NCBI GenBank assembly: GCA_037042185.1
Contig: JAXQJY010000033.1
Span: 930,001-994,000, forward strand
DNA from: Sordariomycetes sp. S80-01Y
Lineage: Eukaryota > Ascomycota > Sordariomycetes
Reading direction: 5' to 3'
DNA length: 64,000 nucleotides
The number at the start of each line of letters is the position of its first letter. Position 1 is the first letter of the stretch. A program made the translations under genes and the position numbers. This document shows, piece after piece, positions 1-64,000 of the stretch. The notes below the pieces were generated by a model. The model was not told the DNA's origin. It saw only the letters and a list, made by a program, of their open reading frames with translations, and ran no database searches.

Positions 1-755
1 CTTGTCTGGGGTACTGGCAGGGGACGAAGGAGCGTGGGGCGGACGGCCGCGCCTTCCATGGACCAAAATCATTCGACACCCACTCTGGACGTCGCCGCAT
101 TTGGCCACTAAGATTCAACGTTACATGTGCATCGACCACGGGTTTGCCAGCGTCCAACTATGCGACCCGCCTTGTGCACGACTCGGATGGAGTGGATGAT
201 TTGGCTCCAATGGCTTGGTCCGGTCAGTCCAGACTCGGCCAGTCGGCGTGCCGGGCACCAGATTAACGGCTCGACTTGTTGCAACAAAGATCCTGGACAG
301 AGCCGCCTGTCAGATGCTGTCTTGAAGGTGGCAGTCCGTCGTGCCAAAGTGGACCGCTGGTCAGTGAGCAGTCAACTGGAATTCTTTCCCGATGGCCTCT
401 TGTGGAGCCTCCTGAGTCGCAGGATGGAATTGGACTCACCTGTTGTATGGTACCGTGACAGCCAACGCTCCCGCTACCGTGCCCTCCATTGCCCGATAAG
501 GTTATACCGGCGCGCTCAAGGAGTCAACTCCGCTGTCTGGATATCGTCATCTCCTGTGATGAGAGGATGCGCCTGGAGAAAATCCTTTTAGTACCGCCCG
601 GCCGCTGATTCACGAAGTCGCTCCTGCTTTTGCTATGGAGCGCCTTCAGAACCTCGAACGGACACGTTGTCCTGCTAGCAAAACAACAGCGTCTATCGAC
701 ATCCCTATCACATATCCTCCATAGCCCCACAGCTTCCTGCTACTCCGTCGGCATC
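1..755. other. Intergenic; upstream region of dac1
   Basis: No coding frame here resembles a known protein. The reading frames on both strands are short, overlap each other and have biased composition. The stretch most likely holds the dac1 promoter and 5' leader, and perhaps the end of a gene lying outside the window. Confidence 0.5.
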
Positions 756-2222
756 ATGCCTATCGCCCTTTCCCCCACTCGGCCGAAGAACGGCCTCACC
801 AAGTTCACCAATTGTCGCTTGCTGAAGGGCAATGACCTCGTCCATGAAGATCTTTGGGTGAGCTCGGTATCAGGCAAGATCATTCACAGCCAAGCCTCCT
901 TCTACGATGAGCTTGTACTTCCTGACAGGACCATCGACCTGGGTGGGCGTATTGTCGCCCCGGGGATGATCGAGTGTCAGCTCAATGGCGCCTTTGGCTT
1001 CAATTTCTCGACGCTGTTGGAAGACATGTCGCAATACGGGAAGAAGGTCAAGGAGGTCAACCGCCAGCTCGTGCAAACAGGAGTAACATCCTACATTCCG
1101 ACCATCACAAGTCAGCGACCTGAACTGTACCAACAGGTGAGTCACTGCGCGTGAAACAGTCTCGTTTCGAATCCTACTGGATCACCTGCTGATGCTTCTG
1201 TCAGGCCTTGCCATTTCTGGGACCATCCGGCCGAAAGAGATTGTCCGAGGACGGGGCTGAGTCTTTGGGCGCACACTGCGAGGGGCCATTCCTCAGCCCT
1301 ACCAAAAACGGCGTTCACAATGTTGATGTGATGAGAGAAGCGCACACATTTGCCGATCTTGAGGAGTGTTATGGGGCGGAGAACTTGAATGCTGTCTCAG
1401 GCGAAGACGAGATCCCCGTGAAGATGATTACGGCTGCTCCCGAAAGGGGGAACATGATGAATCTCATCCCTGAGCTGCGGTCAAAAGGCATCATCTACTC
1501 TATTGGTCACTCAGAAGCCACGTATGAAGATGCGTCGCAGGCAGTTGGGAACGGTGCTACGATGATCACACACCTCTTCAACGCAATGAGGCCGCTGCAT
1601 CATCGCAACCCGGGGATCTTCGGAGTCCTGGGCAAAGCCGAGAGCCATGCAAGGCCCTACTTTGGAATCATCTCGGACGGTATCCATCTTCATCCAACGA
1701 CCATCAAGATTGCCTTCAACGCGCACCCTGACGGATTCATTCTTGTCACGGACGCTATGCATCTGGTGGGTCTGCCTGACGGAGCCTACCCCTGGACAAA
1801 CGGAGAATATATGTGCAACATTGTCAAGAAGGGTTCTACGCTTCTGCTCGAGAATTCTGAGACTATTGCAGGAAGGTAAGTTGAAGCGGCGATTTAAGGG
1901 GTCACTGTGCCCCTGAACGCCACTGATGAGCACGCCCAGACCAGATTGCTGACGCGACTGACACAGTTCGATCACACTGCTTGAATGCGTGAATAACTTC
2001 CTACGATGGTCTGGAACAAGCATCCCTGCGGCGTTGAAGGCGGTAACGGCAACACCCGCTGCCATGCTCGGCCTCGAGGGCGTCAAAGGATCTCTGGACG
2101 CTGACGCTGATGCGGATCTGGTCATATTTTCGGAAGAGATGGAGGACGGCGCAAGCCAACTGGTTCTGGATGAGGTGTGGAAGTTTGGGGCCAAGGTCTC
2201 AAGTCTCAATTCATCCGTATGA
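756..2222 (+). CDS. dac1: N-acetylglucosamine-6-phosphate deacetylase
   Basis: Removes the acetyl group from GlcNAc-6-P to give glucosamine-6-P, the second cytosolic step of GlcNAc use. Three exons are inferred: 756-1136, 1205-1875 and 1967-2222, with introns GTGAGT..CAG and GTAAGT..CAG, giving 435 residues, the usual size for the NagA family (amidohydrolase superfamily). Seen motifs are the early beta-sandwich segment VAPGMIE, the metal-site region GAHCEGPFLSP, GHSEATY, HLFNAMRPLHHRNPG and the catalytic-aspartate segment ILVTDAMHLVG. The ATG at 756 (ATCATGCC) is the first in frame that gives a normal N terminus; the frame stays open upstream but without family similarity. Its neighbours are the Ndt80-like regulator, the deaminase and the sugar kinase, which fixes its role in the GlcNAc pathway. 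The family assignment is from recognised motifs, not a database search. Confidence 0.95.
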
Positions 2223-3719
2223 GGCAGCTGGAGAACTGTACGGTTAGGATCATTATGCGCCGAGAGAAGTCATCCCTTGGATCAAGCAGAGGCCGGGGCA
2301 GAGAGGAGGCTTGGGTCATGCAGATTAGAGTAGACTCTGCATTGCCGACAAGGTAAAATGTGCCGAAGGAATAGAAGGATGTCAACAGGAACGCCGTACC
2401 TTGCCGCAGGCTGCTGTGATCGCAAAGCACCCACCGACAGTGTCGAGGTGCGGTGGATCGCGACACCGGCGCACGTGTAAGCGCGGATATCTGCATGGGC
2501 CGTGCACCGTGCCGAGTACTTTTGGCACGCATTTGGGACAAAGCCGGTAAACCGAGACTTAGCTTTATCTTGATAAGAACAACATCTCAACCCACCAGCT
2601 ACGCTACCAGACACTTCCTGATCCTCCCTATCATTTGCAGACCGATTTGGTCTGATGATCATGGATTGCGAAGGAAGCTTGTGACGGCCAACGAGGCGAC
2701 CTCATGATAACGGGACGTCTGGTCCAATGCAACCCCACTGACACGGAGCGACGCTGCAACGACCCTGATCGACAGCGCGAGTCTTCGGCACAAGGCCGCA
2801 AATGGTGATTTATTATCAAACCTGGCGGCCGACGCTGTTTCGTCCTAGATCTTGTCAAGTTCGGATGCCGGTTCCCAAGGATGTTTCCGAACCCAGGGTC
2901 CACGAAGGATCGCTGAAGGGTTGGGGTAGTAATTACTACTAGCAGGTGCTGGCCGAGATGGTGAGACGATGGCATTGCGTCGCATGCGGATTGCCCCTCA
3001 GCATGCGGCACTCTCACCTGTTGTCGAATCCTTCGGCTCGGCTGTGGTGAATCAGTGCGAGACTCTCGTAGAAGTTGTGAAGAGGTGCAGGGCAAGATTA
3101 CCTTATGGATGGAGCCCAAGAGATAGACCCCTGGAAGCCGCTAGACGCTCCCCCGCCCCTAGCGGCCAATTACAGCAGGTGCGGCAGGCTGTTCTCGCCC
3201 GCTGATAGCCTGCGATGGGGGTGCTGGTGTGAGGCAGGACCGAATGCGTTCAGTGCCGGTGGGGTGCTTGTCGCACTTCCCTCTCAGCGGCCTTCGGGGG
3301 GGCGGGTCTAATTGCTAAGTACCACTGGCACAGGGCATGGCACTGGCAGTGGCCCGGGGTGTGCCCTCGGCCTGATCTCCAACGTCTCGGGGTGTCCTTC
3401 CTCAGCGTCGAGTCTCACGACGACACTCGCCGGCACCGCTCAACATCCCCCTCGTCCTCAACACCAGCTACATCATTCGCGTGCCATCCTTTGGGGTCTT
3501 CTATCATTTCGCTTGACACCAGCCAGCATCGCGATAACTTTTGAATAAAACTCGAGCCGGTGCCGCCAATTCAGCGTATCTTGCTCGACGACAGTGGCCC
3601 TCCCCACACTGCGCTTCACATCGCTTCCCCGGACTTTCGCACTCCTCGAAGTTCGGCCGAGAGCACCGCAACGACCACCTTGCATGGCCGCTCGCTGACA
3701 CGCGACGCTCGACGATGCC
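2223..3719. other. Intergenic, 1.5 kb, promoter and leader of the Ndt80-like gene
   Basis: No convincing gene. Short frames on both strands are mutually overlapping. The last 180 bases are C/A-rich like a fungal 5' leader and contain two upstream ATGs (listed separately). Confidence 0.5.
3684..3698 (+). promoter_or_regulatory. Candidate short upstream ORF (4 codons)
   Basis: ATG GCC GCT CGC TGA lies 36 nt before the start codon of the Ndt80-like gene. It would be translated only if the transcript leader includes it; the transcription start is not visible from sequence. Confidence 0.3.
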
Positions 3720-3789
3720 ATGGCGGCATTCAACTCCATGCCGCCCATGTCGTCTGGCTTGCCCAGCGATGCCATGGACCACCACATGA
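3715..3789 (+). promoter_or_regulatory. Candidate overlapping upstream ORF (24 codons)
   Basis: An ATG with A at -3 sits only 5 nt before the main start of the Ndt80-like gene, in another frame. It runs 24 codons and stops inside the main coding region. If the leader covers it, scanning ribosomes meet it first, so it could lower translation of the regulator. The main ATG has G at -3 and G at +4. This is inference from sequence context only. Confidence 0.35.
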
Positions 3790-5449
3790 ACCACCAGCAA
3801 CAAGGACAGCCCGAACTCGACCTACAGCACTTCAACACCCAGATCTTTGACGACGCGCTTCTGTAGGTCCAGCCTCGAGAGTTGCTTTGCGAAATGACTT
3901 CCAGGAGCTAATTCTCAGCATCAGGGATGGCCTACCCCATGGCTTACCGTTTACCCCCTCCTACGACTTCAACGACTTTGCGAACACCTTCGAAGACCCC
4001 TTCTCCTACTCTACCCGAACATTCGAACCACCCCCGCCAACGCACCACCATCAGGATGTGCTCAATGACGAGTCCTCTCCGCAGGAACTCGACAATAAAC
4101 TTCTCGGCTTTTCCGATCCTACGCTGACCGCGACTGTCGTAGACGACATGGGGAAAATGGGAGACCTGAACATGACGGCCGAATTATACGGCATGTTCTT
4201 CGTCGCGGAGGATGTCTTTGGCGCTGAGAACACGGGGAGACCATTGGAATTGACATGCTATCGACGTAACCTGTGGCAATGCTCGGGCCAAATCACCCTA
4301 CCGCGGATCATATCGCACATCGTTGACGATAAGGGGCGTCAAGTACCGCTGACGGACCTGTCAGCAACCATCACAGCCGTTGAGTCTATCGAGGGGAAAT
4401 CCACCGAAATCATTTCCATACCATGGAAGAGCTCAAATCCTCAAGCTACGGAGGAGTCGAAAGTAGCAGGTCCGCCGCCTAGTATATCGCTAGATCTAGC
4501 CTCGGGCCAGGAGCTTGATGCAAAGCGTATCAGTCTACCAGTATCCTGGAAGCGGCTACAGTTCAAACATGCCACAGCCAACAATGGCAGGAGAAAGGGG
4601 CTGCAACAACACTACGTTGTGCAAATCAGCTTGTTGGGCAATACCAAGTCGGGCGAATCCATCAAAGTAGCTGAAATACAGTCCGGCCCCGTCATCGTTC
4701 GCGGCCGAAGCCCCAGGAATTTCGACAGCCGGAAAGACGTGCCTCTCTCAGGAGATAAGAGGCTTGAGAGGAGGAACACGGCCACCTCCGCCGATGTGAA
4801 CATCAAGTCTGAGCGAGATGCGTTCCAGGCCCATGTGCAGAAGCAGCCCCTGGGCATGTTATCGGTATGTATTCGGCGTGCAATTGTCTACGTGCCGGTG
4901 TCTAATTGCATTTACAGCAGGGTAACGAATGGGCAAACGCGCAACCCTTCGCGCAATTAAGTCAAAGTCCACATCCAGCCAAACGACTTGCAATGTCTCC
5001 AACGATGGCGAAGCCCCCTGTTCCAGGATGGTCAAATAACGCCACGAACAAGAGCCTGAACCCCGCGCAAATGGCAAAGAATGTTCCTAGAAATAACAGC
5101 ACCACCGCGCCGATCAATCTGTCCTTGTCTGAAGACGAGCGCAGTCCAAATCGGTCGAGCGCTGAGATCTCTAGTCCTCAGATGGGCAAAGCGTACGCGG
5201 CTTCTGGCCTCGTAGCGGGAAGCAGCCCCCCCGAGGAGGAGGATCCGCTTTATGAGTACTTCCCTCTGAGCGTAGATGACTGGTGAGTTAGGTACTTCCA
5301 GCTGTCTCTTTTGCCGCTAACATTCCTCAAGGATGCCGCCCGTAGACGCCGTCTATCGACCGCACGTGGTCCATCACACAATCGTACCGCCCGAGATCAA
5401 GGCACAGCAAGTCAGCACCAAAGCAAAACGCTACTTCGCAGCTGAATGA
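3720..5449 (+). CDS. ron1: Ndt80/PhoG-like transcription factor of the GlcNAc cluster (RON1 type)
   Basis: Predicted DNA-binding regulator with a p53-like Ndt80 fold. Four exons: 3720-3862, 3925-4864, 4918-5282 and 5332-5449, giving 521 residues. The N terminus (residues 1-50) is rich in Met, His and Gln. The Ndt80 domain spans roughly residues 115-325: it opens with ELTCYRRNLWQCSG and ITLPRII, continues with VPLTDLSATITAVESIEG and IISIPWK, and ends with GPVIVRGRSPRNFDSRKD, the signature of filamentous-fungal Ndt80-like proteins. The C terminus is Ser/Pro-rich and ends in the conserved tail STKAKRYFAAE. In Trichoderma and Neurospora an Ndt80-family gene (ron1) sits in the GlcNAc cluster and is needed for GlcNAc use, and the same neighbourhood is seen here. 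The symbol rests on family plus position; other Ndt80 paralogues of these fungi (vib-1, fsd-1) are the alternatives. Confidence 0.88.
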
Positions 5450-7134
5450 GCTATCCGACGAAGGATATTCTGTCGCAGTATGTTTGCTTGGTCTAGTAGG
5501 GGTTTGATGGCTTACGGATCCCTCACTTTGGGTGGATTTGAATGTGTATGACTGAGTTATGAACATTCGGCTTGCACTTAGTGCGTTTGTTGATTTTGGG
5601 CTTGCCATTCCTGGGACATGGAAGATGTAACAATAGTCGAGCTACATTGTTTATACCCTGAGTATGTGGACATCGGAGGGCGTGCTAGCCGTTGAATATC
5701 GAGCAGTTGTCGTAGTGAGTCCATACTCGCCATGTCTGTTGCTCTAGATTCAAGAAGGTGTGGCTCATACAAGACACAATACGACCTGAACCGATGAGTT
5801 GGTCTTTCGATCGCTGACATCGTATTCCTAGGATTACATAAAGTCGCCTGAACTTGCCCGTCCTGTCCGCAGACCACGTCTTCACACGAGCATTCAGTGT
5901 CACGACCTCGACGAGCGCGTCGTGGCCGCAGGAGACTCAATGTGTGCAAGCCAGTGCCTGTACTAAGCCAGCTGGACTCACACAATGCCCGCACCCAAGT
6001 TTGCGGATTCTAACGCTACGCAACGCCACAATCACACTCGATCTCTGCGACTTGGACACTCAACATGGCAAATTATCATGGGTCCAGGACTTCAACAAAA
6101 GAGCTCTTCATCCTATACATGAGCACAAGGAGCGTTCTATGCTCTCCTATTCCGCTCGGCGTCTGTATAATGAGCAGATCGAGGATGTGCTCGAAGACGC
6201 TGTTGTTTCTTGGAAGCGTGTTTACGAAGGTGTAAAGCTGGCAGAGATTCTCGGAATAGGTCAAGATCAGCTTCCTGCAGGACAACCAAGATTTTAGCTC
6301 TTAGCGTGTCCTGTTTCCCTGATCTAAAACACAGCTTGGTCCCCGGCCCTCCAGCAAAGATAGGAGACAAGTACCCCTGGCTCCAGACTGTCGTGTCTCC
6401 ACTACGCCGCCGCCATCTTCATCAGAAGCGCTCTCCAAAAGCCCCAGACCTGCCCGTCGATTTGGACTTGCATGGTGCTAACTGCAATAGTGCCGCAGAG
6501 CTGTTTCTCAAACGCCGCTAGCTCAACGCTCTCACTAGCTCCAGTAGCCACGATTCCTTGGACGGGCTGGCGGCTCGGACTGATGGATAGACCGCGATTT
6601 CTGCACCGAATGCGAAGGAGTACTTCGACATCTGCAACGGTAGTAAGGCCAGGGAGTGACCTGCGGCTCTGATCTTGAGCCCTGCACAATTGAGCGGCGT
6701 GGGTGCAGGGACGCAGTGGCCCGGGCCGCCGGAAACGCAACGTAGTGTCTTTGAGATTCTTGCAGAGAACTACACCAGGTTGCCAAGTTCCACGCGATGC
6801 TGGATTGGGTGAAGCTATTGAGCGGTCTCTTTTATTCTCGTGGACTGTACACACCATATGACCCAGTATACACTTCGGCAGGCATGCTGAAAAGTCACTC
6901 GTGGTTAGACAAAGTTCGCGAAACCATAGGCTGGACCGGTTTGTGCTAAGGGCTTGATTCACTTTTCAAGCTCGTATGAAATTTCAACAGTAATCATTTG
7001 AAGTTCAGAACAGAACAGCCGCCGAATATGTGTATCGTCCTAACAATTTTGGTGTGTGAACGTAACCTGGTATCTACAATCCCTCAGATCTGCGAATCCC
7101 CCAATCCTGCACCAATATGCCAAAAGGTGGCGTT
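5450..7134. other. Intergenic between two convergent genes, 1.7 kb
   Basis: Lies between the 3' ends of the Ndt80-like gene and the deaminase gene. One plus-strand frame at 5854-6297 (147 codons) has a protein-like second half, but I recognise no family and see no matching splice partners. It could be a decayed or lineage-specific gene. Otherwise nothing is visible. Confidence 0.4.
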
Positions 7135-8314
7135 CTATGCCGTGATGGCGTTGTGGTGCAACATCTGCTGCTCGGGGTTAGGCGTGAGCCTCTTGTTCAA
7201 GCCAGGCTCCGGGATCCTCGAGGCCATCCTGTCCGGGACCAAGTCTGGCGATACGGAGCGCACTGGGTACTCCGCGGCGGGGGTGGCCCGCAGCAGGCGA
7301 GATGTGGTGGGCTGAGGCGCGAGGATGGTCGGTGATGTGACCTCCTCGACCTTGGTCCGTGGGACGGGGCCGTTGCCAGTGCGGACCTTCGAGGGGAGGA
7401 TCTGCTCGAAGCCTTCCTCGAGGGCCACCTTCTCAATGCTCTTGAAGTACTGAGAATGGGAAGTTAGCTGCGAGCTCACTTCAGAATAATGAGCGTGCGA
7501 CTCACCTTGACCGTCTTCACTTGCAACTCGGCTGTGGCATCTTCGTCCACAACGATCATAGGGTGGGGGTGCAGTTGCAGACTTGAGAGAGTCCACATGT
7601 GGTTGACACCCTGCTCAATGCACCTCTGCAGAGCCAACGACTTGCGCTGACCCAGAATGATAACGACAACCTCTCTTGCCTCCAGGACAGTCTGCACGCC
7701 GACCGTCAAGGCCATCCTCGGCACCTTTTTCACATCGTTGTCGAAGAAGCGCGAGTTGGCCAGGATTGTGTCGTAGGCCAACGTCTTGACGCGGGTGCGG
7801 CTCGCAAGACTTGAGCCCGGCTCGTTGAAAGCAATGTGACCGTCCTCGCCGATGCCGGCAAGGAAGAGATCGATGCCACCAACCGCCTTGATGGAGTCCT
7901 CGTAGGCTATGCACTCGGCTTCTAGATTGGGCGCGTTGCCGTTGAGGATGTGCACGTTGGAGGGGTGGATGTTGACGTGGGAGAAGAAGTTCTTCCACAT
8001 GAAGGAGTGGTATGACTCTGGGTGGTCGCGCGGGATGCCGACGTATTCATCCATGTTGAAAGTAACGACATTTTCAAAGGAGATCTATGCATGCTTAGTG
8101 GGAAGTTGGTCGTTGAGGAGACGTCACTGCATACCTCTCCAGCCTTGTATTTCTCTACTAGGATCTTGTAGACGACCAAGGGACTTGATCCTGTGGGGAG
8201 GCCCAACACGAAGGGGTTCTGGGGCGTTGGGTTGAAGGCCTTGATGCGATCAATGATGTACTTTGCGACGTAGGCGCTCGAGGCCTCGGCGTCATCGCGA
8301 ATGATGAGTCTCAT
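7135..8314 (-). CDS. dam1: Glucosamine-6-phosphate deaminase/isomerase
   Basis: Converts glucosamine-6-P to fructose-6-P and ammonia, the step that feeds GlcNAc carbon into glycolysis. Three exons on the minus strand: 8314-8135, 8084-7506 and 7449-7135, giving 357 residues. The NagB fold is clear: [20 protein letters not shown] at the start, [17 protein letters not shown] (catalytic Asp region) and [18 protein letters not shown] (catalytic Asp, His and Glu). Bacterial NagB has about 266 residues; this protein carries an extra C-terminal tail of some 90 residues rich in Pro, Ser and Thr, as fungal members often do. Transcribed divergently from the hexokinase-like gene and convergently to the Ndt80-like gene. 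Assignment is firm; the role of the tail is unknown. Confidence 0.94.
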
Positions 8315-10554
8315 GGTGACGTTGGAGAGGGATGAAACAAACAAAGACTAGCGTAGTTTGATGCAAGAGAAGAATTCTGGAAGAGACGGGGGTGTCAAGT
8401 GTCTCGGGATGTTACTTTGGAAAGGTAAGGTAGGTGCTCAATCTTCACTCGAGAGATCGAGGAGGAGCCAGAGGCAAGAAACAGACGCGAGCTGGGTGCT
8501 AATAAGAGACTCGCGAAGGCTGGGATCACGATACCAGCGGGGTCCTCGGAGGCGTCACCGTGTCATGTCACTTGGATCTGGAGGCGGACATTCCTATCGA
8601 GGGAGGATTCACTGACGGGCTAGGGGATGCAGCCCCCCTCCATCATGTCAGTCCGGGCCAAAGTATGATGGGAGGTTGTGGATGGGTGGCGGCAAAAGTG
8701 CTGCCGTTGGTGGTGGAAGCTGGTGATGGAGTGGCAGAAGGCAGAGGGCGTCGTCCAGGACGGGGCGTCGTCGTGGGGACTGGATGGAACGTCACCGGAG
8801 CCGGGACCCGCTTTTGCCCCGGGGTCCGCCGGTCTGGTTAACACGTTGCGGGTGGCAGCCATACTGTGAAGGGAACGGCCTTCCTTCTGCCTGCGATTGG
8901 ACGTCTTTGATTGCATCGCAAAGCTCGGAACCTGCCGGGGTTCATGACATTGTTGGCGCTGGAGGCAAGTGTCGTCGAGTGTCACCGTGGCGAGTATGCC
9001 GGAGGTACCCCATTGGGAAGAGCCACGACCCCATCGTCGGTGAGACGTCGTACTCAACGCGTCGAAGAGTCATTTGTGAGCTCTGATGGCTAACGATGGG
9101 TTATGTTGGTCACGTCATGTGGCCTGGATTCATGTTGTGCTGACCTTCACAAGAAGGACGAGCCGTGCCGGTCAGCAACTCGCCCAGATGGAGCTGTAAA
9201 TTGCTTGATGCGCTTCCTCCGGGAAGCAGGATACCATATGGCGGGTCTTGCCTGCTTTATCCATTCGCGAATATCTTGAATCTGGCCGGCAATTTCGCGC
9301 TTCTGTCGAAACATTTCAGGAGTGTTTCAGTGCACGGGAAGCCCTGCTCTCGGTGGGAGGCGTGGTGGTGGCATGCCGCTGTCCCCAGTGTTGGACACAA
9401 CCGCCCCATTCGCTGGTGTTCGAGAATTCATAGTGGATGTCTGTGCTCTTTTCACTTGCCTGACGTCCCACGAATCTCAATAATATGCCAGGACATACCT
9501 GCTAGGAAACGTGCTGGGGGGTGCTTGCGGATCCTAACATTTATGACTGACAGAATAACCAGGACGTTGGTAGGCCCTGGTGGCTGATGTGTCGGCTGCC
9601 GCCTTTCGCAACGTTACAGCCAAACCTCTGCACTCCACTTCCTCATCCCCTTTTCCCAACAGCATCTGTGATCACCACTGGAGATTGAGCCTACTGGCGC
9701 AAGCGCGCGCGCACAGGCTTCAGCAGCGATGGATACCCTGGCGGACGCTCCCGGAAGTCCAGCGGGTAGCTGGCCCTTCCAGAGTTTTCCTTGGCTCGCG
9801 CTGCCTGTTCGCTGAGGAGAAGTGAGCGCGGCTACACGACTCGCACTGGACCGGACCGGACTGGCCATCTCGTCTGCCGCCTGGGCTATCTGCGACGTTA
9901 GGTCCCATCAGCCTCAACATCGCCATGCGCTAACAGACTCCAGCACCTCTCAGGCCTGTAACGTCGGGACCAAGGTGACAGCACCACTCGCGGCCTGCCT
10001 GTTTGGCACTTGCGCTGTTCCAGAGTTCTATGCGACCCTCTCTGCCGCTCACTCTTCCTCTTGCTGCTGGCTGGACGGGGCAGGTTTCATCCAGCGCCTC
10101 GTATACGCTGCTGCTTGTCTCTGGCTGAGGGCTCGTCTCGTTTCTTCTGGGGCATCCAGTGGCCGCTTGGGTTACCCGTCGATCCGATCAAGGTTTTGCT
10201 GCTGCCATTCGTATTTGCTGTTGGGAGCGTCGCCTGGTTTGTTTTGCTTCATGTCGACATCTGCTCCTTCGTTGCGGTCAACCTCAGCCCAAACAGCGCA
10301 TTGAGAAACGCCGACCAACGACCGTGGCACTGCAGCGCGCACAAACCCTTTTTCTCTCCAACTTTTCTTGAGGCTTGAGGAGGCCGTAAGCCTCTCCCGT
10401 TCTTGGTATTTACTCTGCCCCCCTGTCCATCACCGGAGACCCTCGACTACTTTATATCGCTCTTCGTTGCTCGACATTTGATTCAGCTATCTCCGGTCAA
10501 GTCTTGTGTTTTGAGTCTACCCCTAGCGCCACAGTGCAGCCACTCGTTTCTGCC
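8315..10554. other. Divergent promoter region between dam1 and hxk3, 2.2 kb
   Basis: No gene is recognised. The frames at 8560-9100 and 9165-9590 are short and overlap on both strands. Transcription leaves this block in both directions, so it is the likely control region for the deaminase and the kinase. The part just before 10555 is T/C-rich, as expected for a leader. Confidence 0.5.
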
Positions 10555-12275
10555 ATGGCGTCTCTCCGGAAATCAGTCCTGGCCGTCATTGTCAAGAGCT
10601 TGCTGCGGGGCAAGTCCTTGATTCAAGCCATCCTTGCCTACTGGATAAGCCCTCTGAGCTTTGAAGAGACCAAGAAAGGCCAAGTCGTTACCCATGCATC
10701 CGCAAGAAGCATCCAGGAATTTCTCAAAGAAGCCGAAGCGGCCTTCGTTGGCCCTATCAGTGGAGAGGGGCTCTCTGCGCTATCCAGGAGACTCAAGAAG
10801 CAGTTCCTGGACAGGCTTGAGTCCGACTTCGAATGCATGCTGCCTTCATACAGCCATAAGCTACCAACAGGTGACGAGTCTGGACAGTATCTGGCTTTGG
10901 ACGTTGGCGGTTCAACCTTGAGAGTGGCGGTCGTGGAGCTCTCTGGACGCGATGACAATGGTCCTCAGGAGAGCAAGATTCTTCGCATTCGCAGCTTTAA
11001 GATCACCCGAGAGATCAAGGACTTGGAGGGCGCTGCCTTCTTTGACTGGATGGCCGCTAGGATTGCTGAGACTCTATCAACGGGGATGAAGCAAGAGCAC
11101 AGCCCCGACCAGCCTTTACCAATGGCGTTAGCTTGGAGCTTTCCCATAGAGTACGTCCTCTTCTTCTTCTCTTCACTATTGTATAGCTATGCTAACCGCA
11201 CACAGGCAAACATCGTTGGGCGCCGGCAAGCTCCAGGCTATGGGCAAGGGCTTCATGGCGAACAAGGGGTTGTTGGGTCAAGACCTTGGGGAGATTGTCA
11301 CATCAGCGTGCAAGCGAGAAGGACTCGATGTCGAGGTGGAGGCTATCATCAACGACTCAAGCGCCTGTCTCCTGTCGCAAGCTTATACTCGTACCACAAC
11401 ACGCTTCGGTCTCATTCTCGGCACAGGCACCAACATCGGCGCATACCTTCCCATCCCCCTGATCGGCCGAAAGAAGTTCGGTACGCGACCAGCTGGATGG
11501 TTTGACACGGCAACTGATGTCATCGTCAACACAGAGCTGGGCATGTTTGGTCATGGGATCTTGCCTCTGACGAGGTGGGACCGAGAACTCCTAGTCGGCC
11601 ACCCCCGGCCCGACTTCCAACCCCTGGAGCACCTTGTCAGTGGCATGTACTTGGGCGAAGTCGCTCGCTACGCCCTCATCGAGGCGATCGAGACTACTGG
11701 CATTTTTGGAGGAATCGTGCCATCGTCGCTCAACGCCCCTTATTCTCTCGGTACTGATACAATATCCCAAATTGAGGGGTAAGTTGACCATGTTTACATC
11801 CCTATCATCTTTTAATACTAACATTACTAGCGACAACACCGAGGAGCTCACCGAAGCCAAGGAGATATTCTCCACACGACATCCATCATCCCACGTCCCC
11901 ACAACCTCGGATCTTTCTGCTCTACGATTACTAGCCTCCTTCATCTCCACACGGTCGAGTGCTATAATCGCGACCTGCGTTTACACCCTATGGGATGTCC
12001 GCCGCGAGTCTCAGCAAAACTACATCGCCACCCAACCTCCTTCCTCGCCCCAACGGCAAGCGGCGGAGGCCGATCTGGACGTGGGCAAGACGATGGTCGC
12101 GTTTAACGGCAGTGTTATCGAGCAATATCCGAACTACCTCACCAACTGCCAACGCTACATCGATGAGCTGGTAGAGGGAAACGGCGGCGGTGAGGGAATA
12201 GAGTTGGTGCCGGCAAAGGAAAGTTCGCTGCTCGGCGCGGCCGTAGCCTCAGCGTGCGTCAAGGCCTCGCCATGA
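10555..12275 (+). CDS. hxk3: Hexokinase-family N-acetylglucosamine kinase
   Basis: Predicted to phosphorylate GlcNAc to GlcNAc-6-P, the entry step of the pathway. Three exons: 10555-11150, 11206-11778 and 11831-12275, giving 537 residues. It has the two-domain hexokinase fold but altered signatures: the phosphate-1 loop reads ALDVGGSTLRVAVVEL (glucose hexokinases have LDLGGTNFRV), the sugar/catalytic segment reads IINDSSACLLSQAY (instead of NDTVGTL), and the phosphate-2 loop reads LILGTGTNIGAYLPI. The catalytic Asp of IND is kept. The adenosine-site region near the C terminus (KESSLLGAAVASA) is also present. The start at 10555 (GCCATGG) is the best context; the frame is open upstream without an ATG. 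The clustering with deacetylase and deaminase and the divergent motifs favour GlcNAc kinase (NAG5/HXK-3 type) over a glucose hexokinase. Confidence 0.88.
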
Positions 12276-13448
12276 CGAGCCGTGCGCAAACGCATGCAAA
12301 AGCTTTACACGTACATGATGGTGCCATGAGCACGTTTTTGAATATTCTGGGTTGGGTCACATTTTGGTAGTTTAGTATGCCGCACAGACAGCATACACTC
12401 GCAGGTAGAGGCGCAAGCATAGTACAAGTTACTTCTCTGAATATCAGCGACATCGTTCTTCAAGCTCACTTGAGCGGTTTCGATCCTCTCAATTTTCTTC
12501 TTGGTGAAATCTATGCGATTTCAGCGAGGGTTGCCATGGTTTTCCGGCACGACATCCGCCCGCTTCATCCCCGTCCAGCTAAGGAATCAACAAGACAATA
12601 TTGAGAATCGCCCATTTCAGTGAATGGGTCTACCCTCGAAGCCCGGGTGCGTCAGAAGAGCCGCCACTGCAAGTTTGAGGTAGGGAGTGAGGTGTGTGAG
12701 CGTAACGCGACTCCGATTTCTTGAAATGGAGAAAATCCATAGAACGATTGATTCGGGAGCCGCGTTTGACATCCTCCACACATGAACAGGTAAATTGCCG
12801 CATAGCCACTCCTCTATTCCTTGCAAAAGAAAGTTAACTCAATCGATTATCTACTGTTCTCGTGGTTCTCACAGCACTCGCCATCGTTATTCGCGAAACT
12901 GTCACCGGCACCCTCGTTGCCGACGGTCCCAACGAGGGTCTGGAAGGGGCATGGATTTTCCCGACAAGAACTTCAAGGCATTCTATACCATCCCTAATTT
13001 CCACACGTTTCAAGAGTTTCCCTCTTGCTAACTTCAGTCCGAGCACTTCAGAACGTTGATCTTCGGCTCCGGATGACCACGAGCTTACCGTGGGAGGAAA
13101 AGAGGCTTACGTCGGCTCATCCGTCTCACCTTAGTTTAGTAATTCAGCTTCTAGTGTCTTTAGAGCTGATATGCCGTGCGGTCATCTAACGCTCTTCAGC
13201 AACGGATAGGACATAATCTTGTGCACATGATGGTAAGGCTGCGTCTAGGTGAAACTTTTAAATTCAGGCTATTTCGAACGCTATCTCTAGTATCATGAAT
13301 CAATACTCATTTCGTAGAGGTAATCTTCAGATCCTCCCGCCCCTGAAATGCGATCGACCAAGATTTTGGTTACGTGCAAAGGCGAATAGATCTCAGCCCG
13401 GATGGATGATGGATCGCAGTCATAACACGCTAAGTCTCCTCAACCCAA
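12276..13448. other. Intergenic, convergent 3' ends
   Basis: Between the 3' ends of hxk3 and the HsbA-like gene. I see no coding frame with family similarity, no RNA gene and no repeat. Confidence 0.5.
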
Positions 13449-14149
13449 TCAGAGGCTCAGGCCGCTGTACTGATCAATGGCAGTGCGGATAGTGCTGGAC
13501 AAAGAGTCGGCAGAGTCGGTGAAATCCATCTTGCGGGTCTCCACCATGTCGATGAGGCTGAAGGTCAAAGACTATCCAAATTAGATCGAGACAAAATTTC
13601 AATTTCGAAATAGGGGACTTACGTCAACACCACCCTCCACAGCGCGTAGCACAGCGGCCACAGGCTGGCCAACGAACGGCACCGTGCTGAAAATGCCAGC
13701 CTTGCCGATGAGGATGTTGAGGAGCTCCTGATGGATCCTGACAAACTATTAAGGAGTCAACGCTGATACATGAACAAGTCGGGCGGAGAGATGCTACTGA
13801 CGTTACGGAAGGACTCAAAAATCAAGTCGGAGTCAGCGCTTGGGTAGCTCTCCTTGTTCATTTGCTCCATGTAGGTGTTCAGGGTCGTGACAATCTGAGT
13901 GAAGCCCTGGATGATGGGCTTTGACAATTATTAGCTTGGTCGTAGCTATAAATTGGAGGGTCATCGTACCGGGAAGTTGCCCTGGCCCGTGAGAAGAAGA
14001 GGTCCATCAAGAACAGTGAGGCCCTTGGAGGGGGTTTGAAGGTCGCGCGACATGGAGCTCAGGTTGTCGATGTTGTCGGCGACTTGAGAGGCGGGGATGG
14101 CGGAGGCGACGGCGGCAAGGCCGGCCACAATGATCGAAGTGAAGCGCAT
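13449..14149 (-). CDS. HsbA-like secreted protein (hydrophobic surface binding / galactomannoprotein family)
   Basis: Small secreted protein of 180 residues. Four exons on the minus strand: 14149-13970, 13918-13802, 13745-13623 and 13571-13449, all in phase 0 with short introns. Residues 1-17 form a signal peptide (MRFTSIIVAGLAAVASA). The mature part is helical, with few Cys residues, and follows the HsbA layout: VADNIDNLSSMSRDL near the start, IIQGFTQIVTTLNTYMEQM in the middle, and a C-terminal helix ending TAIDQYSGLSL. Family members bind hydrophobic surfaces or occur in the cell wall and can recruit secreted hydrolases; the exact role here is not known. Every intron lies between codons, an unusually regular structure. 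A TATA box precedes it. The family call is by overall pattern and moderately sure. Confidence 0.72.
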
Positions 14150-15067
14150 GTTTGTGGTTGTGGGAGGGTATTTGGGTTGATGGGAGTAAGGATGATGGTA
14201 GGCTGGTGATGATGATGAAGGAGCAGTGTGAAGATTGTCTTGCTGAGTAGGACTCGAGTTGACTCTTTATACTTGCAATTGGAAGTCCCTGAACCGCGCA
14301 GGTATTCCAACTCCCCGTTCCTTGCCTCCGTACCCATCCGTGAGTTGTCGAGGATCTCCATCGCTAGCACCTCCCAACAAAGCTGGGCATCGACGAAAAT
14401 CGAGATGAGCACCATAACTACCTATCAAGAGCCCGGGCCTAGGCTCAGCTCGCACCGCGTACAGAGCTATAGCCTTAGTGCTTCGTACTACAAGCGGCAA
14501 CGGCAACGGTGTTGTTGATCCCTTCTGGGAACCTAGCGCTCGACTGGGGAACCGGCCTATCATGATCGGACCGCCCCTGAAGTTAAGAGTGGCATGTCTC
14601 GGCCGTGCGCGCGACGACCCGGTGACAAGGTCAGCTCCCCCATATATCGAGACATTTGCACAGTAGATTCGCCAACGAGAATGAAGCTCACCGCCCGACA
14701 GCTCATATGTGGCCAGCTAGTGTTCTGCAAGTGCTGGGGTTCGACGATCGATTCGGCGGGCTCAGCTAGTGCGTGAAATATCATTTAACCCCCTTTGGGA
14801 CATGCTATCCCAAATGCGCATTGATGCAATACTGATCTACACGGGTGCGGTAGACCCGAAGGGTTGGCCCGACGGTGAGATTGCCGTGGTGGGTCAACTA
14901 GTCTAACTTCATGAATTGATGAGCCAGTTCTCACCCACTTTTGCAGTCCATGATGTCGCCACTGTTGACTATTGACGCATTGTGCGGTCACCAGCTTTTT
15001 GCAGACGCGGGCTCTGTTCACGATAACGCCGAAGGCATCGCAGACTGAAGACAAGCCGACGGGAGGT
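14150..15067. other. Intergenic, promoter of the HsbA-like gene
   Basis: No gene recognised. It contains the TATA box above and a leader just before 14149 with many GAT/TGA repeats on the plus strand (pyrimidine- and A-rich on the coding strand). Confidence 0.5.
14266..14271 (-). promoter_or_regulatory. TATA box of the HsbA-like gene
   Basis: TATAAA on the minus strand, about 117 bases before the start codon, inside a run reading TATAAAGAG. Placement fits a TATA box driving a highly expressed secreted-protein gene. Confidence 0.5.
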
Positions 15068-15684
15068 TCATAACTGCCTACTGCACATGTGCTCCAGAAT
15101 TTTGCTAGCTGCATCCGTGGGACGCAGCTCTGTGATGTCGAGAACCAGCTCAGTCTCAGCCCCGCAGCGGTAGATGTCCTCGCCCATCCTGATGATGTGG
15201 AGAATGTCATGATCAGTGAGCTTGGTGGTCGAGCCGTCACCTCTGGTGCCGCTGACAAGTCGCTTGCGGTTCTCCTCGATTTCGCATGTGAGGACAACAG
15301 AGAGGAACGGGGAACCACGCTGGGCAGCTGCGGTGCGATACTCAAGTGCAACCGATCAACCAAGCTCGTTGGAAGATTGCTGGTCTGTGAAGATCCATGT
15401 AGTCTCCCGAGAGTGTGCTGAGGAGGCAATGGCTTGGAAGGCTTCTTGGCGCTGGATCGAGGTCAGCGTTCGAAATAGCACAACGGCGAGAGACTTGCGA
15501 CTTGTTTCCGAAGAGCCTGATATCGAGGGTGTGGTCGCTCGTAGATTGCTGCAACTGGATCGATGAGCATGTGGTTGTCAACGACTTCGGCGTTGGGCAG
15601 CAATTTTTGTAACTTTTTAGCGACTGTGAGCTTCCCAACACCAGGAAAGCCATTAATGTAAATAGTAGGCTGCACAACAGTCAT
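15068..15684 (-). pseudogene. P-loop kinase-like gene with one in-frame stop
   Basis: Homologous in pattern to small fungal P-loop NTPase/kinase-like proteins of about 190 residues. Exon A (15684-15502, 61 codons) carries the Walker A motif in INGFPGVGKLTVAKKL and continues with VVDNHMLIDPVAAIYER. A 50-nt intron (15501-15452, GTCGCA..CTGAC..CAG) is inferred because removing it restores a continuous alignable protein (TTWIFTDQQSSNELG). Exon B (15451-15068) then continues with EYRTAAAQRGSPFLSVVLTC and TTKLTDHDIL to a normal stop. A TGA interrupts exon B at 15358-15356, at about residue 93 of 188, while the frame after it stays intact and conserved-looking. That suggests a recent loss, a strain polymorphism, stop read-through or a sequence error. 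The product's substrate is unknown. Confidence 0.6.
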
Positions 15685-16247
15685 TGGCGGGGTTAAGCTG
15701 TCCACTTGCGTGTAATGCGTCCGTCTGAAATTGGAGGCAAAGCAGAAATGTCTTTTTGATGTACTGATTGTGCTGAACGTCACTCCCACGCGGTCTACCA
15801 GCAATTGACCTCCCGTCCTACTAAGTATGCCTCAGGGTAGACTCATAATAGACGTTGGCTTGACTCAGACCTAAAGGTGCGGCCCGGAGGTTGACAAGCT
15901 ACTGAGCTAAACCTGAAAGGGTCCAGCCCCACCTCACGCGCGAGACTCCCCCACCAAGGAAAGAAGGTACATGATCGTCGCCGCCATGTTGGTGAGACTT
16001 GTGTACCGCCGCGCGAAAGTCATGTGACTGCCCGCGTCCTTCGCGTCAACGCGTCGCGTGCAACTCTAGGCTCCAAATTCAGAGGGCATGTGCACTTCTT
16101 GTCAACAATAGGTACTGTCTCCAGGCAGCAACACCAGTTTTGGCTCAAATTCTCGCTCGCAGTCCTCAATATTTATCTATCGACCATCGCACACAATTAA
16201 AAGAGGGTGCCTTCCCCGAAATCCGAGAGGACATCCTTCGCGCAACC
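15685..16247. other. Divergent promoter region
   Basis: Separates the P-loop pseudogene from the Brc1-like gene. No coding content recognised. Confidence 0.5.
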
Positions 16248-18917
16248 ATGGCGGACGGCGCCGAAGGGCTCTTCGGTGAATGCACCGTCTACTTCGTACC
16301 AAGCCGCTCTTTGGCTCCGACACAGATCGCTGAGGTTAGTAAACTCAACCATATAGATAGCACATGCTGACACGCTTAGCTGTCCACATTGATGACCGAG
16401 AATGGAGCCAAGGTCTGCGAACCCCGACGCGATGGCTCCCTGCCGATCGAAGAGGTCACCCACATCATCTCCAACACAATAGACTTCCCTCAGTTCATCG
16501 AATCCCAAGCTGTGATGATTCCAGTCGTCACTCAGAATTGGATCACGAATTCCGTCCACCGTCGCAAGCAGGCCAACGTCCGTCCCTACTCTCCCGACCC
16601 CCGCATGATATTCTCTGAAGTCATCGTAACATGCGGTGACCTACCCGTCATGGACAAGGAGAGTATTTGTGGCGCGACGATGGCCCTGGGGGGTCAGGAG
16701 TCCAAGGACGTGAACAGGATGACCACCCATATCTGCACCCTGTCGATGGATCATCCCAAGGTACAGACCGCTCTGGCTAAGGGGTGGAAGGGCAAGATCG
16801 TTCTGCCGCATTGGTTCGATGATTGCTTTAAGCTAGGCAAGCGCATAGATGAGCGACCTTACACACTCCCTGAGGCCGAGGTTCTTAAGATGACTCCAGA
16901 TCCAGACCTCGCCATACCCGAAAACCACGACATCGAGGGCGCTACGTCCGCCGACGGTTCGACACTGCCGCTCCCGCCAGACTCGCAAGATGCTCGTCCG
17001 GCAGTCACTGTGTTCCAAGATCAGTCAATCATGCTGTCTGCCGATCTGGCCATCACTACGAGGCTCAAGAGGGTCCTCACCGATATAATCAAGAAAGGCG
17101 GCGGTAACATCGTCGACACCGTTGAGGAGTGCGATGTTTTCATTTGCAAGTATCGGGACGGGCCTCAATACGTCCGAGCAGCTCAGTCTTGTAGGACTGT
17201 AGGCAGTCTTTCCTGGCTGTACTACCTGATCGTTAGGAACGAATGGTCCTCGCCTCTGAAGCGCTTGCTGCACTACCCAATACCCCGGCATGGCATCGAG
17301 GGATTCAAGGGTCAGCGCATTACAGTGTCGAACTATGGCGGCGAGGCCCGCATTTACCTCGAGAACCTCATCACGGCGTGTGGTGCAGAGTTTACCAAAA
17401 CCATGAAGGCAGACAACACCCATCTCATCACCGCCCGCAATACCAGCGAGAAGTGTCGGGCTGCTCCTGAGTGGGGTATCGCGGTCGTCAACCACCTTTG
17501 GATCGAGGAAAGCTATGCAAAAGCGGAGTACAAGCCGTACAACGTCCCCAAATACAACCACTTCCCACCGCGGACGAATCTTGGCGAGATTATCGGTCGA
17601 ACCTTCTTGGAGGAGTCACGGCTGATGGACCTCTACTACCCCATGGACGACGAAACTTTCAAGAATCTGTCCCCACGAGCTAAGAGGAAGCGCAAGATCC
17701 TCGACACTGCCGAAGAGAATGCCTACAGCCAGGGGCCAGCAGAGGGCGTCGTGATTGGAAAGACTACAACGGACAGAGGCTTCGCGGTCATGGAAGACAA
17801 GCCTGCGAAGAAGTCTAGGAAATCCGCAGAGGTCTCTACACCGATTAGGAGCCGGCGTGTTGCTTCCGGAAAGGAGAATGACACTCCGTCCGTTGTATCT
17901 TCTACTGGTGGCAGAAGTGCCAAATCCAAGGCAATGGACATGTTGCACGCCCAAGCGCCTGATATTGCGCTCTATGAGAAAGAGAAGAAGCGGTCAAGCA
18001 AGGCTGGAAGTGCGCCTTGGGGGGGCAAGCGTGCAGCAGATCAGTCGGAAAAGGAGAAGACGGGTAAGAAGCAGAGGACATCTGATGTTTCCGTCGAGGA
18101 TGAGGAAGATGAGGACGTGGGCAAGCGGTCAGCCAAGAAGTCCAGACCCTCAGCGCCAAAGGCAACCACAAGGATAGTCGTGACTAGCTTCGGTCGGTGG
18201 GTCAATAATCAACAGAAGGAGGACACAGAGAGGGTGAGTTCTACTAATTCAATATTCGCAAGTCTTATGCGCTAACTAGCTTTGCAGAGAAAGCTCCGGG
18301 AGCTAGGTATCACCATCGTGTCGCCCGGTCAACCCTGCGACTATCTCGTGGCTCCATCTATTGTCAGAACGGTCAAGTTCCTTTGCGCTTTGGCTCGAGG
18401 CCCCACTGTCCTTTCGTCCAGTTTCCTTGAGGAGGCCATAGACAGTGGCAGCATGCCTGACCCGGAGGACCACCTTCTGAAGGACGAAGATATGGAATCG
18501 AAGTGGAGACTTGACCTCAAGGTGTCTTCCGCGCGGGCTAAGAAATGGCGGGGCCAGCTCCTCCGCGGGACCCCTATCTATTGCACCGAAAAGATCAAGG
18601 CCGGACCTGACACATACCGGTCTATCGCCGAGGCCAATGGTGCCCAATTCTTGACATACTCGGCTAGGAGTGGCACAACCATCAAGCCGACAACGGCAGA
18701 GGAAGATGGGTTCAAAGATCCCGATCCTGTGTACCTCATCACGACCAACAACCCCGAAGAGCGCCCGCTGTGGCCAAAGTTCCGAAAGATGGCCGAGGCT
18801 GGACACATGGAGCCCAGGGTTGTCAGCGCCGACTGGCTCCTTAACGTGGCCATGGCCCAGGAGATGCGCTGGGACCCTAAATTTCTTGTCGAGAACTTCT
18901 TCGGAGAGGACGACTGA
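16248..18917 (+). CDS. brc1: Six-BRCT DNA-damage scaffold, Brc1/Rtt107 family
   Basis: Scaffold that reads gamma-H2A at stalled forks and supports Smc5/6-dependent repair in yeasts. Three exons: 16248-16334, 16380-18233 and 18288-18917, giving 856 residues, close to fission yeast Brc1. Four BRCT repeats fill about residues 1-420: the first begins LFGECTVYFVPSRSLAP, the second is marked by FSEVIVTCGDLPVMDKE and IVLPHWFDDCFK, the third by VGSLSWLYYLI, and the fourth by GQRITVSNYGGEARIYLENL and GIAVVNHLWIEESYA. Residues about 450-630 are a basic, Lys/Ser-rich linker with several NLS-like clusters (KRKRKIL, KKQR). A C-terminal tandem BRCT pair follows (TTRIVVTSFGRWV to VVSADWLLNVAMAQEMRWDP), which in this family binds the phosphorylated histone tail. 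The first intron has acceptor CTTAG. TopBP1/Rad4 is less likely because of the separated C-terminal pair. Confidence 0.85.
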
Positions 18918-19069
18918 AATGTTTGCGAGTAGATTTGCTAGGCGTTGCTCGCGGACGGTCGGTGTCTGGTGGCATATGGATCGACGTGGGACGGCCGAGC
19001 GAAGGTTTGACTGAACAAGTATGGACCACGATGTAACGAATATTCAACGATGTCGCCGAGGATCTTTGT

Positions 19070-19618
19070 TCAAAAGAATTTGACACCCTGTGAATCATCC
19101 TGTCCAAAGATCTGCGCCTTACCCCTCTTGACAAGGACGTTCAGTGCCTTGAGCAAGACGTCGTGATCGATGCCATGAACCTCACTCCCCCTCGTGCCCT
19201 CACCCTCAGCCAGCTCATACAAGGTAAGGACACTTCCCTTCTGTCCCGTGTCCTCCACGTACTTCTCTATCAAGCGCGCCCACTCCTCGGGCTTGCGCCA
19301 GTAAACGAAGACGACGTCCCCGCTGCCGCCCACATTCTCCACGCGTCCCTCCTTGCGCATGAACTCGAGCAGCTCCTTGATGTCGGGCAGCTGCAGGCGC
19401 TTCTCGAGCCGGCGGTTGTAGAAGAGGTCCATGTCGGCGGCGGACGAGATGGAGAGGCGGAAGATGCGGTGGTGGCGCGTGTAGGCGAGGACGAGGGCCA
19501 TCCATTTCGTGTGTTGCGCGTGGAGGGTTGAGAGGTTGGTCTGGCGGGAGAAGAAGGCGGGGAAGGAGTAGTCGCGAGGGAAGACGAAGGGTTCGGCATT
19601 GGAGGTGTCGGTGGTCAT
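19070..19618 (-). CDS. vps25: ESCRT-II subunit Vps25
   Basis: Component of the ESCRT-II complex that sorts ubiquitinated membrane proteins into multivesicular bodies and recruits Vps20. Single exon of 182 residues, the usual size. The N terminus has FVFPRDYSFPAFFSRQ, the conserved start of the first winged helix, followed by KWMALVLAYTRHHRIF. The second winged helix includes VFVYWRKPEEWARLI, WARLIEKYVEDTGQKGSVLT and the C-terminal VLVKRGKAQIF. The last residues (GVKFF) match the typical short tail. Convergent with the Brc1-like gene, with about 150 bases between the stops. No unusual features. Confidence 0.93.
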   Translation of the reverse strand: MTTDTSNAEPFVFPRDYSFPAFFSRQTNLSTLHAQHTKWMALVLAYTRHHRIFRLSISSAADMDLFYNRRLEKRLQLPDIKELLEFMRKEGRVENVGGSGDVVFVYWRKPEEWARLIEKYVEDTGQKGSVLTLYELAEGEGTRGSEVHGIDHDVLLKALNVLVKRGKAQIFGQDDSQGVKFF

Positions 19619-20079
19619 GGCGGCGGGTCGGCGCGCAAAGGCGCTGGGTTAGGGGGTGGTGAGGTTGGCGATGCTAGCCAGTGGTTGTTGTTGGTGGTCG
19701 CCTCACCGCGGTGCTCGCTTGGGGTACGGCAGTTTGGTAGATGGATAGATGGAGGGGCAGTTTGGTGGGATGACGCACGAGCCATGTGCTTCCCACTTAG
19801 AATTGACCGCCCTCCCTTCCAATCGACAACCTATGGTCCCAGAGCCACTACACCGAGCTGAATGCCACATGAAAGCGTGGGAGCAGACCTTACAACAAAC
19901 TGTCAATTCGCACCCCGCGTGTCCTGTTGGCGTCCCACGAAGCGACACCATGACTGCGCCCGTTCAACATCCCAACGCGCCAATCACACCATCACCATGG
20001 CTCTCCTCGACAGCGCGACTACGCATTACTTTGACAACAACATGATTCGTCCCAGGAGGTCCACGAGCATCTACAATCC

Positions 20080-20226
20080 TTATCAGAACCCTCCGACTTC
20101 CTGAGGTCCGGCCCAAGATAATCACTATCTATCCTCCTCGGACCCGCCTTTTCACGATGCCAGCTTTCTCCGCGGGGTATCCGGGCACCTGATTGGCCGC
20201 GTTTACTTGGTCCAGAATCCTTATCA
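20080..20226. promoter_or_regulatory. Cluster of four GATA (AreA/NIT2-type) sites upstream of niiA
   Basis: HGATAR elements occur at 20080-20085 (minus, TGATAA), 20116-20121 (plus, AGATAA), 20125-20130 (minus, AGATAG) and 20221-20226 (minus, TGATAA). Two are four bases apart in opposite orientation. AreA/NIT2 GATA factors activate nitrogen-assimilation genes and favour closely paired sites. Sequence match only. Confidence 0.55.
20168..20175 (+). promoter_or_regulatory. NirA/NIT4-type binding site (CTCCGCGG)
   Basis: Matches the NirA consensus CTCCGHGG and has the CCGCGG core of NIT4 sites. It lies about 255 bases before the niiA start, between GATA elements, as expected for nitrate induction. 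Confidence 0.55.
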
Positions 20227-20429
20227 AGATCGCCTCCGGAGAAGGGACGTTGGCTTGGAGCCACGGAGATGCGCTGTGCGACGTCACGAATGGCAAATCG
20301 GAGATGCATTTTGCAAGCGTTTTTCCAAGGGCGAGGATGGCTTTTTGGATGGAACTTCGAGACGAGAGCTTGGACTTGTCTCTGAAAGCAATCTAACTCG
20401 ACTTCCCAACACGTAGTCACACGCTCAAG

Positions 20430-23400
20430 ATGACTTCAGGGCGGCAAAGACTGGTCGTTGTAGGCCTGGGGATGGTTGGGATCGCCTTCATGTGAGTGAA
20501 ATGCTCTAGTTGCGTTGGTTCGACTGAAAGGAGCTGACACCGTCTCAGCGAAAAGCTGATGAAGTACGATGCCCGAACGAGGGAATACGATATCACAGTC
20601 CTGGGCGAGGAATCACATCTAGCCTACAACAGAGTTGGCTTGACAAGCTACTTTGAACACCGAAAGATCGAAAATCTGTACCTGAACTCGGCAGAATGGG
20701 TATGCGACCTCGCCGCTGTTTTGATGCGTTGGAAGGCTAATCAGCGTGACAGTACGCCCAAGCTCCGGAAGGGGCCCTGGGGTGGCATGTCAACACGCAA
20801 GTCACTTCAATAGACTCGGAAGCGAAGACTGTCAGTTGCGCAAACGGTGAGGTGGTACCCTATGATATCTTGGTGCTGGCCACGGGGTCGAATGCCATTC
20901 TCCCACAACACACGCCGGGGTTCGACGCACGGGGAGTGTTCGTCTACAGAACCATCGACGACCTCACTAGATTGATTGACTTTGCTGCGTCGAAGAAGGG
21001 GACAGTAGGAGCAGTCGTAGGAGGAGGTCTGCTGGGCCTCGAAGCTGCCAAGGCCATGATGGACCTGGAATGCTACGACAAAGTCAGACTCATCGAACGC
21101 AACCGCTGGGTACTGTCTCGCCAACTTGACGGTGATGCAGGGACAATGGTAGTTCAGCAAGTCAGAGACCTTGGCTTGGACGTCATGCTCACCAAGCGTG
21201 TTGGCAAGATCAAAGCAGACGAGAACAACAATGTGACTGGCGTGGTCTTTGAGGATGGCGATGAGATGGAGTGCTCGACTATATGCTTCGCCATTGGAGT
21301 CAGGGCAAGGGATGAGGTAGCGCTGAAGTCAGGCATTACCTGTGCAGAGAGAGGAGGCGGCATCATTGTCGATGACAACTTGAGCACCAACGTCAAGGAT
21401 GTGTACGCCATCGGCGAATGCGCGAGCTGGCAAAATCAGACCTTTGGTCTCATCGCCCCGGGCATTGAAATGGCCGATGTCCTCGCCTTCAACCTGACAC
21501 AAGCCAAATTGCACAAACCGAGGCTGTTCAAGAGGCCGGATCTGAGCACCAAGCTCAAGCTCATGGGTGTGGACGTCGCAAGCTTTGGCGACTACTTTGC
21601 AGACCGGGATGGCGCCAAGTACCTGCCGCCGAAGTACGTCAGGGACAAGAAAGCTGCCAACGGCGTAGACGGGGCAAATGGTGTCAATGGGCATGGGCCT
21701 CGAAAGGGTGCAGATGTCAAAGCTTTGACCTACCAAGATCCCTTCGCGAACGTCTACAAGAAGTACATCTTCACCCCTGACGGGAAGTACCTGTTAGGAG
21801 GCATGATGATCGGCGACACATCCGACTACGTCAAGTTGGTGCCGATGGTCAAAGGCATGAAGGAGCTGGATGTTCCACCGGGAGAGCTGATCGTCGGGAC
21901 AAAGGGAGGAGATGATCCCGATGACCTAGATGACGACACTCAAGTTTGTTCTTGTCACAATGTGACCAAGGGCGACATCGTCAACGGGGTCAAGGACGGG
22001 TCTTGCAAGGATCTCAGTGCTGTCAAGACCTGCACCAAAGCGGGCACTGGCTGTGGTGGCTGCATGCCACTCATCACCACGATCTTCAACAAGACCATGT
22101 TGTCTTTGGGCAACGAGGTTAAGAACTACCTTTGTTCTCACTTCAACTACTCCCGCGCGGATCTGTATAACATCGTCATGGTCAAGCGATTGACGACGTT
22201 CCCCGAGGTCATGCGCGAGGCGGGCAACGACAAGGAGAGCTCTGGCTGCGAACTCTGCAAGCCCACCGTGGGCAGCATGTTTTCGTCGCTATGGAACCGC
22301 CACGTCATGGACAAACCCACGCATGGCTTGCAAGATACAAACGACCGTTTCCTCGGGAACATTCAACGGAACGGCACCTATTCCGTCGTACCTCGCGTTT
22401 CCGGTGGAGAGATCACCCCTGATAAGCTTGTTGCAATCGGAGCTGTGGCCAAGAAGTACAACCTCTACACCAAGATAACCGGCGGACAGCGCATTGATAT
22501 GTTTGGCGCCAAGAAGCAGGATCTGCTGGACATCTGGGGTCAGCTCGTGGCTGCCGGCATGGAGTCGGGACACGCCTATGCCAAGTCCCTGCGAACCGTC
22601 AAGAGCTGCGTCGGCACAACATGGTGCCGCTTCGGCATCGGCGACAGTGTGGGTATGGCAGTGAGGTTGGAAGAGCGGTACAAGAGCATTCGTGCGCCGC
22701 ACAAGATCAAGGGAGGCGTGAGTGGTTGCGTCAGGGAGTGTGCTGAGGCACAGAACAAAGAGTGAGTGCTTCCTGAATCCTCGTACCAACAATCAGCAAC
22801 TAACAGTTATGTAGCTTCGGTCTCATCGCCACGGAGAAGGGCTTCAACATATTCGTTGCCGGTAACGGAGGCGCAAAGCCTAAGCATTCCGAGCTTTTAG
22901 CGAAGGACGTGCCACCGGCAGAGGTGATTCCCATCCTCGATCGCTACCTAATGTTCTACATCCGCACCGCCGACAAGCTACAGCGCACTGCACGTTGGTT
23001 AGAAAACCTACCTGGTGGCATGAAGTACCTACAAGAAGTCATCCTGGAGGACAAGCTCGGGATATGCGCGTCTTTGGAGGCTCAGATGCAAGAGCTCGTG
23101 GACAGCTTCTTTGATGAGTGGGCCGAGGCGATCAAGTCTCCCTCGATTGCTGCGAAATTTAAGCAATTCCAAAACACGCCAGAGAACGTCGAGAACATGG
23201 AGGTCGAGCAAGATCGAGGACAGCCAAGGCCCGTATTCTGGGCCAAGGAGTCAGCAACGGAAGACTTCAAGGGCCTAAAGGATCGCTGGAGCACCATGAG
23301 CTGGCAGCCCGTACTCGAGGCCTCGCACTTTGACGGTGCTGATGAAAGTCCAAACGGAATCTCCGCAACCATCAAGCGAGGCGATACGCAACTGGCCGTA

Positions 23401-23877
23401 TGGCGCTTCCGGGGCAGGTTCTACGCAACGCAGCAGATGTGCCCTCACAAGCGCGCATTTGTTCTGTCGGATGGGCTGCTCGGCCAGGAACCGTGCAACG
23501 ACTCGCAAAAGGAGCCGCAGACGTCGCCTTGGGTCTCCTGCCCTCACCACAAGCGCAACTTTGACCTCTCGGATGGAGCCTGCAAGACCGACTCGGCGCT
23601 GTCGATTGCAACGTTTCCCGTCGAGGTTCGCGCGGACGGTCTGGTGTACCTGAAGCTGCCCCCGATAGAGGAGCTCGACGCGGCGCTGGGGACGAAGAAG
23701 TGGATGGTCAAGAAGGGCGAGAGCGGCGAGTCGCCGTTTGCCGAGCTCGACAAGAAGATCAAGTTTGTAGGGTTGAGGGGCAAGAAGCCGTCTGCGATGC
23801 CTCATGCCCCGACCAAGATGACGAGACCTGTAGAGTTGATGGCCGGGGGTGGGTGCGGCAGTGCGCCGGATTGGTAG
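20430..23877 (+). CDS. niiA: Assimilatory nitrite reductase [NAD(P)H]
   Basis: Reduces nitrite to ammonium with six electrons in the cytosol (niiA/nit-6). Four exons: 20430-20491, 20549-20699, 20753-22761 and 22815-23877, giving 1094 residues, normal for fungi. Order of domains: FAD/NAD(P)H oxidoreductase ([11 protein letters not shown] at the start; [13 protein letters not shown]; second dinucleotide fold [17 protein letters not shown]); a BFD-type [2Fe-2S] domain with [12 protein letters not shown] and [11 protein letters not shown] (about residues 450-510); nitrite/sulfite reductase halves with siroheme/4Fe-4S cysteines in CVGTTWC and [15 protein letters not shown]; and a C-terminal Rieske domain with CPH and CPHH ligands (MCPHKRAF and [14 protein letters not shown]). 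The start is chosen because ATG leads straight into the FAD motif after a short first exon. The promoter carries NirA- and GATA-type sites. No nitrate reductase or nitrate transporter gene is adjacent in this window. Confidence 0.96.
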
Positions 23878-24526
23878 CAGACGCTCATGAAGGTTAGAAA
23901 AGCAAGGAAAACGAGACTACGGGCTCGGGTTGTTCGAATACAAAACTTCTACTCCATGCTTCACGGTCCCGCATTGTCTGAGATGGATCGGGGCGCACTA
24001 ACACCCCGAGAGCGCATCCCATCCCCGGCACTAAAGCAGCCTCAGGGCCCTATGACGTTGCGCAGGGCAGCCGTGAAGGATGCATAGTCGCAACCCTCGG
24101 CATTCCGGCTGATCGTCGACGCATCGAAGCTAAGTCGATTGATTAATTCCAAGTGCCTCTACCTGCCCTGGCCCATTTGGTGAATAATTGTTCTCTTTTC
24201 AGCGTTCATGTCTGCATGCACGCACTGGCCGTCGCAGCGCTAGTACTGCTCGGTTATTAGTGCCCTGTTGTCAGTACTAAGCACGTATCTCAGTAGACTA
24301 CTCCCTGTACTGTAGGTACCTGTAAGTGGCCTGTCGCGGCGCCGCGCCCCAGCCGGACGAACCGGATTTAGGGGCTCAGCCAACCTTTCTGCATGCAGCG
24401 TCTTCATTTGTCAACCTCATCCACCACTCTCACTTCACTTGCCCGAGATCTCACCTCTCCCACTTTTCATCTCGCTCTCGAATAAGCACTCTATCGAAAC
24501 CAACTCGGGGGGGTATTGGCCGCGAC
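23878..24526. other. Intergenic, leader of the Zn2Cys6 gene
   Basis: No gene recognised. The last 150 bases are C/T-rich (CTCACTTCACTTGCC and similar), typical of a 5' leader. Confidence 0.5.
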
Positions 24527-26894
24527 ATGTCATTCTACAACGGCACCAACGGCTACGCCCATCCCGGCGATGCCGGCCAGCTGCCCCCAACCTCGTCAAC
24601 ATCTTCACCCGCCTCTCAACAGGCCCAGGCTCAGGCTCAGGACGGCCAAGGCCAGCCCAAACCCTCGGGTCGCCAGCTGTCCTGTGCGCTATGTCAACGT
24701 CGCAAGATCAAGTGCGACCGCACGACGCCCTGCTCAAACTGCGTCAAAGCCAATGTCGTCTGCACCCCGAGCACTCCCGCCCCGCCGCGCCAGCGCATGA
24801 GGCCCAGGCGGGATCTCCAGGAGCGGCTGGCGCGGTGCGAGAGTCTGTTGAGGCAGTATTCGGAGGCCGATCGCGCCGTGCCGAGCGATGTCTTCTCCCC
24901 GATGGCCATGAGTGCCAGCGGTGCCAGTACGCCTAATGGAGGGCTCGGGGTCAAGACGTACCAGATGCAGGGCGGGAGTGAGAAGAAGAGCCCAGGCGCC
25001 ACGCCCAGTGGGAGGATTGTCCAGGAGAGCGCCATCTCTGGACCTGGGGGTGTGAGGTTTGTTGATGGCCAGTTGTGGGAGAAGTTAAATGACGAGGTAC
25101 CTTCACACCGTCCACGCCACCTAAGGTCCTGTCCACTAACACACTAGCACATAGATCACGAACATGAGGAGTCTAATCGATTCCGAGGATCCAGAGGGCG
25201 CTATTCCTCCCTACGATCACCAGAAAGACTTCGAGCAGACGAGCAACTGCCCCAGTCCTCAGAGCGATGAGAGACCTAGCCTCGATCCCGTTCAAGCTTT
25301 CAAGTTGTGGCAGATTTTCCTCGACAGGGTCAACCCACTCATCAAGATTATCCACGCTCCCACTCTTCAACCCTTACTGGTTCAGGCAGCAACCGACATC
25401 ACGAGCGTGCCGCTCGACTATCAAGCCCTGCTGTACTCCATCTTTGGCCTGGCTAGCATCGCCCTCTCCAACGATGAAGCCACTTCTATCATCGGCTGCA
25501 ACCGGGACCAAGCAGCACACCGTTTCACGAAGGCCACATTCCACGCTCTGACACGATTCGACTTTCTTCGGCGGTACAACATGGTCGTCCTCCAAGCCCT
25601 CGTCCACAACCTAATCATCCTCCAAAGCCAATACAACCGTCACGCCTCTTGGGTCCTGTCTGGCTCCCTCGTCCGCGTGGCCATCAGCATGGGCTACCAC
25701 CGCGATGGCGAGGCTCTTAAGCTCCCTCCGTTCGAAACCGAAATGCGTCGTCGAATTTGGTGGCAGATTGTCAACCATGATCTCACGCTGACTGTCGATT
25801 GTGGGTTCAAGCATATATCCATCCCTAAGGACTTCGACACGAAACAGCCCCTGAATCTAAACGATGCCGACATGTATCCCGACGCTTCGGGTGAACTGAA
25901 ATCTAGGGAGGGTCCTACCGAAATGGCTTTCATCTTGGTGGTCAATCGCGTAACGCAGTACATGCTAGACGAAGAGTCCCGTCTCACCGTGGAATCTACC
26001 ATCCTCGGCCAAGGACCCTCCGATGCACCGCTCGACCCTTACGTCTTGGAACGCAATCGACTCTTCATCCAATCTCTCGAAAGAGACCTTCTGGAAATAG
26101 AGCAGCGCTTCCTCTCCCCGACCGCGGGCAATGCCCACCTCGCCGCCCTCGGTTTCAGGCCGCATCTCATCGACCGCCTCAACGACATGGTGCGCCCCAT
26201 GACCGAGGCCCCAGAATGGGGCAACGAAGTCCAGGGACCCAAAGACAATCTCTTCAAGCTCCTACTCACGACTAATGAAAACATCGGCGATGCCTACCTC
26301 TCCATGAAAGAATGGGGGTTTGGCTGGTTCATCCGCATGCATTTCCATCTGGAAATCCTGGCGACGCTGTCGTCCTTCATGTATCAGAAGCCGCTCAGTA
26401 ACTTCGCCGACCGCTCATGGCGCATGTTCGAACTTTTCTACCGCGAGTTCCCCGAAATCGGCAACCTGGATCAGCGCGCATACCTGGCGCAGGCGCAGTT
26501 CACCCTCAAGGCCTGGGACGCGCGAGAGCAGGCCTACCACAGCTCCGGCTCCATGCTTCAAGTGCCTGACTTCATCGTACAGCTGCGACAGCAGGTACAG
26601 CAGCACGGCACGCCTGCAGCCTCTGGAGCCTCCCGCGGACCTCTGAACGGTGCGAAGGGAGTGGATGCACAGCAGCAGCAGGGGGGTGTGCAGATGCCGC
26701 AGGGGATGCCGATGCAGGATCAGCCGTTGAGCTTCATGCCCGAGGAGCAGATGGGGAGCAATTCCTTGCACAGCAGTTTCTTGTCATGGGACTTCGCCGG
26801 CGACATGGGAGGCATGGGTGCTTTGGGAGACATGAATGGGGTTTTCGGGCCGTACGACGATGGGAGTGGTGGTGGTCCCAATCCATTCCAGTGA
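24527..26894 (+). CDS. Zn2Cys6 fungal-specific transcription factor
   Basis: Nuclear regulator of the Gal4-like class. Two exons, 24527-25096 and 25155-26894, giving 769 residues. The Zn cluster is at about residues 49-80: [15 protein letters not shown] and [12 protein letters not shown] provide the six cysteines; a basic linker and short coiled segment ([17 protein letters not shown]) follow, as in dimerising members. The fungal-specific trans domain runs from about residue 240 to 560, with [23 protein letters not shown]-like region [17 protein letters not shown] and [15 protein letters not shown]. The C terminus is Gln-, Met- and Gly-rich ([15 protein letters not shown]), a likely activation region. 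It sits tail-to-tail with the alpha-xylosidase gene, so a link to plant polysaccharide use is possible but not shown. It is not XlnR by its zinc cluster sequence. Target genes unknown. Confidence 0.87.
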
Positions 26895-27141
26895 AGGCTT
26901 GCTCGGGAGCAAGGCGGTGAATCGACATAATACTTGCGTATTTTTAACTTGGAGTAAACGAAGGGCGTATCTTGAATGGTTGAGGCGCTCTGGTTCGGAT
27001 AGAGAGGATTTACGTATGATGAATGAAATGTTAGACTCCTTGGCGGTACGGTTAGCCCGCTTCTCTCATTAGGACTGCTCCAGTGGGTGTGATAGTGATC
27101 CGATTCCCTTCTATGTCTAATCAAGTTTGTTTTTGGCCGCT

Positions 27142-29537
27142 TCACAGCGACTCAATCGAGACCTCGGCGTCTCCATCCAGGCTCCTGCCCTTCTCGCTAA
27201 CCTTGACCTCGCCCTTCAGAGCCGAGGTGTCCTTGAGCTTACCGTCCTCGCCGACCTCGAGCGTGCCGACCACGGTGCCGTCGTAATTGACGACATTCGC
27301 CCTGGCACCAGCCTTGACCTCGTACAGGGCCACCTCGACGTCCTTCTCGTAGTCGAAGACGCTGCCGCTCTGCTTCCTGTCGCCCAGCACGAGGATCGTG
27401 TTCTCCCTAACGTACAGCGGCAGGGTGCCGAAGGCGTGCTTCTCCCTGAACCAGCCCGGGCCGGACTTGACCTCGTTGGTGAAGTAGGACGTCCACCTGC
27501 CCTTGGGGAGGTAGAATTCGACCTCGCCCGACTCCTCGAAGATGGGCGCGGCGAGGAGCTGCGAGCCGATCATGAACTGGCGGTCCACCATCCACGACGT
27601 CGGGTCCTCGGGGAACTCGAGGGCGAGGGTGCGGAGGGAGAGGGGGATGCCGCCCTCCATGGACTCCATGCCCTGGGCGTAGAAGTAGGGCATCAGCCTC
27701 GTCTTCAGGCCGGTCCACTTGGCCAGCGTGCGCGAGCAGCCCTCCTCGGTCCTGTCGTCGTTGTCGACGGTCCACGGCACGCGGTACGAGCTGCTGCCGT
27801 GCAGGCGCGAGTGGCTGCACAGCAGGCCCATGGCCACCCAGCGCTTGTAGACCCAGGGCGGCGGGGAGCCCTCGAAGCCGCCGATGTCGCAGCTCCACCA
27901 CGAGAAGCCGCTGACGCCCATGGACAGGCCGCCGCGGATGGACTCGGCGAGGGCTTCGGGGGTGGACTCGCAGTCGCCGCCCCAGCCGAGCGGGAAGCGC
28001 TGGGAGCCGGCGCACGCGGCGCGGGCGAAGAGCACGGCCTCGTCCTTGCCGTAGCGCGCCTGGAGCGCCTCGTAGACGATCTGGTTGTAGGCGAAGGCGT
28101 AGTAGTTGTGCATCTTGTGGGGGTCGACCGTCTTGTCGTGCCACTGGACGTCCAGCGTGGGGATGCGCTCGCCAAAGTCGGTCTTGAGGGCGTCGACACC
28201 CATGTCGAAGAGGCTGTTGAGGCACTCGGTGTACCAGGCCCTGGCCTCGGGGTTGGTCACATCCACGAGGCCCATGCCGGCCTGCCAGAGATCCCACTGC
28301 CACGTGTCGCCGTTCTTGCGCTTGAGGAGGTAGCCCTTCTCGGCGGCGTGCTTGAAGGCGGCGCCGTGCTGGGCGATGTAGGGGTTGATCCAGACGCAGA
28401 CCTTCTTGCAGAGCCCCTGCTCCTTCATGCGGGCGATCTGGCCCTTGGGGTCGGGGAAGCGCTCGGAGTCGAAGACGAAGTCGGTCCAGGTAAAGGCCTT
28501 CATCCAGAAGCAGTCGAAGTGGAAGACGTCGACGGGCGAGCCGCGCTCCTTCATGCCCTCGAGGAAGGAGGTGACGGTCTTCTCGTCGTAGCTGGTGGTG
28601 AAGCTGGTGGTGAGCCAGAGGCCGAAACTCCAGCCGGGCACCTTTCCAGGCTTGCCGGTCAGGATGGAGTACTTCTTGAGCACCTCCTTGGGCGACGGTC
28701 CGTAGATGATGTAGAACTTGATCCTCTGCCCCTCGAGGACGTGCTGCACCCTCGTGGCTCGCTCGCTGCCGATCTCGAGATCGACGCGGCCCGGGTTGTC
28801 GATGAAGATGCCGTAGCCCCTGTTGCTCATCCAGAAGGAAACGTTCTTGTAAGCCTGGTCGCTGCTCGTGCCGCCGTCGGCGTTCCACAGCGACACGGAC
28901 TGGCCAACCTTGTTCCAGGCGGTGAAGCGCTCGCCCAGGCCGTAGACGCCCTCGCCGACGGCCAGGTTCGTCTGGAAGAACATGTAGTGCTTGAGGTCGC
29001 GCATGTCGCCGGTCTGCATGGGCGTGCTGGGCGCAGGGGTGTAGGCGAAGCCGACGCTGCGTGCTCCGAGGTTGGTGAGCTGCGTGCTCCCGTCGGCGCT
29101 GTGGAACTTGATGTTGAACTTGTGAGGGTCTGCGCCGATGGTGGCGGACAGGGAGCCGGAGTTGAGAGTCGTGCCCTTGTCGCTCTTTGTGACCTTGCCC
29201 GAGACTGAGGGCTTGCCATCCGGGAAGAGGTCGAAGTGAGGGCCCAGATTCTGGGCACCGGCCCAATGTGCTGACTCGACCGAGATGACACCGTCGAACT
29301 CAGCCTTGACGTCCTGGACAGGATTAGCACGGCTGTGATGGACCTTGCAAGCTGATGCCTTACCATTGTGATGGTGGGTGTGTTGAGAGTGTGGCCTCGA
29401 GAATGGATCTGCCTGGTCGGGCACAGCAGACTCAAGCCATTCTCGCCGTCGAGGGGAGCTACATCGTAGACCTCCTCAGCATAGTCGGTGTGAACGCCCT
29501 CAGCGGGCAGCCACATGCCATCGCGAAGCTTGACCAT
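27142..29537 (-). CDS. GH31 alpha-xylosidase (YicI-like), intracellular
   Basis: Predicted to release alpha-linked xylose from xyloglucan oligosaccharides or isoprimeverose. Two exons: 29537-29364 and 29313-27142, giving 781 residues. The first exon was recovered from a GTAAGG..CCAG intron and starts MVKLRDGMWLPAEGVH, a conserved beginning of fungal YicI-type proteins. Catalytic features: the nucleophile Asp (about residue 437) in DALKTDFGERIPT, where KTDFGER is the alpha-xylosidase form of the GH31 motif, and the acid/base Asp (about residue 505) in LGWGGDCEST. Also GEGVYGLGERFTAWNK in the N-terminal beta domain and DVFHFDCFWMK in the barrel. No signal peptide is seen, so it should act inside the cell. 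The gene is very GC-rich at third positions, which explains long antisense open frames over it. Divergent from the secreted GH3 gene. Confidence 0.9.
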
Positions 29538-29636
29538 TGTCAACCGAGGCGATTCGAGGTGTGGAGATGTCAATTGGGATCACAGCTCCTTCACGCGAGG
29601 TCCAGCTTGTCTCGAGGAGAGGTGCAGAGGCGCGTG

Positions 29637-29642
29637 TTAGCC
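29637..29642 (-). promoter_or_regulatory. GGCTAA motif (XlnR/Xyr1-type), site 1
   Basis: GGCTAA on the minus strand about 100 bases upstream of the GH31 start codon, in the same orientation as the gene. XlnR/Xyr1 bind GGCTAA/GGCTAR in xylanolytic promoters. A six-base match alone is weak. Confidence 0.3.
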
Positions 29643-29748
29643 AAGCTCTGACAGCAACGGGCAATGGGCAACGGGCTTTCCTCGACGGCGATGAAGACGG
29701 GACGAGAACTTGGGAGGTTTGGAGAAGTTTTCCCAACGACGCCAAAGA

Positions 29749-29773
29749 AAACAAGAACAAGAACAAGAACAAA
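29749..29773. repeat. AACAAG microsatellite
   Basis: About four hexamer units of AACAAG on the plus strand, about 212 bases upstream of the GH31 start; on the GH31 strand it reads as a TTGTTC pyrimidine-rich tract. Confidence 0.8.
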
Positions 29774-29779
29774 TTAGCC
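29774..29779 (-). promoter_or_regulatory. GGCTAA motif (XlnR/Xyr1-type), site 2
   Basis: Second GGCTAA on the minus strand, about 237 bases upstream of the GH31 start and immediately next to the AACAAG microsatellite. A third copy (GGCTAAA, minus strand) lies at 30240-30246. Confidence 0.3.
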
Positions 29780-31119
29780 GGGCTGCTGTGCTACTGGAGG
29801 CAGTGGACCCCAATGATGAAGGCGTCGTTGGACATGCGCCCCTCATCGTCCATGTGTCGACCCCACGTTGGAGGCGCGTGGGCTGCCATGAGGTGGGATA
29901 ACTGGTCGCTGACAGAAGAGCCCCTCCACAGATCGGAAGGACGCCGCTGTTGGGGCGCTTTAAGCGGCTTTGGGCGCTGTCTCTCCAGCGGAGACCCCTG
30001 AGCTGCGGCGCTGTCAATTGGTGCGTAAATTTACCCGACACCGGGTGAAGTCGACTGTCCACAGCGCAGTCCGGCGGAGATCCGGCGGGGGTGCTGTTGC
30101 GATGGAGAGGTGCCACTGGAGCGTGTACGAGTGCGAGCGAACCCACGAAACTTGAAAGACGGGCCTCGGACGGGATTATATGGTTCCTGGTTCCTGGGCA
30201 CTCGTCCTGAGTCAGCCCTCTTTTTCATTATGCCCTGACTTTAGCCACGAACCCTCTGCCTGCGTAGAGGGGAAGACCCTGGTCTGGTCGCCATGGATCG
30301 CAGCGGAGGCCCCCTTTTCTGAGATCGGACCCCGCGAACCTTATCGTTCTCGACACAACGTCCTGGGGTCAGCCTCGCACTGGTACTTGGTAGCTTGCAT
30401 GTCACGCTGGAAGCCAAGGGAGCGGCCCAGGAGTGTCGGGACGCAAAGCCGTCGAACCCTGCTTAGCATGTGCTTCGCACAGAGCTTAACTTCCATCGTC
30501 CGGTCACGGTTCCCAAGATGTGGAGACCGTTGCAGATACCACGTCGGGCGAAGTCGTGAAGAGGTTGTGATCGTTCTCGTCGGGATATCGTGGGCAAGCG
30601 ACCCGCCAGTACACTTTCGAGTGTCTTGAGAGGCGTTGGTAGGGATGCCCTCGCTTTCTGCCCTGAAGAAGAACGACTCAGCCACTACCATATGCTGTCA
30701 ACGTTGGTCTTGACGCTGAGCCATTAAGGGTGTTTATGCTCTCGGTAGAAACACGCCCGAGTTCCCGGCTTTCCTACCCCAAAACGAAACGTACTCCTTC
30801 TCCGCATTTCCCCAGCTCCGTGGCCCCCTACTAGTGCCGCCAATCTCAACTTTTGCCGGAGCGGCCCTGCCCTTCCCTTGACTTCTCGCAAGCTTGGCTC
30901 CGTAATTGCGATGCCCCGGGGGGGTATGAACCGGGAGGAGACGCGTCCTAGTATTGGCCACCTGCATTGCGTTTAGCTGTTTGGCCGGCTATGTTGGTCC
31001 CTGGCAGGAAGATATATTGCAGAGGCAGCCCACCTCGTGAGCTTGTCTTGCTGATCTATGTACACTTGCAGCCGCCAGCCATCAATTGACCCTGCCTCGT
31101 GTCAGCTTGATCTTTCACG

Positions 31120-33592
31120 ATGAAGTGGCTATCGCTCTTCGGCACCGCCGCGCTAGCGGTGGTTGCGCAAGCCTCCAACTCCTCCTGCACGCCCGTGTAC
31201 AAGAACCCCAACGCCACGCTCGATGACCGCGTCTCGGATCTGCTGAAGCGCATGAGCACCGAGGAGAAGATGTCGCAGCTGATCCAGGGCGACATCCGTA
31301 ACTACCTCAACATCACGGATGGTCGCTTCAACGAGTCGGGCTTGGAGTGGAGTATGACCAAGCGCGGCCATGCCGTTTGGACCGGCCTGTACATGACTCC
31401 CGAGATGGTCAAGAAGGGCGCCAGGATTGCTCAGGACTACCAGATCAACCAGACTGAGCTGGGTAAGCAGTCTCTAGCCGGAGCGTCTGAGTTCGACTGG
31501 GCTGACTTTCTGCAGGCATCCCAACCTACATCCAGAGCGAGGGTCTCCACGGCTTCCTCGCGCTGAACGCGACCATTTTCAACTCGCCCATCGCCATGGG
31601 TTGCTCCTTCAACCCCGAGATGGTCGAGAAGATGGCCAATGTCATTGCCGTCGAAGCCCTTGCCCTGGGCGTCAACCAGCTGTTCGCCCCTGTCGTCGAT
31701 CTTGCCCGTGAACTTCGTTTCGGCCGCGTTGAGGAAACCTTCGGCGAGGATGCCTATCTGTGAGTAGTCTGCCTCGACCAGATTTCCCCCTTTTCCTGAT
31801 AACGTTCGCAGCGCCGGTGAGTTTGGGTACCACTTTGCCAAGGGTCTCCAGGACAAGGGCGTCTGCGCCCAGGTCAAGCACTTTGCTGCCTTTGCCACCC
31901 CTGAGCAGGGCATCAACACTGCTCCCGTCCACGGCGGCGAGCGCGAGCTCCGCAGCCTTTACTTGCCGCCCCTCAGGCGCGCCATCATGGACAGCGGCGC
32001 CTGGTCCATCATGTCGTCCTACAACTCCTACGACGGCGTCCCCACGGTTGCTGACCACCACCTCCTGACCGAGATCCTGCGAGACGAGTGGGGCTACGAC
32101 TTCTATGTCATTTCTGATGCCGGCGGCACCGCTCGTCTGGCCGACGCGTTCCACGTCTGTGCTGAAGGCGACAACGAGTGCATCACCATGAGCGCTCTTC
32201 CCGCCGGTAACGATGTTGAGATGGGAGGTGGCCATTACAGCTTCGAGACCATTCCTGACCTCATCGACTCAGGTGAGCTCGAGATGGAGACTCTCGACCT
32301 CGCTGTCTCGCGTGTGCTCCGTGCCAAGTTCGCTCAGGGTCTGTTCGAGCACCCCTTCTCCGGTGTCCCTGACGATGAGATCTACGACTACCTCAACACC
32401 AAGGAGCATAAGAAGCTTGCCCAAGAGCTTGATGCCGAGAGCATTGTGTTGTTGGAGAACCATGATAATATCCTGCCCCTGAAGAAAGACGCTAATGTCG
32501 CTGTCATCGGCCCCATGGCCCACGGCTACGTCAATGTGAGTAGTGCAAGCAGCTTTGCGAAGATGGTTGCTGACTGAATCCAAGTACGGTGACTATGTCA
32601 TCCACACTGCCATGGACCGCGGAGTTACCCCTCTGGATGGTATTGAGGCTCTCAGCGAGGGAACGGTGACGTACGCCCAAGGCTGCGAGCGTTGGTCCAA
32701 CGACGATTCGGGCTTCGAGGAGGCCATCGCCGCCGCCGAGGACTCTGACGTCGCCGTGGTTGTCGTCGGTACCTGGTCCCGTGACCAGGACGAGCTATGG
32801 GCCGGCCTGAACGCCACCACCGGTGAGCACATCGACGTCCATGACTTCAACTTGGTTGGCGCCATGGGTCGTCTCGTCCAGGCAATCATCGAGACCGGCA
32901 AGCCCACCGTCGTTGTGTACAGCTCGGGCAAGCCCATCACCGAGCCCTGGATTTCCAAGGAGGCCGCTGCTCTCGTTCAAATGTTCTACCAAGGAGAAAT
33001 GGGTGGCCACGCCCTGGCCGACATTCTCTACGGCGAGGTCAACCCTTCAGGCAAGCTGTCCGTCAGTTTCCCGTACGACGTGGGTACCATCCCCGTGTAC
33101 TACGACCACCTCAGCTCCGCGCGCGCCTTCCCCAACCCTGGCCAAGAGTACGAGAACGGCACCATCGTCTTCGGCAACAACTACGTGCTCGAGGACCCCA
33201 CGGCTCTGTACGAGTTCGGCTACGGTCAGTCGTACAGCACCTTTGAGATCTCCGACATCTCTGTATCCGCGGAGGAGGTCTCCGCCGACGACACGGTGAC
33301 CGTGTCCGTCGACGTGAGCAACACTTCTGACGTCGACGGCAAGGAGGTTATCCAGCTGTACGTGCAAGACGTCGTCAGCAGCGTCGAGGTTGCGCGCTAC
33401 ACGCTCAAGGGCTTCAAGAAGGTGCTTGTCAAGGCTGGAGAGACCGAAACGGTTGAGATTGACCTCGACGTGAGCCATTGGGGACTTTGGAACCGCAAGA
33501 TGGAGTATGTCGTTGAGAAGGGTGATTTCATGATCCACGTGGGAACGTCGAGCGAGGACTTCCACGGCAACGTGACTGTGACCGTGCAGTAG
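31120..33592 (+). CDS. Secreted GH3 beta-glycosidase
   Basis: Predicted extracellular retaining beta-glucosidase or beta-xylosidase. Four exons: 31120-31462, 31516-31759, 31812-32535 and 32585-33592, giving 772 residues. Residues 1-18 are a signal peptide (MKWLSLFGTAALAVVAQA). The GH3 barrel follows, with LLKRMSTEEKMSQLIQGD, PTYIQSEGLHGF, LRFGRVEETFGEDAYLAGE, VCAQVKHFAAFA and the nucleophile segment FYVISDAGGTARL (Asp about residue 298). The second alpha/beta domain includes ESIVLLENHDNILPLKK and AVVVVGTWSRDQDE, and a C-terminal fibronectin-III-like domain ends the protein (YTLKGFKKVLVKAGETETV). The nucleophile context SDAGG differs from the common SDW of cellulolytic beta-glucosidases, so substrate is left open. 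It is not the NagZ-type N-acetylglucosaminidase of the GlcNAc cluster: the KH(F/S)PGHG motif is absent. Confidence 0.88.
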
Positions 33593-33805
33593 GCTCTATA
33601 GTGAGCTTATTGGTCTTATAGACTGCTTCCATAATGAAAAGACACCTTGAGTCCATGGTCTTTGTGTTATCCAATGTCTTTGAGGCTTCTCCAAGGGATA
33701 ATCACCTCAATTGCATTGGTCATGGTACACAGGGCCTCCTTTTTTTGGTTTCTATTTCTTATAACGACTAAACACACGAGGCCCATAATCTGCAAGCCTG
33801 TCAAG

Positions 33806-34927
33806 CTAGACTAAAGGAACCTCCTGAGTCGAGCAATGAATGCTACCACCCATGAAGGCGAGTGTAGGAGCCAGGACACCCTCGATCTTACGGCCAGGGT
33901 ATAACTGCTGCATCTTATGCATCGCCGCGGCATCAGCCTTCTCATCTCCGAAAAGGGGTAATATCACACCGCCGTTGACAACAAGGTAGTTGACGTATGT
34001 TAACGCGGGCGATTCGCGACCGGACTCGATATCCTTGATGGTGTTTCTGTTCAATCCCATCTTGTATATGTCAGGCTCCACCATTTCCGCGATCTTGAAA
34101 TTGCGGCCCTTTGCATCTGTTGCCTTTCGCAAGATTTCCACAGCTTCTCGATACATTTCCGAGTAGTCGTCATCGTAAAGACGATAAGGCTTACTGACGA
34201 CTACGTGTCCTGGAGAGATGAACCGAACAAGCCCGTCGATGTGGGAATCGGTAATGTCCAAGTTCTTCCTGCCGGGAATCCATATTATCTTGTGGACGCC
34301 CAGTGTCCGAGCCAACTCGGCTTCAATTTCCTTCTTTGTCCTGCCTGGGTTCCTATTCCTGTTGATGATGGAGCTCTCCGTAGCAATCAAGGTCCCCTCT
34401 CCGTCCACTTCAAGAGAACCACCTTCGGTTGTGAGCCAAGTCGCGATGCGCGGCGTGTCCATGTCGTCCAAGATGAAAGAAGCGACGCTTCGGCATCGCG
34501 GCGCGGCTTGCTTCCCACCCCACCCGTTGAAATTGTAATCAACGCCCAGCATCTTGGGGCTCTCTTTACCGGCCGAGACAAATGTCGGCCCCATGTCGCG
34601 CATCCAGAGATCAAGCTCGTCGAAACCAGGGGTCGGAACCACCGTAACGCTCGTCGAGCTTCGGTACAGCCTCTCGGCCTGGTCGAGCTTGCCAGGGGCC
34701 ACCAGAAGCGTCACGGGTTCGAAACGAGAAATGGCATCAGTGATGATGGTCAGGTCTTGAATCGTGTCGCCGAGATCGTTTCGATTTCCTTTGTAGACTG
34801 GGTTTTCTGGGGATGGCCAAGCCATAATGACTTTGCTCTGGTGTTCCCACTCAGCAGGTCTGCGGTATACTGATGCGATGCTTGTTGAAGCCATGGCTAG
34901 TCCTCTGGAGATGGATCGATACAACAT
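33806..34927 (-). CDS. Agmatine deiminase / peptidyl-arginine deiminase family protein
   Basis: Member of the guanidino-group hydrolases that turn agmatine into N-carbamoylputrescine and ammonia. Single exon, 373 residues, near the bacterial AguA length. Conserved segments: RRPAEWEHQSKVIMAWPSP at the start, ELDLWMRDMGPTFV, YNFNGWGGK, EGGSLEVDGEGTLIATESSI, NLDITDSHIDGLVRF (catalytic His and Asp region) and GGSIHCSTQEVP near the end, with the nucleophilic Cys at about residue 365. The first ATG is used; a second ATG at residue 12 would remove a short Arg/Ser-containing leader and is equally possible. No operon-like partner for polyamine synthesis is adjacent. Substrate could also be another guanidino compound, so the name is at family level. 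Confidence 0.87.
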   Translation of the reverse strand: MLYRSISRGLAMASTSIASVYRRPAEWEHQSKVIMAWPSPENPVYKGNRNDLGDTIQDLTIITDAISRFEPVTLLVAPGKLDQAERLYRSSTSVTVVPTPGFDELDLWMRDMGPTFVSAGKESPKMLGVDYNFNGWGGKQAAPRCRSVASFILDDMDTPRIATWLTTEGGSLEVDGEGTLIATESSIINRNRNPGRTKKEIEAELARTLGVHKIIWIPGRKNLDITDSHIDGLVRFISPGHVVVSKPYRLYDDDYSEMYREAVEILRKATDAKGRNFKIAEMVEPDIYKMGLNRNTIKDIESGRESPALTYVNYLVVNGGVILPLFGDEKADAAAMHKMQQLYPGRKIEGVLAPTLAFMGGSIHCSTQEVPLV

Positions 34928-35564
34928 GCTGGAAAGTTTTGATTGTTGGTATCGTTGGTTGGATTTGGGACTCGAAAGTGAACATGTTAGACTTTCCTCA
35001 AGGAGATAACTCTCCTACTTATACACATGTGGGAGCGAGGATGAAGCCAGCTGACAGTCTTGTGCGCATACATCTCTGCGCCTCCGAGCGCTTGTCTCGT
35101 AAAAGACAAGACCGAAGAGAGTACATGGACCATTACATGATGATTGTGGTGGAAGCTTTGTCGGCCGTGGGTCTGGCAGCCTAAGCCTAGCCAACCAGAA
35201 GCCATGCAGCGTATAGGTCTAGCCAACCAGGATCCATGTAGCGTATAGGCAACGTCTTCATTCCAAGCCATTTTAACCCCAACTACGAGCGTTGACCCGG
35301 AGTTTTATCAGATTAAGGGAAATGAACGGGGGGCGGTTCGCACAGCCTCCAATTGTCAAGGTGTAATGAGCTATTCTCCTGCCATGAGGGTACTCACTAG
35401 TGGAGAAGCTCGAGGGGACATCCGTCAGTGGACTCAGGTCCAGGTCATCGGTGCCCTCGATCGTCACTCCCGGATCACTCATCAATCGAGCCGAATTACG
35501 ACGTTGGCTCGCATTGATTCGAAACTAAATCGAGATTTTGCCTTAATTGAGGTCGGCTAATCTG
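34928..35564. other. Intergenic, with a 32-bp tandem duplication
   Basis: Upstream of the deiminase gene and downstream of a minus-strand Zn2Cys6 gene. No gene recognised. Contains the direct repeat listed next. Confidence 0.5.
35187..35250. repeat. Two tandem copies of a 32-bp unit
   Basis: Units at 35187-35218 and 35219-35250 begin CTAGCCAACCAG and end GCGTATAGG plus one base. They differ at four of 32 positions. A simple, fairly old tandem duplication; no known element. Confidence 0.85.
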
Positions 35565-37136
35565 TCAGGATCTTATGTCCCGCGGAACGAAATCCAGTAA
35601 AGCATTCGGCCATCTTGATAGATCCACAGACGCGCAATCTTCCGAATCGTGACCTTCAACGTGTATCTGAGACACATGGTGTTCAAGATATGCGGCCACA
35701 TGATTGCTGTTGAAGATGATTTCCGTGCGAGGGTAAGCGCGCAAAAGTTGGATGATTTTCCGTTTGGACGCAGGAGCCCGGCAGATGTCAAAGACAGTGA
35801 TGAGTGTCGGTATGATGTCGGCTGCAAGAGAGTATGTCGGGCGCGAAGTGGTCAAGGTCAAGATACGCTCTGCGAGCTCGAGCAACTCGCTGGCCACCAC
35901 GGTCCTCAACTGTTCGCTGCCGTCCTGCCCATTGTCTCTACTTCCATCATGCACAGTCCACTGCCAAACTTTGTTCAACATCTGAAGACGTAGAAGACCC
36001 TGTCGTTCCTGAGGGTGGCCCGATGGCGCAGCTACAAGTGGCTGTAAACGGGAGTCAAAGCTTCTCACTTGACGCTCGAAGGCCTTCCATTCCAGACAGC
36101 CCGTGCAGCCACAGCCATCAGGGCACCGGCATCTGCCGCCAACATAGTGTAAACAGCTGGAATGCTCGGTCCAAATCATGCAGTTGTAATAACTATCCAG
36201 CTTATTGAGCACTTCGTCAGCCTCCGCCATGGTTGCAAGTGCCTCCTTAAAAGCGACACTGTCCTGATCCAAAGAGGAGCGATGAGGAGCTGGATCAGGC
36301 ATAACCCGGCTTTCTGAAAAGAGCCCTGCCTGATTGCCTAATGTGTGGAAGATGAGGGCAAGACGATGTAAGCCCGGATCAGACTCCGTTTGGGGAGCAA
36401 GGTGTTCGAGCAACAGGCGTGAACCAGACTCCATGTGTCGAAGGGCGACACTTTGGTTCCCCCGTAGACTCTCGAGACAGACAAAGAGCAGGCAGCAGGT
36501 CATGATGTGCGAGACAACTGGAGAGCGCCCAGACACCATGTATGGCGCCATGTAACTGATGGCTTGGCTGTATTGGCTGCTGATGAAGTCCTGAACTTGA
36601 TGGTGGCCGAATCTTGATATGAAAGTCCAGTGGGCAGCGCCGAGCGCCGCAACAGCGGGCTGGATAAAGGACGCGTGTTGAAGCGACGCAACGACCATCT
36701 CATTCCAGAACACTGTTGAATGGGGAATATCCATCAATTCAGGGACAGTGTGTGTGAAAAAGTGCTGGTGGAAATATAGCACTGAAGGGTCCCCTGGAAT
36801 CATCCGTTGTCCAAGCATCTGTCGGCAGTGCTGATAACTGACGGCGTCAAGCCAAGCCCTTGCTTCATCGGCGTAGCCTTGGCCGTTTGCCCCTGTTTCT
36901 GCGTATCCATCGCAAACATAATCCTCGTTGCGGCAACGACGGCATGTGGGCTTCTCTTCGTCGCACTTCTTGCGCCTTTGTTTACTACTCAGAGTCAGCC
37001 GAGTGCTTGAGAGGGCCTTGCGCTGACGGGAGAGTCAACAAGCCGAGGCTGGGCTGGACACAAACCATGTTACACAACCAGTGCGGACCTTGGGAGCAAA
37101 TGCTCTTTTTTTAGGTCTCTTCTTCTCACCTTCCAT
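35565..37136 (-). CDS. Zn2Cys6 transcription factor (Fungal_trans_2-like)
   Basis: Likely nuclear regulator. Two exons on the minus strand: 37136-37066 and 36984-35565, giving 496 residues. The first exon supplies MEGEKKRPKKRAF and the opening cysteines (RTGCVTC); the 81-nt intron is placed inside the zinc cluster, after the second base of the second Cys codon, and the second exon continues KQRRKKCDEEKPTCRRCR and EDYVCDGY. Joined, the spacing Cx2Cx6Cx5Cx2Cx6C is canonical. The remainder fits the Fungal_trans_2 (Upc2/Pro1-like) class: SVLYFHQHFFTHTVPELMDI, WTFISRFGHHQ, LLFVCLESLRGN and a Cys-rich stretch CRCPDGCGCTGC near residue 315. That internal Cys cluster is unusual for the class. A short N terminus and a position apart from any pathway genes leave its targets unknown. 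Confidence 0.85.
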
Positions 37137-37776
37137 AGGGGTGGATCTTGTTGACCCTCAAGAGCGACCGTTAGTCACTACTCAATTGTGGTTTATGTTG
37201 ACTGCGTGACCGGAAAATGTCACTGCTAGGTCGGGATCGCACGCGTTGAGGCAGTGGGCCCATGAGGATACGAATCGGTGTTGCAGATGGCCATGTTTCT
37301 ATACTAATGAGAGACGTGGATGAGGACCTTATGTCCAGCTCTGGGCCTCTTCCGCCACGTACCAAAGCTTGCGGCCGTGGCTGGGATGGCCACTGACCTA
37401 GGTAACCTTATTGGGGCCGTACTATGACCAGGAGCCGGCCCAAAGAATGTCCCGCGCTGTGATTGGCTAGGCTCGGTGTGCGGTCATGGCCCACAATTGG
37501 AAGGCGGCGGGCAGCCTCGCTTCGGGCATTCTGCCGCTTGTCCAGCTCCGTTCGCGTTCAAGTCCAAATCCCTTTCTTTTCCCATAGCCCGCAACAGTCG
37601 AGATACCCTCATAACAACTCCCACAGCCGACCGGCGCGATTGCTTCTGAAGATCCATTCGATTCTGGAGGGCCTCCGTTCCGCGAATCCCACGAGGCCAT
37701 ACCTCTCTGTCTTGCGCCGACCTTGCGCCGACCACTCCTCAGCGCCTCACGCCCACCATCGCGATCAAGGGACATC
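37137..37776. other. Divergent promoter region
   Basis: Between the minus-strand Zn2Cys6 gene and rxt2. No gene recognised; the part near 37777 is C-rich leader-like sequence. Confidence 0.5.
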
Positions 37777-39312
37777 ATGGCGTCGCAGCAGGTGCTGTTC
37801 GCGGAGACGATAGCGGGTATGAAGAAGGCCTTCAAGCGAAGAGCATACGGTAAGCGCTGACGACCTTCCTCGCTCGAACTCTACAGCTGACTCCAACCCA
37901 CAGAATCCGATTCCGACTCCGAAATCGAAAGCTACGGCAACCGAGGTCACAAGTTGAAGCGACGAGCCCGTTTCGCGAACCAAGGTCAATTAGTACCAAG
38001 TGAAGGACCGAGCGCCTACAAAGAGGTTTGTTCCCGCTTGTTGATTCATTGCGTCGCGGCTGACCATCTCGACGAAGACTGTCGACTACGCCGGCCTCCG
38101 GAGGTCAATCATCCACCGCAACCCACGACTGGTTGATGAAGACGGTTACGAAATCGATACCGATGACGACGATGACCGGATCGAGGATGCTATCAACTCT
38201 GCGGCCGAGCTGAACCCTTATTCCAACATCCGTTTAGAGAGTGCGTGCGCGCCCATCCACCATTGACGAGCAAGCTAACCTTCAGAGCAGATGTTCTCGC
38301 TCCCTTGACCGCGTCGACCGACCTACCTACACACCCCACGCTCTCGAAACCCTTTACATCGCCAAACCTGACGAACCTCGTCGCTCAAAGCAGTGCCATG
38401 GTGCGCCGTGAGAACTCTTCACTATGGCGGGTCCGCCATCTCTTCACATCACTCTGTGGTGATCATGTTTGGGCACCGTGTGAGACGATGCTAGGTGCCG
38501 ACGATTCGAAGCTGTACACTGAAGATCACGTTGCGATGCACTTGCTCAGTCTGTCACAAGGGGCAGCAAACCATTCGCCAGGAGCCAGGGGCACAGGTCG
38601 AACCGCTGAGCAGCCTGCGCTCACGGCGGCACCGGGCGCTGTTGAAGATGCAGATGTTTCGATGGCGGAAGCCGAGACCGGTGCCTCTGAGCGGGAGGAC
38701 AAGCTCTCGGGTGGCGAGCCACAAAGTGAAAGCAAAGATCTACCGGGCGAGGACTCAACCTCTGGAACCAAAGAGGATTCGAAGCCACCACAAGGGCCAG
38801 CGGAATCCGACCATGCCATGACGAACGGGAACACGGACTACAAGGCCGGCCCGAACGAAGCTGCCAGAGGGGGGCATCAGGTCAATGGTGAAGAGAACGG
38901 TGCGGCTGGTAACCTGGACTCATCAAATGCCCCAGATGTGGCATCCAAGTCTTTCGTACACCCTATTTTCCTGCCGCCGGCGGGCGCAAGACCAAGTCGG
39001 GACTTGGGTGTGCCCGCGGAGGAGGCTGAGGACTTGCGCCGCATGTTGAACGCTTTCGTACAGAAGCAGGAAGAGGTCGCCCGCGGCTCACAAAGGCTTT
39101 ATGACGGATTGAACAAAGCGGAACGTCTTCGGAAAGACGTCCTTCACTGGTCCAAGGCTGAGGCTCACTGCGGGCCAAACAGGGACATGTCCGATGGTGA
39201 GGACTGGTACGACAAGGAGGAATGGGGTTTGACTGAGGACTTGAAGAAGGGACAGGATGACGAGGAGGAAGACACCACGACGACCGCCAAAAAGACGCGG
39301 GCTCGGAGGTGA
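37777..39312 (+). CDS. rxt2: Rpd3L histone deacetylase complex subunit Rxt2-like
   Basis: Predicted nuclear subunit of the large Rpd3 histone deacetylase complex. Four exons: 37777-37849, 37904-38025, 38078-38240 and 38291-39312, giving 459 residues. The Rxt2 N-terminal domain covers about residues 1-165: MASQQVLFAETIAGMKKAFK, ESDSDSEIESYGNRGHKLKR, YAGLRRSIIHRNPRLV, then acidic TDDDDDRIEDAI, and APLTASTDLPTHPTLSKPFT. The rest is low-complexity and acidic, rich in Glu, Ser and Gly, with a conserved helical patch LRRMLNAFVQKQEEVARGSQ near residue 380 and a basic C terminus. The second intron ends in the less common acceptor AAG; the other splice sites are standard. Assignment rests on the N-terminal domain only. 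Confidence 0.8.
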
Positions 39313-39767
39313 GGTGCTCCTCTGAAGCTGAAGGCTTGGTTCAGTCGGAGATACCCCTGTTTTGCATTACGACGTTTACGACCTTGGGGGAGCTTTCCCG
39401 AGATTTGACAGCCGCAGACCACGGCCATTGGAGTTTTTGTTCAGGATGGGATTTGCTTATCGACGGAGCATTAGCGGGCTGCATCACGCATAGCCTCGGC
39501 TTGCTTTGGATCTTGTTTAGACATAATTGACGGAGTACAAACCGAGCACTTCTCCAGCGTTTCAATCTGTCCCGGAGCTGTGACGGCATCCAACTGGAGT
39601 CCCGGGGCGGGTGACTTCACCGAGCCCCGCATCTGCCGTGCCGTTGCCAACGGCGACGTCAACCTGAGCTCCCGAATTCGAACTTGCAACTTTCAACGTC
39701 CAGCCTCGACCCGTACGCTTCGCATTTTCTTTTTTTGCACCTTTTGCCGTCCATCACAATCGTCACC
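39313..39767. other. Intergenic, promoter and leader of opi3
   Basis: No gene recognised. A pyrimidine-rich tract (TTTTCTTTTTTTGC) lies about 40 bases before the opi3 start. Confidence 0.5.
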
Positions 39768-40555
39768 ATGGCCGACCAATTGCAAGAACTCGCCAAGTAT
39801 GTCGATTTCGACAAGCAGTTCCTTTACAGTACGCGCTCCCGACGTCAAGGTGGTTCTGCACGACAGGCGAGCTAACTTTTGGTCAGTATCGGCAGCTTCG
39901 ATTGCCTTCAATCCGACTTTCTGGAAGTGAGTTATTCTTTCCCTGTTGATTTCTAAGGCCCGCTCAGTCACTAACACCCGCCAGCATTGTCGCTCGTCAA
40001 GGTCTGTACCTTTCGTCGTCTCCATGCGCTCTTACCTGACATTGCCAAGAATACCACAACAAAGTCCTCACCAAGCTCTTCGGCGGCCGTTCCGTGACAG
40101 CCTGCTACGCGCTCGCAGCCACAATCTTCTCCCTCGGCATCATCCGCGACTACATCTACAAGACCGCCATCTCCGAACAGCCGACGCACCCGCTCCTCCT
40201 CTCGCCCTACTCCCAGGCCGCCGCCTACACGCTCATCGCCCTCGGTAACACCTTTGTCGTCACGTCGACGTGGCAGCTCGGCATCACGGGGACCTTCCTG
40301 GGCGACTACTTCGGGATCTTGCTGGATGACATGGTCACTGGCTTTCCCTTCAATGTAGTCGGCGCCCCCATGTATGTTGGCTCCACGATGAGCTTCCTCG
40401 GCACGGCTTTGCTGTTTGCAAAGCCCGCCGGCATTCTGCTCACGGTCTGGGTCTGGGCTGTCTACACCGTAGCGCTGAAGTTCGAGGACCCCTTCACGGC
40501 GGAGATCTATGCAAAGAGGGAGCGCGAGAGGGCCTCCGGCAAGAAGCAGAAATAA
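39768..40555 (+). CDS. opi3: Phospholipid methyltransferase Opi3 (phosphatidyl-N-methylethanolamine N-methyltransferase)
   Basis: ER membrane enzyme carrying out the last two methylations from phosphatidylethanolamine to phosphatidylcholine, using S-adenosylmethionine. Four exons: 39768-39828, 39887-39926, 39985-40001 and 40050-40555, giving 207 residues, the usual size. The third exon is only 17 nt. The joined start reads FLYISAASIAFNPTFWNIVA, followed by RQEYHNKVLTKLFGG, as in the family. About four membrane segments are visible (ACYALAATIFSLGIIRDYIY; AAAYTLIALGNTFVV; STMSFLGTALLFAKPAGILL; LLTVWVWAVYTVALK). The signature LGDYFGILLDDMVTGFPFN, the methyl-donor region GAPMYVGSTMSFLG and the C-terminal KFEDPFTAEIYAKR are all kept. 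The C terminus is Lys-rich (KKQK), fitting ER retention. Confidence 0.95.
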
Positions 40556-41389
40556 GGCATACGACCTTAGCATGCAGGGACATTGTGCTCAACCAAGTCT
40601 CTGCCGTATCGATTCGCAGCGATGTTTGGCGCGCGGAGTTTTGGGCCGTTTCAACATTAAGGCCTTGGCCGAAAGGCCGCACTGGTGAAAGACAAATTCT
40701 CGGGTATTTTCAAGCAGTAGATAGATAGTTCCGATAGAAGAATAGTATGGTTTGCCTTGTAGTAGCACCCGGGTCGGCGTCCTGAGCAGAGGGGCGCCGT
40801 CATCGACTGCCGATAACGATAAACATGGAACGACGTCATCTTTCCGCTCAGCGTGCATCAAACGCCTAAGCTGCGAGTATTAGAACGAAAGGACGTACAC
40901 AACCGTGAGAAGGAGAACAGTTCGACACAGAGGTCTCTCTGTCAGCTCTTCGGGCGGATCATCAAGCATCAGGGGAGCATAGGGTCAACAGCCGAAGCAG
41001 CTACGTCAGCGGGCGTAGCTCATAAGCTTGTATGGCTAACAGCGGCCAGCCCCGCGCCGTCCCCCCACCACACCAGGCAGTGCTCCCGGCCACCTGAGCT
41101 CGTCGAGGTCGACTTCTGAATCCTAATCGGAATTCCCCTCCAATTCGTCTTTGTAAAGTTGCTTGGTGATCTTCTTAGTCAAGTCCAGAGTCGGTCGCTC
41201 GTTGCGGGCATGCCACTCCACCGACGTCGAACGCATCTCCGTCACTGCCATACTCACCCTCTCGGATCTGGAGAGCTCATCGCGAGTCGCGACAACTTCA
41301 CCCCGCTCCGTTTCCATCATCGCTCCACGAGATAAGCACTGTCTTTGGAATCGCTTCTCTAGCGCGCAGCTAGCGACCGGTTTGTTGTC
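40556..41389. other. Intergenic, promoter and leader of lsb5
   Basis: Nothing recognised on either strand. The transcribed leader of lsb5 probably begins in the last 300 bases. Confidence 0.5.
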
Positions 41390-42953
41390 ATGTTTCAACA
41401 AGTACGTCTCCTTGAACTCCTCTATCCAACGGGGATACGGCGCGCGGAACGCAATCGTGGCACGCGAGATAAGGCGCGAACGCGACCGCGCTTCCCTTCC
41501 TTTGCCCCGAGTCTCCGTGCCTGTGCTTAGCTGACGTCCTGAACAGAAGAAACCATACTCCGCGGTAACCGTTACCATCGAGAACCTCACTGGCGAAGCA
41601 TATGAGGAGGAAGACTTCAGCGGCATCCCCGAGCTCGTCGAAGTCATCAAACTTCAGGCTACCGGCCCAACAGAGGCCGCTCGCGCCATCCGCAAGAAGC
41701 TGAAATACGGCTCTGTGCACCGCCAGATCCGCGCGCTTGTCATTCTTGACGGACTGATCCAGAATGCTGGCCCCCGGTTCCAGCGTGCTTTCGCCGACGA
41801 GCCGTTGCTTGAGCGTCTGAGGGTGTGCGGGACGTCGGATTTGAGCGACCCGGACGTAAAGAAAAAGTGCAGAGAGTTGTTCAGGCAGTGGAGTGCGTAC
41901 TCTGGGACCCCGGGCTTAAGCAAAATCGCAGCGTTGCACAAGGTTGGTGAAGCCTGGCCGGGGATACCTAGACCGTCGAAGCTGACGAGAGCAGGAACTG
42001 CCCAAGAAGAAGATCGCCGTCACCCAGGAGAGGTCCAAGGTCATTCGCGAGACGGACGAGAACCCATTCGGGGACGATGAGGAGGAAGAGGCTCAGCGCC
42101 AAGCGCAACAGCGCGCTCAAGCCGGCTCATCAGGTCCGGCAGGCTCTTCAAGAACAACACCCAGTACCGCCCAGTCTCTCGCCAACCGAAGCGCAGGAAC
42201 CGGCTCTTCTTTTTTCAGCTCCTCAAAGGACAAGAAGAAAGACAAGAATAAGTCAGGCAAGCGCAAGCCTTTCGATCTTGAAGCGGAGAAGGAGAACATG
42301 AAGGCTGTCATAGCGGATGCGTCAATCACCTCGACCAACCTCATGAACGCCCTTCAAACGATAAATCGTGAGACAGAGCGCATCTCGGAGAACCCGAATG
42401 CTGTGGAGAAATTCGAGGCTTGCAAGCAGCTACGTCGAAGAGTCCTACGCTATGTAAGGCGCCTAGGCGGCAAAGAAGGGATCAATACTAACGTGCACAG
42501 ATTCACCATGTTGAGCATGAGCAGTACCTTGGTAGTCTTCTCAATGCCAATGATGCGCTGGTTCACGCCTTGATGTCCTTCGAACAGATGGATCACTCCA
42601 TAGACGCAGACAGCGATTCCGACGATGAGCTGGCGGAGCAGGCGCATATGTACAAGAGTAAGGGTCCTTACCGGAGACTAGCGAACGATGAGACTAATTA
42701 CTCGGTCCCAGTGATTCAAGAGAACCAGGCAAACCAGCAGGTGCCCGACGTAGGCAACCTTAGCCTCAACACCCGCGCTCCACCACCTCGACCACCAGCC
42801 ACCACGAAACCTGGAGCCCCTCCTCCACCAAAGCCCCCGAGACCGGGTACGCAGCCGGAGCCGGAGTCTGAACCTGAGGACGATAATGATCCATTTGGCG
42901 ATAAGAACGTTGTGGAAACTCCTGCTGTTGAGAGGACGGAGCCGAAGTGGTGA
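41390..42953 (+). CDS. lsb5: Lsb5-like VHS-GAT adaptor
   Basis: Actin-linked endocytic adaptor; yeast Lsb5 binds Las17/WASP, Sla1 and ubiquitin. Four exons: 41390-41401, 41547-41942, 41995-42453 and 42501-42953, giving 439 residues. The first coding exon has only 12 nt (Met-Phe-Gln-Gln), placed because ATG TTT CAA CAA before a GTACGT donor joins to KKPYSAVTVTIENLT, the usual family start. A VHS/ENTH domain fills about residues 10-140 (EVIKLQATGPTEAARAIRKK, QIRALVILDGLIQNAG). After a charged linker with ENPFGDDEEEE comes a GAT domain (about residues 225-325: DASITSTNLMNALQTINRE, EHEQYLGSLLNANDALV). The C terminus is Pro-rich (PPPRPPATTKPG, PPPPKPPRPG), suited to SH3 partners, with a second DPFGDK motif. 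Confidence 0.88.
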
Positions 42954-45900
42954 TGGACCGGTTGCAGAGGTGCGGAGAGGGATACCCTGATACCTGATGT
43001 GTAGTTAGCATTCGTAAATGGTAAGCCGCCTTTCAAGGCTAAATTGATGCAAAAATACGATCTACAGGCCCTTCAGCGATCATGCTGGAGTGATGTTGCA
43101 CAGCACTCATACTGACGAGACAAATGAACAGCTAAGGCTATAGGTCACCACTTCTCACCACAATAGTCGAACACCAAAGCGTTCACTTCTGCACTAGGAC
43201 CTCAACGCTATTACACTCGCTATTTCAGGTTTCGCATAGTGGCAGTATGGCAAAAGCTCATGTAAGACTATAACCTTCTCCCGCCCTGACGCAGGGTAGT
43301 TAAACAAGCAGCGGGCTGTTCGACATCGCCGTAACGCGACAATGACTGAGGTTATTGCTTTCCAGTTTGAGGTATAAACATGATCACTGATGCCTAGCGA
43401 ACCATGTTTCTCATCTCGTCGAAGCTGTCGTATGTTGTCATCATGGATCGTTGCTGCAAGCGCAACCACGGTCGCTGCAAGTGAGACAACCCCGGATCTA
43501 CCGAACCTGAGATACATGCTGTGTGTGACCGACGCAAGCTCTGAGACTTCCCACGGCGAGATACGAAGCCACACGCTACGGATTACAATCATCTGAAACC
43601 CAGATGATGTCGTCAGGATCCAAAAGAGCCACCGAAGCCACACGCGGCGCTCGTCGCCCTGTTGCGTCCGGAAAAGGAATGCTTCCAGAAACCCCCTTCA
43701 TAGTGGGGACTGCGGAGGATGCAGTGCTTGAGTGTTTGTCGCCAAGCATTGTGCCCGACCACTGAGAGAAGCACGGGGTCGCCGAAGAGGTGTGCACCAT
43801 GGAACTGCACTCAGAAACAGAGGCTGGGTGGCTGAGATTACGCTCGCCTACTCCCATTGGCCGGACGACGCGCAGGGCTGGCTGTGAATAAAGGGGACAC
43901 TTGCCCGCATTCTGGGGTCAATAGGGCATGTTTGGCCCTTGGGAGAAGCTACGGAACAGCAACGAAAGAGGTGGTTGCGGCTTCTCGCTTGGCGGGCGCT
44001 TTGAACATCGAGGAAAGGGAGCTAATGCATGACGTTGGGAATGCAAGGGGTCGGGGGTGAGCTTGGGTCTGATCGACAAAAGCAACAGCCGAAAGCCAGG
44101 GCCACTCTGAAGCCATTGTTCTTACGATGCGCGCCAGCCTTGCACGGAGCTTGGGCAGGGACTGCGAACGACTTGATGCCCTCACCTCTGTGTCTGGGGG
44201 TTCGGAAACAGATCGGATGGGATCGAAGTTTCCGGGCAAAGGATTCAATCTTGGTGGACTCTCAGTGTCTCGGTCAGAGATTTCAACCAGTGGACGATTT
44301 GACAAGTATCCACAGAGCGTAGGCAGACGTTTTCTTCGTCGCAGACGAGACCCTCAATCCTCCAAACCGAATGCCAGTGTTCGGATGAGTGATGACTGGG
44401 GTTGCGGGCGAGGCTAAAGACCGAGACAGCGACGCCCTCTGATCCTTGGATCTTGATCGAGGGAGACGCAAACCACGGCGACGTGACATCGAAAGGCATT
44501 CGACAGGCAAACTGTCGCGCTGTCCGAAATACTGCATAAGATGCGACTGACCAGGTATGCATGCCCCGCCGGCGTAAGCCACAGTTACACGACGCCCAGG
44601 AACAATAGCAAGCCACGACCCCAAAGTCATATTGAGAAGCCGCCGTGCGGCACGAGCTCGTGACCACGTTTGCGCTGTTGGTCCGGAGGTACCGCCCACC
44701 TGGTAAACGTAATGAGCCATCCACGGCGTCGTTCCCACCACCGGAACGCTGTAAGGCTCGGTTGTCGTATGTGGGAAGCAGGAAATAACGATTTACGGCT
44801 CGACGTGGTTCCCTGTGGGATGACTTCATGGGGTGAGACGCTGGTCAGTAGCTGCGCGATCAGGCAGCGAGAAGGAGGCGACGAAAAATTGACTGGTAAG
44901 AGACTGACAGCGGCACTAAATGGGCGCGGATTGCCATCCGGCATGGGAAAGTGCCGTTAGCTTCAGGAACCGTAAAGGAGGATTCCCATTGAGAGAGATC
45001 CCTGCTTGTCGCTCACGGTGCGTAATGGCATGTCCAAGCTCGGGCCTTTTGGGGGACGTGCGCTAGAAACCTTCTCGAAGATCAGATATGGAAGTGTGGC
45101 TGCAGGAAGCGTCAAAGATAGACTCAATTGCGACGACTCCAGAAAGGCAACGCCATGTTTGACGACCAGCTGAGGTCAACAAGGGAGGGCTGAGCGTGGG
45201 CGCTGCGTCACGGTGCAAGGCTCTGCAGATCCCGCACGCAAAATTCCATTCCAGAAGGCTTCCAGAAACCTGCTACGTAGGTACTAGCGCGCCTCTCCGG
45301 AGCTGCGCGATCGCTCCAGTCTCCACACATCGTCGAGGATCCCTGCCACTGACCCCCTTCTGCACGCGACTTCAAAACGTCACAGGCAGATGACAGGCCT
45401 GAGAAATGAGTTAGGCGGCCCAGGGACGGGAGAGAATCAATCGAGGCGGATTGGCATTCTGCGAGGCATCGGCAAGCCATCATTTGACGGCCTCCGCAGC
45501 CGTTTGAAAGGGACCAAGGCTGGATGGGAAACGCTTGGGCTCCCGGGGGTGACGGGACCCTTTTCTGGGGGACAAGGGCATGTACCGCGCACAGTGTCTT
45601 CTTAGAGACCGGAATGCCCAGGCCAAGCTCAAGAGCGCTGGCCCATGCTCAAGCGATCTCCCACGAAGTGGTCCTCCTCACCGAAACCACCACCGAGTGC
45701 TGCAAAGGCTCTAGACCTGCATTCTGGACTGCTGTCACATCGCGTGGGGTTTGTGTCCTTAACTGAAGATGAGACTGGTAATCCGTGTAGTTCGGAACAC
45801 GTAAGTCTTATGAGAAGCTCATCTCGTTGCGGCCGAATTTTCGGCCACCGGCTCGGTAGTTGCAGAGGATTTTCCTCTGCAGGATTGGTTCAGTTGAGGA

Positions 45901-48459
45901 TTCCTTCATGCCAGGAGCAGATCAGCGGTCAACGCTGTAACACGTCGCAACAGACCGACACTTGGCTGCTTTGGCCCACGCTGCAACACCAGCGGAGCCC
46001 CTGTAACGTCGAGACCAGCGCCTCCAGTCACCGCACATCAGCTTTCTAGGCCTCTCCAGTAGACTAGTCCGCTACTTATGTGACCGCAGTAGCGAGGCGT
46101 CGTCCAGCGCATGGACCGCGCTAGACATCTCATTGACAGGGATTGCCGAATTGCAATGGAAGCATCACAGAACAGCCTGCAACGTGCGAACAGCGACGTC
46201 AGAATGAGCGCCGAGGTCTATCCTTTCCCATCGAAGCACCCCATGCAAGGACCCGAATCGCTCCCTGCCCCGGTTCACTCTCAAGCGGCTCCGTCTCGAA
46301 CTTTCAAGGGCCCGGTTCTGATCACGAGCACTTTAATTCTAAATGCCGCCATTCTGAGGCGTTGTGAAAGGGTAATTGTTGCCACGCATTTAGCCTTATT
46401 GACGCTCTGACTACCATACCACCGTCGTCTTTACCTCGACCCAATGCGGCGGTTCCGTCGCCCGCAACGCGATGTATTGACCCTGCCAGACACGAGACCA
46501 GTGATGCTGAGGCGATGGCTGAGAGGACCTGTAATCTTCCATCGGATAGCCACATCACGACGATTCGAGGCGGTCAGCGACAAAGCAGTTTGTGTTTCAA
46601 GAAAGTACATACGCGTTTCGTTTCGAACAGTCGTCCGGCCTCTAATATGATATCCGCTGCTCGCAGAGTCATGCTGAGATTGATGCAATCTCGTAAGCGA
46701 ATTGCCAGGCTCTCGCATCAACACGGAACCCTGTCGTCAGAGCCTTGCGTGACCTCGCATGCCAAAAATGAAACTCCTTGCATGGAGGTTGCTGGAAGAG
46801 GCCTTGGGGAGCAGCAAGGTGAACAGCTTGTTTGCTATCAACAATGCAATGATCAGACTAGTTTTCTTCTCCCTGGGTCCAGGCTATCTGGAGGGGTTAC
46901 TATTTGCAGTGAGGTGGTCGGAGCAGAAGAGCGCACTGACCGACATGAGGCCTGGCGATACCGCGGTGGAGTTCTGACAGCTCACACTGTCCTCTGCACT
47001 GTATGAGTACCTCACCCTGCCATCACGACCAACAACCAAACTTACTCCCATAGACAAATTTGGACTCTGCTCCAACCCAAGCCTTTTCCAACCTCCCAGT
47101 CTAGAGCTGGTGGCCTCACAGTTATAACGTCCCCTCCATCCCCAGACCCGTTTGCGATCAGAACTCCCATCATTGCTCAGCCGAGTCCACCGTCCCCAGC
47201 ACGCATCTGCTCCGGAGCCAAAAATCTCCGATCATCACCGCGCAAAACGCCAGGCATTGGCCTCGCTCATCCATCAGCATCGTCAACATCATCGCACATC
47301 GCCACGTCGACGCCGTCGCCGCCCCTCCTTGAGCCTGCCCTGGATCGAGAGCTCGGATCCTCCTAGGCTTCTGTTACAACAGCGCTGGTGAGTCCTAACC
47401 CTGATCCTCGACGAGTCGTGCGTGCTCCCCTGTCGCTGCTCTGGCGTCTCTTCCCGCCGGCGCGAACCCCTGCTCCGCTAGCCCTGATCCGCTGCCCGCT
47501 GGATGAGGGTCGCTCCCGTTGGGCCATGTCATTGCGTCGTCCCCGGTCTTTCCAGGGGCGTCGACATATTTTTTCCCCCTTTGAAGATCTGCCCTGTCAT
47601 TGCACTGCCCATGCCCCGTTCATTGAGTCCCTCCTTGGACTCTTAAAACCTTCAACCCTCGATCGTATCTTTCCTTTTTGTTTCGATTGGAAAGTCTTCC
47701 TCGAGTCCTTTTGTTCCCGCTGTACCATCCTGCTTTGCTATAGACTACTGCTTTTCTCTGCATCACGACCTCGAACGACCAAATACTCCGTAATCCTTCG
47801 CGTCGCCGCTGACCAAGTATCAAAAAGATTCTTCACGACGCCCTCCCTATACACCGCACCGCCTTTCTTTGACGATACAACCGCTCTCAGGGCTTCGGCG
47901 CGACTCAGCCCATTTGCCAGGCCATCCGCAAACCCCGAACCACCGCCCTGCGCCCGACCCTCATCGAGCTCTACGAGTCGAAACTACGTTCGACCGAAAG
48001 CCATCCGCGACCGTGCACGTCTAGGAAAGCCTAGAAGCATCTACTCGAACGATACTTTTCGCACGACTTGGCAGGAACCGGTCTGTCGGAACGACGCCAA
48101 GGTCCATTGGCGTACGCTTTCAGGGCGAACTTCTTCATCACAAACAACCAGCTGGGAACCCCAGATACAGCGATTATCCCACAGCAGTCAAATTGTACGT
48201 GAGAATCTTGAAGGAAATCGGTTCGGGATTCTGTAACGCGTACGGGATGCTCTTGACGCTTCATCGTGTCAGGAGCAACTCGCAGAGTGGGAGGCTGGCC
48301 TACTCCCTGCGCGTTCAGGATCAAGTGCCTGAAGCCCGTCTCCCTGGTTTACGATGGACAAAGCTGACTTTCATGGTTTAGGTTCCTTGATCCGGACACT
48401 CCGCTGAATCAAAGTCTTGCGGTCCACGCAAGCTCTGCGCCATCTGTTAAGTACAGGTG
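42954..48459. other. 5.5 kb gene-free stretch before the C2H2 gene
   Basis: No reading frame here shows family similarity. The largest (43194-43643 minus, 46515-47006 plus, 47388-48236 plus) are of biased composition and unsupported. From about 47100 the plus strand is C/T-rich like a long transcript leader. A good donor (CTGGTGAGTCC, GT at 47389) and an acceptor just before the start (TTAAGTACAG, ending 48456) would allow a roughly 1.1 kb leader intron. This looks like a long control region of the downstream transcription factor. Confidence 0.45.
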
Positions 48460-49869
48460 ATGGGATCGTTGGCAGTTGAGGTTATGGACATTGGAAACGT
48501 GTTGAACAACAAAAGATTTCAACATCACATGTCGAGCAATTTCATGCAACACGCTCCGAGCCACTTCCCGATCATTAAGCCTGAACCAGGAATGGAACGC
48601 TCAGTGTCACCACACGGGTCAGAGCACTCTCACTACTCGACTTCGCACCAGTTATCCCGGCCATACCCATCCCCAGGCAGCATGCAGGCTCCTATGGCGA
48701 TGTCCTCTAACGCCATGTCGTTACCGTCGTTCCCCGACATGTCGACCATGCCAAACATGCACTACCAGCAGGTGCCACCGACCAGCATGACGATGCAGCA
48801 GCCTCCTCCGATTCAGCAAAGGTCTCCCAAGCCAGCTTCCAAGAACTTTCCTTGCAGGACGTGCGGCAAGCCTTTCGCCCGTCGCTCGGATCTCGTCCGT
48901 CACGGTACGCACAAGACAAGACCCCCGACTCGTTCGTCGCTAACAAAAGCAGAACGTATTCACAGCGGCGTACGACCGCACGTTTGCGACCACGCTGACT
49001 GCGGCAAGCAGTTCATCCAAAGGTCAGCTCTGACCGTGCACCAAAGGGTTCACACAGGAGAAAAACCCCATCACTGCGAAATCTGCGCAAAGGTACGGAG
49101 GAACATTTTGAAAATGTATGGATGAGAAACTGACAATACCCAGCGCTTCAGTGACAGCAGCTCCCTGGCACGACATCGGCGAACGCACTCTGGGAAGCGG
49201 CCTTACAAGTGCCCATACGCCGACTGCCAGAAGACATTTACCCGTCGCACCACTCTGAACCGTCATCAAAACCACCACAGCGGTACCATCGAGGAAGCTG
49301 CAGCTGCCACTCGCGCGGCTCTGGCGGCCACTGGCGGTCAAAGGGCTTCGCAAGCCCCTTCAGAGAGCGAGCACTCCTCGAACCACGGGTCGCCTCTGGG
49401 TACCCCATCCCCCGCCACTCGCAACATGTCGATGTCGCCGAGCGTTGATCTTACGGGCGGCAATCACCTGGCTCGCCAGATGAACGACGGAGGTTACATG
49501 CAGAACGGACTGCCCGTACACTTGCGTGTAGGTAGCCCTGCAGGTTCAACTTCGTCCGCAGGCTACGGCCAGGCTATGCGCCCAACATCCCATCCGACCG
49601 GTTACGGCCCGCCTTCGACCCTAGAGCCCAGCCTTGACCAACCTCCTTCCGGCCCGACAAGCGTCTCCGGAAGCCCTCACATGGGCAGTGCTGGATGGCA
49701 GTCTCCCGTGCACGTGCCTTCTCCCAACTCTCACACCAACAACTACATGTACGCCGACCCAGGGCACAGCTACACGCAAGACCAGGCAGCCATGAATCAA
49801 ATGTACTACGGAGCGCCGCAGCAGATGCGTCGACCCGGAGACGAGTCAGGGATGGTCCAAATGCCTTAG
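48460..49869 (+). CDS. Four-finger C2H2 zinc-finger transcription factor
   Basis: Predicted DNA-binding regulator. Three exons: 48460-48904, 48953-49092 and 49144-49869, giving 436 residues; the ATG at 48484 (MDIGNVLNNKRF) is an alternative start. The N-terminal third is rich in Met, Ser, Pro and Gln (MTMQQPPPIQQRSPKP). Four tandem fingers occupy about residues 130-250: FPCRTCGKPFARRSDLVRH, HVCDHADCGKQFIQRSALTV, HHCEICAKRFSDSSSLARH and YKCPYADCQKTFTRRTTLNR, joined by TGEKP/SGKRP-type linkers. The two introns fall within the finger array, one in finger 1 and one in finger 3. The C-terminal part is Ser/Gly/Pro-rich. The family is widespread in filamentous fungi; I do not recognise a named orthologue with confidence. 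It has an unusually long gene-free upstream region. Confidence 0.85.
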
Positions 49870-51480
49870 GACGGCTTGGAAGACTCTCTCAACGAGGTTC
49901 TTGGGGATAGTGAATTCACAGCCGCCCCTCCGCCACTCTCATTTGACCCTACGCAATCTCCGGCCAGACCGACCTCGTCAGCGACATGACCTAACGCTGG
50001 CTCGACGCCGGGGTTGGTCTGACCAGGTTGCTCATTTTTCCTTAGGAGTTCTTTTTTGCGATCTGTTTCCTTGATTCAGGGCAGGCACATGCATTCGGCG
50101 TAAGGATTCGCAAGACGCTCAGAGGCGTCATCAAATAGAAGCGTGCGCGCACAACATACACACTAAGGCACAGAGAGGCTTTGAAGTAGGAGGAACGGAC
50201 ATGACTCTCAGCTCATCAGGAATGGGGCAGGGAACCGGGTTTCTTTGTCTCGGTGTAACCACAAACTGAATTTTCTCTTGCGCTATAGACTGGGGGCAAA
50301 ATTGGGACCAATCGGCGCGGGAAGACATATCAAATAGACTTGCGTTTCGGACCAGAGTAATAAACGAGCTTGGAACTTGGGAACTTGATATGTATCCTTG
50401 TGAGGATCCTCTAAAGTGACGGCTCGCCTGGATGATTAGTGATATCAGGTTGGCCAAGGTGCATACCTACCCTTGCTTGGCCCACGGTACGCCGTGACCT
50501 CATGCAGTAGAGCTCCTTGCCTGCGGGATCGTGGCATGTTGAGTGATCTGCCACTAACGCGGCACCTCGTGGTGTCTTGCATCCCCGATATTTTTCGCTG
50601 CGAGTCCCGGGCCACCTCAACATGCCCAGCTGCCAGCCCCATCCATTCGCGGTCCTGGTCGCTCAGCTCCAACTGAAGTCCAACCGAACTGCCGGCACCG
50701 TCGCTGGTCCAATTGGATGCTAGGCCAGAGCTTGAGACAAACGGACAAGTCGTCATCGTTGGCCTCTGCACCCGCACGAGTATTAATCGTCGTGCTTGCA
50801 ACCCGCATCGCGCTTCTGCCTCCCGGCGCGCCACGCCCAGAGCCTCGGTGCCCAGTCAGACCGCGTGGGCTGCGCAACATTGTCCCGCCTCTCTGCTCTG
50901 TGCCGGGCGCCTCTTCGACGACAAAAAGCAAGCGGCAGCTGGCAGCTCCTGGAAGGCAGGACATCCGGCCTCGACGATCGCCTGCCCGCAGCATTGGATG
51001 TTGAGTCCTGGGGGGCACCGCAGCGCATATTATCTGATTTGTAATCGCTCCCGCCAGCTAGCGCCAGATATCACATATCAAGAATTCAGGGACCCCCCGT
51101 TCGCGAACCTCCCCCTTTTCTTCTTCCTGGACCTTTTTTTTCCTACCCTTCTCAAAGGATTGCGGGGTCCGCCCGCTGTGCCTGTGCGCCAGCATGGACG
51201 GCGGTTGCTTGCTTGCTTGCTGGCTTGCAAGCGAGCGAGCGAGCCCCCCCCCTCCCTTGCGAGGTTTAGCCTCGATGGCGGGAGGGACGCCTGATTAATG
51301 ATAGGTGAAGCTACCTGCGATGGCCGCGGACGGGGAGCGGGAGGACGTATATAGAGTTTGGCAAGCCCCCCCTCGAGAAGTGGCGCATAAAAGATTCAAT
51401 ATTTTACTGCTACTTGGAAAGTTTGCTGCTGTCTGATCTCTCGAAGCCTTGGGCATACAAACCCAGGAGACTTGTACGCA
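49870..51480. other. Intergenic, 1.6 kb
   Basis: 3' region of the C2H2 gene and promoter of the DsbA-like gene. No gene recognised. Contains a short repeat with dyad symmetry (next entry), a C run at 51245-51253 and T-rich tracts near 51135. Confidence 0.5.
51205..51244. repeat. TTGC / GCGA tetranucleotide repeats with central palindrome
   Basis: Four TTGC units, then the perfect 10-base palindrome GCTTGCAAGC at 51223-51232, then GAGC units. Could fold into an imperfect hairpin. Lies about 240 bases before the DsbA-like start. Confidence 0.7.
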
Positions 51481-52224
51481 ATGGCGGTCTCGCAGCCCAG
51501 AGAGAGGATCCTCATCCGGATCGAAGTCCACATCGACACGCTTTGTCCGTGGTGTTACATACAGAAACGTAGCCTCGACACCGCCATGAGGAAATTCCAG
51601 GATCAGCACCCAGAAGTCGAATTTGAGGTGTTGTGGCGGCCGTTCTACCTGTATCCAATGCTTGAAGAAGGTGAGTGCCCCCAACTGCTGTAGTGAGCTG
51701 GGCAGGTCGACAGGGCTGAACTGGGAAAAGGATGCGACAAGGCAACGCTGTACGGCCCGGAGTCCAGGCCGAACAACTTCTACGCCAACCGCTCCAAGAT
51801 AGAGGCCGCCGGCCTGGCCAACTCAATTGTCTTCTCAATAAAAGGCGCCACCGGGCCCTCCCGCCTCTCCCACCAGCTCATCGCCCTGGCCCTCCAACAG
51901 CGGGACGCCATCGCGCAAGCAGCCGTCGTGGACGCCCTCTTCAGGGGCCACTTCGAGAAGGGCGAGGACCTGACGGACGCCGTGTGGCTGGTGAGCGTGG
52001 GTGTGACGGCCGGCGGGCTGGACGGCAAGGATGTCAAGAGGGTCCTGGACAGCGAGGAGGCCGGCTGCAGCGTCGACGAGGAGGTGAGGAGTGCGAGCGT
52101 CGAGAGACAGGTCAAGGCCGTGCCGTGTGTGACTATGCAAGGGCTGTACCGCGTGGGCGGGTACCAGGAGGAGCACGTCTTCACTGAGCAATTCCACAAG
52201 ATTTGGAAGAATGGAGGGAAATGA
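51481..52224 (+). CDS. DsbA/FrnE-like thioredoxin-fold oxidoreductase
   Basis: Cytosolic-type thiol oxidoreductase of the DsbA/FrnE family (also annotated 2-hydroxychromene-2-carboxylate isomerase-like). Two exons, 51481-51670 and 51731-52224, giving 227 residues, normal for the family. The thioredoxin-like start has the redox motif CPWC in HIDTLCPWCYIQKRSLD. The helical insertion follows with SRLSHQLIALALQQRDAIAQ and DALFRGHFEKGEDLTD, and the closing thioredoxin strand has the cis-Pro segment KAVPCVTMQGLYRVGGYQEE. Here a third Cys follows the Pro in VPCV, where FrnE proteins usually have VP followed by a hydrophobic residue. No signal peptide. Substrate unknown. Confidence 0.85.
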
Positions 52225-52478
52225 TCGGCATCGCGATGTGTCTATGCATTGGAACTTTTGGCGTTTTGGAAATCGGCTTTGTGATAGAATACGCTTAGAT
52301 ATCCTCGGAGTTGATTTTGATGTTTTCAGTCTTTGCGTTGCCGCTTCATTGTATGTAGTCCGTGAAAAGCAATGGTCTCACTCCAATAAACGCCTTCGCT
52401 AATCCATGAGAAGCAAGTCTCTATGTACAATGCAAACAACCGATCCTCTGCTGCAGATAGTCCACGCCCCCGGCTCAG

Positions 52479-53378
52479 TTACCTGCGCATGTTGCTGTAG
52501 TCTTGCATGAGATGCGCCATGTGCACGTTGGTCGCCTTGCCCGTGCGCTTCCCGGCCCTCTTCTTGGGTTGCTTGGACTTTGCCGGACCGTTGGCCGCCC
52601 TGCTGAGCGGGTCGTCGCTTGCGGGTTTCTGCCCAACGCCCACGAGCTTGCGGTGCATGTCGTCGAGCTCCGGCAGCTGAACGCGGGACCACATGACGCG
52701 GAACTCGGGATCGACGTGGTGGTGCAGCGATGGGTCGTCGATCCAGATGTTGCGCGGGATGTTATCCTTGGCCGTGCGCACGATGAGGATCTTGTGCGCC
52801 CTCTCCAGCTCCTCCAGCGCCTGGTCACAGTCGGGCCACCCATCCTTGAGGTCCTTGACCGATGTGTGCGAGGCATCCTTCTTCCTCTGCAGATACGCCA
52901 GAAGTGACGTCTTGTCCTTGACGCCAGCAATCTTGGGACTGTAGATGTACGTGCCCGTCTCCCACGTCTGCTCCGACAAGCTCTCGTCCGCCCTGTGCTC
53001 CACGCGAGGATGCGTCCTTATGATGCCCATCAACTTGCGCTTGTGCTCGTCCGTGAAGTTCCGCAAGCTCAGGTGCCCGATGATGTCGGCCGCGGTCTTG
53101 GGCTCGCCCTTCTTGCCCTTGAGGTACTCGACCGCGAACGACAGCTGGGTCCTAACCTCGTTGCCGTAGCCGGTCTGCGCGGGCTGGGAGTAGATCTCCC
53201 CATCGCGCTTGCGCTTGGCATCCTTGCTGTTGCCTGCGGCGTCGGAGGCGATGGACGGCGAGGGCGAGGCTCTGGCGTTCTTGGAGGCGCCGCTCGACGT
53301 CGCGGCTGGGTTGGCGAGTTTGGCGGTCGCGGACAGGGAGCCGGGGGCGGCTTTGCTCTGCTTCTCGAGGTGCGACAT
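52479..53378 (-). CDS. tfa2: General transcription factor TFIIE subunit beta
   Basis: Small subunit of TFIIE, which recruits and regulates TFIIH at RNA polymerase II promoters. Single exon, 299 residues, close to yeast Tfa2 (328). The first 85 residues are Ser/Ala-rich and disordered. Two winged-helix domains follow: the first with QLSFAVEYLKGKKGEPKTAA, DIIGHLSLRN and HKRKLMGIIRTHPRVE, the second with TGTYIYSPKIAGVKDKTSLL, TSVKDLKDGWPDCDQALEEL and RTAKDNIPRNIWIDDP. The C-terminal part has VDPEFRVMWSRVQLPELDDM and a basic tail (KSKQPKKRAGKRTGKATNVH), as expected for the DNA- and TFIIE-alpha-binding end. No intron is needed. Confidence 0.93.
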   Translation of the reverse strand: MSHLEKQSKAAPGSLSATAKLANPAATSSGASKNARASPSPSIASDAAGNSKDAKRKRDGEIYSQPAQTGYGNEVRTQLSFAVEYLKGKKGEPKTAADIIGHLSLRNFTDEHKRKLMGIIRTHPRVEHRADESLSEQTWETGTYIYSPKIAGVKDKTSLLAYLQRKKDASHTSVKDLKDGWPDCDQALEELERAHKILIVRTAKDNIPRNIWIDDPSLHHHVDPEFRVMWSRVQLPELDDMHRKLVGVGQKPASDDPLSRAANGPAKSKQPKKRAGKRTGKATNVHMAHLMQDYSNMRR

Positions 53379-54164
53379 CCTGGCGCGGGCGGTGCGCGGT
53401 GGGTAGGATGGGGTGTGAGCTCGTCGGCGAGGTGATGGTGGGAAGAGAAATTGCTGACTGACGTTGAAAGGCGAAGTGACAGTTCAACCGTGACGGTAGA
53501 CATGTGGATCGCTTCACTGTGCCGTGTACTCACAGAATAAAAGGAATCCTCCGAGACAACAGACATCATAAGCCGAGATTCCGAGTTAAAATGTTCCGCA
53601 TTCATGATTTGTTTGATTCCTCGGTCTTTTCAGAACCAATTCCTAGAAGACAAGAGGGGAGCATTCGCACGAGATCTGGAGTCCACCTGCTAGGCTACTA
53701 ACACTTGCTGGTGTGAGCTCGCCGACCACCAGTTATGGACGCAACATCTCAGAAGCTTTGACGGCTGAAAGTCCGTCGGGCAAAGCGGAAGCCAGCCGAG
53801 ACAGTGGAAGTCAACAACGGGATATTGGTAGTATGGGCTTGTCACCTCATGTTAATCTCGGTAACCACCGAATGAACGGAGTCAACCGATCTTAAAATCC
53901 GTTGACTTCCTCAGATGGGAGCCAAAGTCCATCTCAATTACAAACAATCTATCGCAAAACACCTAAGTAGCGGGCTGTCCACCAACCCGCTTTTCGCCCG
54001 GCGCTGTCTCTGTATCGCTCAAAGGGTACGAGAGCCAGTCTATGACCAGTCTAATGCATATATGGCGCTATATCTTCTTGATTGTTCGTCACATGCATCA
54101 TCTAGTAACCGCTGGCATGGCTCATCTCAGCGCATCTTCTCTCCACCTTCTATTGGCGCAGCCA
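53379..54164. other. Intergenic
   Basis: Upstream of TFIIE beta and downstream of cytochrome b5. No gene, RNA or notable repeat recognised. Confidence 0.5.
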
Positions 54165-54699
54165 TTACGAGGATTGCTGCTCTTGCATGTAGTTGTAGGC
54201 GAAGTAAGCGGCGAGACCGCCAATGAGGATGACAGCGTAGACCGCGATGCCGCCGGTGGTCTGGTCGGCCTTGTTGTTCGAGGTCGAGGAGTTGACGGCG
54301 GGGGACTTGGGGACGGGGTCGTTGGCCTGTGGGGATGTTAGCTTGTTGATTCTAGTTTGAGCCTTGCTTCATCGTATACGTACACCGCGCTTCAAGTTAC
54401 CGACGAGGAGCTGGTCCAGGGTCTCGCGCGCCTCGTCGCTGTGGCCGACATCCTCGAAAGCCTCGGTGGCATCCTGACCAGCAACGTCGAGCATAACCTC
54501 CTCACCACCGCTGTCGCAAGGGTTAGCCAGATAGTCCACCTCAGAGAGACAAATAAACCTCTTGCGAAGCTTGGGGGACGTACGGGTGCTCGTCAATGAA
54601 CTTGGTCGCATCGTAGACCTTATCGTGGATCACCATGAAGACGTCCTTCTTGGTGTTGTGCTCGGCAACATCCTGGTAGGTGTACTCCTTGGTAGCCAT
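54165..54699 (-). CDS. cyb5: Cytochrome b5, ER tail-anchored
   Basis: Haem electron carrier serving desaturases, sterol enzymes and P450s on the ER. Three exons on the minus strand: 54699-54584, 54510-54384 and 54326-54165, giving 134 residues. The haem domain begins [20 protein letters not shown]; the first haem-ligand His lies in DEHPGG, split by intron 1, and the second in [11 protein letters not shown] short linker rich in Ser, Thr and Asn ([14 protein letters not shown]) leads to one membrane segment ([20 protein letters not shown]) and a brief polar tail, the layout of a tail-anchored protein. All key residues are present. Confidence 0.96.
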
Positions 54700-55888
54700 T
54701 TTGACGATTGTGTGAGAGTCGCGGGGTTTCGAGCAAGGTGCTATGGATGTTGAGAGGCTGCGATCAAGACGTTATCGGCGAAGCGAGACTGCTGGATGGA
54801 TTGTGGGTGGAGGTGGGAGGTCCTGAGCGGTCTGTCCTGTGGAAAAGTCCAGCGAGTCGTGAAGAAGGGGTCTTTTTTGGCAGCCGCCAATTTTGAGGGC
54901 ATTCGCACACGCTCTTAGCTCGATATCGCAGTTTACCCTGTGTGGGATTCCGACAGTGCTACAAGCCCATACAGAGGGTCTTCAATGTCGAGAAAAGACC
55001 TGGAATGCTCGTCGCACGGCAGAATCGAGATGATGGCTTGCGAGGATTTATGATACTCATCCCCCAGGTTCGATCTGTACTTAAGGTGTTCCTCTCTCAG
55101 AGTAAGCTCGACGTGCGTTATCTCGAAGGAGTAGCTCCTCCGTCAGCCATCGCAAGCAGCTGCCCAAGGACAGGACTGGCAGCAAGACGCAAAAGTCTTC
55201 CAACGGGACTCGAGGCACTGCCAGCTCATCCCATCCAGTGCCGTAGTGACATCCATACTCCTCCTTGAAGTCTTCATACATCGCGATTTCCCCTTACACC
55301 AACCAGGAAAGCCGTCCCGCCTGGTGCCAATTCCCCGCCACACCCGACTAGTGTAGAAACACGCCGAACAATCTCCATGACTGCGTGTTAATCTCGGCGC
55401 TTTGTTTCCCTCTTGACCAAAATCTGGCCACCAGCATCTGGTGTCATGTTTTTGGCAACGCAACCGACTCCTAGTCCGTCGTACAGCCAATCACTGCATT
55501 CGAAATTACTGAAGAGAACACCTCATTGGTTTGCTCCTGAACATTGGGACGAGGAACGGGGCAACGGGGGAAATTGTTATCCTACGGCTGATGAACCGCC
55601 GGCCGAGGCTCTAATTGTTGAGATCCGGTAGATGAGAAGCGTGACGAGTCTTAGCATAGTTACATAGTACTAGCAGTGCTGGGGCGGGAGCCCAATGTCT
55701 CGATGACGACGTTGCTTGCGAGGCCTGAATGCTTAGCGCTTTGCGGGGTCGGCTATCTGATTGCATGGAAGGTGTCCATCCCTCGCGTCTACATGTGATT
55801 CCGGACATCCCTTGATTTGCTTGCTAGAAAGTTCTGTATGTAAGGCATACCGTCCGGTTCGCTCCAAATATGCATGATCAAAGCACCT
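54700..55888. other. Intergenic, 1.2 kb
   Basis: Promoter of cytochrome b5 and 3' side of the capping-protein gene. Reading frames near 55143-55490 are short and Cys/Trp/Arg-rich in a way typical of noncoding frames. Nothing else seen. Confidence 0.5.
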
Positions 55889-57014
55889 CTACCTCTTGGA
55901 GCTTCCCCCACCAATGTCCTGGCCCAGACGATACCCGGTTACCTTATCCCACTCAATCTTCTGTCTCGTCACGGGCAACTGCCGCCTCAGACCCTTGAAA
56001 GCACCTTCACTCAGGCTGACAAAGCCCTTGTTCAGTTCTTCCTGATATTTTTTCTCCGCCGTTGAGATTTCTTTGGCGATGCCGGCGCCTGTCCCAGAGG
56101 AGACGGTTGCGCTCACGCCTTTGTTGGTGAGGAGGCGGACGTTGCCGTCTTCATAATAGTGAACGTCGACCTTTACGGAGCCCTCGAGCTCGCCGGATGA
56201 GGGGTCGAAGATATAGAGGGACCTCCAGCGTCCGTTCCTGCGTTCATCAGCATTGAAAGGGTAGAGTCGTCGCGACAGAACTCACCAGAAGTTGTTTGGG
56301 CTGTACTTGTTGGCCACAATGACTGCGGCGACCTTGCTATCAGACTCAATGGGGTAAACACCCAATGCAGCGTTAGGGTAGTGCTCCTTCACGTATGTTT
56401 CCAAGCTCTTCAGCGTCGACTTGCTGGAGGGGCGTCAGCTAATGCCTCTCTGTCAACACTTGGTTTCTTACACAAGGTCTGCTTGGGCGCCTTCAATGAC
56501 ATGACTTTGCACGGCACTGGCGGTCTGTGACGTATCAACACCTGTACTCAACCTCGCCCGTGCGTCCGTACCTGTGTCGTATGATCGAACTCGAAACTGG
56601 AAGAGCTCCCAACGTCGTAATACCGTCCGTCTCCCAGCGAATTGTGCGAGCTAATGACAACCTGGACCCACAGCGTCAGTATTTCCATCCATTTCTTGAT
56701 ACCCGAGTATTTCTCACAGGCTGACTGCTCCCTGGCAACTTCACCGTGGCGAACTGCTCCTCGTTGTACTTCTCGAACGCAGGCCCCAGTTGCTCGACGA
56801 GTTCGGGCTCGGACAGAGTAAGTTGCTTGATGTCTAGTCATTTATTCGTCAATTCAATCATTCGTATGGGCCGAGCTAATGTTTCGTACCGGCGACAACG
56901 TCGTTGAGCTAACTATCGTGAGCTTGGTTCTTCGATTTGGAGCTTAGGGGGACAACATACCTCGCCCGGTGGCGCGCCCTCCACGAAGGCAGAGACCGCC
57001 TCCAAGTTCGACAT
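55889..57014 (-). CDS. cap1: F-actin capping protein subunit alpha
   Basis: Caps barbed ends of actin filaments as a heterodimer with the beta subunit. Seven exons on the minus strand: 57014-56961, 56908-56890 (only 19 nt), 56833-56718, 56661-56572, 56524-56472, 56423-56286 and 56237-55889, summing to 272 residues, the normal size. Joined, the protein reads MSNLEAVSAFVEGAPPGELN, QFATVKLPGSSQPVVISSHN, YYDVGSSSSFEFDHTTQ, TLKSLETYVKEHYPNAALGV, KYSPNNFWNGRWRSLYIFDP and VHYYEDGNVRLLTNKGVS, ending with the C-terminal tentacle that binds actin. The many small exons match the intron-rich pattern of this gene in other fungi. All splice sites are GT-AG. Confidence 0.93.
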
Positions 57015-57435
57015 CGTGTGGGTTGTCTGAGCTGATGATTTAATTGCAACGGGCGTGGTCGAGAAGCGTTGATTGCCGAGAGCTTGTCGGATGTTGACGG
57101 TCGAGGCGCTGTTGTGGAGAGACTTGGGATCCTAATGGGCGGGGCACCTGACGCGCACGGCGGAGGGGCGTCTCTACAGTACAGATGTACTTCGGAATAA
57201 CTGCAACCCATTCACAATTGCACGTACTCTCTTAACTGGCGAACGGCCACTCGTCTCCTTTCTCGAGCTTGAATCAGATTTGCGACCACCGTAGGCATAT
57301 ATAGGCTCACTTCCATGCGCACAACGCACATAAACGTTCATTGATTATTTGGCTGTCTTTAATTCTTCTAATGGCTGTCGGATATCTGAAGCGATAATAC
57401 CACCGGCAAGCCTCCCATCGCCTTCATCATGTCCG
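57015..57435. other. Intergenic, promoter of cap1 and 3' region of BCKDH E1 beta
   Basis: Short gene-free stretch. No notable motif beyond AT-rich sequence near 57330. Confidence 0.5.
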
Positions 57436-58691
57436 CTAATAGCTCAAAGAAGTCTTCATGCTGTCGTAGATCCCTGTTGAAGGTCAGAGTCAGTAAAAGG
57501 TTTCCGAAGACAAGAAAGGCGAGGCTTACTTGTGATATCAGGCAATGAGTATTTCTCGTATAGTAAAGGGTTGTTAATGCTCCACCCAGCCACTCTCGAC
57601 ACCGGTGCCTCCAAGCGAATGAAGGTTTCAGGGTCTTCCTGGATGCAAGATGCGACTTCAGCACCGACGCCGGCGTTCACCATCGACTCATGGACGACGA
57701 CAACACGCCCCGTCTTGCGGACGCTGTTGAAGACCGTCTCCTTATCCCACGGGTATACCGTCCGAAGATCGATGAGCTCAGCTGAGATGCCAAGATCCTT
57801 CTCAGCAGCGTTGATGGCTGCGAAGCAGTTGTACATCGGTTGGCCGTATGAGATAACTGTGATATCTTTGCCCTCCTTGACGACTTCTGCCTTCGATAAC
57901 GGCAGCTCATACGCACCTACGGGCACCTGCTCAACCGCAGCACGGTAGAGGATCTTGGGCTCCATGAAGATGACGGGGTCATTGCACCGAATTGATGCCA
58001 GAAGTAAACCCTTCGCCTGGGCCGGTGAACGAGGCACGACAACTCGCAGACCCGGGACGTGGGTGAATAGCGCCTCGGGAGACTGCGAGTGGTAAAGCGC
58101 TCCGTGGCCAACACCACCACAAGGCATGCGCACCGTCAGCCCTCCCGCGTTCCGGCCACAGGCTCCGTCACGGTACCTGTACTTCGCAGCCTCATTGACA
58201 ATTTGATCGAATGCCGGAAAGACGTAATCCGCAAACTGAATTTCGGCAACCGGTCTCATACCCGCCGCCGCCAGACCCACGCCGAAACCAACAATGGCAC
58301 CCTCATTCAACGGCGTATTGAACACACGCTCGGTTCCATGTGTTTCTGCCAATTTCATAGTACACCTGAACACACCTCCAAAAGCCACATCCTCGCCGAA
58401 TACCAACACCGAGTCGTCCTCGGCGAGGGCGATATTCATTGCGTCACCGACGGCTTGGAAGAGGTTCATCTTCTGTGTTGGGCCATTGCGGATCTCTGCG
58501 GGTAGCTCGGTACTGCTGAGGGCAGCCTGTGGCGTCTGTGCAAGTAGAGGGTTGTTAATGTAGTCGATGGGAAGATTGAGCCGGGCGTTCGGGGGATGGG
58601 AAGAGTAGCATCTTGCTGTCGGGATGGCGATTCGTGCTGCGGAGGGGAGCTGGAGGACTCTCCTTAGTTGGCGAAGCGTTGTCGTTCTCAT
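57436..58691 (-). CDS. Branched-chain 2-oxoacid dehydrogenase E1 subunit beta, mitochondrial
   Basis: Beta half of the thiamine-diphosphate-dependent E1 that decarboxylates the 2-oxo acids of Leu, Ile and Val. Two exons: 58691-57530 and 57473-57436, giving 399 residues. A 56-nt intron just before the end was inferred because the unspliced frame gives an atypical C terminus, while splicing gives DITRIYDSMKTSLSY, the usual ending. The first 30 residues (MRTTTLRQLRRVLQLPSAAR) form an Arg-rich mitochondrial presequence. Core motifs: KMNLFQAVGDAMNIALAEDD, VFGEDVAFGGVFRCT, NTPLNEGAIVGFGVGLAAAG, VAEIQFADYVFPAFDQIVNE, RMPCGGVGHGALYHSQSPEA and the C-terminal domain VVVVHESMVNAGVGAEVAS. GGVFRCT separates it from pyruvate dehydrogenase beta. 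Confidence 0.93.
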
Positions 58692-59126
58692 AGTCGTCTA
58701 TTGTGATGATCTTGATCCAGATTGACACAGTACGAAAGAGATGAAAAGATGAAGGAGCAATTGTTCCCCAAACCGAATGGACAATTGCCCTCGAGGTTCG
58801 AGTTCTAAAGCTCGGCTTGCGGCGGCCCATCGCGGGGTAGCCCACCGCTGGCTTGAGCCGCTGACACCCTGCGCCAAGTTCGGCCCAGCGATAAGATTGT
58901 TGCCCTACCAACAACCGTCGCATCGCAAGATCCCTGTTCAAACAAACCAAGCGTGGAAATTGGAGATCCTAAGCCTGCACAGCCAGATCGATGACGCGAG
59001 AGGCCTCGTGTTCAATTGATGGTAGTTTTCTCCATTCATACATCTTGCTCCCTAGCTGCCACGATGCTCTGAGACACGACTTTGCATTCCTGTGGTATAC
59101 GACTTTTGGATGAAGTACGAGAGATA
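58692..59126. other. Divergent promoter region
   Basis: Separates the E1 beta gene from the GH5_9 glucanase gene. No coding content seen. Confidence 0.5.
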
Positions 59127-61232
59127 ATGGCCCGCCGGAATTCTTCATCACGACCTGAAGACAGGCGACGGTCACGACAACACGATACATCGGGAAGGAA
59201 TCAGCACAGAAAGAAGCGCTCTCGGGATCAACGGCCGAACACGGGAACAGACGAGAGCAGAGGCGACAGTTCACATGCGCTATCCAGCGAGGCGTTAGCC
59301 CAACTCGAAAGGCGAAACCAACGAGACAAGCGCAAAGCGGAAAGAACAAGAAGAGCGAGCCGAGGGGCAAACTACCACGAAGTTGAACAATCGCCGAGAC
59401 GCGAGCGAGAACGAACCCGCGACCATGATCGCGAACGACGTAGAGAGCGGACAGCGGATGCACCAAGGGAGAAACCGCGAGTTGCTGGCAAGGACGGCAA
59501 GAAACGACGAGTTGTTAGCGGCGCCATCATGGAAGAAGGCCGGGCGAGAGGAAGTGGACTCAGAGGAGGGCGAGGCGAGGAGCATCGCTGGAGTGAACAG
59601 AGCTTGGACAAGGAGGACTATTACCATCGACCAAAGGCGAAGAAAGGGTTCTTCAAGAAGAACAGGAAGTGGGTCATTCTAGCCGTCGTTTCGGTCCTCT
59701 TGATAATCATTATTGCCGTTGCGGTAGCGGTGAGCCAGAAGAAAAAAGGGGGTGGCGATGACTCGGGTTCGTCAAATTTGGATGGTCAGGACAGAAGTAA
59801 TATTCCCGACGAGTGGAAGAACACATTCCTCGACCCGTGGACATGGGAGACTACCGAAGACTTCAATACGACATTTACGGCTGAGATGATAGGGGATCTG
59901 CCTGTTATGGGCTTGAACACGGACTGGGACGACTCGAAGAGGGCGAACGACAAGGTGCCTCCGCTTAATGAGCCTTGGGGTGATTATGCGAAGAAGCCCG
60001 CACGGGGAGTTAACCTGGGAGGATGGCTTTCCCTCGAACCTTTTATCACCCCTTCGATGTTCGACTATGCCAGCGATAAGGGTGTCATCGACGAATGGAA
60101 CCTTTGCCTACAACTGGGCCACTCAAAGTCCGAGCGACTCGAGAAACACTACGCCGAGTTTATCACCGAAGATGACTTCAAGGCCATTGCAGACGCAGGG
60201 CTCGACCATATTCGCATCCCCTTCTCATACTGGGCTGTTGAGATCTACGACGAAGACCCATATCTGTGGCGAACATCTTGGCGATATCTCCTCCGAGGTA
60301 TCGAATGGGCCAGGAAGTACGGTCTTCGGGTCAAACTTGATATCCACGGTCTCCCCGGCAGCCAGAATGGCTGGAACCACAGTGGCCGCTACGGAGCCAT
60401 AGGATGGCTCAACGGCACTGATGGCGAACTCAACGGGGAGCGGTCCCTAGACATCCACGACCGGCTTTCGAAATTCTTCTCACAAGATCGATACAAGAAC
60501 GTCATCTCCCACTACGGCCTCGCCAACGAGCCCAAGATGACAGATCTCAAAGCTAGCGATGTCATCGCGTGGACGGAGAAGGCTTACAAAACCATTCGCG
60601 ACAACGGTGTCAAGGCTCTCGCTGTCTTCGGCGACGGCTTCATGGGTCTCGAGAACTGGCAGGGGAAAATGACGGGCTACGACGACATGGTCCTTGACGT
60701 TCATCAATATGTCATTTTCAACAACGACCAGATCGCGTTCTCCCACACCAAAAAGGTCGAGTATGCATGCAAGGGCTGGACAGACCAGGCCGAACTAAGT
60801 CTCGACACCTCGACCGGGTACGGTCCGACGCTTTTTGCGGAATGGTCCCAAGCAGACACGGATTGCCAGCCACTTCTGAACCACGGCTTCAGTGGTGCGC
60901 GCTGGGACGGCACCCTCGCGTCTGTCGACGAACCCAAGTGTCCCGAGAAAGATGACTCCTGCTCCTGCTCCCAACCCAATGAAGACCCAAGCAACTTTAG
61001 CGACGAGTACAAGAAGTTTCTACAAATGTTTGCGGAAGCGCAGATGCACAGCTTCGAGAAGGGCTGGGGATGGTGGTATTGGACTTGGAAAACCGAGAAC
61101 GCGCCGCTCTGGAGCTACAAATGGGGGCTGCAAGCCAACATCCTGCCCGAGAAGGCATATGAGAGGAGTTTCAACTGTGATATGGACGATATCCCGGACT
61201 TTGAGAAGGAAGGGCTGGAGGAGAACATCTGA
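59127..61232 (+). CDS. exgD: GH5_9 exo-1,3-beta-glucanase, type II membrane protein (ExgD type)
   Basis: Cell-surface beta-glucan remodelling enzyme. Single exon of 701 residues from ATG 59127; the frame is open further upstream but the earlier start adds nothing conserved. Residues 1-181 are a highly charged, cytosolic-side domain full of Arg, Glu and Asp (for example RERERTRDHDRERRRERTA). One membrane anchor lies at about 182-204 (WVILAVVSVLLIIIIAVAVA). The GH5_9 domain follows: GVNLGGWLSLEPFITPSMFD, AGLDHIRIPFSYWAVEIYDE, YGLRVKLDIHGLPGSQNGWN, HYGLANEPKM (acid/base Glu) and PTLFAEWSQADTDC (nucleophile Glu), with YTWKTENAPLW-like segment YWTWKTENAPLWSYKWGLQA near the end. Layout matches fungal ExgD proteins closely. 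Confidence 0.94.
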   Translation: MARRNSSSRPEDRRRSRQHDTSGRNQHRKKRSRDQRPNTGTDESRGDSSHALSSEALAQLERRNQRDKRKAERTRRASRGANYHEVEQSPRRERERTRDHDRERRRERTADAPREKPRVAGKDGKKRRVVSGAIMEEGRARGSGLRGGRGEEHRWSEQSLDKEDYYHRPKAKKGFFKKNRKWVILAVVSVLLIIIIAVAVAVSQKKKGGGDDSGSSNLDGQDRSNIPDEWKNTFLDPWTWETTEDFNTTFTAEMIGDLPVMGLNTDWDDSKRANDKVPPLNEPWGDYAKKPARGVNLGGWLSLEPFITPSMFDYASDKGVIDEWNLCLQLGHSKSERLEKHYAEFITEDDFKAIADAGLDHIRIPFSYWAVEIYDEDPYLWRTSWRYLLRGIEWARKYGLRVKLDIHGLPGSQNGWNHSGRYGAIGWLNGTDGELNGERSLDIHDRLSKFFSQDRYKNVISHYGLANEPKMTDLKASDVIAWTEKAYKTIRDNGVKALAVFGDGFMGLENWQGKMTGYDDMVLDVHQYVIFNNDQIAFSHTKKVEYACKGWTDQAELSLDTSTGYGPTLFAEWSQADTDCQPLLNHGFSGARWDGTLASVDEPKCPEKDDSCSCSQPNEDPSNFSDEYKKFLQMFAEAQMHSFEKGWGWWYWTWKTENAPLWSYKWGLQANILPEKAYERSFNCDMDDIPDFEKEGLEENI

Positions 61233-62064
61233 TTGTCCAAGGAGCGGCGTGTATGTACTGTTTGGCTTGGAGGCTGCATGTTTGGCGTTCGTGATTTGGA
61301 TAAGCCATGCGCATTACTCGGTTTTGGGATTTTACTGCAATAGATAGAGAGCGACTAGAATACACCAGATCAATTCTTCACCGTTCGGGATTTGTGGCTC
61401 GGTCAGCGATCCATGCGGCAGTTCGGCACCTCCCGAACATCTCACATTACCGACTCATCTCCGGTCTGGGATCGCTGCTACATCATCATAACGTTATCAC
61501 ATTCAAACAGTCATGTCAACACCACAAATTCTTACCTCAGCAACAATGGTCCGTGGAGATGAGGATCAACCCTGCTGCTCTCGATCAGAATGTTAGTACT
61601 CAAGGCTCGCGTTCATCGTATGTCCGGGGACAAAGCTACTGCTGTGCAAGAACCGATGCCGTTACTGCCGTCATCGACCGCGCCCGGGGAGACTGCAGGG
61701 CTTAACACCGTAAAGTACCTTAGCCGCTCTCGGCGAGTATCGACCCATACTCCAGTACCCAGCTTTCTTTTTTTTTTTTCTCTCTCATTTGCTTTGGCAT
61801 CTTGCTCGTTCTAGCTTGTGTAATATAACGTGTAAATTACAAACCGGCGTCTCTCTTTTTCTTTACGAAGTCCGCGTTTTGCTCGCAGCTGCGAAGACTC
61901 GTCAAAAGCCGGATTGTTCCCAGGAGATAAGAACCTGCGTAATACCTCGTTCATCCCATTTGAGATCAACCGTCCTTAAGCACCCCAACCCAAGTCTTCG
62001 CCTTAGCGACTTAATTTCCCACTCGTCTCTAAAGAAGCTCACCAATAATCTCCGGAGGGACAGA
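61233..62064. other. Intergenic, promoter and leader of the MFS gene
   Basis: No gene recognised. A 12-base T run (61768-61779) followed by CTCTCTC lies about 290 bases before the MFS start, a pyrimidine tract common before fungal transcription starts. Confidence 0.5.
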
Positions 62065-64000
62065 ATGGAAAAGGACGTTGAGCGAGAGGCCCATCGGTCT
62101 CCGGCTCAGGAGGACGGTCAGCGCTTCGAATCGATCCAGCCTACGGGGCCTAGAGGAGCCGACCTAGGAAGGCCGCTGTCGAGTGCAAGCTCAGCTACTC
62201 GGAGCCAAATTGCGAGGATCCGATCGCAAAATGGATATGGCATCAGCGATGAGGCCAATGACCACGAAGAGTCGCCAACTGAAGAGAACGGCGTTTCTGA
62301 GAAGGATCCTTTCGAGGTTGGATGGGATGGGGGCGACAGCGACCCTATGTGCCCGAGGAGCTTCACCACCGCGCGAAAGTGGATGATTACTCTTATTGTG
62401 TCGTTTTGTAGCTTCTGCGTGTGAGTGTGATCTCGGCAGTGTCAAATGAAGTGGAAGCTTACAGTAGGCAGGACTTGCGCCAGTTCGATATACACATCAA
62501 CATACCAGCAGATGGAGTCGGAGTTCGGGAACTCGAGGATCGTCTCAATCCTCGGGTTGTCGACTTTTGTTCTGGGCATCGCCTTCGGCCCCATGTTCTT
62601 CAGCCCCCTGAGTGAATTCTATGGCCGCCGGCCAATCTACCTTGTGGCTTGGACCATGTATGTGATTTGGATCATCCCACAGGCGGTCGCCCAGAACATC
62701 CAGACGATGATCGTCACCCGCTTCCTGGACGGATTTGCTGGAAGCACCTTCTTGGCCGTTTCCGGTGGCACCGTGGGGGACTTGTTCGCCAGGAACGAAC
62801 TACAGTATCCGATGCAAATCTTTACAATTGCGCCATTCATCGGTCCGTGTGCGGGGCCTTTGATCGGAGGATTCATAAATTACAACGTTGAATGGCGGTG
62901 GACATATTATGTTCTGATCATCTGGAGCTTTGGCCTTCTCATGGCCATTATCTTCCTGGTGCCTGAGACATACCGTAAGCCACTGAGGGGGGTAACAATG
63001 AAGTGACGAGCTGACGAGCATATCCAGATCCGATCATCCTGAAGAAGAAAGCGAAAAAGCTTCGGAAGGAGACAGGCGAGCCAAGACATCGAGCCGCGTG
63101 CGAAAAGGCAGAGAAGTCAGTGGCTGGTGCTGTTGGGCAGTCCCTCCTGCGTCCCTTTCAGCTCCTCATCTTTGAGCCCATGTGCTTGAATCTCTGCATA
63201 TTCTCTGCCCTCTTACTTGGAATTCTTTATCTATTCTTCGGGGCTTTCCCGCTGGTTTTCACGACACACCACAACTTCAACCTCTGGCAAGTCGGGCTCT
63301 CTTTCCTAGGAATCGGTGTTGGTCTCTTGACTGGTCTGGCCACCGATCCCTTGTGGCACCGCATTCGCGACCGCCTGACTAGCAAATTGGAGGCAGAAAC
63401 AGGGACTCAGGGTGCGAGCGAGCCAGAGTTCCGTCTGCCCCCCGCCATCGTCGGTGCTCTGCTCGTGCCTACTGGTCTCTTCATTTTCGCATGGACGACT
63501 TACAGCTCTGTGCACTGGATAGTGCCCATCATTGGGTCGGCCATATTTGGATCCGGGTAAGTTGGTTTCTTGCAGTCTATCCCTGCCAGCCTTGCACCAC
63601 ATATACCTGCTGAGTGCCCGATCGTTCATCGTAAGGGTCGGCAGTCTGCGATCGCCCCGGGCCGCAAGCCATGCTCTGGGCCCTGAGATCTCAAGTGATA
63701 GCTCAAATCCGAACTGGGGCTGGACGTGATCTTTGGGTAGTTTTGCATGAGCGATGCATGGCGTTGGGGGTCCCTTTAGTCACAGCTTTGTCAGGCAAGA
63801 CTTAACGCTGGCTGCATGCTCAGCTTTTCATCGACGAGCAGCTGACCACCTTGTTTCAGGAACATTTTAGTATTCACCGGCATCTTCACCTTCTTGGTAA
63901 GTCACTCAGCATCATGCTGCAAGCGAAGAGTGGTACTGATGAGATCGAAAAGGTGGACGCATATCCGCAGTATGCAGCGAGCGCACTTGCTGCCAACGCT
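62065..64000 (+). CDS. MFS multidrug/polyamine transporter (DHA1), partial at the window end
   Basis: Proton-coupled drug or polyamine exporter of the plasma membrane. Exons 62065-62420, 62472-62974, 63028-63556, 63860-63896 and 63953 onward, cut at 64000 after 491 codons. The N terminus (about 105 residues) is cytosolic and Ser/Glu-rich. Membrane segments begin at MITLIVSFCSFCVTCASSIY. The loop motif FYGRRPIY, the segment RFLDGFAGSTFLAVSGGTVG and the motif-C region IAPFIGPCAGPLIGGFI mark the 12-TM DHA1 family (Flu1/Tpo-like). The final exons read NILVFTGIFTFLVDAYPQYA, the usual TM11 approach. The third intron, 303 nt, is long for this window. Substrate is not predictable. About 40-60 residues are missing beyond the edge, judged from family length. 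Confidence 0.9.

Follow-up and report, generated by a model that had tools for sequence, protein, structure and literature searches.

The GlcNAc gene cluster and its extent

The question raised by this locus is whether a deacetylase, a deaminase, a hexokinase and an Ndt80-family factor lying together in the genome of Sordariomycetes sp. S80-01Y form a catabolic cluster for N-acetylglucosamine (GlcNAc), how far such a cluster extends, and whether a meiotic regulator has been recruited to it. The window is the whole stretch of DNA that was analysed, 64,000 nucleotides of contig C16. Spliced models of the four window genes, in which all introns are of the GT...AG type, gave the order dac1 > ron1 > < dam1, hxk3 >, from the dac1 ATG at 756 to the end of the hxk3 stop codon at 12275, and bear out the gene order, strands and outer limits described in an earlier note. 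The four genes claimed there for the cluster are real, but the cluster is larger: a fifth gene, ngs1 (nag3), adjoins dac1 on its upstream side in divergent orientation, just beyond the window edge that splits the cluster, and was thus out of sight of that note. The features are as follows, with positions in the window unless a contig is named.

C16:926299-929603 (about -3701 to -397 on the window scale), minus strand: ngs1/nag3, GH3-GNAT protein, 927 aa, six exons (PF00933, 4zm6)
1..755, no strand: window part of the ngs1/dac1 intergenic region (about 1.15 kb in total, from the gene models), candidate shared divergent promoter
756..2222, plus strand: dac1, GlcNAc-6-phosphate deacetylase, 435 aa; exons 756-1136, 1205-1875, 1967-2222 (TIGR00221, PDB 7nut)
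3720..5449, plus strand: ron1, Ndt80-family transcription factor, 521 aa; exons 3720-3862, 3925-4864, 4918-5282, 5332-5449 (PF05224; start codon chosen by the model)
7135..8314, minus strand: dam1, glucosamine-6-phosphate deaminase, 357 aa; exons 8314-8135, 8084-7506, 7449-7135 (TIGR00502, PDB 1ne7)
8315..10554, no strand: divergent intergenic region of about 2.2 kb between dam1 (minus) and hxk3 (plus), from the models, with one 162-aa frame lacking a Pfam match
10555..12275, plus strand: hxk3, hexokinase family, probably a GlcNAc kinase, 537 aa; exons 10555-11150, 11206-11778, 11831-12275 (PF03727, PF00349)

Each of the four window genes matched its expected family in profile searches, and the enzyme assignments made earlier were upheld. 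DAC1 scored 239.2 bits against TIGR00221 nagA (cut-off 225.65), with the NagA structure PDB 7nut as a solved relative (E 2.3e-83), and DAM1, which carries a C-terminal tail of about 97 residues past the NagB domain, scored 398.9 bits against TIGR00502 nagB (cut-off 236.9), with the solved NagB relative PDB 1ne7 at E 1.4e-114. HXK3 matched PF03727 (187.3 bits) and PF00349 (149.4 bits) in Pfam, its solved relatives are hexokinases, and it is 29-35% identical to hexokinase-like matches at three other loci in the genome; the profiles place it in the hexokinase family, while its position in the cluster and its orthology suggest that it is probably a GlcNAc kinase. The cluster genes are separated by gaps of 1.2-2.2 kb, and none of the three frames tested in these gaps (151-187 aa; two in the ron1-dam1 gap and one in the dam1-hxk3 gap) had a Pfam match at E 0.001.

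The window very probably contains four genes of a five-gene cluster for GlcNAc catabolism and sensing that is conserved in ascomycetes, the fifth being ngs1, a reading based directly on the gene models, their families, their order and the residue changes in NGS1. The cluster is ordinary in kind, a GlcNAc cluster of this content having been described before from Trichoderma reesei and from other ascomycetes. In the available text of PMC4950302, hxk3, dac1, dam1, nag3 and ron1 are described as clustered in filamentous ascomycetes, and N. crassa NCU04729 is named as a member of the cluster in that species, which confirms the kinship with the Trichoderma and Neurospora cluster that had been pointed out before. 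According to the same text, growth of T. reesei on GlcNAc is poor or absent when ron1, nag3/ngs1 or any one of the three enzyme genes is knocked out. Compared by gene content, the cluster resembles that of T. reesei in keeping dac1, dam1, hxk3, ron1 and nag3/ngs1 together (PMC4950302; PMC12176254). It also resembles the NAG cluster of Candida albicans with Rep1 and Ngs1 in its enzymes and in its regulator and sensor families, although C. albicans Ngs1, unlike the gene here, sits outside the NAG cluster (PMC5063960).

NGS1, the likely GlcNAc sensor

NGS1 scored 207.1 bits against PF00933 in Pfam, and among solved structures it is closest to RmNag, a fungal GH3-GNAT enzyme (4zm6, E 7.5e-91), the two aligned stretches taking in the GH3 part and the GNAT part. 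Pfam returned no match for the GNAT part itself at E 0.001, and the assignment of that part comes from the alignment of residues 483-831 to residues 435-768 of 4zm6. At the position of Asp190-Ser-His192 of RmNag, NGS1 has G199-S200-N201, with loss of the catalytic Asp-His dyad, and Glu275 replaces the nucleophile Asp268; the GH3 domain is apparently catalytically inactive. These losses match those of T. reesei NGS1, which has six exons and 932 aa (PMC4950302; PMC12176254), and for which G-S-N at 206-208 is given in the discussion and Glu282 in a legend; since the same legend calls residue 208 Asp, the available text of the paper is inconsistent on this residue. The GlcNAc-binding residues of C. 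albicans Ngs1, namely D74, R145 and K175-H176 (PMC5063960), are kept in the alignment as D86, R157 and K187-H188. By analogy with these proteins, the ngs1 product is likely to be the GlcNAc sensor of the cluster. Other GH3 matches in the genome are located on contigs C6 and C14, and were considered as possible active NagZ enzymes.

A second amino-sugar cluster on contig C12

The DAC1 and DAM1 types are not unique in this genome, as a second deacetylase/deaminase pair, dac2 (62.8% identical to dac1) and dam2 (67.8% identical to dam1), was found within 9.7 kb on contig C12 (cluster C12:1061501-1071166). Between dac2 and dam2 lie genes for an MFS carrier, for a MurNAc-6-P etherase of the MurQ type and for a kinase of the AnmK family, with a Zn2Cys6 factor alongside. 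Bacterial recycling of MurNAc and anhydro-muropeptides uses AnmK, MurQ, NagA and NagB, and each of these four families is represented in the C12 set. Unlike the bacterial systems, the C12 set belongs to a fungus and its genes have introns; it includes an MFS carrier and adjoins the Zn2Cys6 factor, and its nagA and nagB copies look as if duplicated from the fungal genes of C16.

Judged by its families, the set looks like a route from anhydro-MurNAc to fructose-6-P, and we give an even chance to its being a separately regulated amino-sugar cluster for this bacterial wall sugar. Anhydro-MurNAc would be imported by the MFS carrier encoded within the cluster and phosphorylated by the AnmK-family kinase, MurQ would cut the phosphorylated sugar to GlcNAc-6-P and D-lactate, and the dedicated deacetylase and deaminase copies would carry GlcNAc-6-P on to fructose-6-P, the activities on anhydro-MurNAc and MurNAc-6-P being predicted ones. 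Among the papers listed by limited literature searches on fungal MurNAc use (non-subscription sources), none was about a fungal MurNAc cluster, judging by title and start of abstract.

It is also possible, at roughly half that likelihood, that the set has nothing to do with MurNAc, and is instead a duplicated GlcNAc or levoglucosan pathway, or contains a MurQ-like protein with a regulatory role like that of the glucokinase regulator. The close paralogy of dac2 and dam2 with dac1 and dam1 would fit a duplicated GlcNAc pathway, as would the second dacA/nagA/ronA set reported in the available text on A. fumigatus Af293 (PMC12584764), whereas genome searches for hexokinase and Ndt80 gave no match on C12. 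The C12 kinase matched PF03702, the AnmK family, with 230.4 bits (cut-off 24), the lowest score among the three such genes of the genome (the others have 287.7 and 253.8); it fell below the cut-off in all 14 of the NCBIfam AnmK models listed (best 342.4 against 387), and stands closer to the levoglucosan kinase of Lipomyces, at 343.9 bits, than to the bacterial AnmK, at 144.1 bits. It is of the same protein family as the L. starkeyi enzyme (PDB 4yh5/4zxz), a levoglucosan kinase being its nearest solved relative, and may be described as an AnmK-family kinase with anhydro-MurNAc as a candidate substrate. Unlike that enzyme it sits with MurQ, and a separate, far closer levoglucosan kinase homologue (728.5 bits), to which it is 43.0% identical, is present on C15. 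Levoglucosan moreover yields glucose-6-P, by established chemistry that requires neither NagA nor NagB.

In Pfam, the MurQ-like protein matched best to the SIS domain of the glucokinase regulatory protein (GKRP; PF22645, 81.7 bits), which would suit a regulator-like protein. Against this, the protein is a full-length member of the single-SIS family and scored 353 bits against the TIGR00274 MurNAc-6-P etherase equivalog (cut-off 302), and solved etherases (E 1.5e-81 to 5.4e-77; 4lzj at E 1.6e-81) far outscored the glucokinase regulatory protein (4e-22). Residues E94 and E125 fall within the aligned motifs DASE(I/C)PP and VEGAED, and we take them to be the catalytic glutamates, presumably equivalent to E83 and E114 of E. 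coli. A genome scan with the C12 MurQ, reaching only sequences that contain any of six short patterns, hit 24 bacterial records, several of which are MAGs, and a single archaeal MAG; the best segments at these 25 loci are 37-52% identical, and no recent donor of the gene was found among them.

RON1 and the Ndt80 family

The ron1 gene extends beyond the stop codon of its last long frame (5284-5286), through a 49-nt intron and into the final exon ending at 5449. Its product scored 139.5 bits against PF05224 NDT80_PhoG over residues 156-317 (cut-off 27); a PDB search at E up to 1 returned no solved Ndt80, the only weak match being to myelin regulatory factor (E 0.05). Three Ndt80-family members are present in the genome, on C16 (RON1), C15 and C4, and in pairwise comparison of the DNA-binding region RON1 is 42.2% identical to the C4 member and 30.0% identical to the C15 member. 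By resemblance, we take the C4 member to be VIB-1-like and the C15 member to be FSD-1-like.

The presence of these two further members is at odds with the recruitment of a meiotic Ndt80 protein to a sugar pathway, as the earlier note had it. The available text of PMC4950302 likewise speaks against it, with RON1/XprG and VIB-1 forming a branch apart from the meiotic Ndt80/FSD-1, and RON1 is probably no recruited meiotic Ndt80. It is very improbable that ron1 encodes a regulator of meiosis or of the general response to starvation that is located here by accident: the A. nidulans orthologue XprG does have a role in making proteases when carbon and nitrogen run short, but ron1 is required for induction of the remaining cluster genes in T. 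reesei (PMC4950302), and the genome has the C15 and C4 members besides. Since an A. fumigatus ronA deletion retains partial growth on GlcNAc (PMC12584764), there may be species in which RON1 is not essential.

Promoter motifs and proposed working of the cluster

Motif counts were made in four intergenic stretches of C16 and four of C12, including one convergent control per set, with 300 Markov resamples per stretch. The motifs were CRCAAAW, GNCRCAAAW and CACAAA, which we take to be Ndt80-type sites, and SYGGRG, which we take to be a CreA-like site; no promoter among these stretches was clearly enriched for any of the four. In the three GlcNAc intergenic promoters CRCAAAW was seen 0, 1 and 1 times (0.42, 0.64 and 0.97 expected), the region without a site being that between ngs1 and dac1, and no shared RON1 site emerged. 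The lowest promoter fractions were 0.073 (SYGGRG before dam2) and 0.100 (CRCAAAW between anmK and dac2, 2 seen and 0.57 expected), and the lowest overall, 0.013, was for CACAAA in the C12 convergent control. No 9- to 12-mer was common to all three GlcNAc promoters. Two overlapping 12-mers common to the two divergent ones were taken as chance (0.37 expected; up to 3 in 60 resamples).

That the cluster genes are adjacent by chance, with no joint function, would fit the fairly large gaps and the lack of a common promoter motif, but is extremely unlikely given three consecutive pathway steps, a known regulator family and a known sensor family within 16 kb of a 30.9 Mb genome, and an equal gene set clustered in other ascomycetes (PMC4950302).

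As a jointly functioning cluster, the genes may work as follows, with the substrate of HXK3, the regulation and the sensing suggested by orthology with T. reesei and C. albicans. GlcNAc entering the cell would be bound by the apparently inactive GH3 domain of NGS1, which, with its GNAT domain, would act together with the Ndt80-family factor RON1 to turn on the enzyme genes. HXK3 would then phosphorylate GlcNAc, DAC1 would strip the acetyl group, and DAM1 would produce fructose-6-phosphate and ammonium.

The window cluster adds one more genome in which the GlcNAc enzymes, their regulator and their sensor are kept together. Within this genome it contrasts with the second amino-sugar cluster, the one having RON1 and NGS1, the other being centred on MurQ, near which a Zn2Cys6 factor is encoded. 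Should the MurNAc reading of the C12 set be true, certain fungal members of the levoglucosan kinase family may really be anhydro-MurNAc kinases, and sugars from bacterial walls could serve as food inside the fungal cell, which would bear on how fungi live off bacteria.

The GlcNAc cluster in the window

Gene models in the window, which spans C16:930001-994000, were built by hand from stop-to-stop frames and splice models (genome size 30,874,049 bases in 16 contigs). The earlier note had described a GlcNAc catabolic cluster with an embedded Ndt80-family regulator, and this observation is correct as given: four intact genes of the expected families are present, and the limits given there correspond to gene ends, dac1 starting with its ATG at 756 and hxk3 finishing with its stop codon at 12275.

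Genes of the GlcNAc cluster (window positions, except for the first, which lies outside the window on the same contig, C16)
C16:926299-929603, minus strand: gene best read as ngs1/nag3 (GlcNAc sensor family), six exons, 927 aa; directly upstream of dac1 and divergent from it
756-2222, plus strand: dac1, GlcNAc-6-P deacetylase, 3 exons, 435 aa, intact
3720-5449, plus strand: ron1, Ndt80-family factor, 4 exons, 521 aa, intact
8314-7135, minus strand: dam1, GlcN-6-P deaminase, 3 exons, 357 aa, intact
10555-12275, plus strand: hxk3, hexokinase family, 3 exons, 537 aa, intact

The enzyme families stood in profile searches, with DAC1 scoring 239.2 bits against TIGR00221 nagA (cut-off 225.65), DAM1 398.9 bits against TIGR00502 nagB (cut-off 236.9), and HXK3 matching two Pfam hexokinase domains (187.3 and 149.4 bits); solved relatives in the PDB matched all three assignments. 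RON1 scored 139.5 bits against Pfam PF05224 (cut-off 27); in the PDB it matched weakly at best. No Pfam match was found for the three intergenic frames tested (151, 187 and 162 aa). Two overlapping 12-mers (or their complements), CAGAAGCGCGAA and AGAAGCGCGAAA, are present in both divergent promoters, ngs1-dac1 and dam1-hxk3; the shared 12-mer count for these two intergenic regions was not above resampling. Further along the window, frames at 20750-23877, 24326-26894 and 27142-29475 resemble by eye a nitrite reductase, a Zn2Cys6 regulator and a GH31 glycosidase.

A cluster of the same genes, induced on GlcNAc in a RON1-dependent manner, is described for Trichoderma reesei in PMC4950302 and PMC12176254, which bears out the view that such a cluster is not new in principle. 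The S80-01Y cluster is an ordinary further case of this type, the likeness being one of gene content.

RON1 and the Ndt80 family

A genome search with PF05224 returned four stretches at three loci, on contigs C16 (ron1), C15 and C4. The three genes look like RON1, VIB-1 and FSD-1; the C4 and C15 paralogues are presumably the latter two, labelled by resemblance only. Within the DNA-binding region, RON1 shares 42.2% of residues with the C4 paralogue and 30.0% with the one on C15. According to PMC4950302, RON1/XprG and VIB-1 form one branch and Ndt80/FSD-1 another, and VIB-1-like genes are confined to Sordariomycetes and Leotiomycetes. Since these branches are separate, three family genes are present here, and RON1 is nearer the C4 paralogue, the sugar pathway probably did not recruit a meiotic Ndt80, contrary to the suggestion in the earlier note; the cluster is probably under a separate, older branch of the family.

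The adjacent putative sensor gene

PF00933 assigns NGS1 to GH3 (207.1 bits), and the fungal enzyme RmNag (PDB 4zm6) aligns to it in two stretches, GH3 and GNAT (E 7.5e-91). Catalysis by RmNag involves Asp190/His192 and the nucleophile Asp268 (PMC4680927), and the aligned NGS1 residues are G199, N201 and E275. For T. reesei NGS1, PMC12176254 states that nucleophile and dyad are lost; it gives G-S-N at 206-208 in the discussion and Gly206, Asp208 and Glu282 in a figure legend, and so contradicts itself on residue 208 (Asn versus Asp). PMC5063960 states that Pezizomycotina Ngs1 orthologues may keep hydrolase activity; judged from the alignment, G199/N201/E275 argue against this in NGS1. The GlcNAc-binding residues named there for Candida Ngs1 (D74, R145, K175-H176) are kept as D86, R157 and K187-H188, and we infer that NGS1 senses GlcNAc in S80-01Y.

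Near C4:509166 (1315-2766 of the extracted stretch L030), a 483-aa frame is similar to NGS1 in that protein's C-terminal half (30% across residues 453-743); it has a GNAT domain and no GH3 match by Pfam, and is possibly a free-standing NGS1 paralogue. A 377-aa GH3 frame at C6:779469 is NagZ-like; it contains a KHFPGLG motif and, by eye, has a signal-peptide-like start.

A second amino-sugar gene set

Searching the genome for further copies revealed an additional nagA and an additional nagB, 7.5 kb apart on contig C12. Among the matches listed, nagA gave seven (three C12 stretches, two C16 stretches, and weak matches to the N-terminal part on C2 and C3) and nagB four, at two loci. A neighbourhood of 33 kb was examined.

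Genes around the second nagA and nagB on C12, in order (other frames are also present)
Flanking on the dam2 side, minus strand: Zn2Cys6/Fungal_trans factor, unspliced frame only
1061501-1062709, plus strand: dam2
Between dam2 and the MurQ-family gene, minus strand: MFS carrier, unspliced frame only
1066055-1067294, plus strand: MurQ-family gene, six exons, 325 aa
1067542-1068963, minus strand: AnmK-family gene, four exons, 424 aa
1069688-1071166, plus strand: dac2
Beyond dac2, minus strand: beta-lactamase-family protein, signal-peptide-like start (by eye)
Next, minus strand: short-chain dehydrogenase, unspliced frame only

Because dac2 and dam2 are 62.8% and 67.8% identical to dac1 and dam1, respectively, they look like fungal duplicates. 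The MurQ-family protein scored 353 bits against TIGR00274 (cut-off 302), and bacterial MurNAc-6-P etherases come closest to it (E 1.5e-81, versus 4e-22 for glucokinase regulatory protein); in Pfam, however, the SIS domain of glucokinase regulatory protein gave the best score (81.7 bits). Among the matches listed it is the only MurQ locus in the genome, apart from one weak 24.1-bit match elsewhere on C12. The probability of such a grouping by chance is roughly 3e-9, if genes are placed uniformly and partners are allowed up to 10 kb away on each side.

In bacteria, AnmK converts anhydro-MurNAc to MurNAc-6-P, MurQ converts this to GlcNAc-6-P and D-lactate, and NagA and NagB complete the path; all four families also occur in the C12 set, within 9.7 kb. 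AnmK phosphorylates its substrate while opening the anhydro ring, so a GlcNAc kinase would be unnecessary, which fits the absence of any hexokinase match on C12 in the genome search; no Ndt80 match was found on C12 either. The set looks like one for anhydro-MurNAc use, in which the AnmK-family kinase would yield MurNAc-6-P, MurQ would release GlcNAc-6-P and D-lactate, and NagA- and NagB-type steps would follow. Whether the set functions as a route for anhydro-MurNAc or MurNAc we regard as evenly balanced.

The kinase is the weak point of the anhydro-MurNAc reading. Its closest solved relative is the Lipomyces levoglucosan kinase (343.9 bits, versus 144.1 for bacterial AnmK), and it fell under the cut-off in all 14 AnmK models among those listed. 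Two further AnmK-family genes, at C15:1214390 and C13:101160, score higher against PF03702 (287.7 and 253.8 bits) than the whole C12 protein (230.4). On the other hand, the C15 protein, only 43.0% identical to the C12 kinase, is a far closer relative of the Lipomyces enzyme (728.5 bits). Bacterial AnmK scores do not separate the two kinases, 3qbw giving 144.1 for the C12 and 136.8 for the C15 protein, and 3cqy 137.8 and 177. Fungal AnmK-annotated proteins have been assayed on levoglucosan (PMC9476349). It is gene context, not sequence, that argues for anhydro-MurNAc as the substrate of the C12 kinase.

Among the matches listed in the open-access literature, judged mostly at title level, none describes a MurNAc cluster in a fungus. 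PMC6925433 reports MurNAc-6-P etherase transcripts from a rumen ciliate, and PMC13320244 reports murQ transfers in ants. The occurrence of MurQ in eukaryotes is therefore already on record, whereas a fungal MurNAc route encoded by clustered genes may be new.
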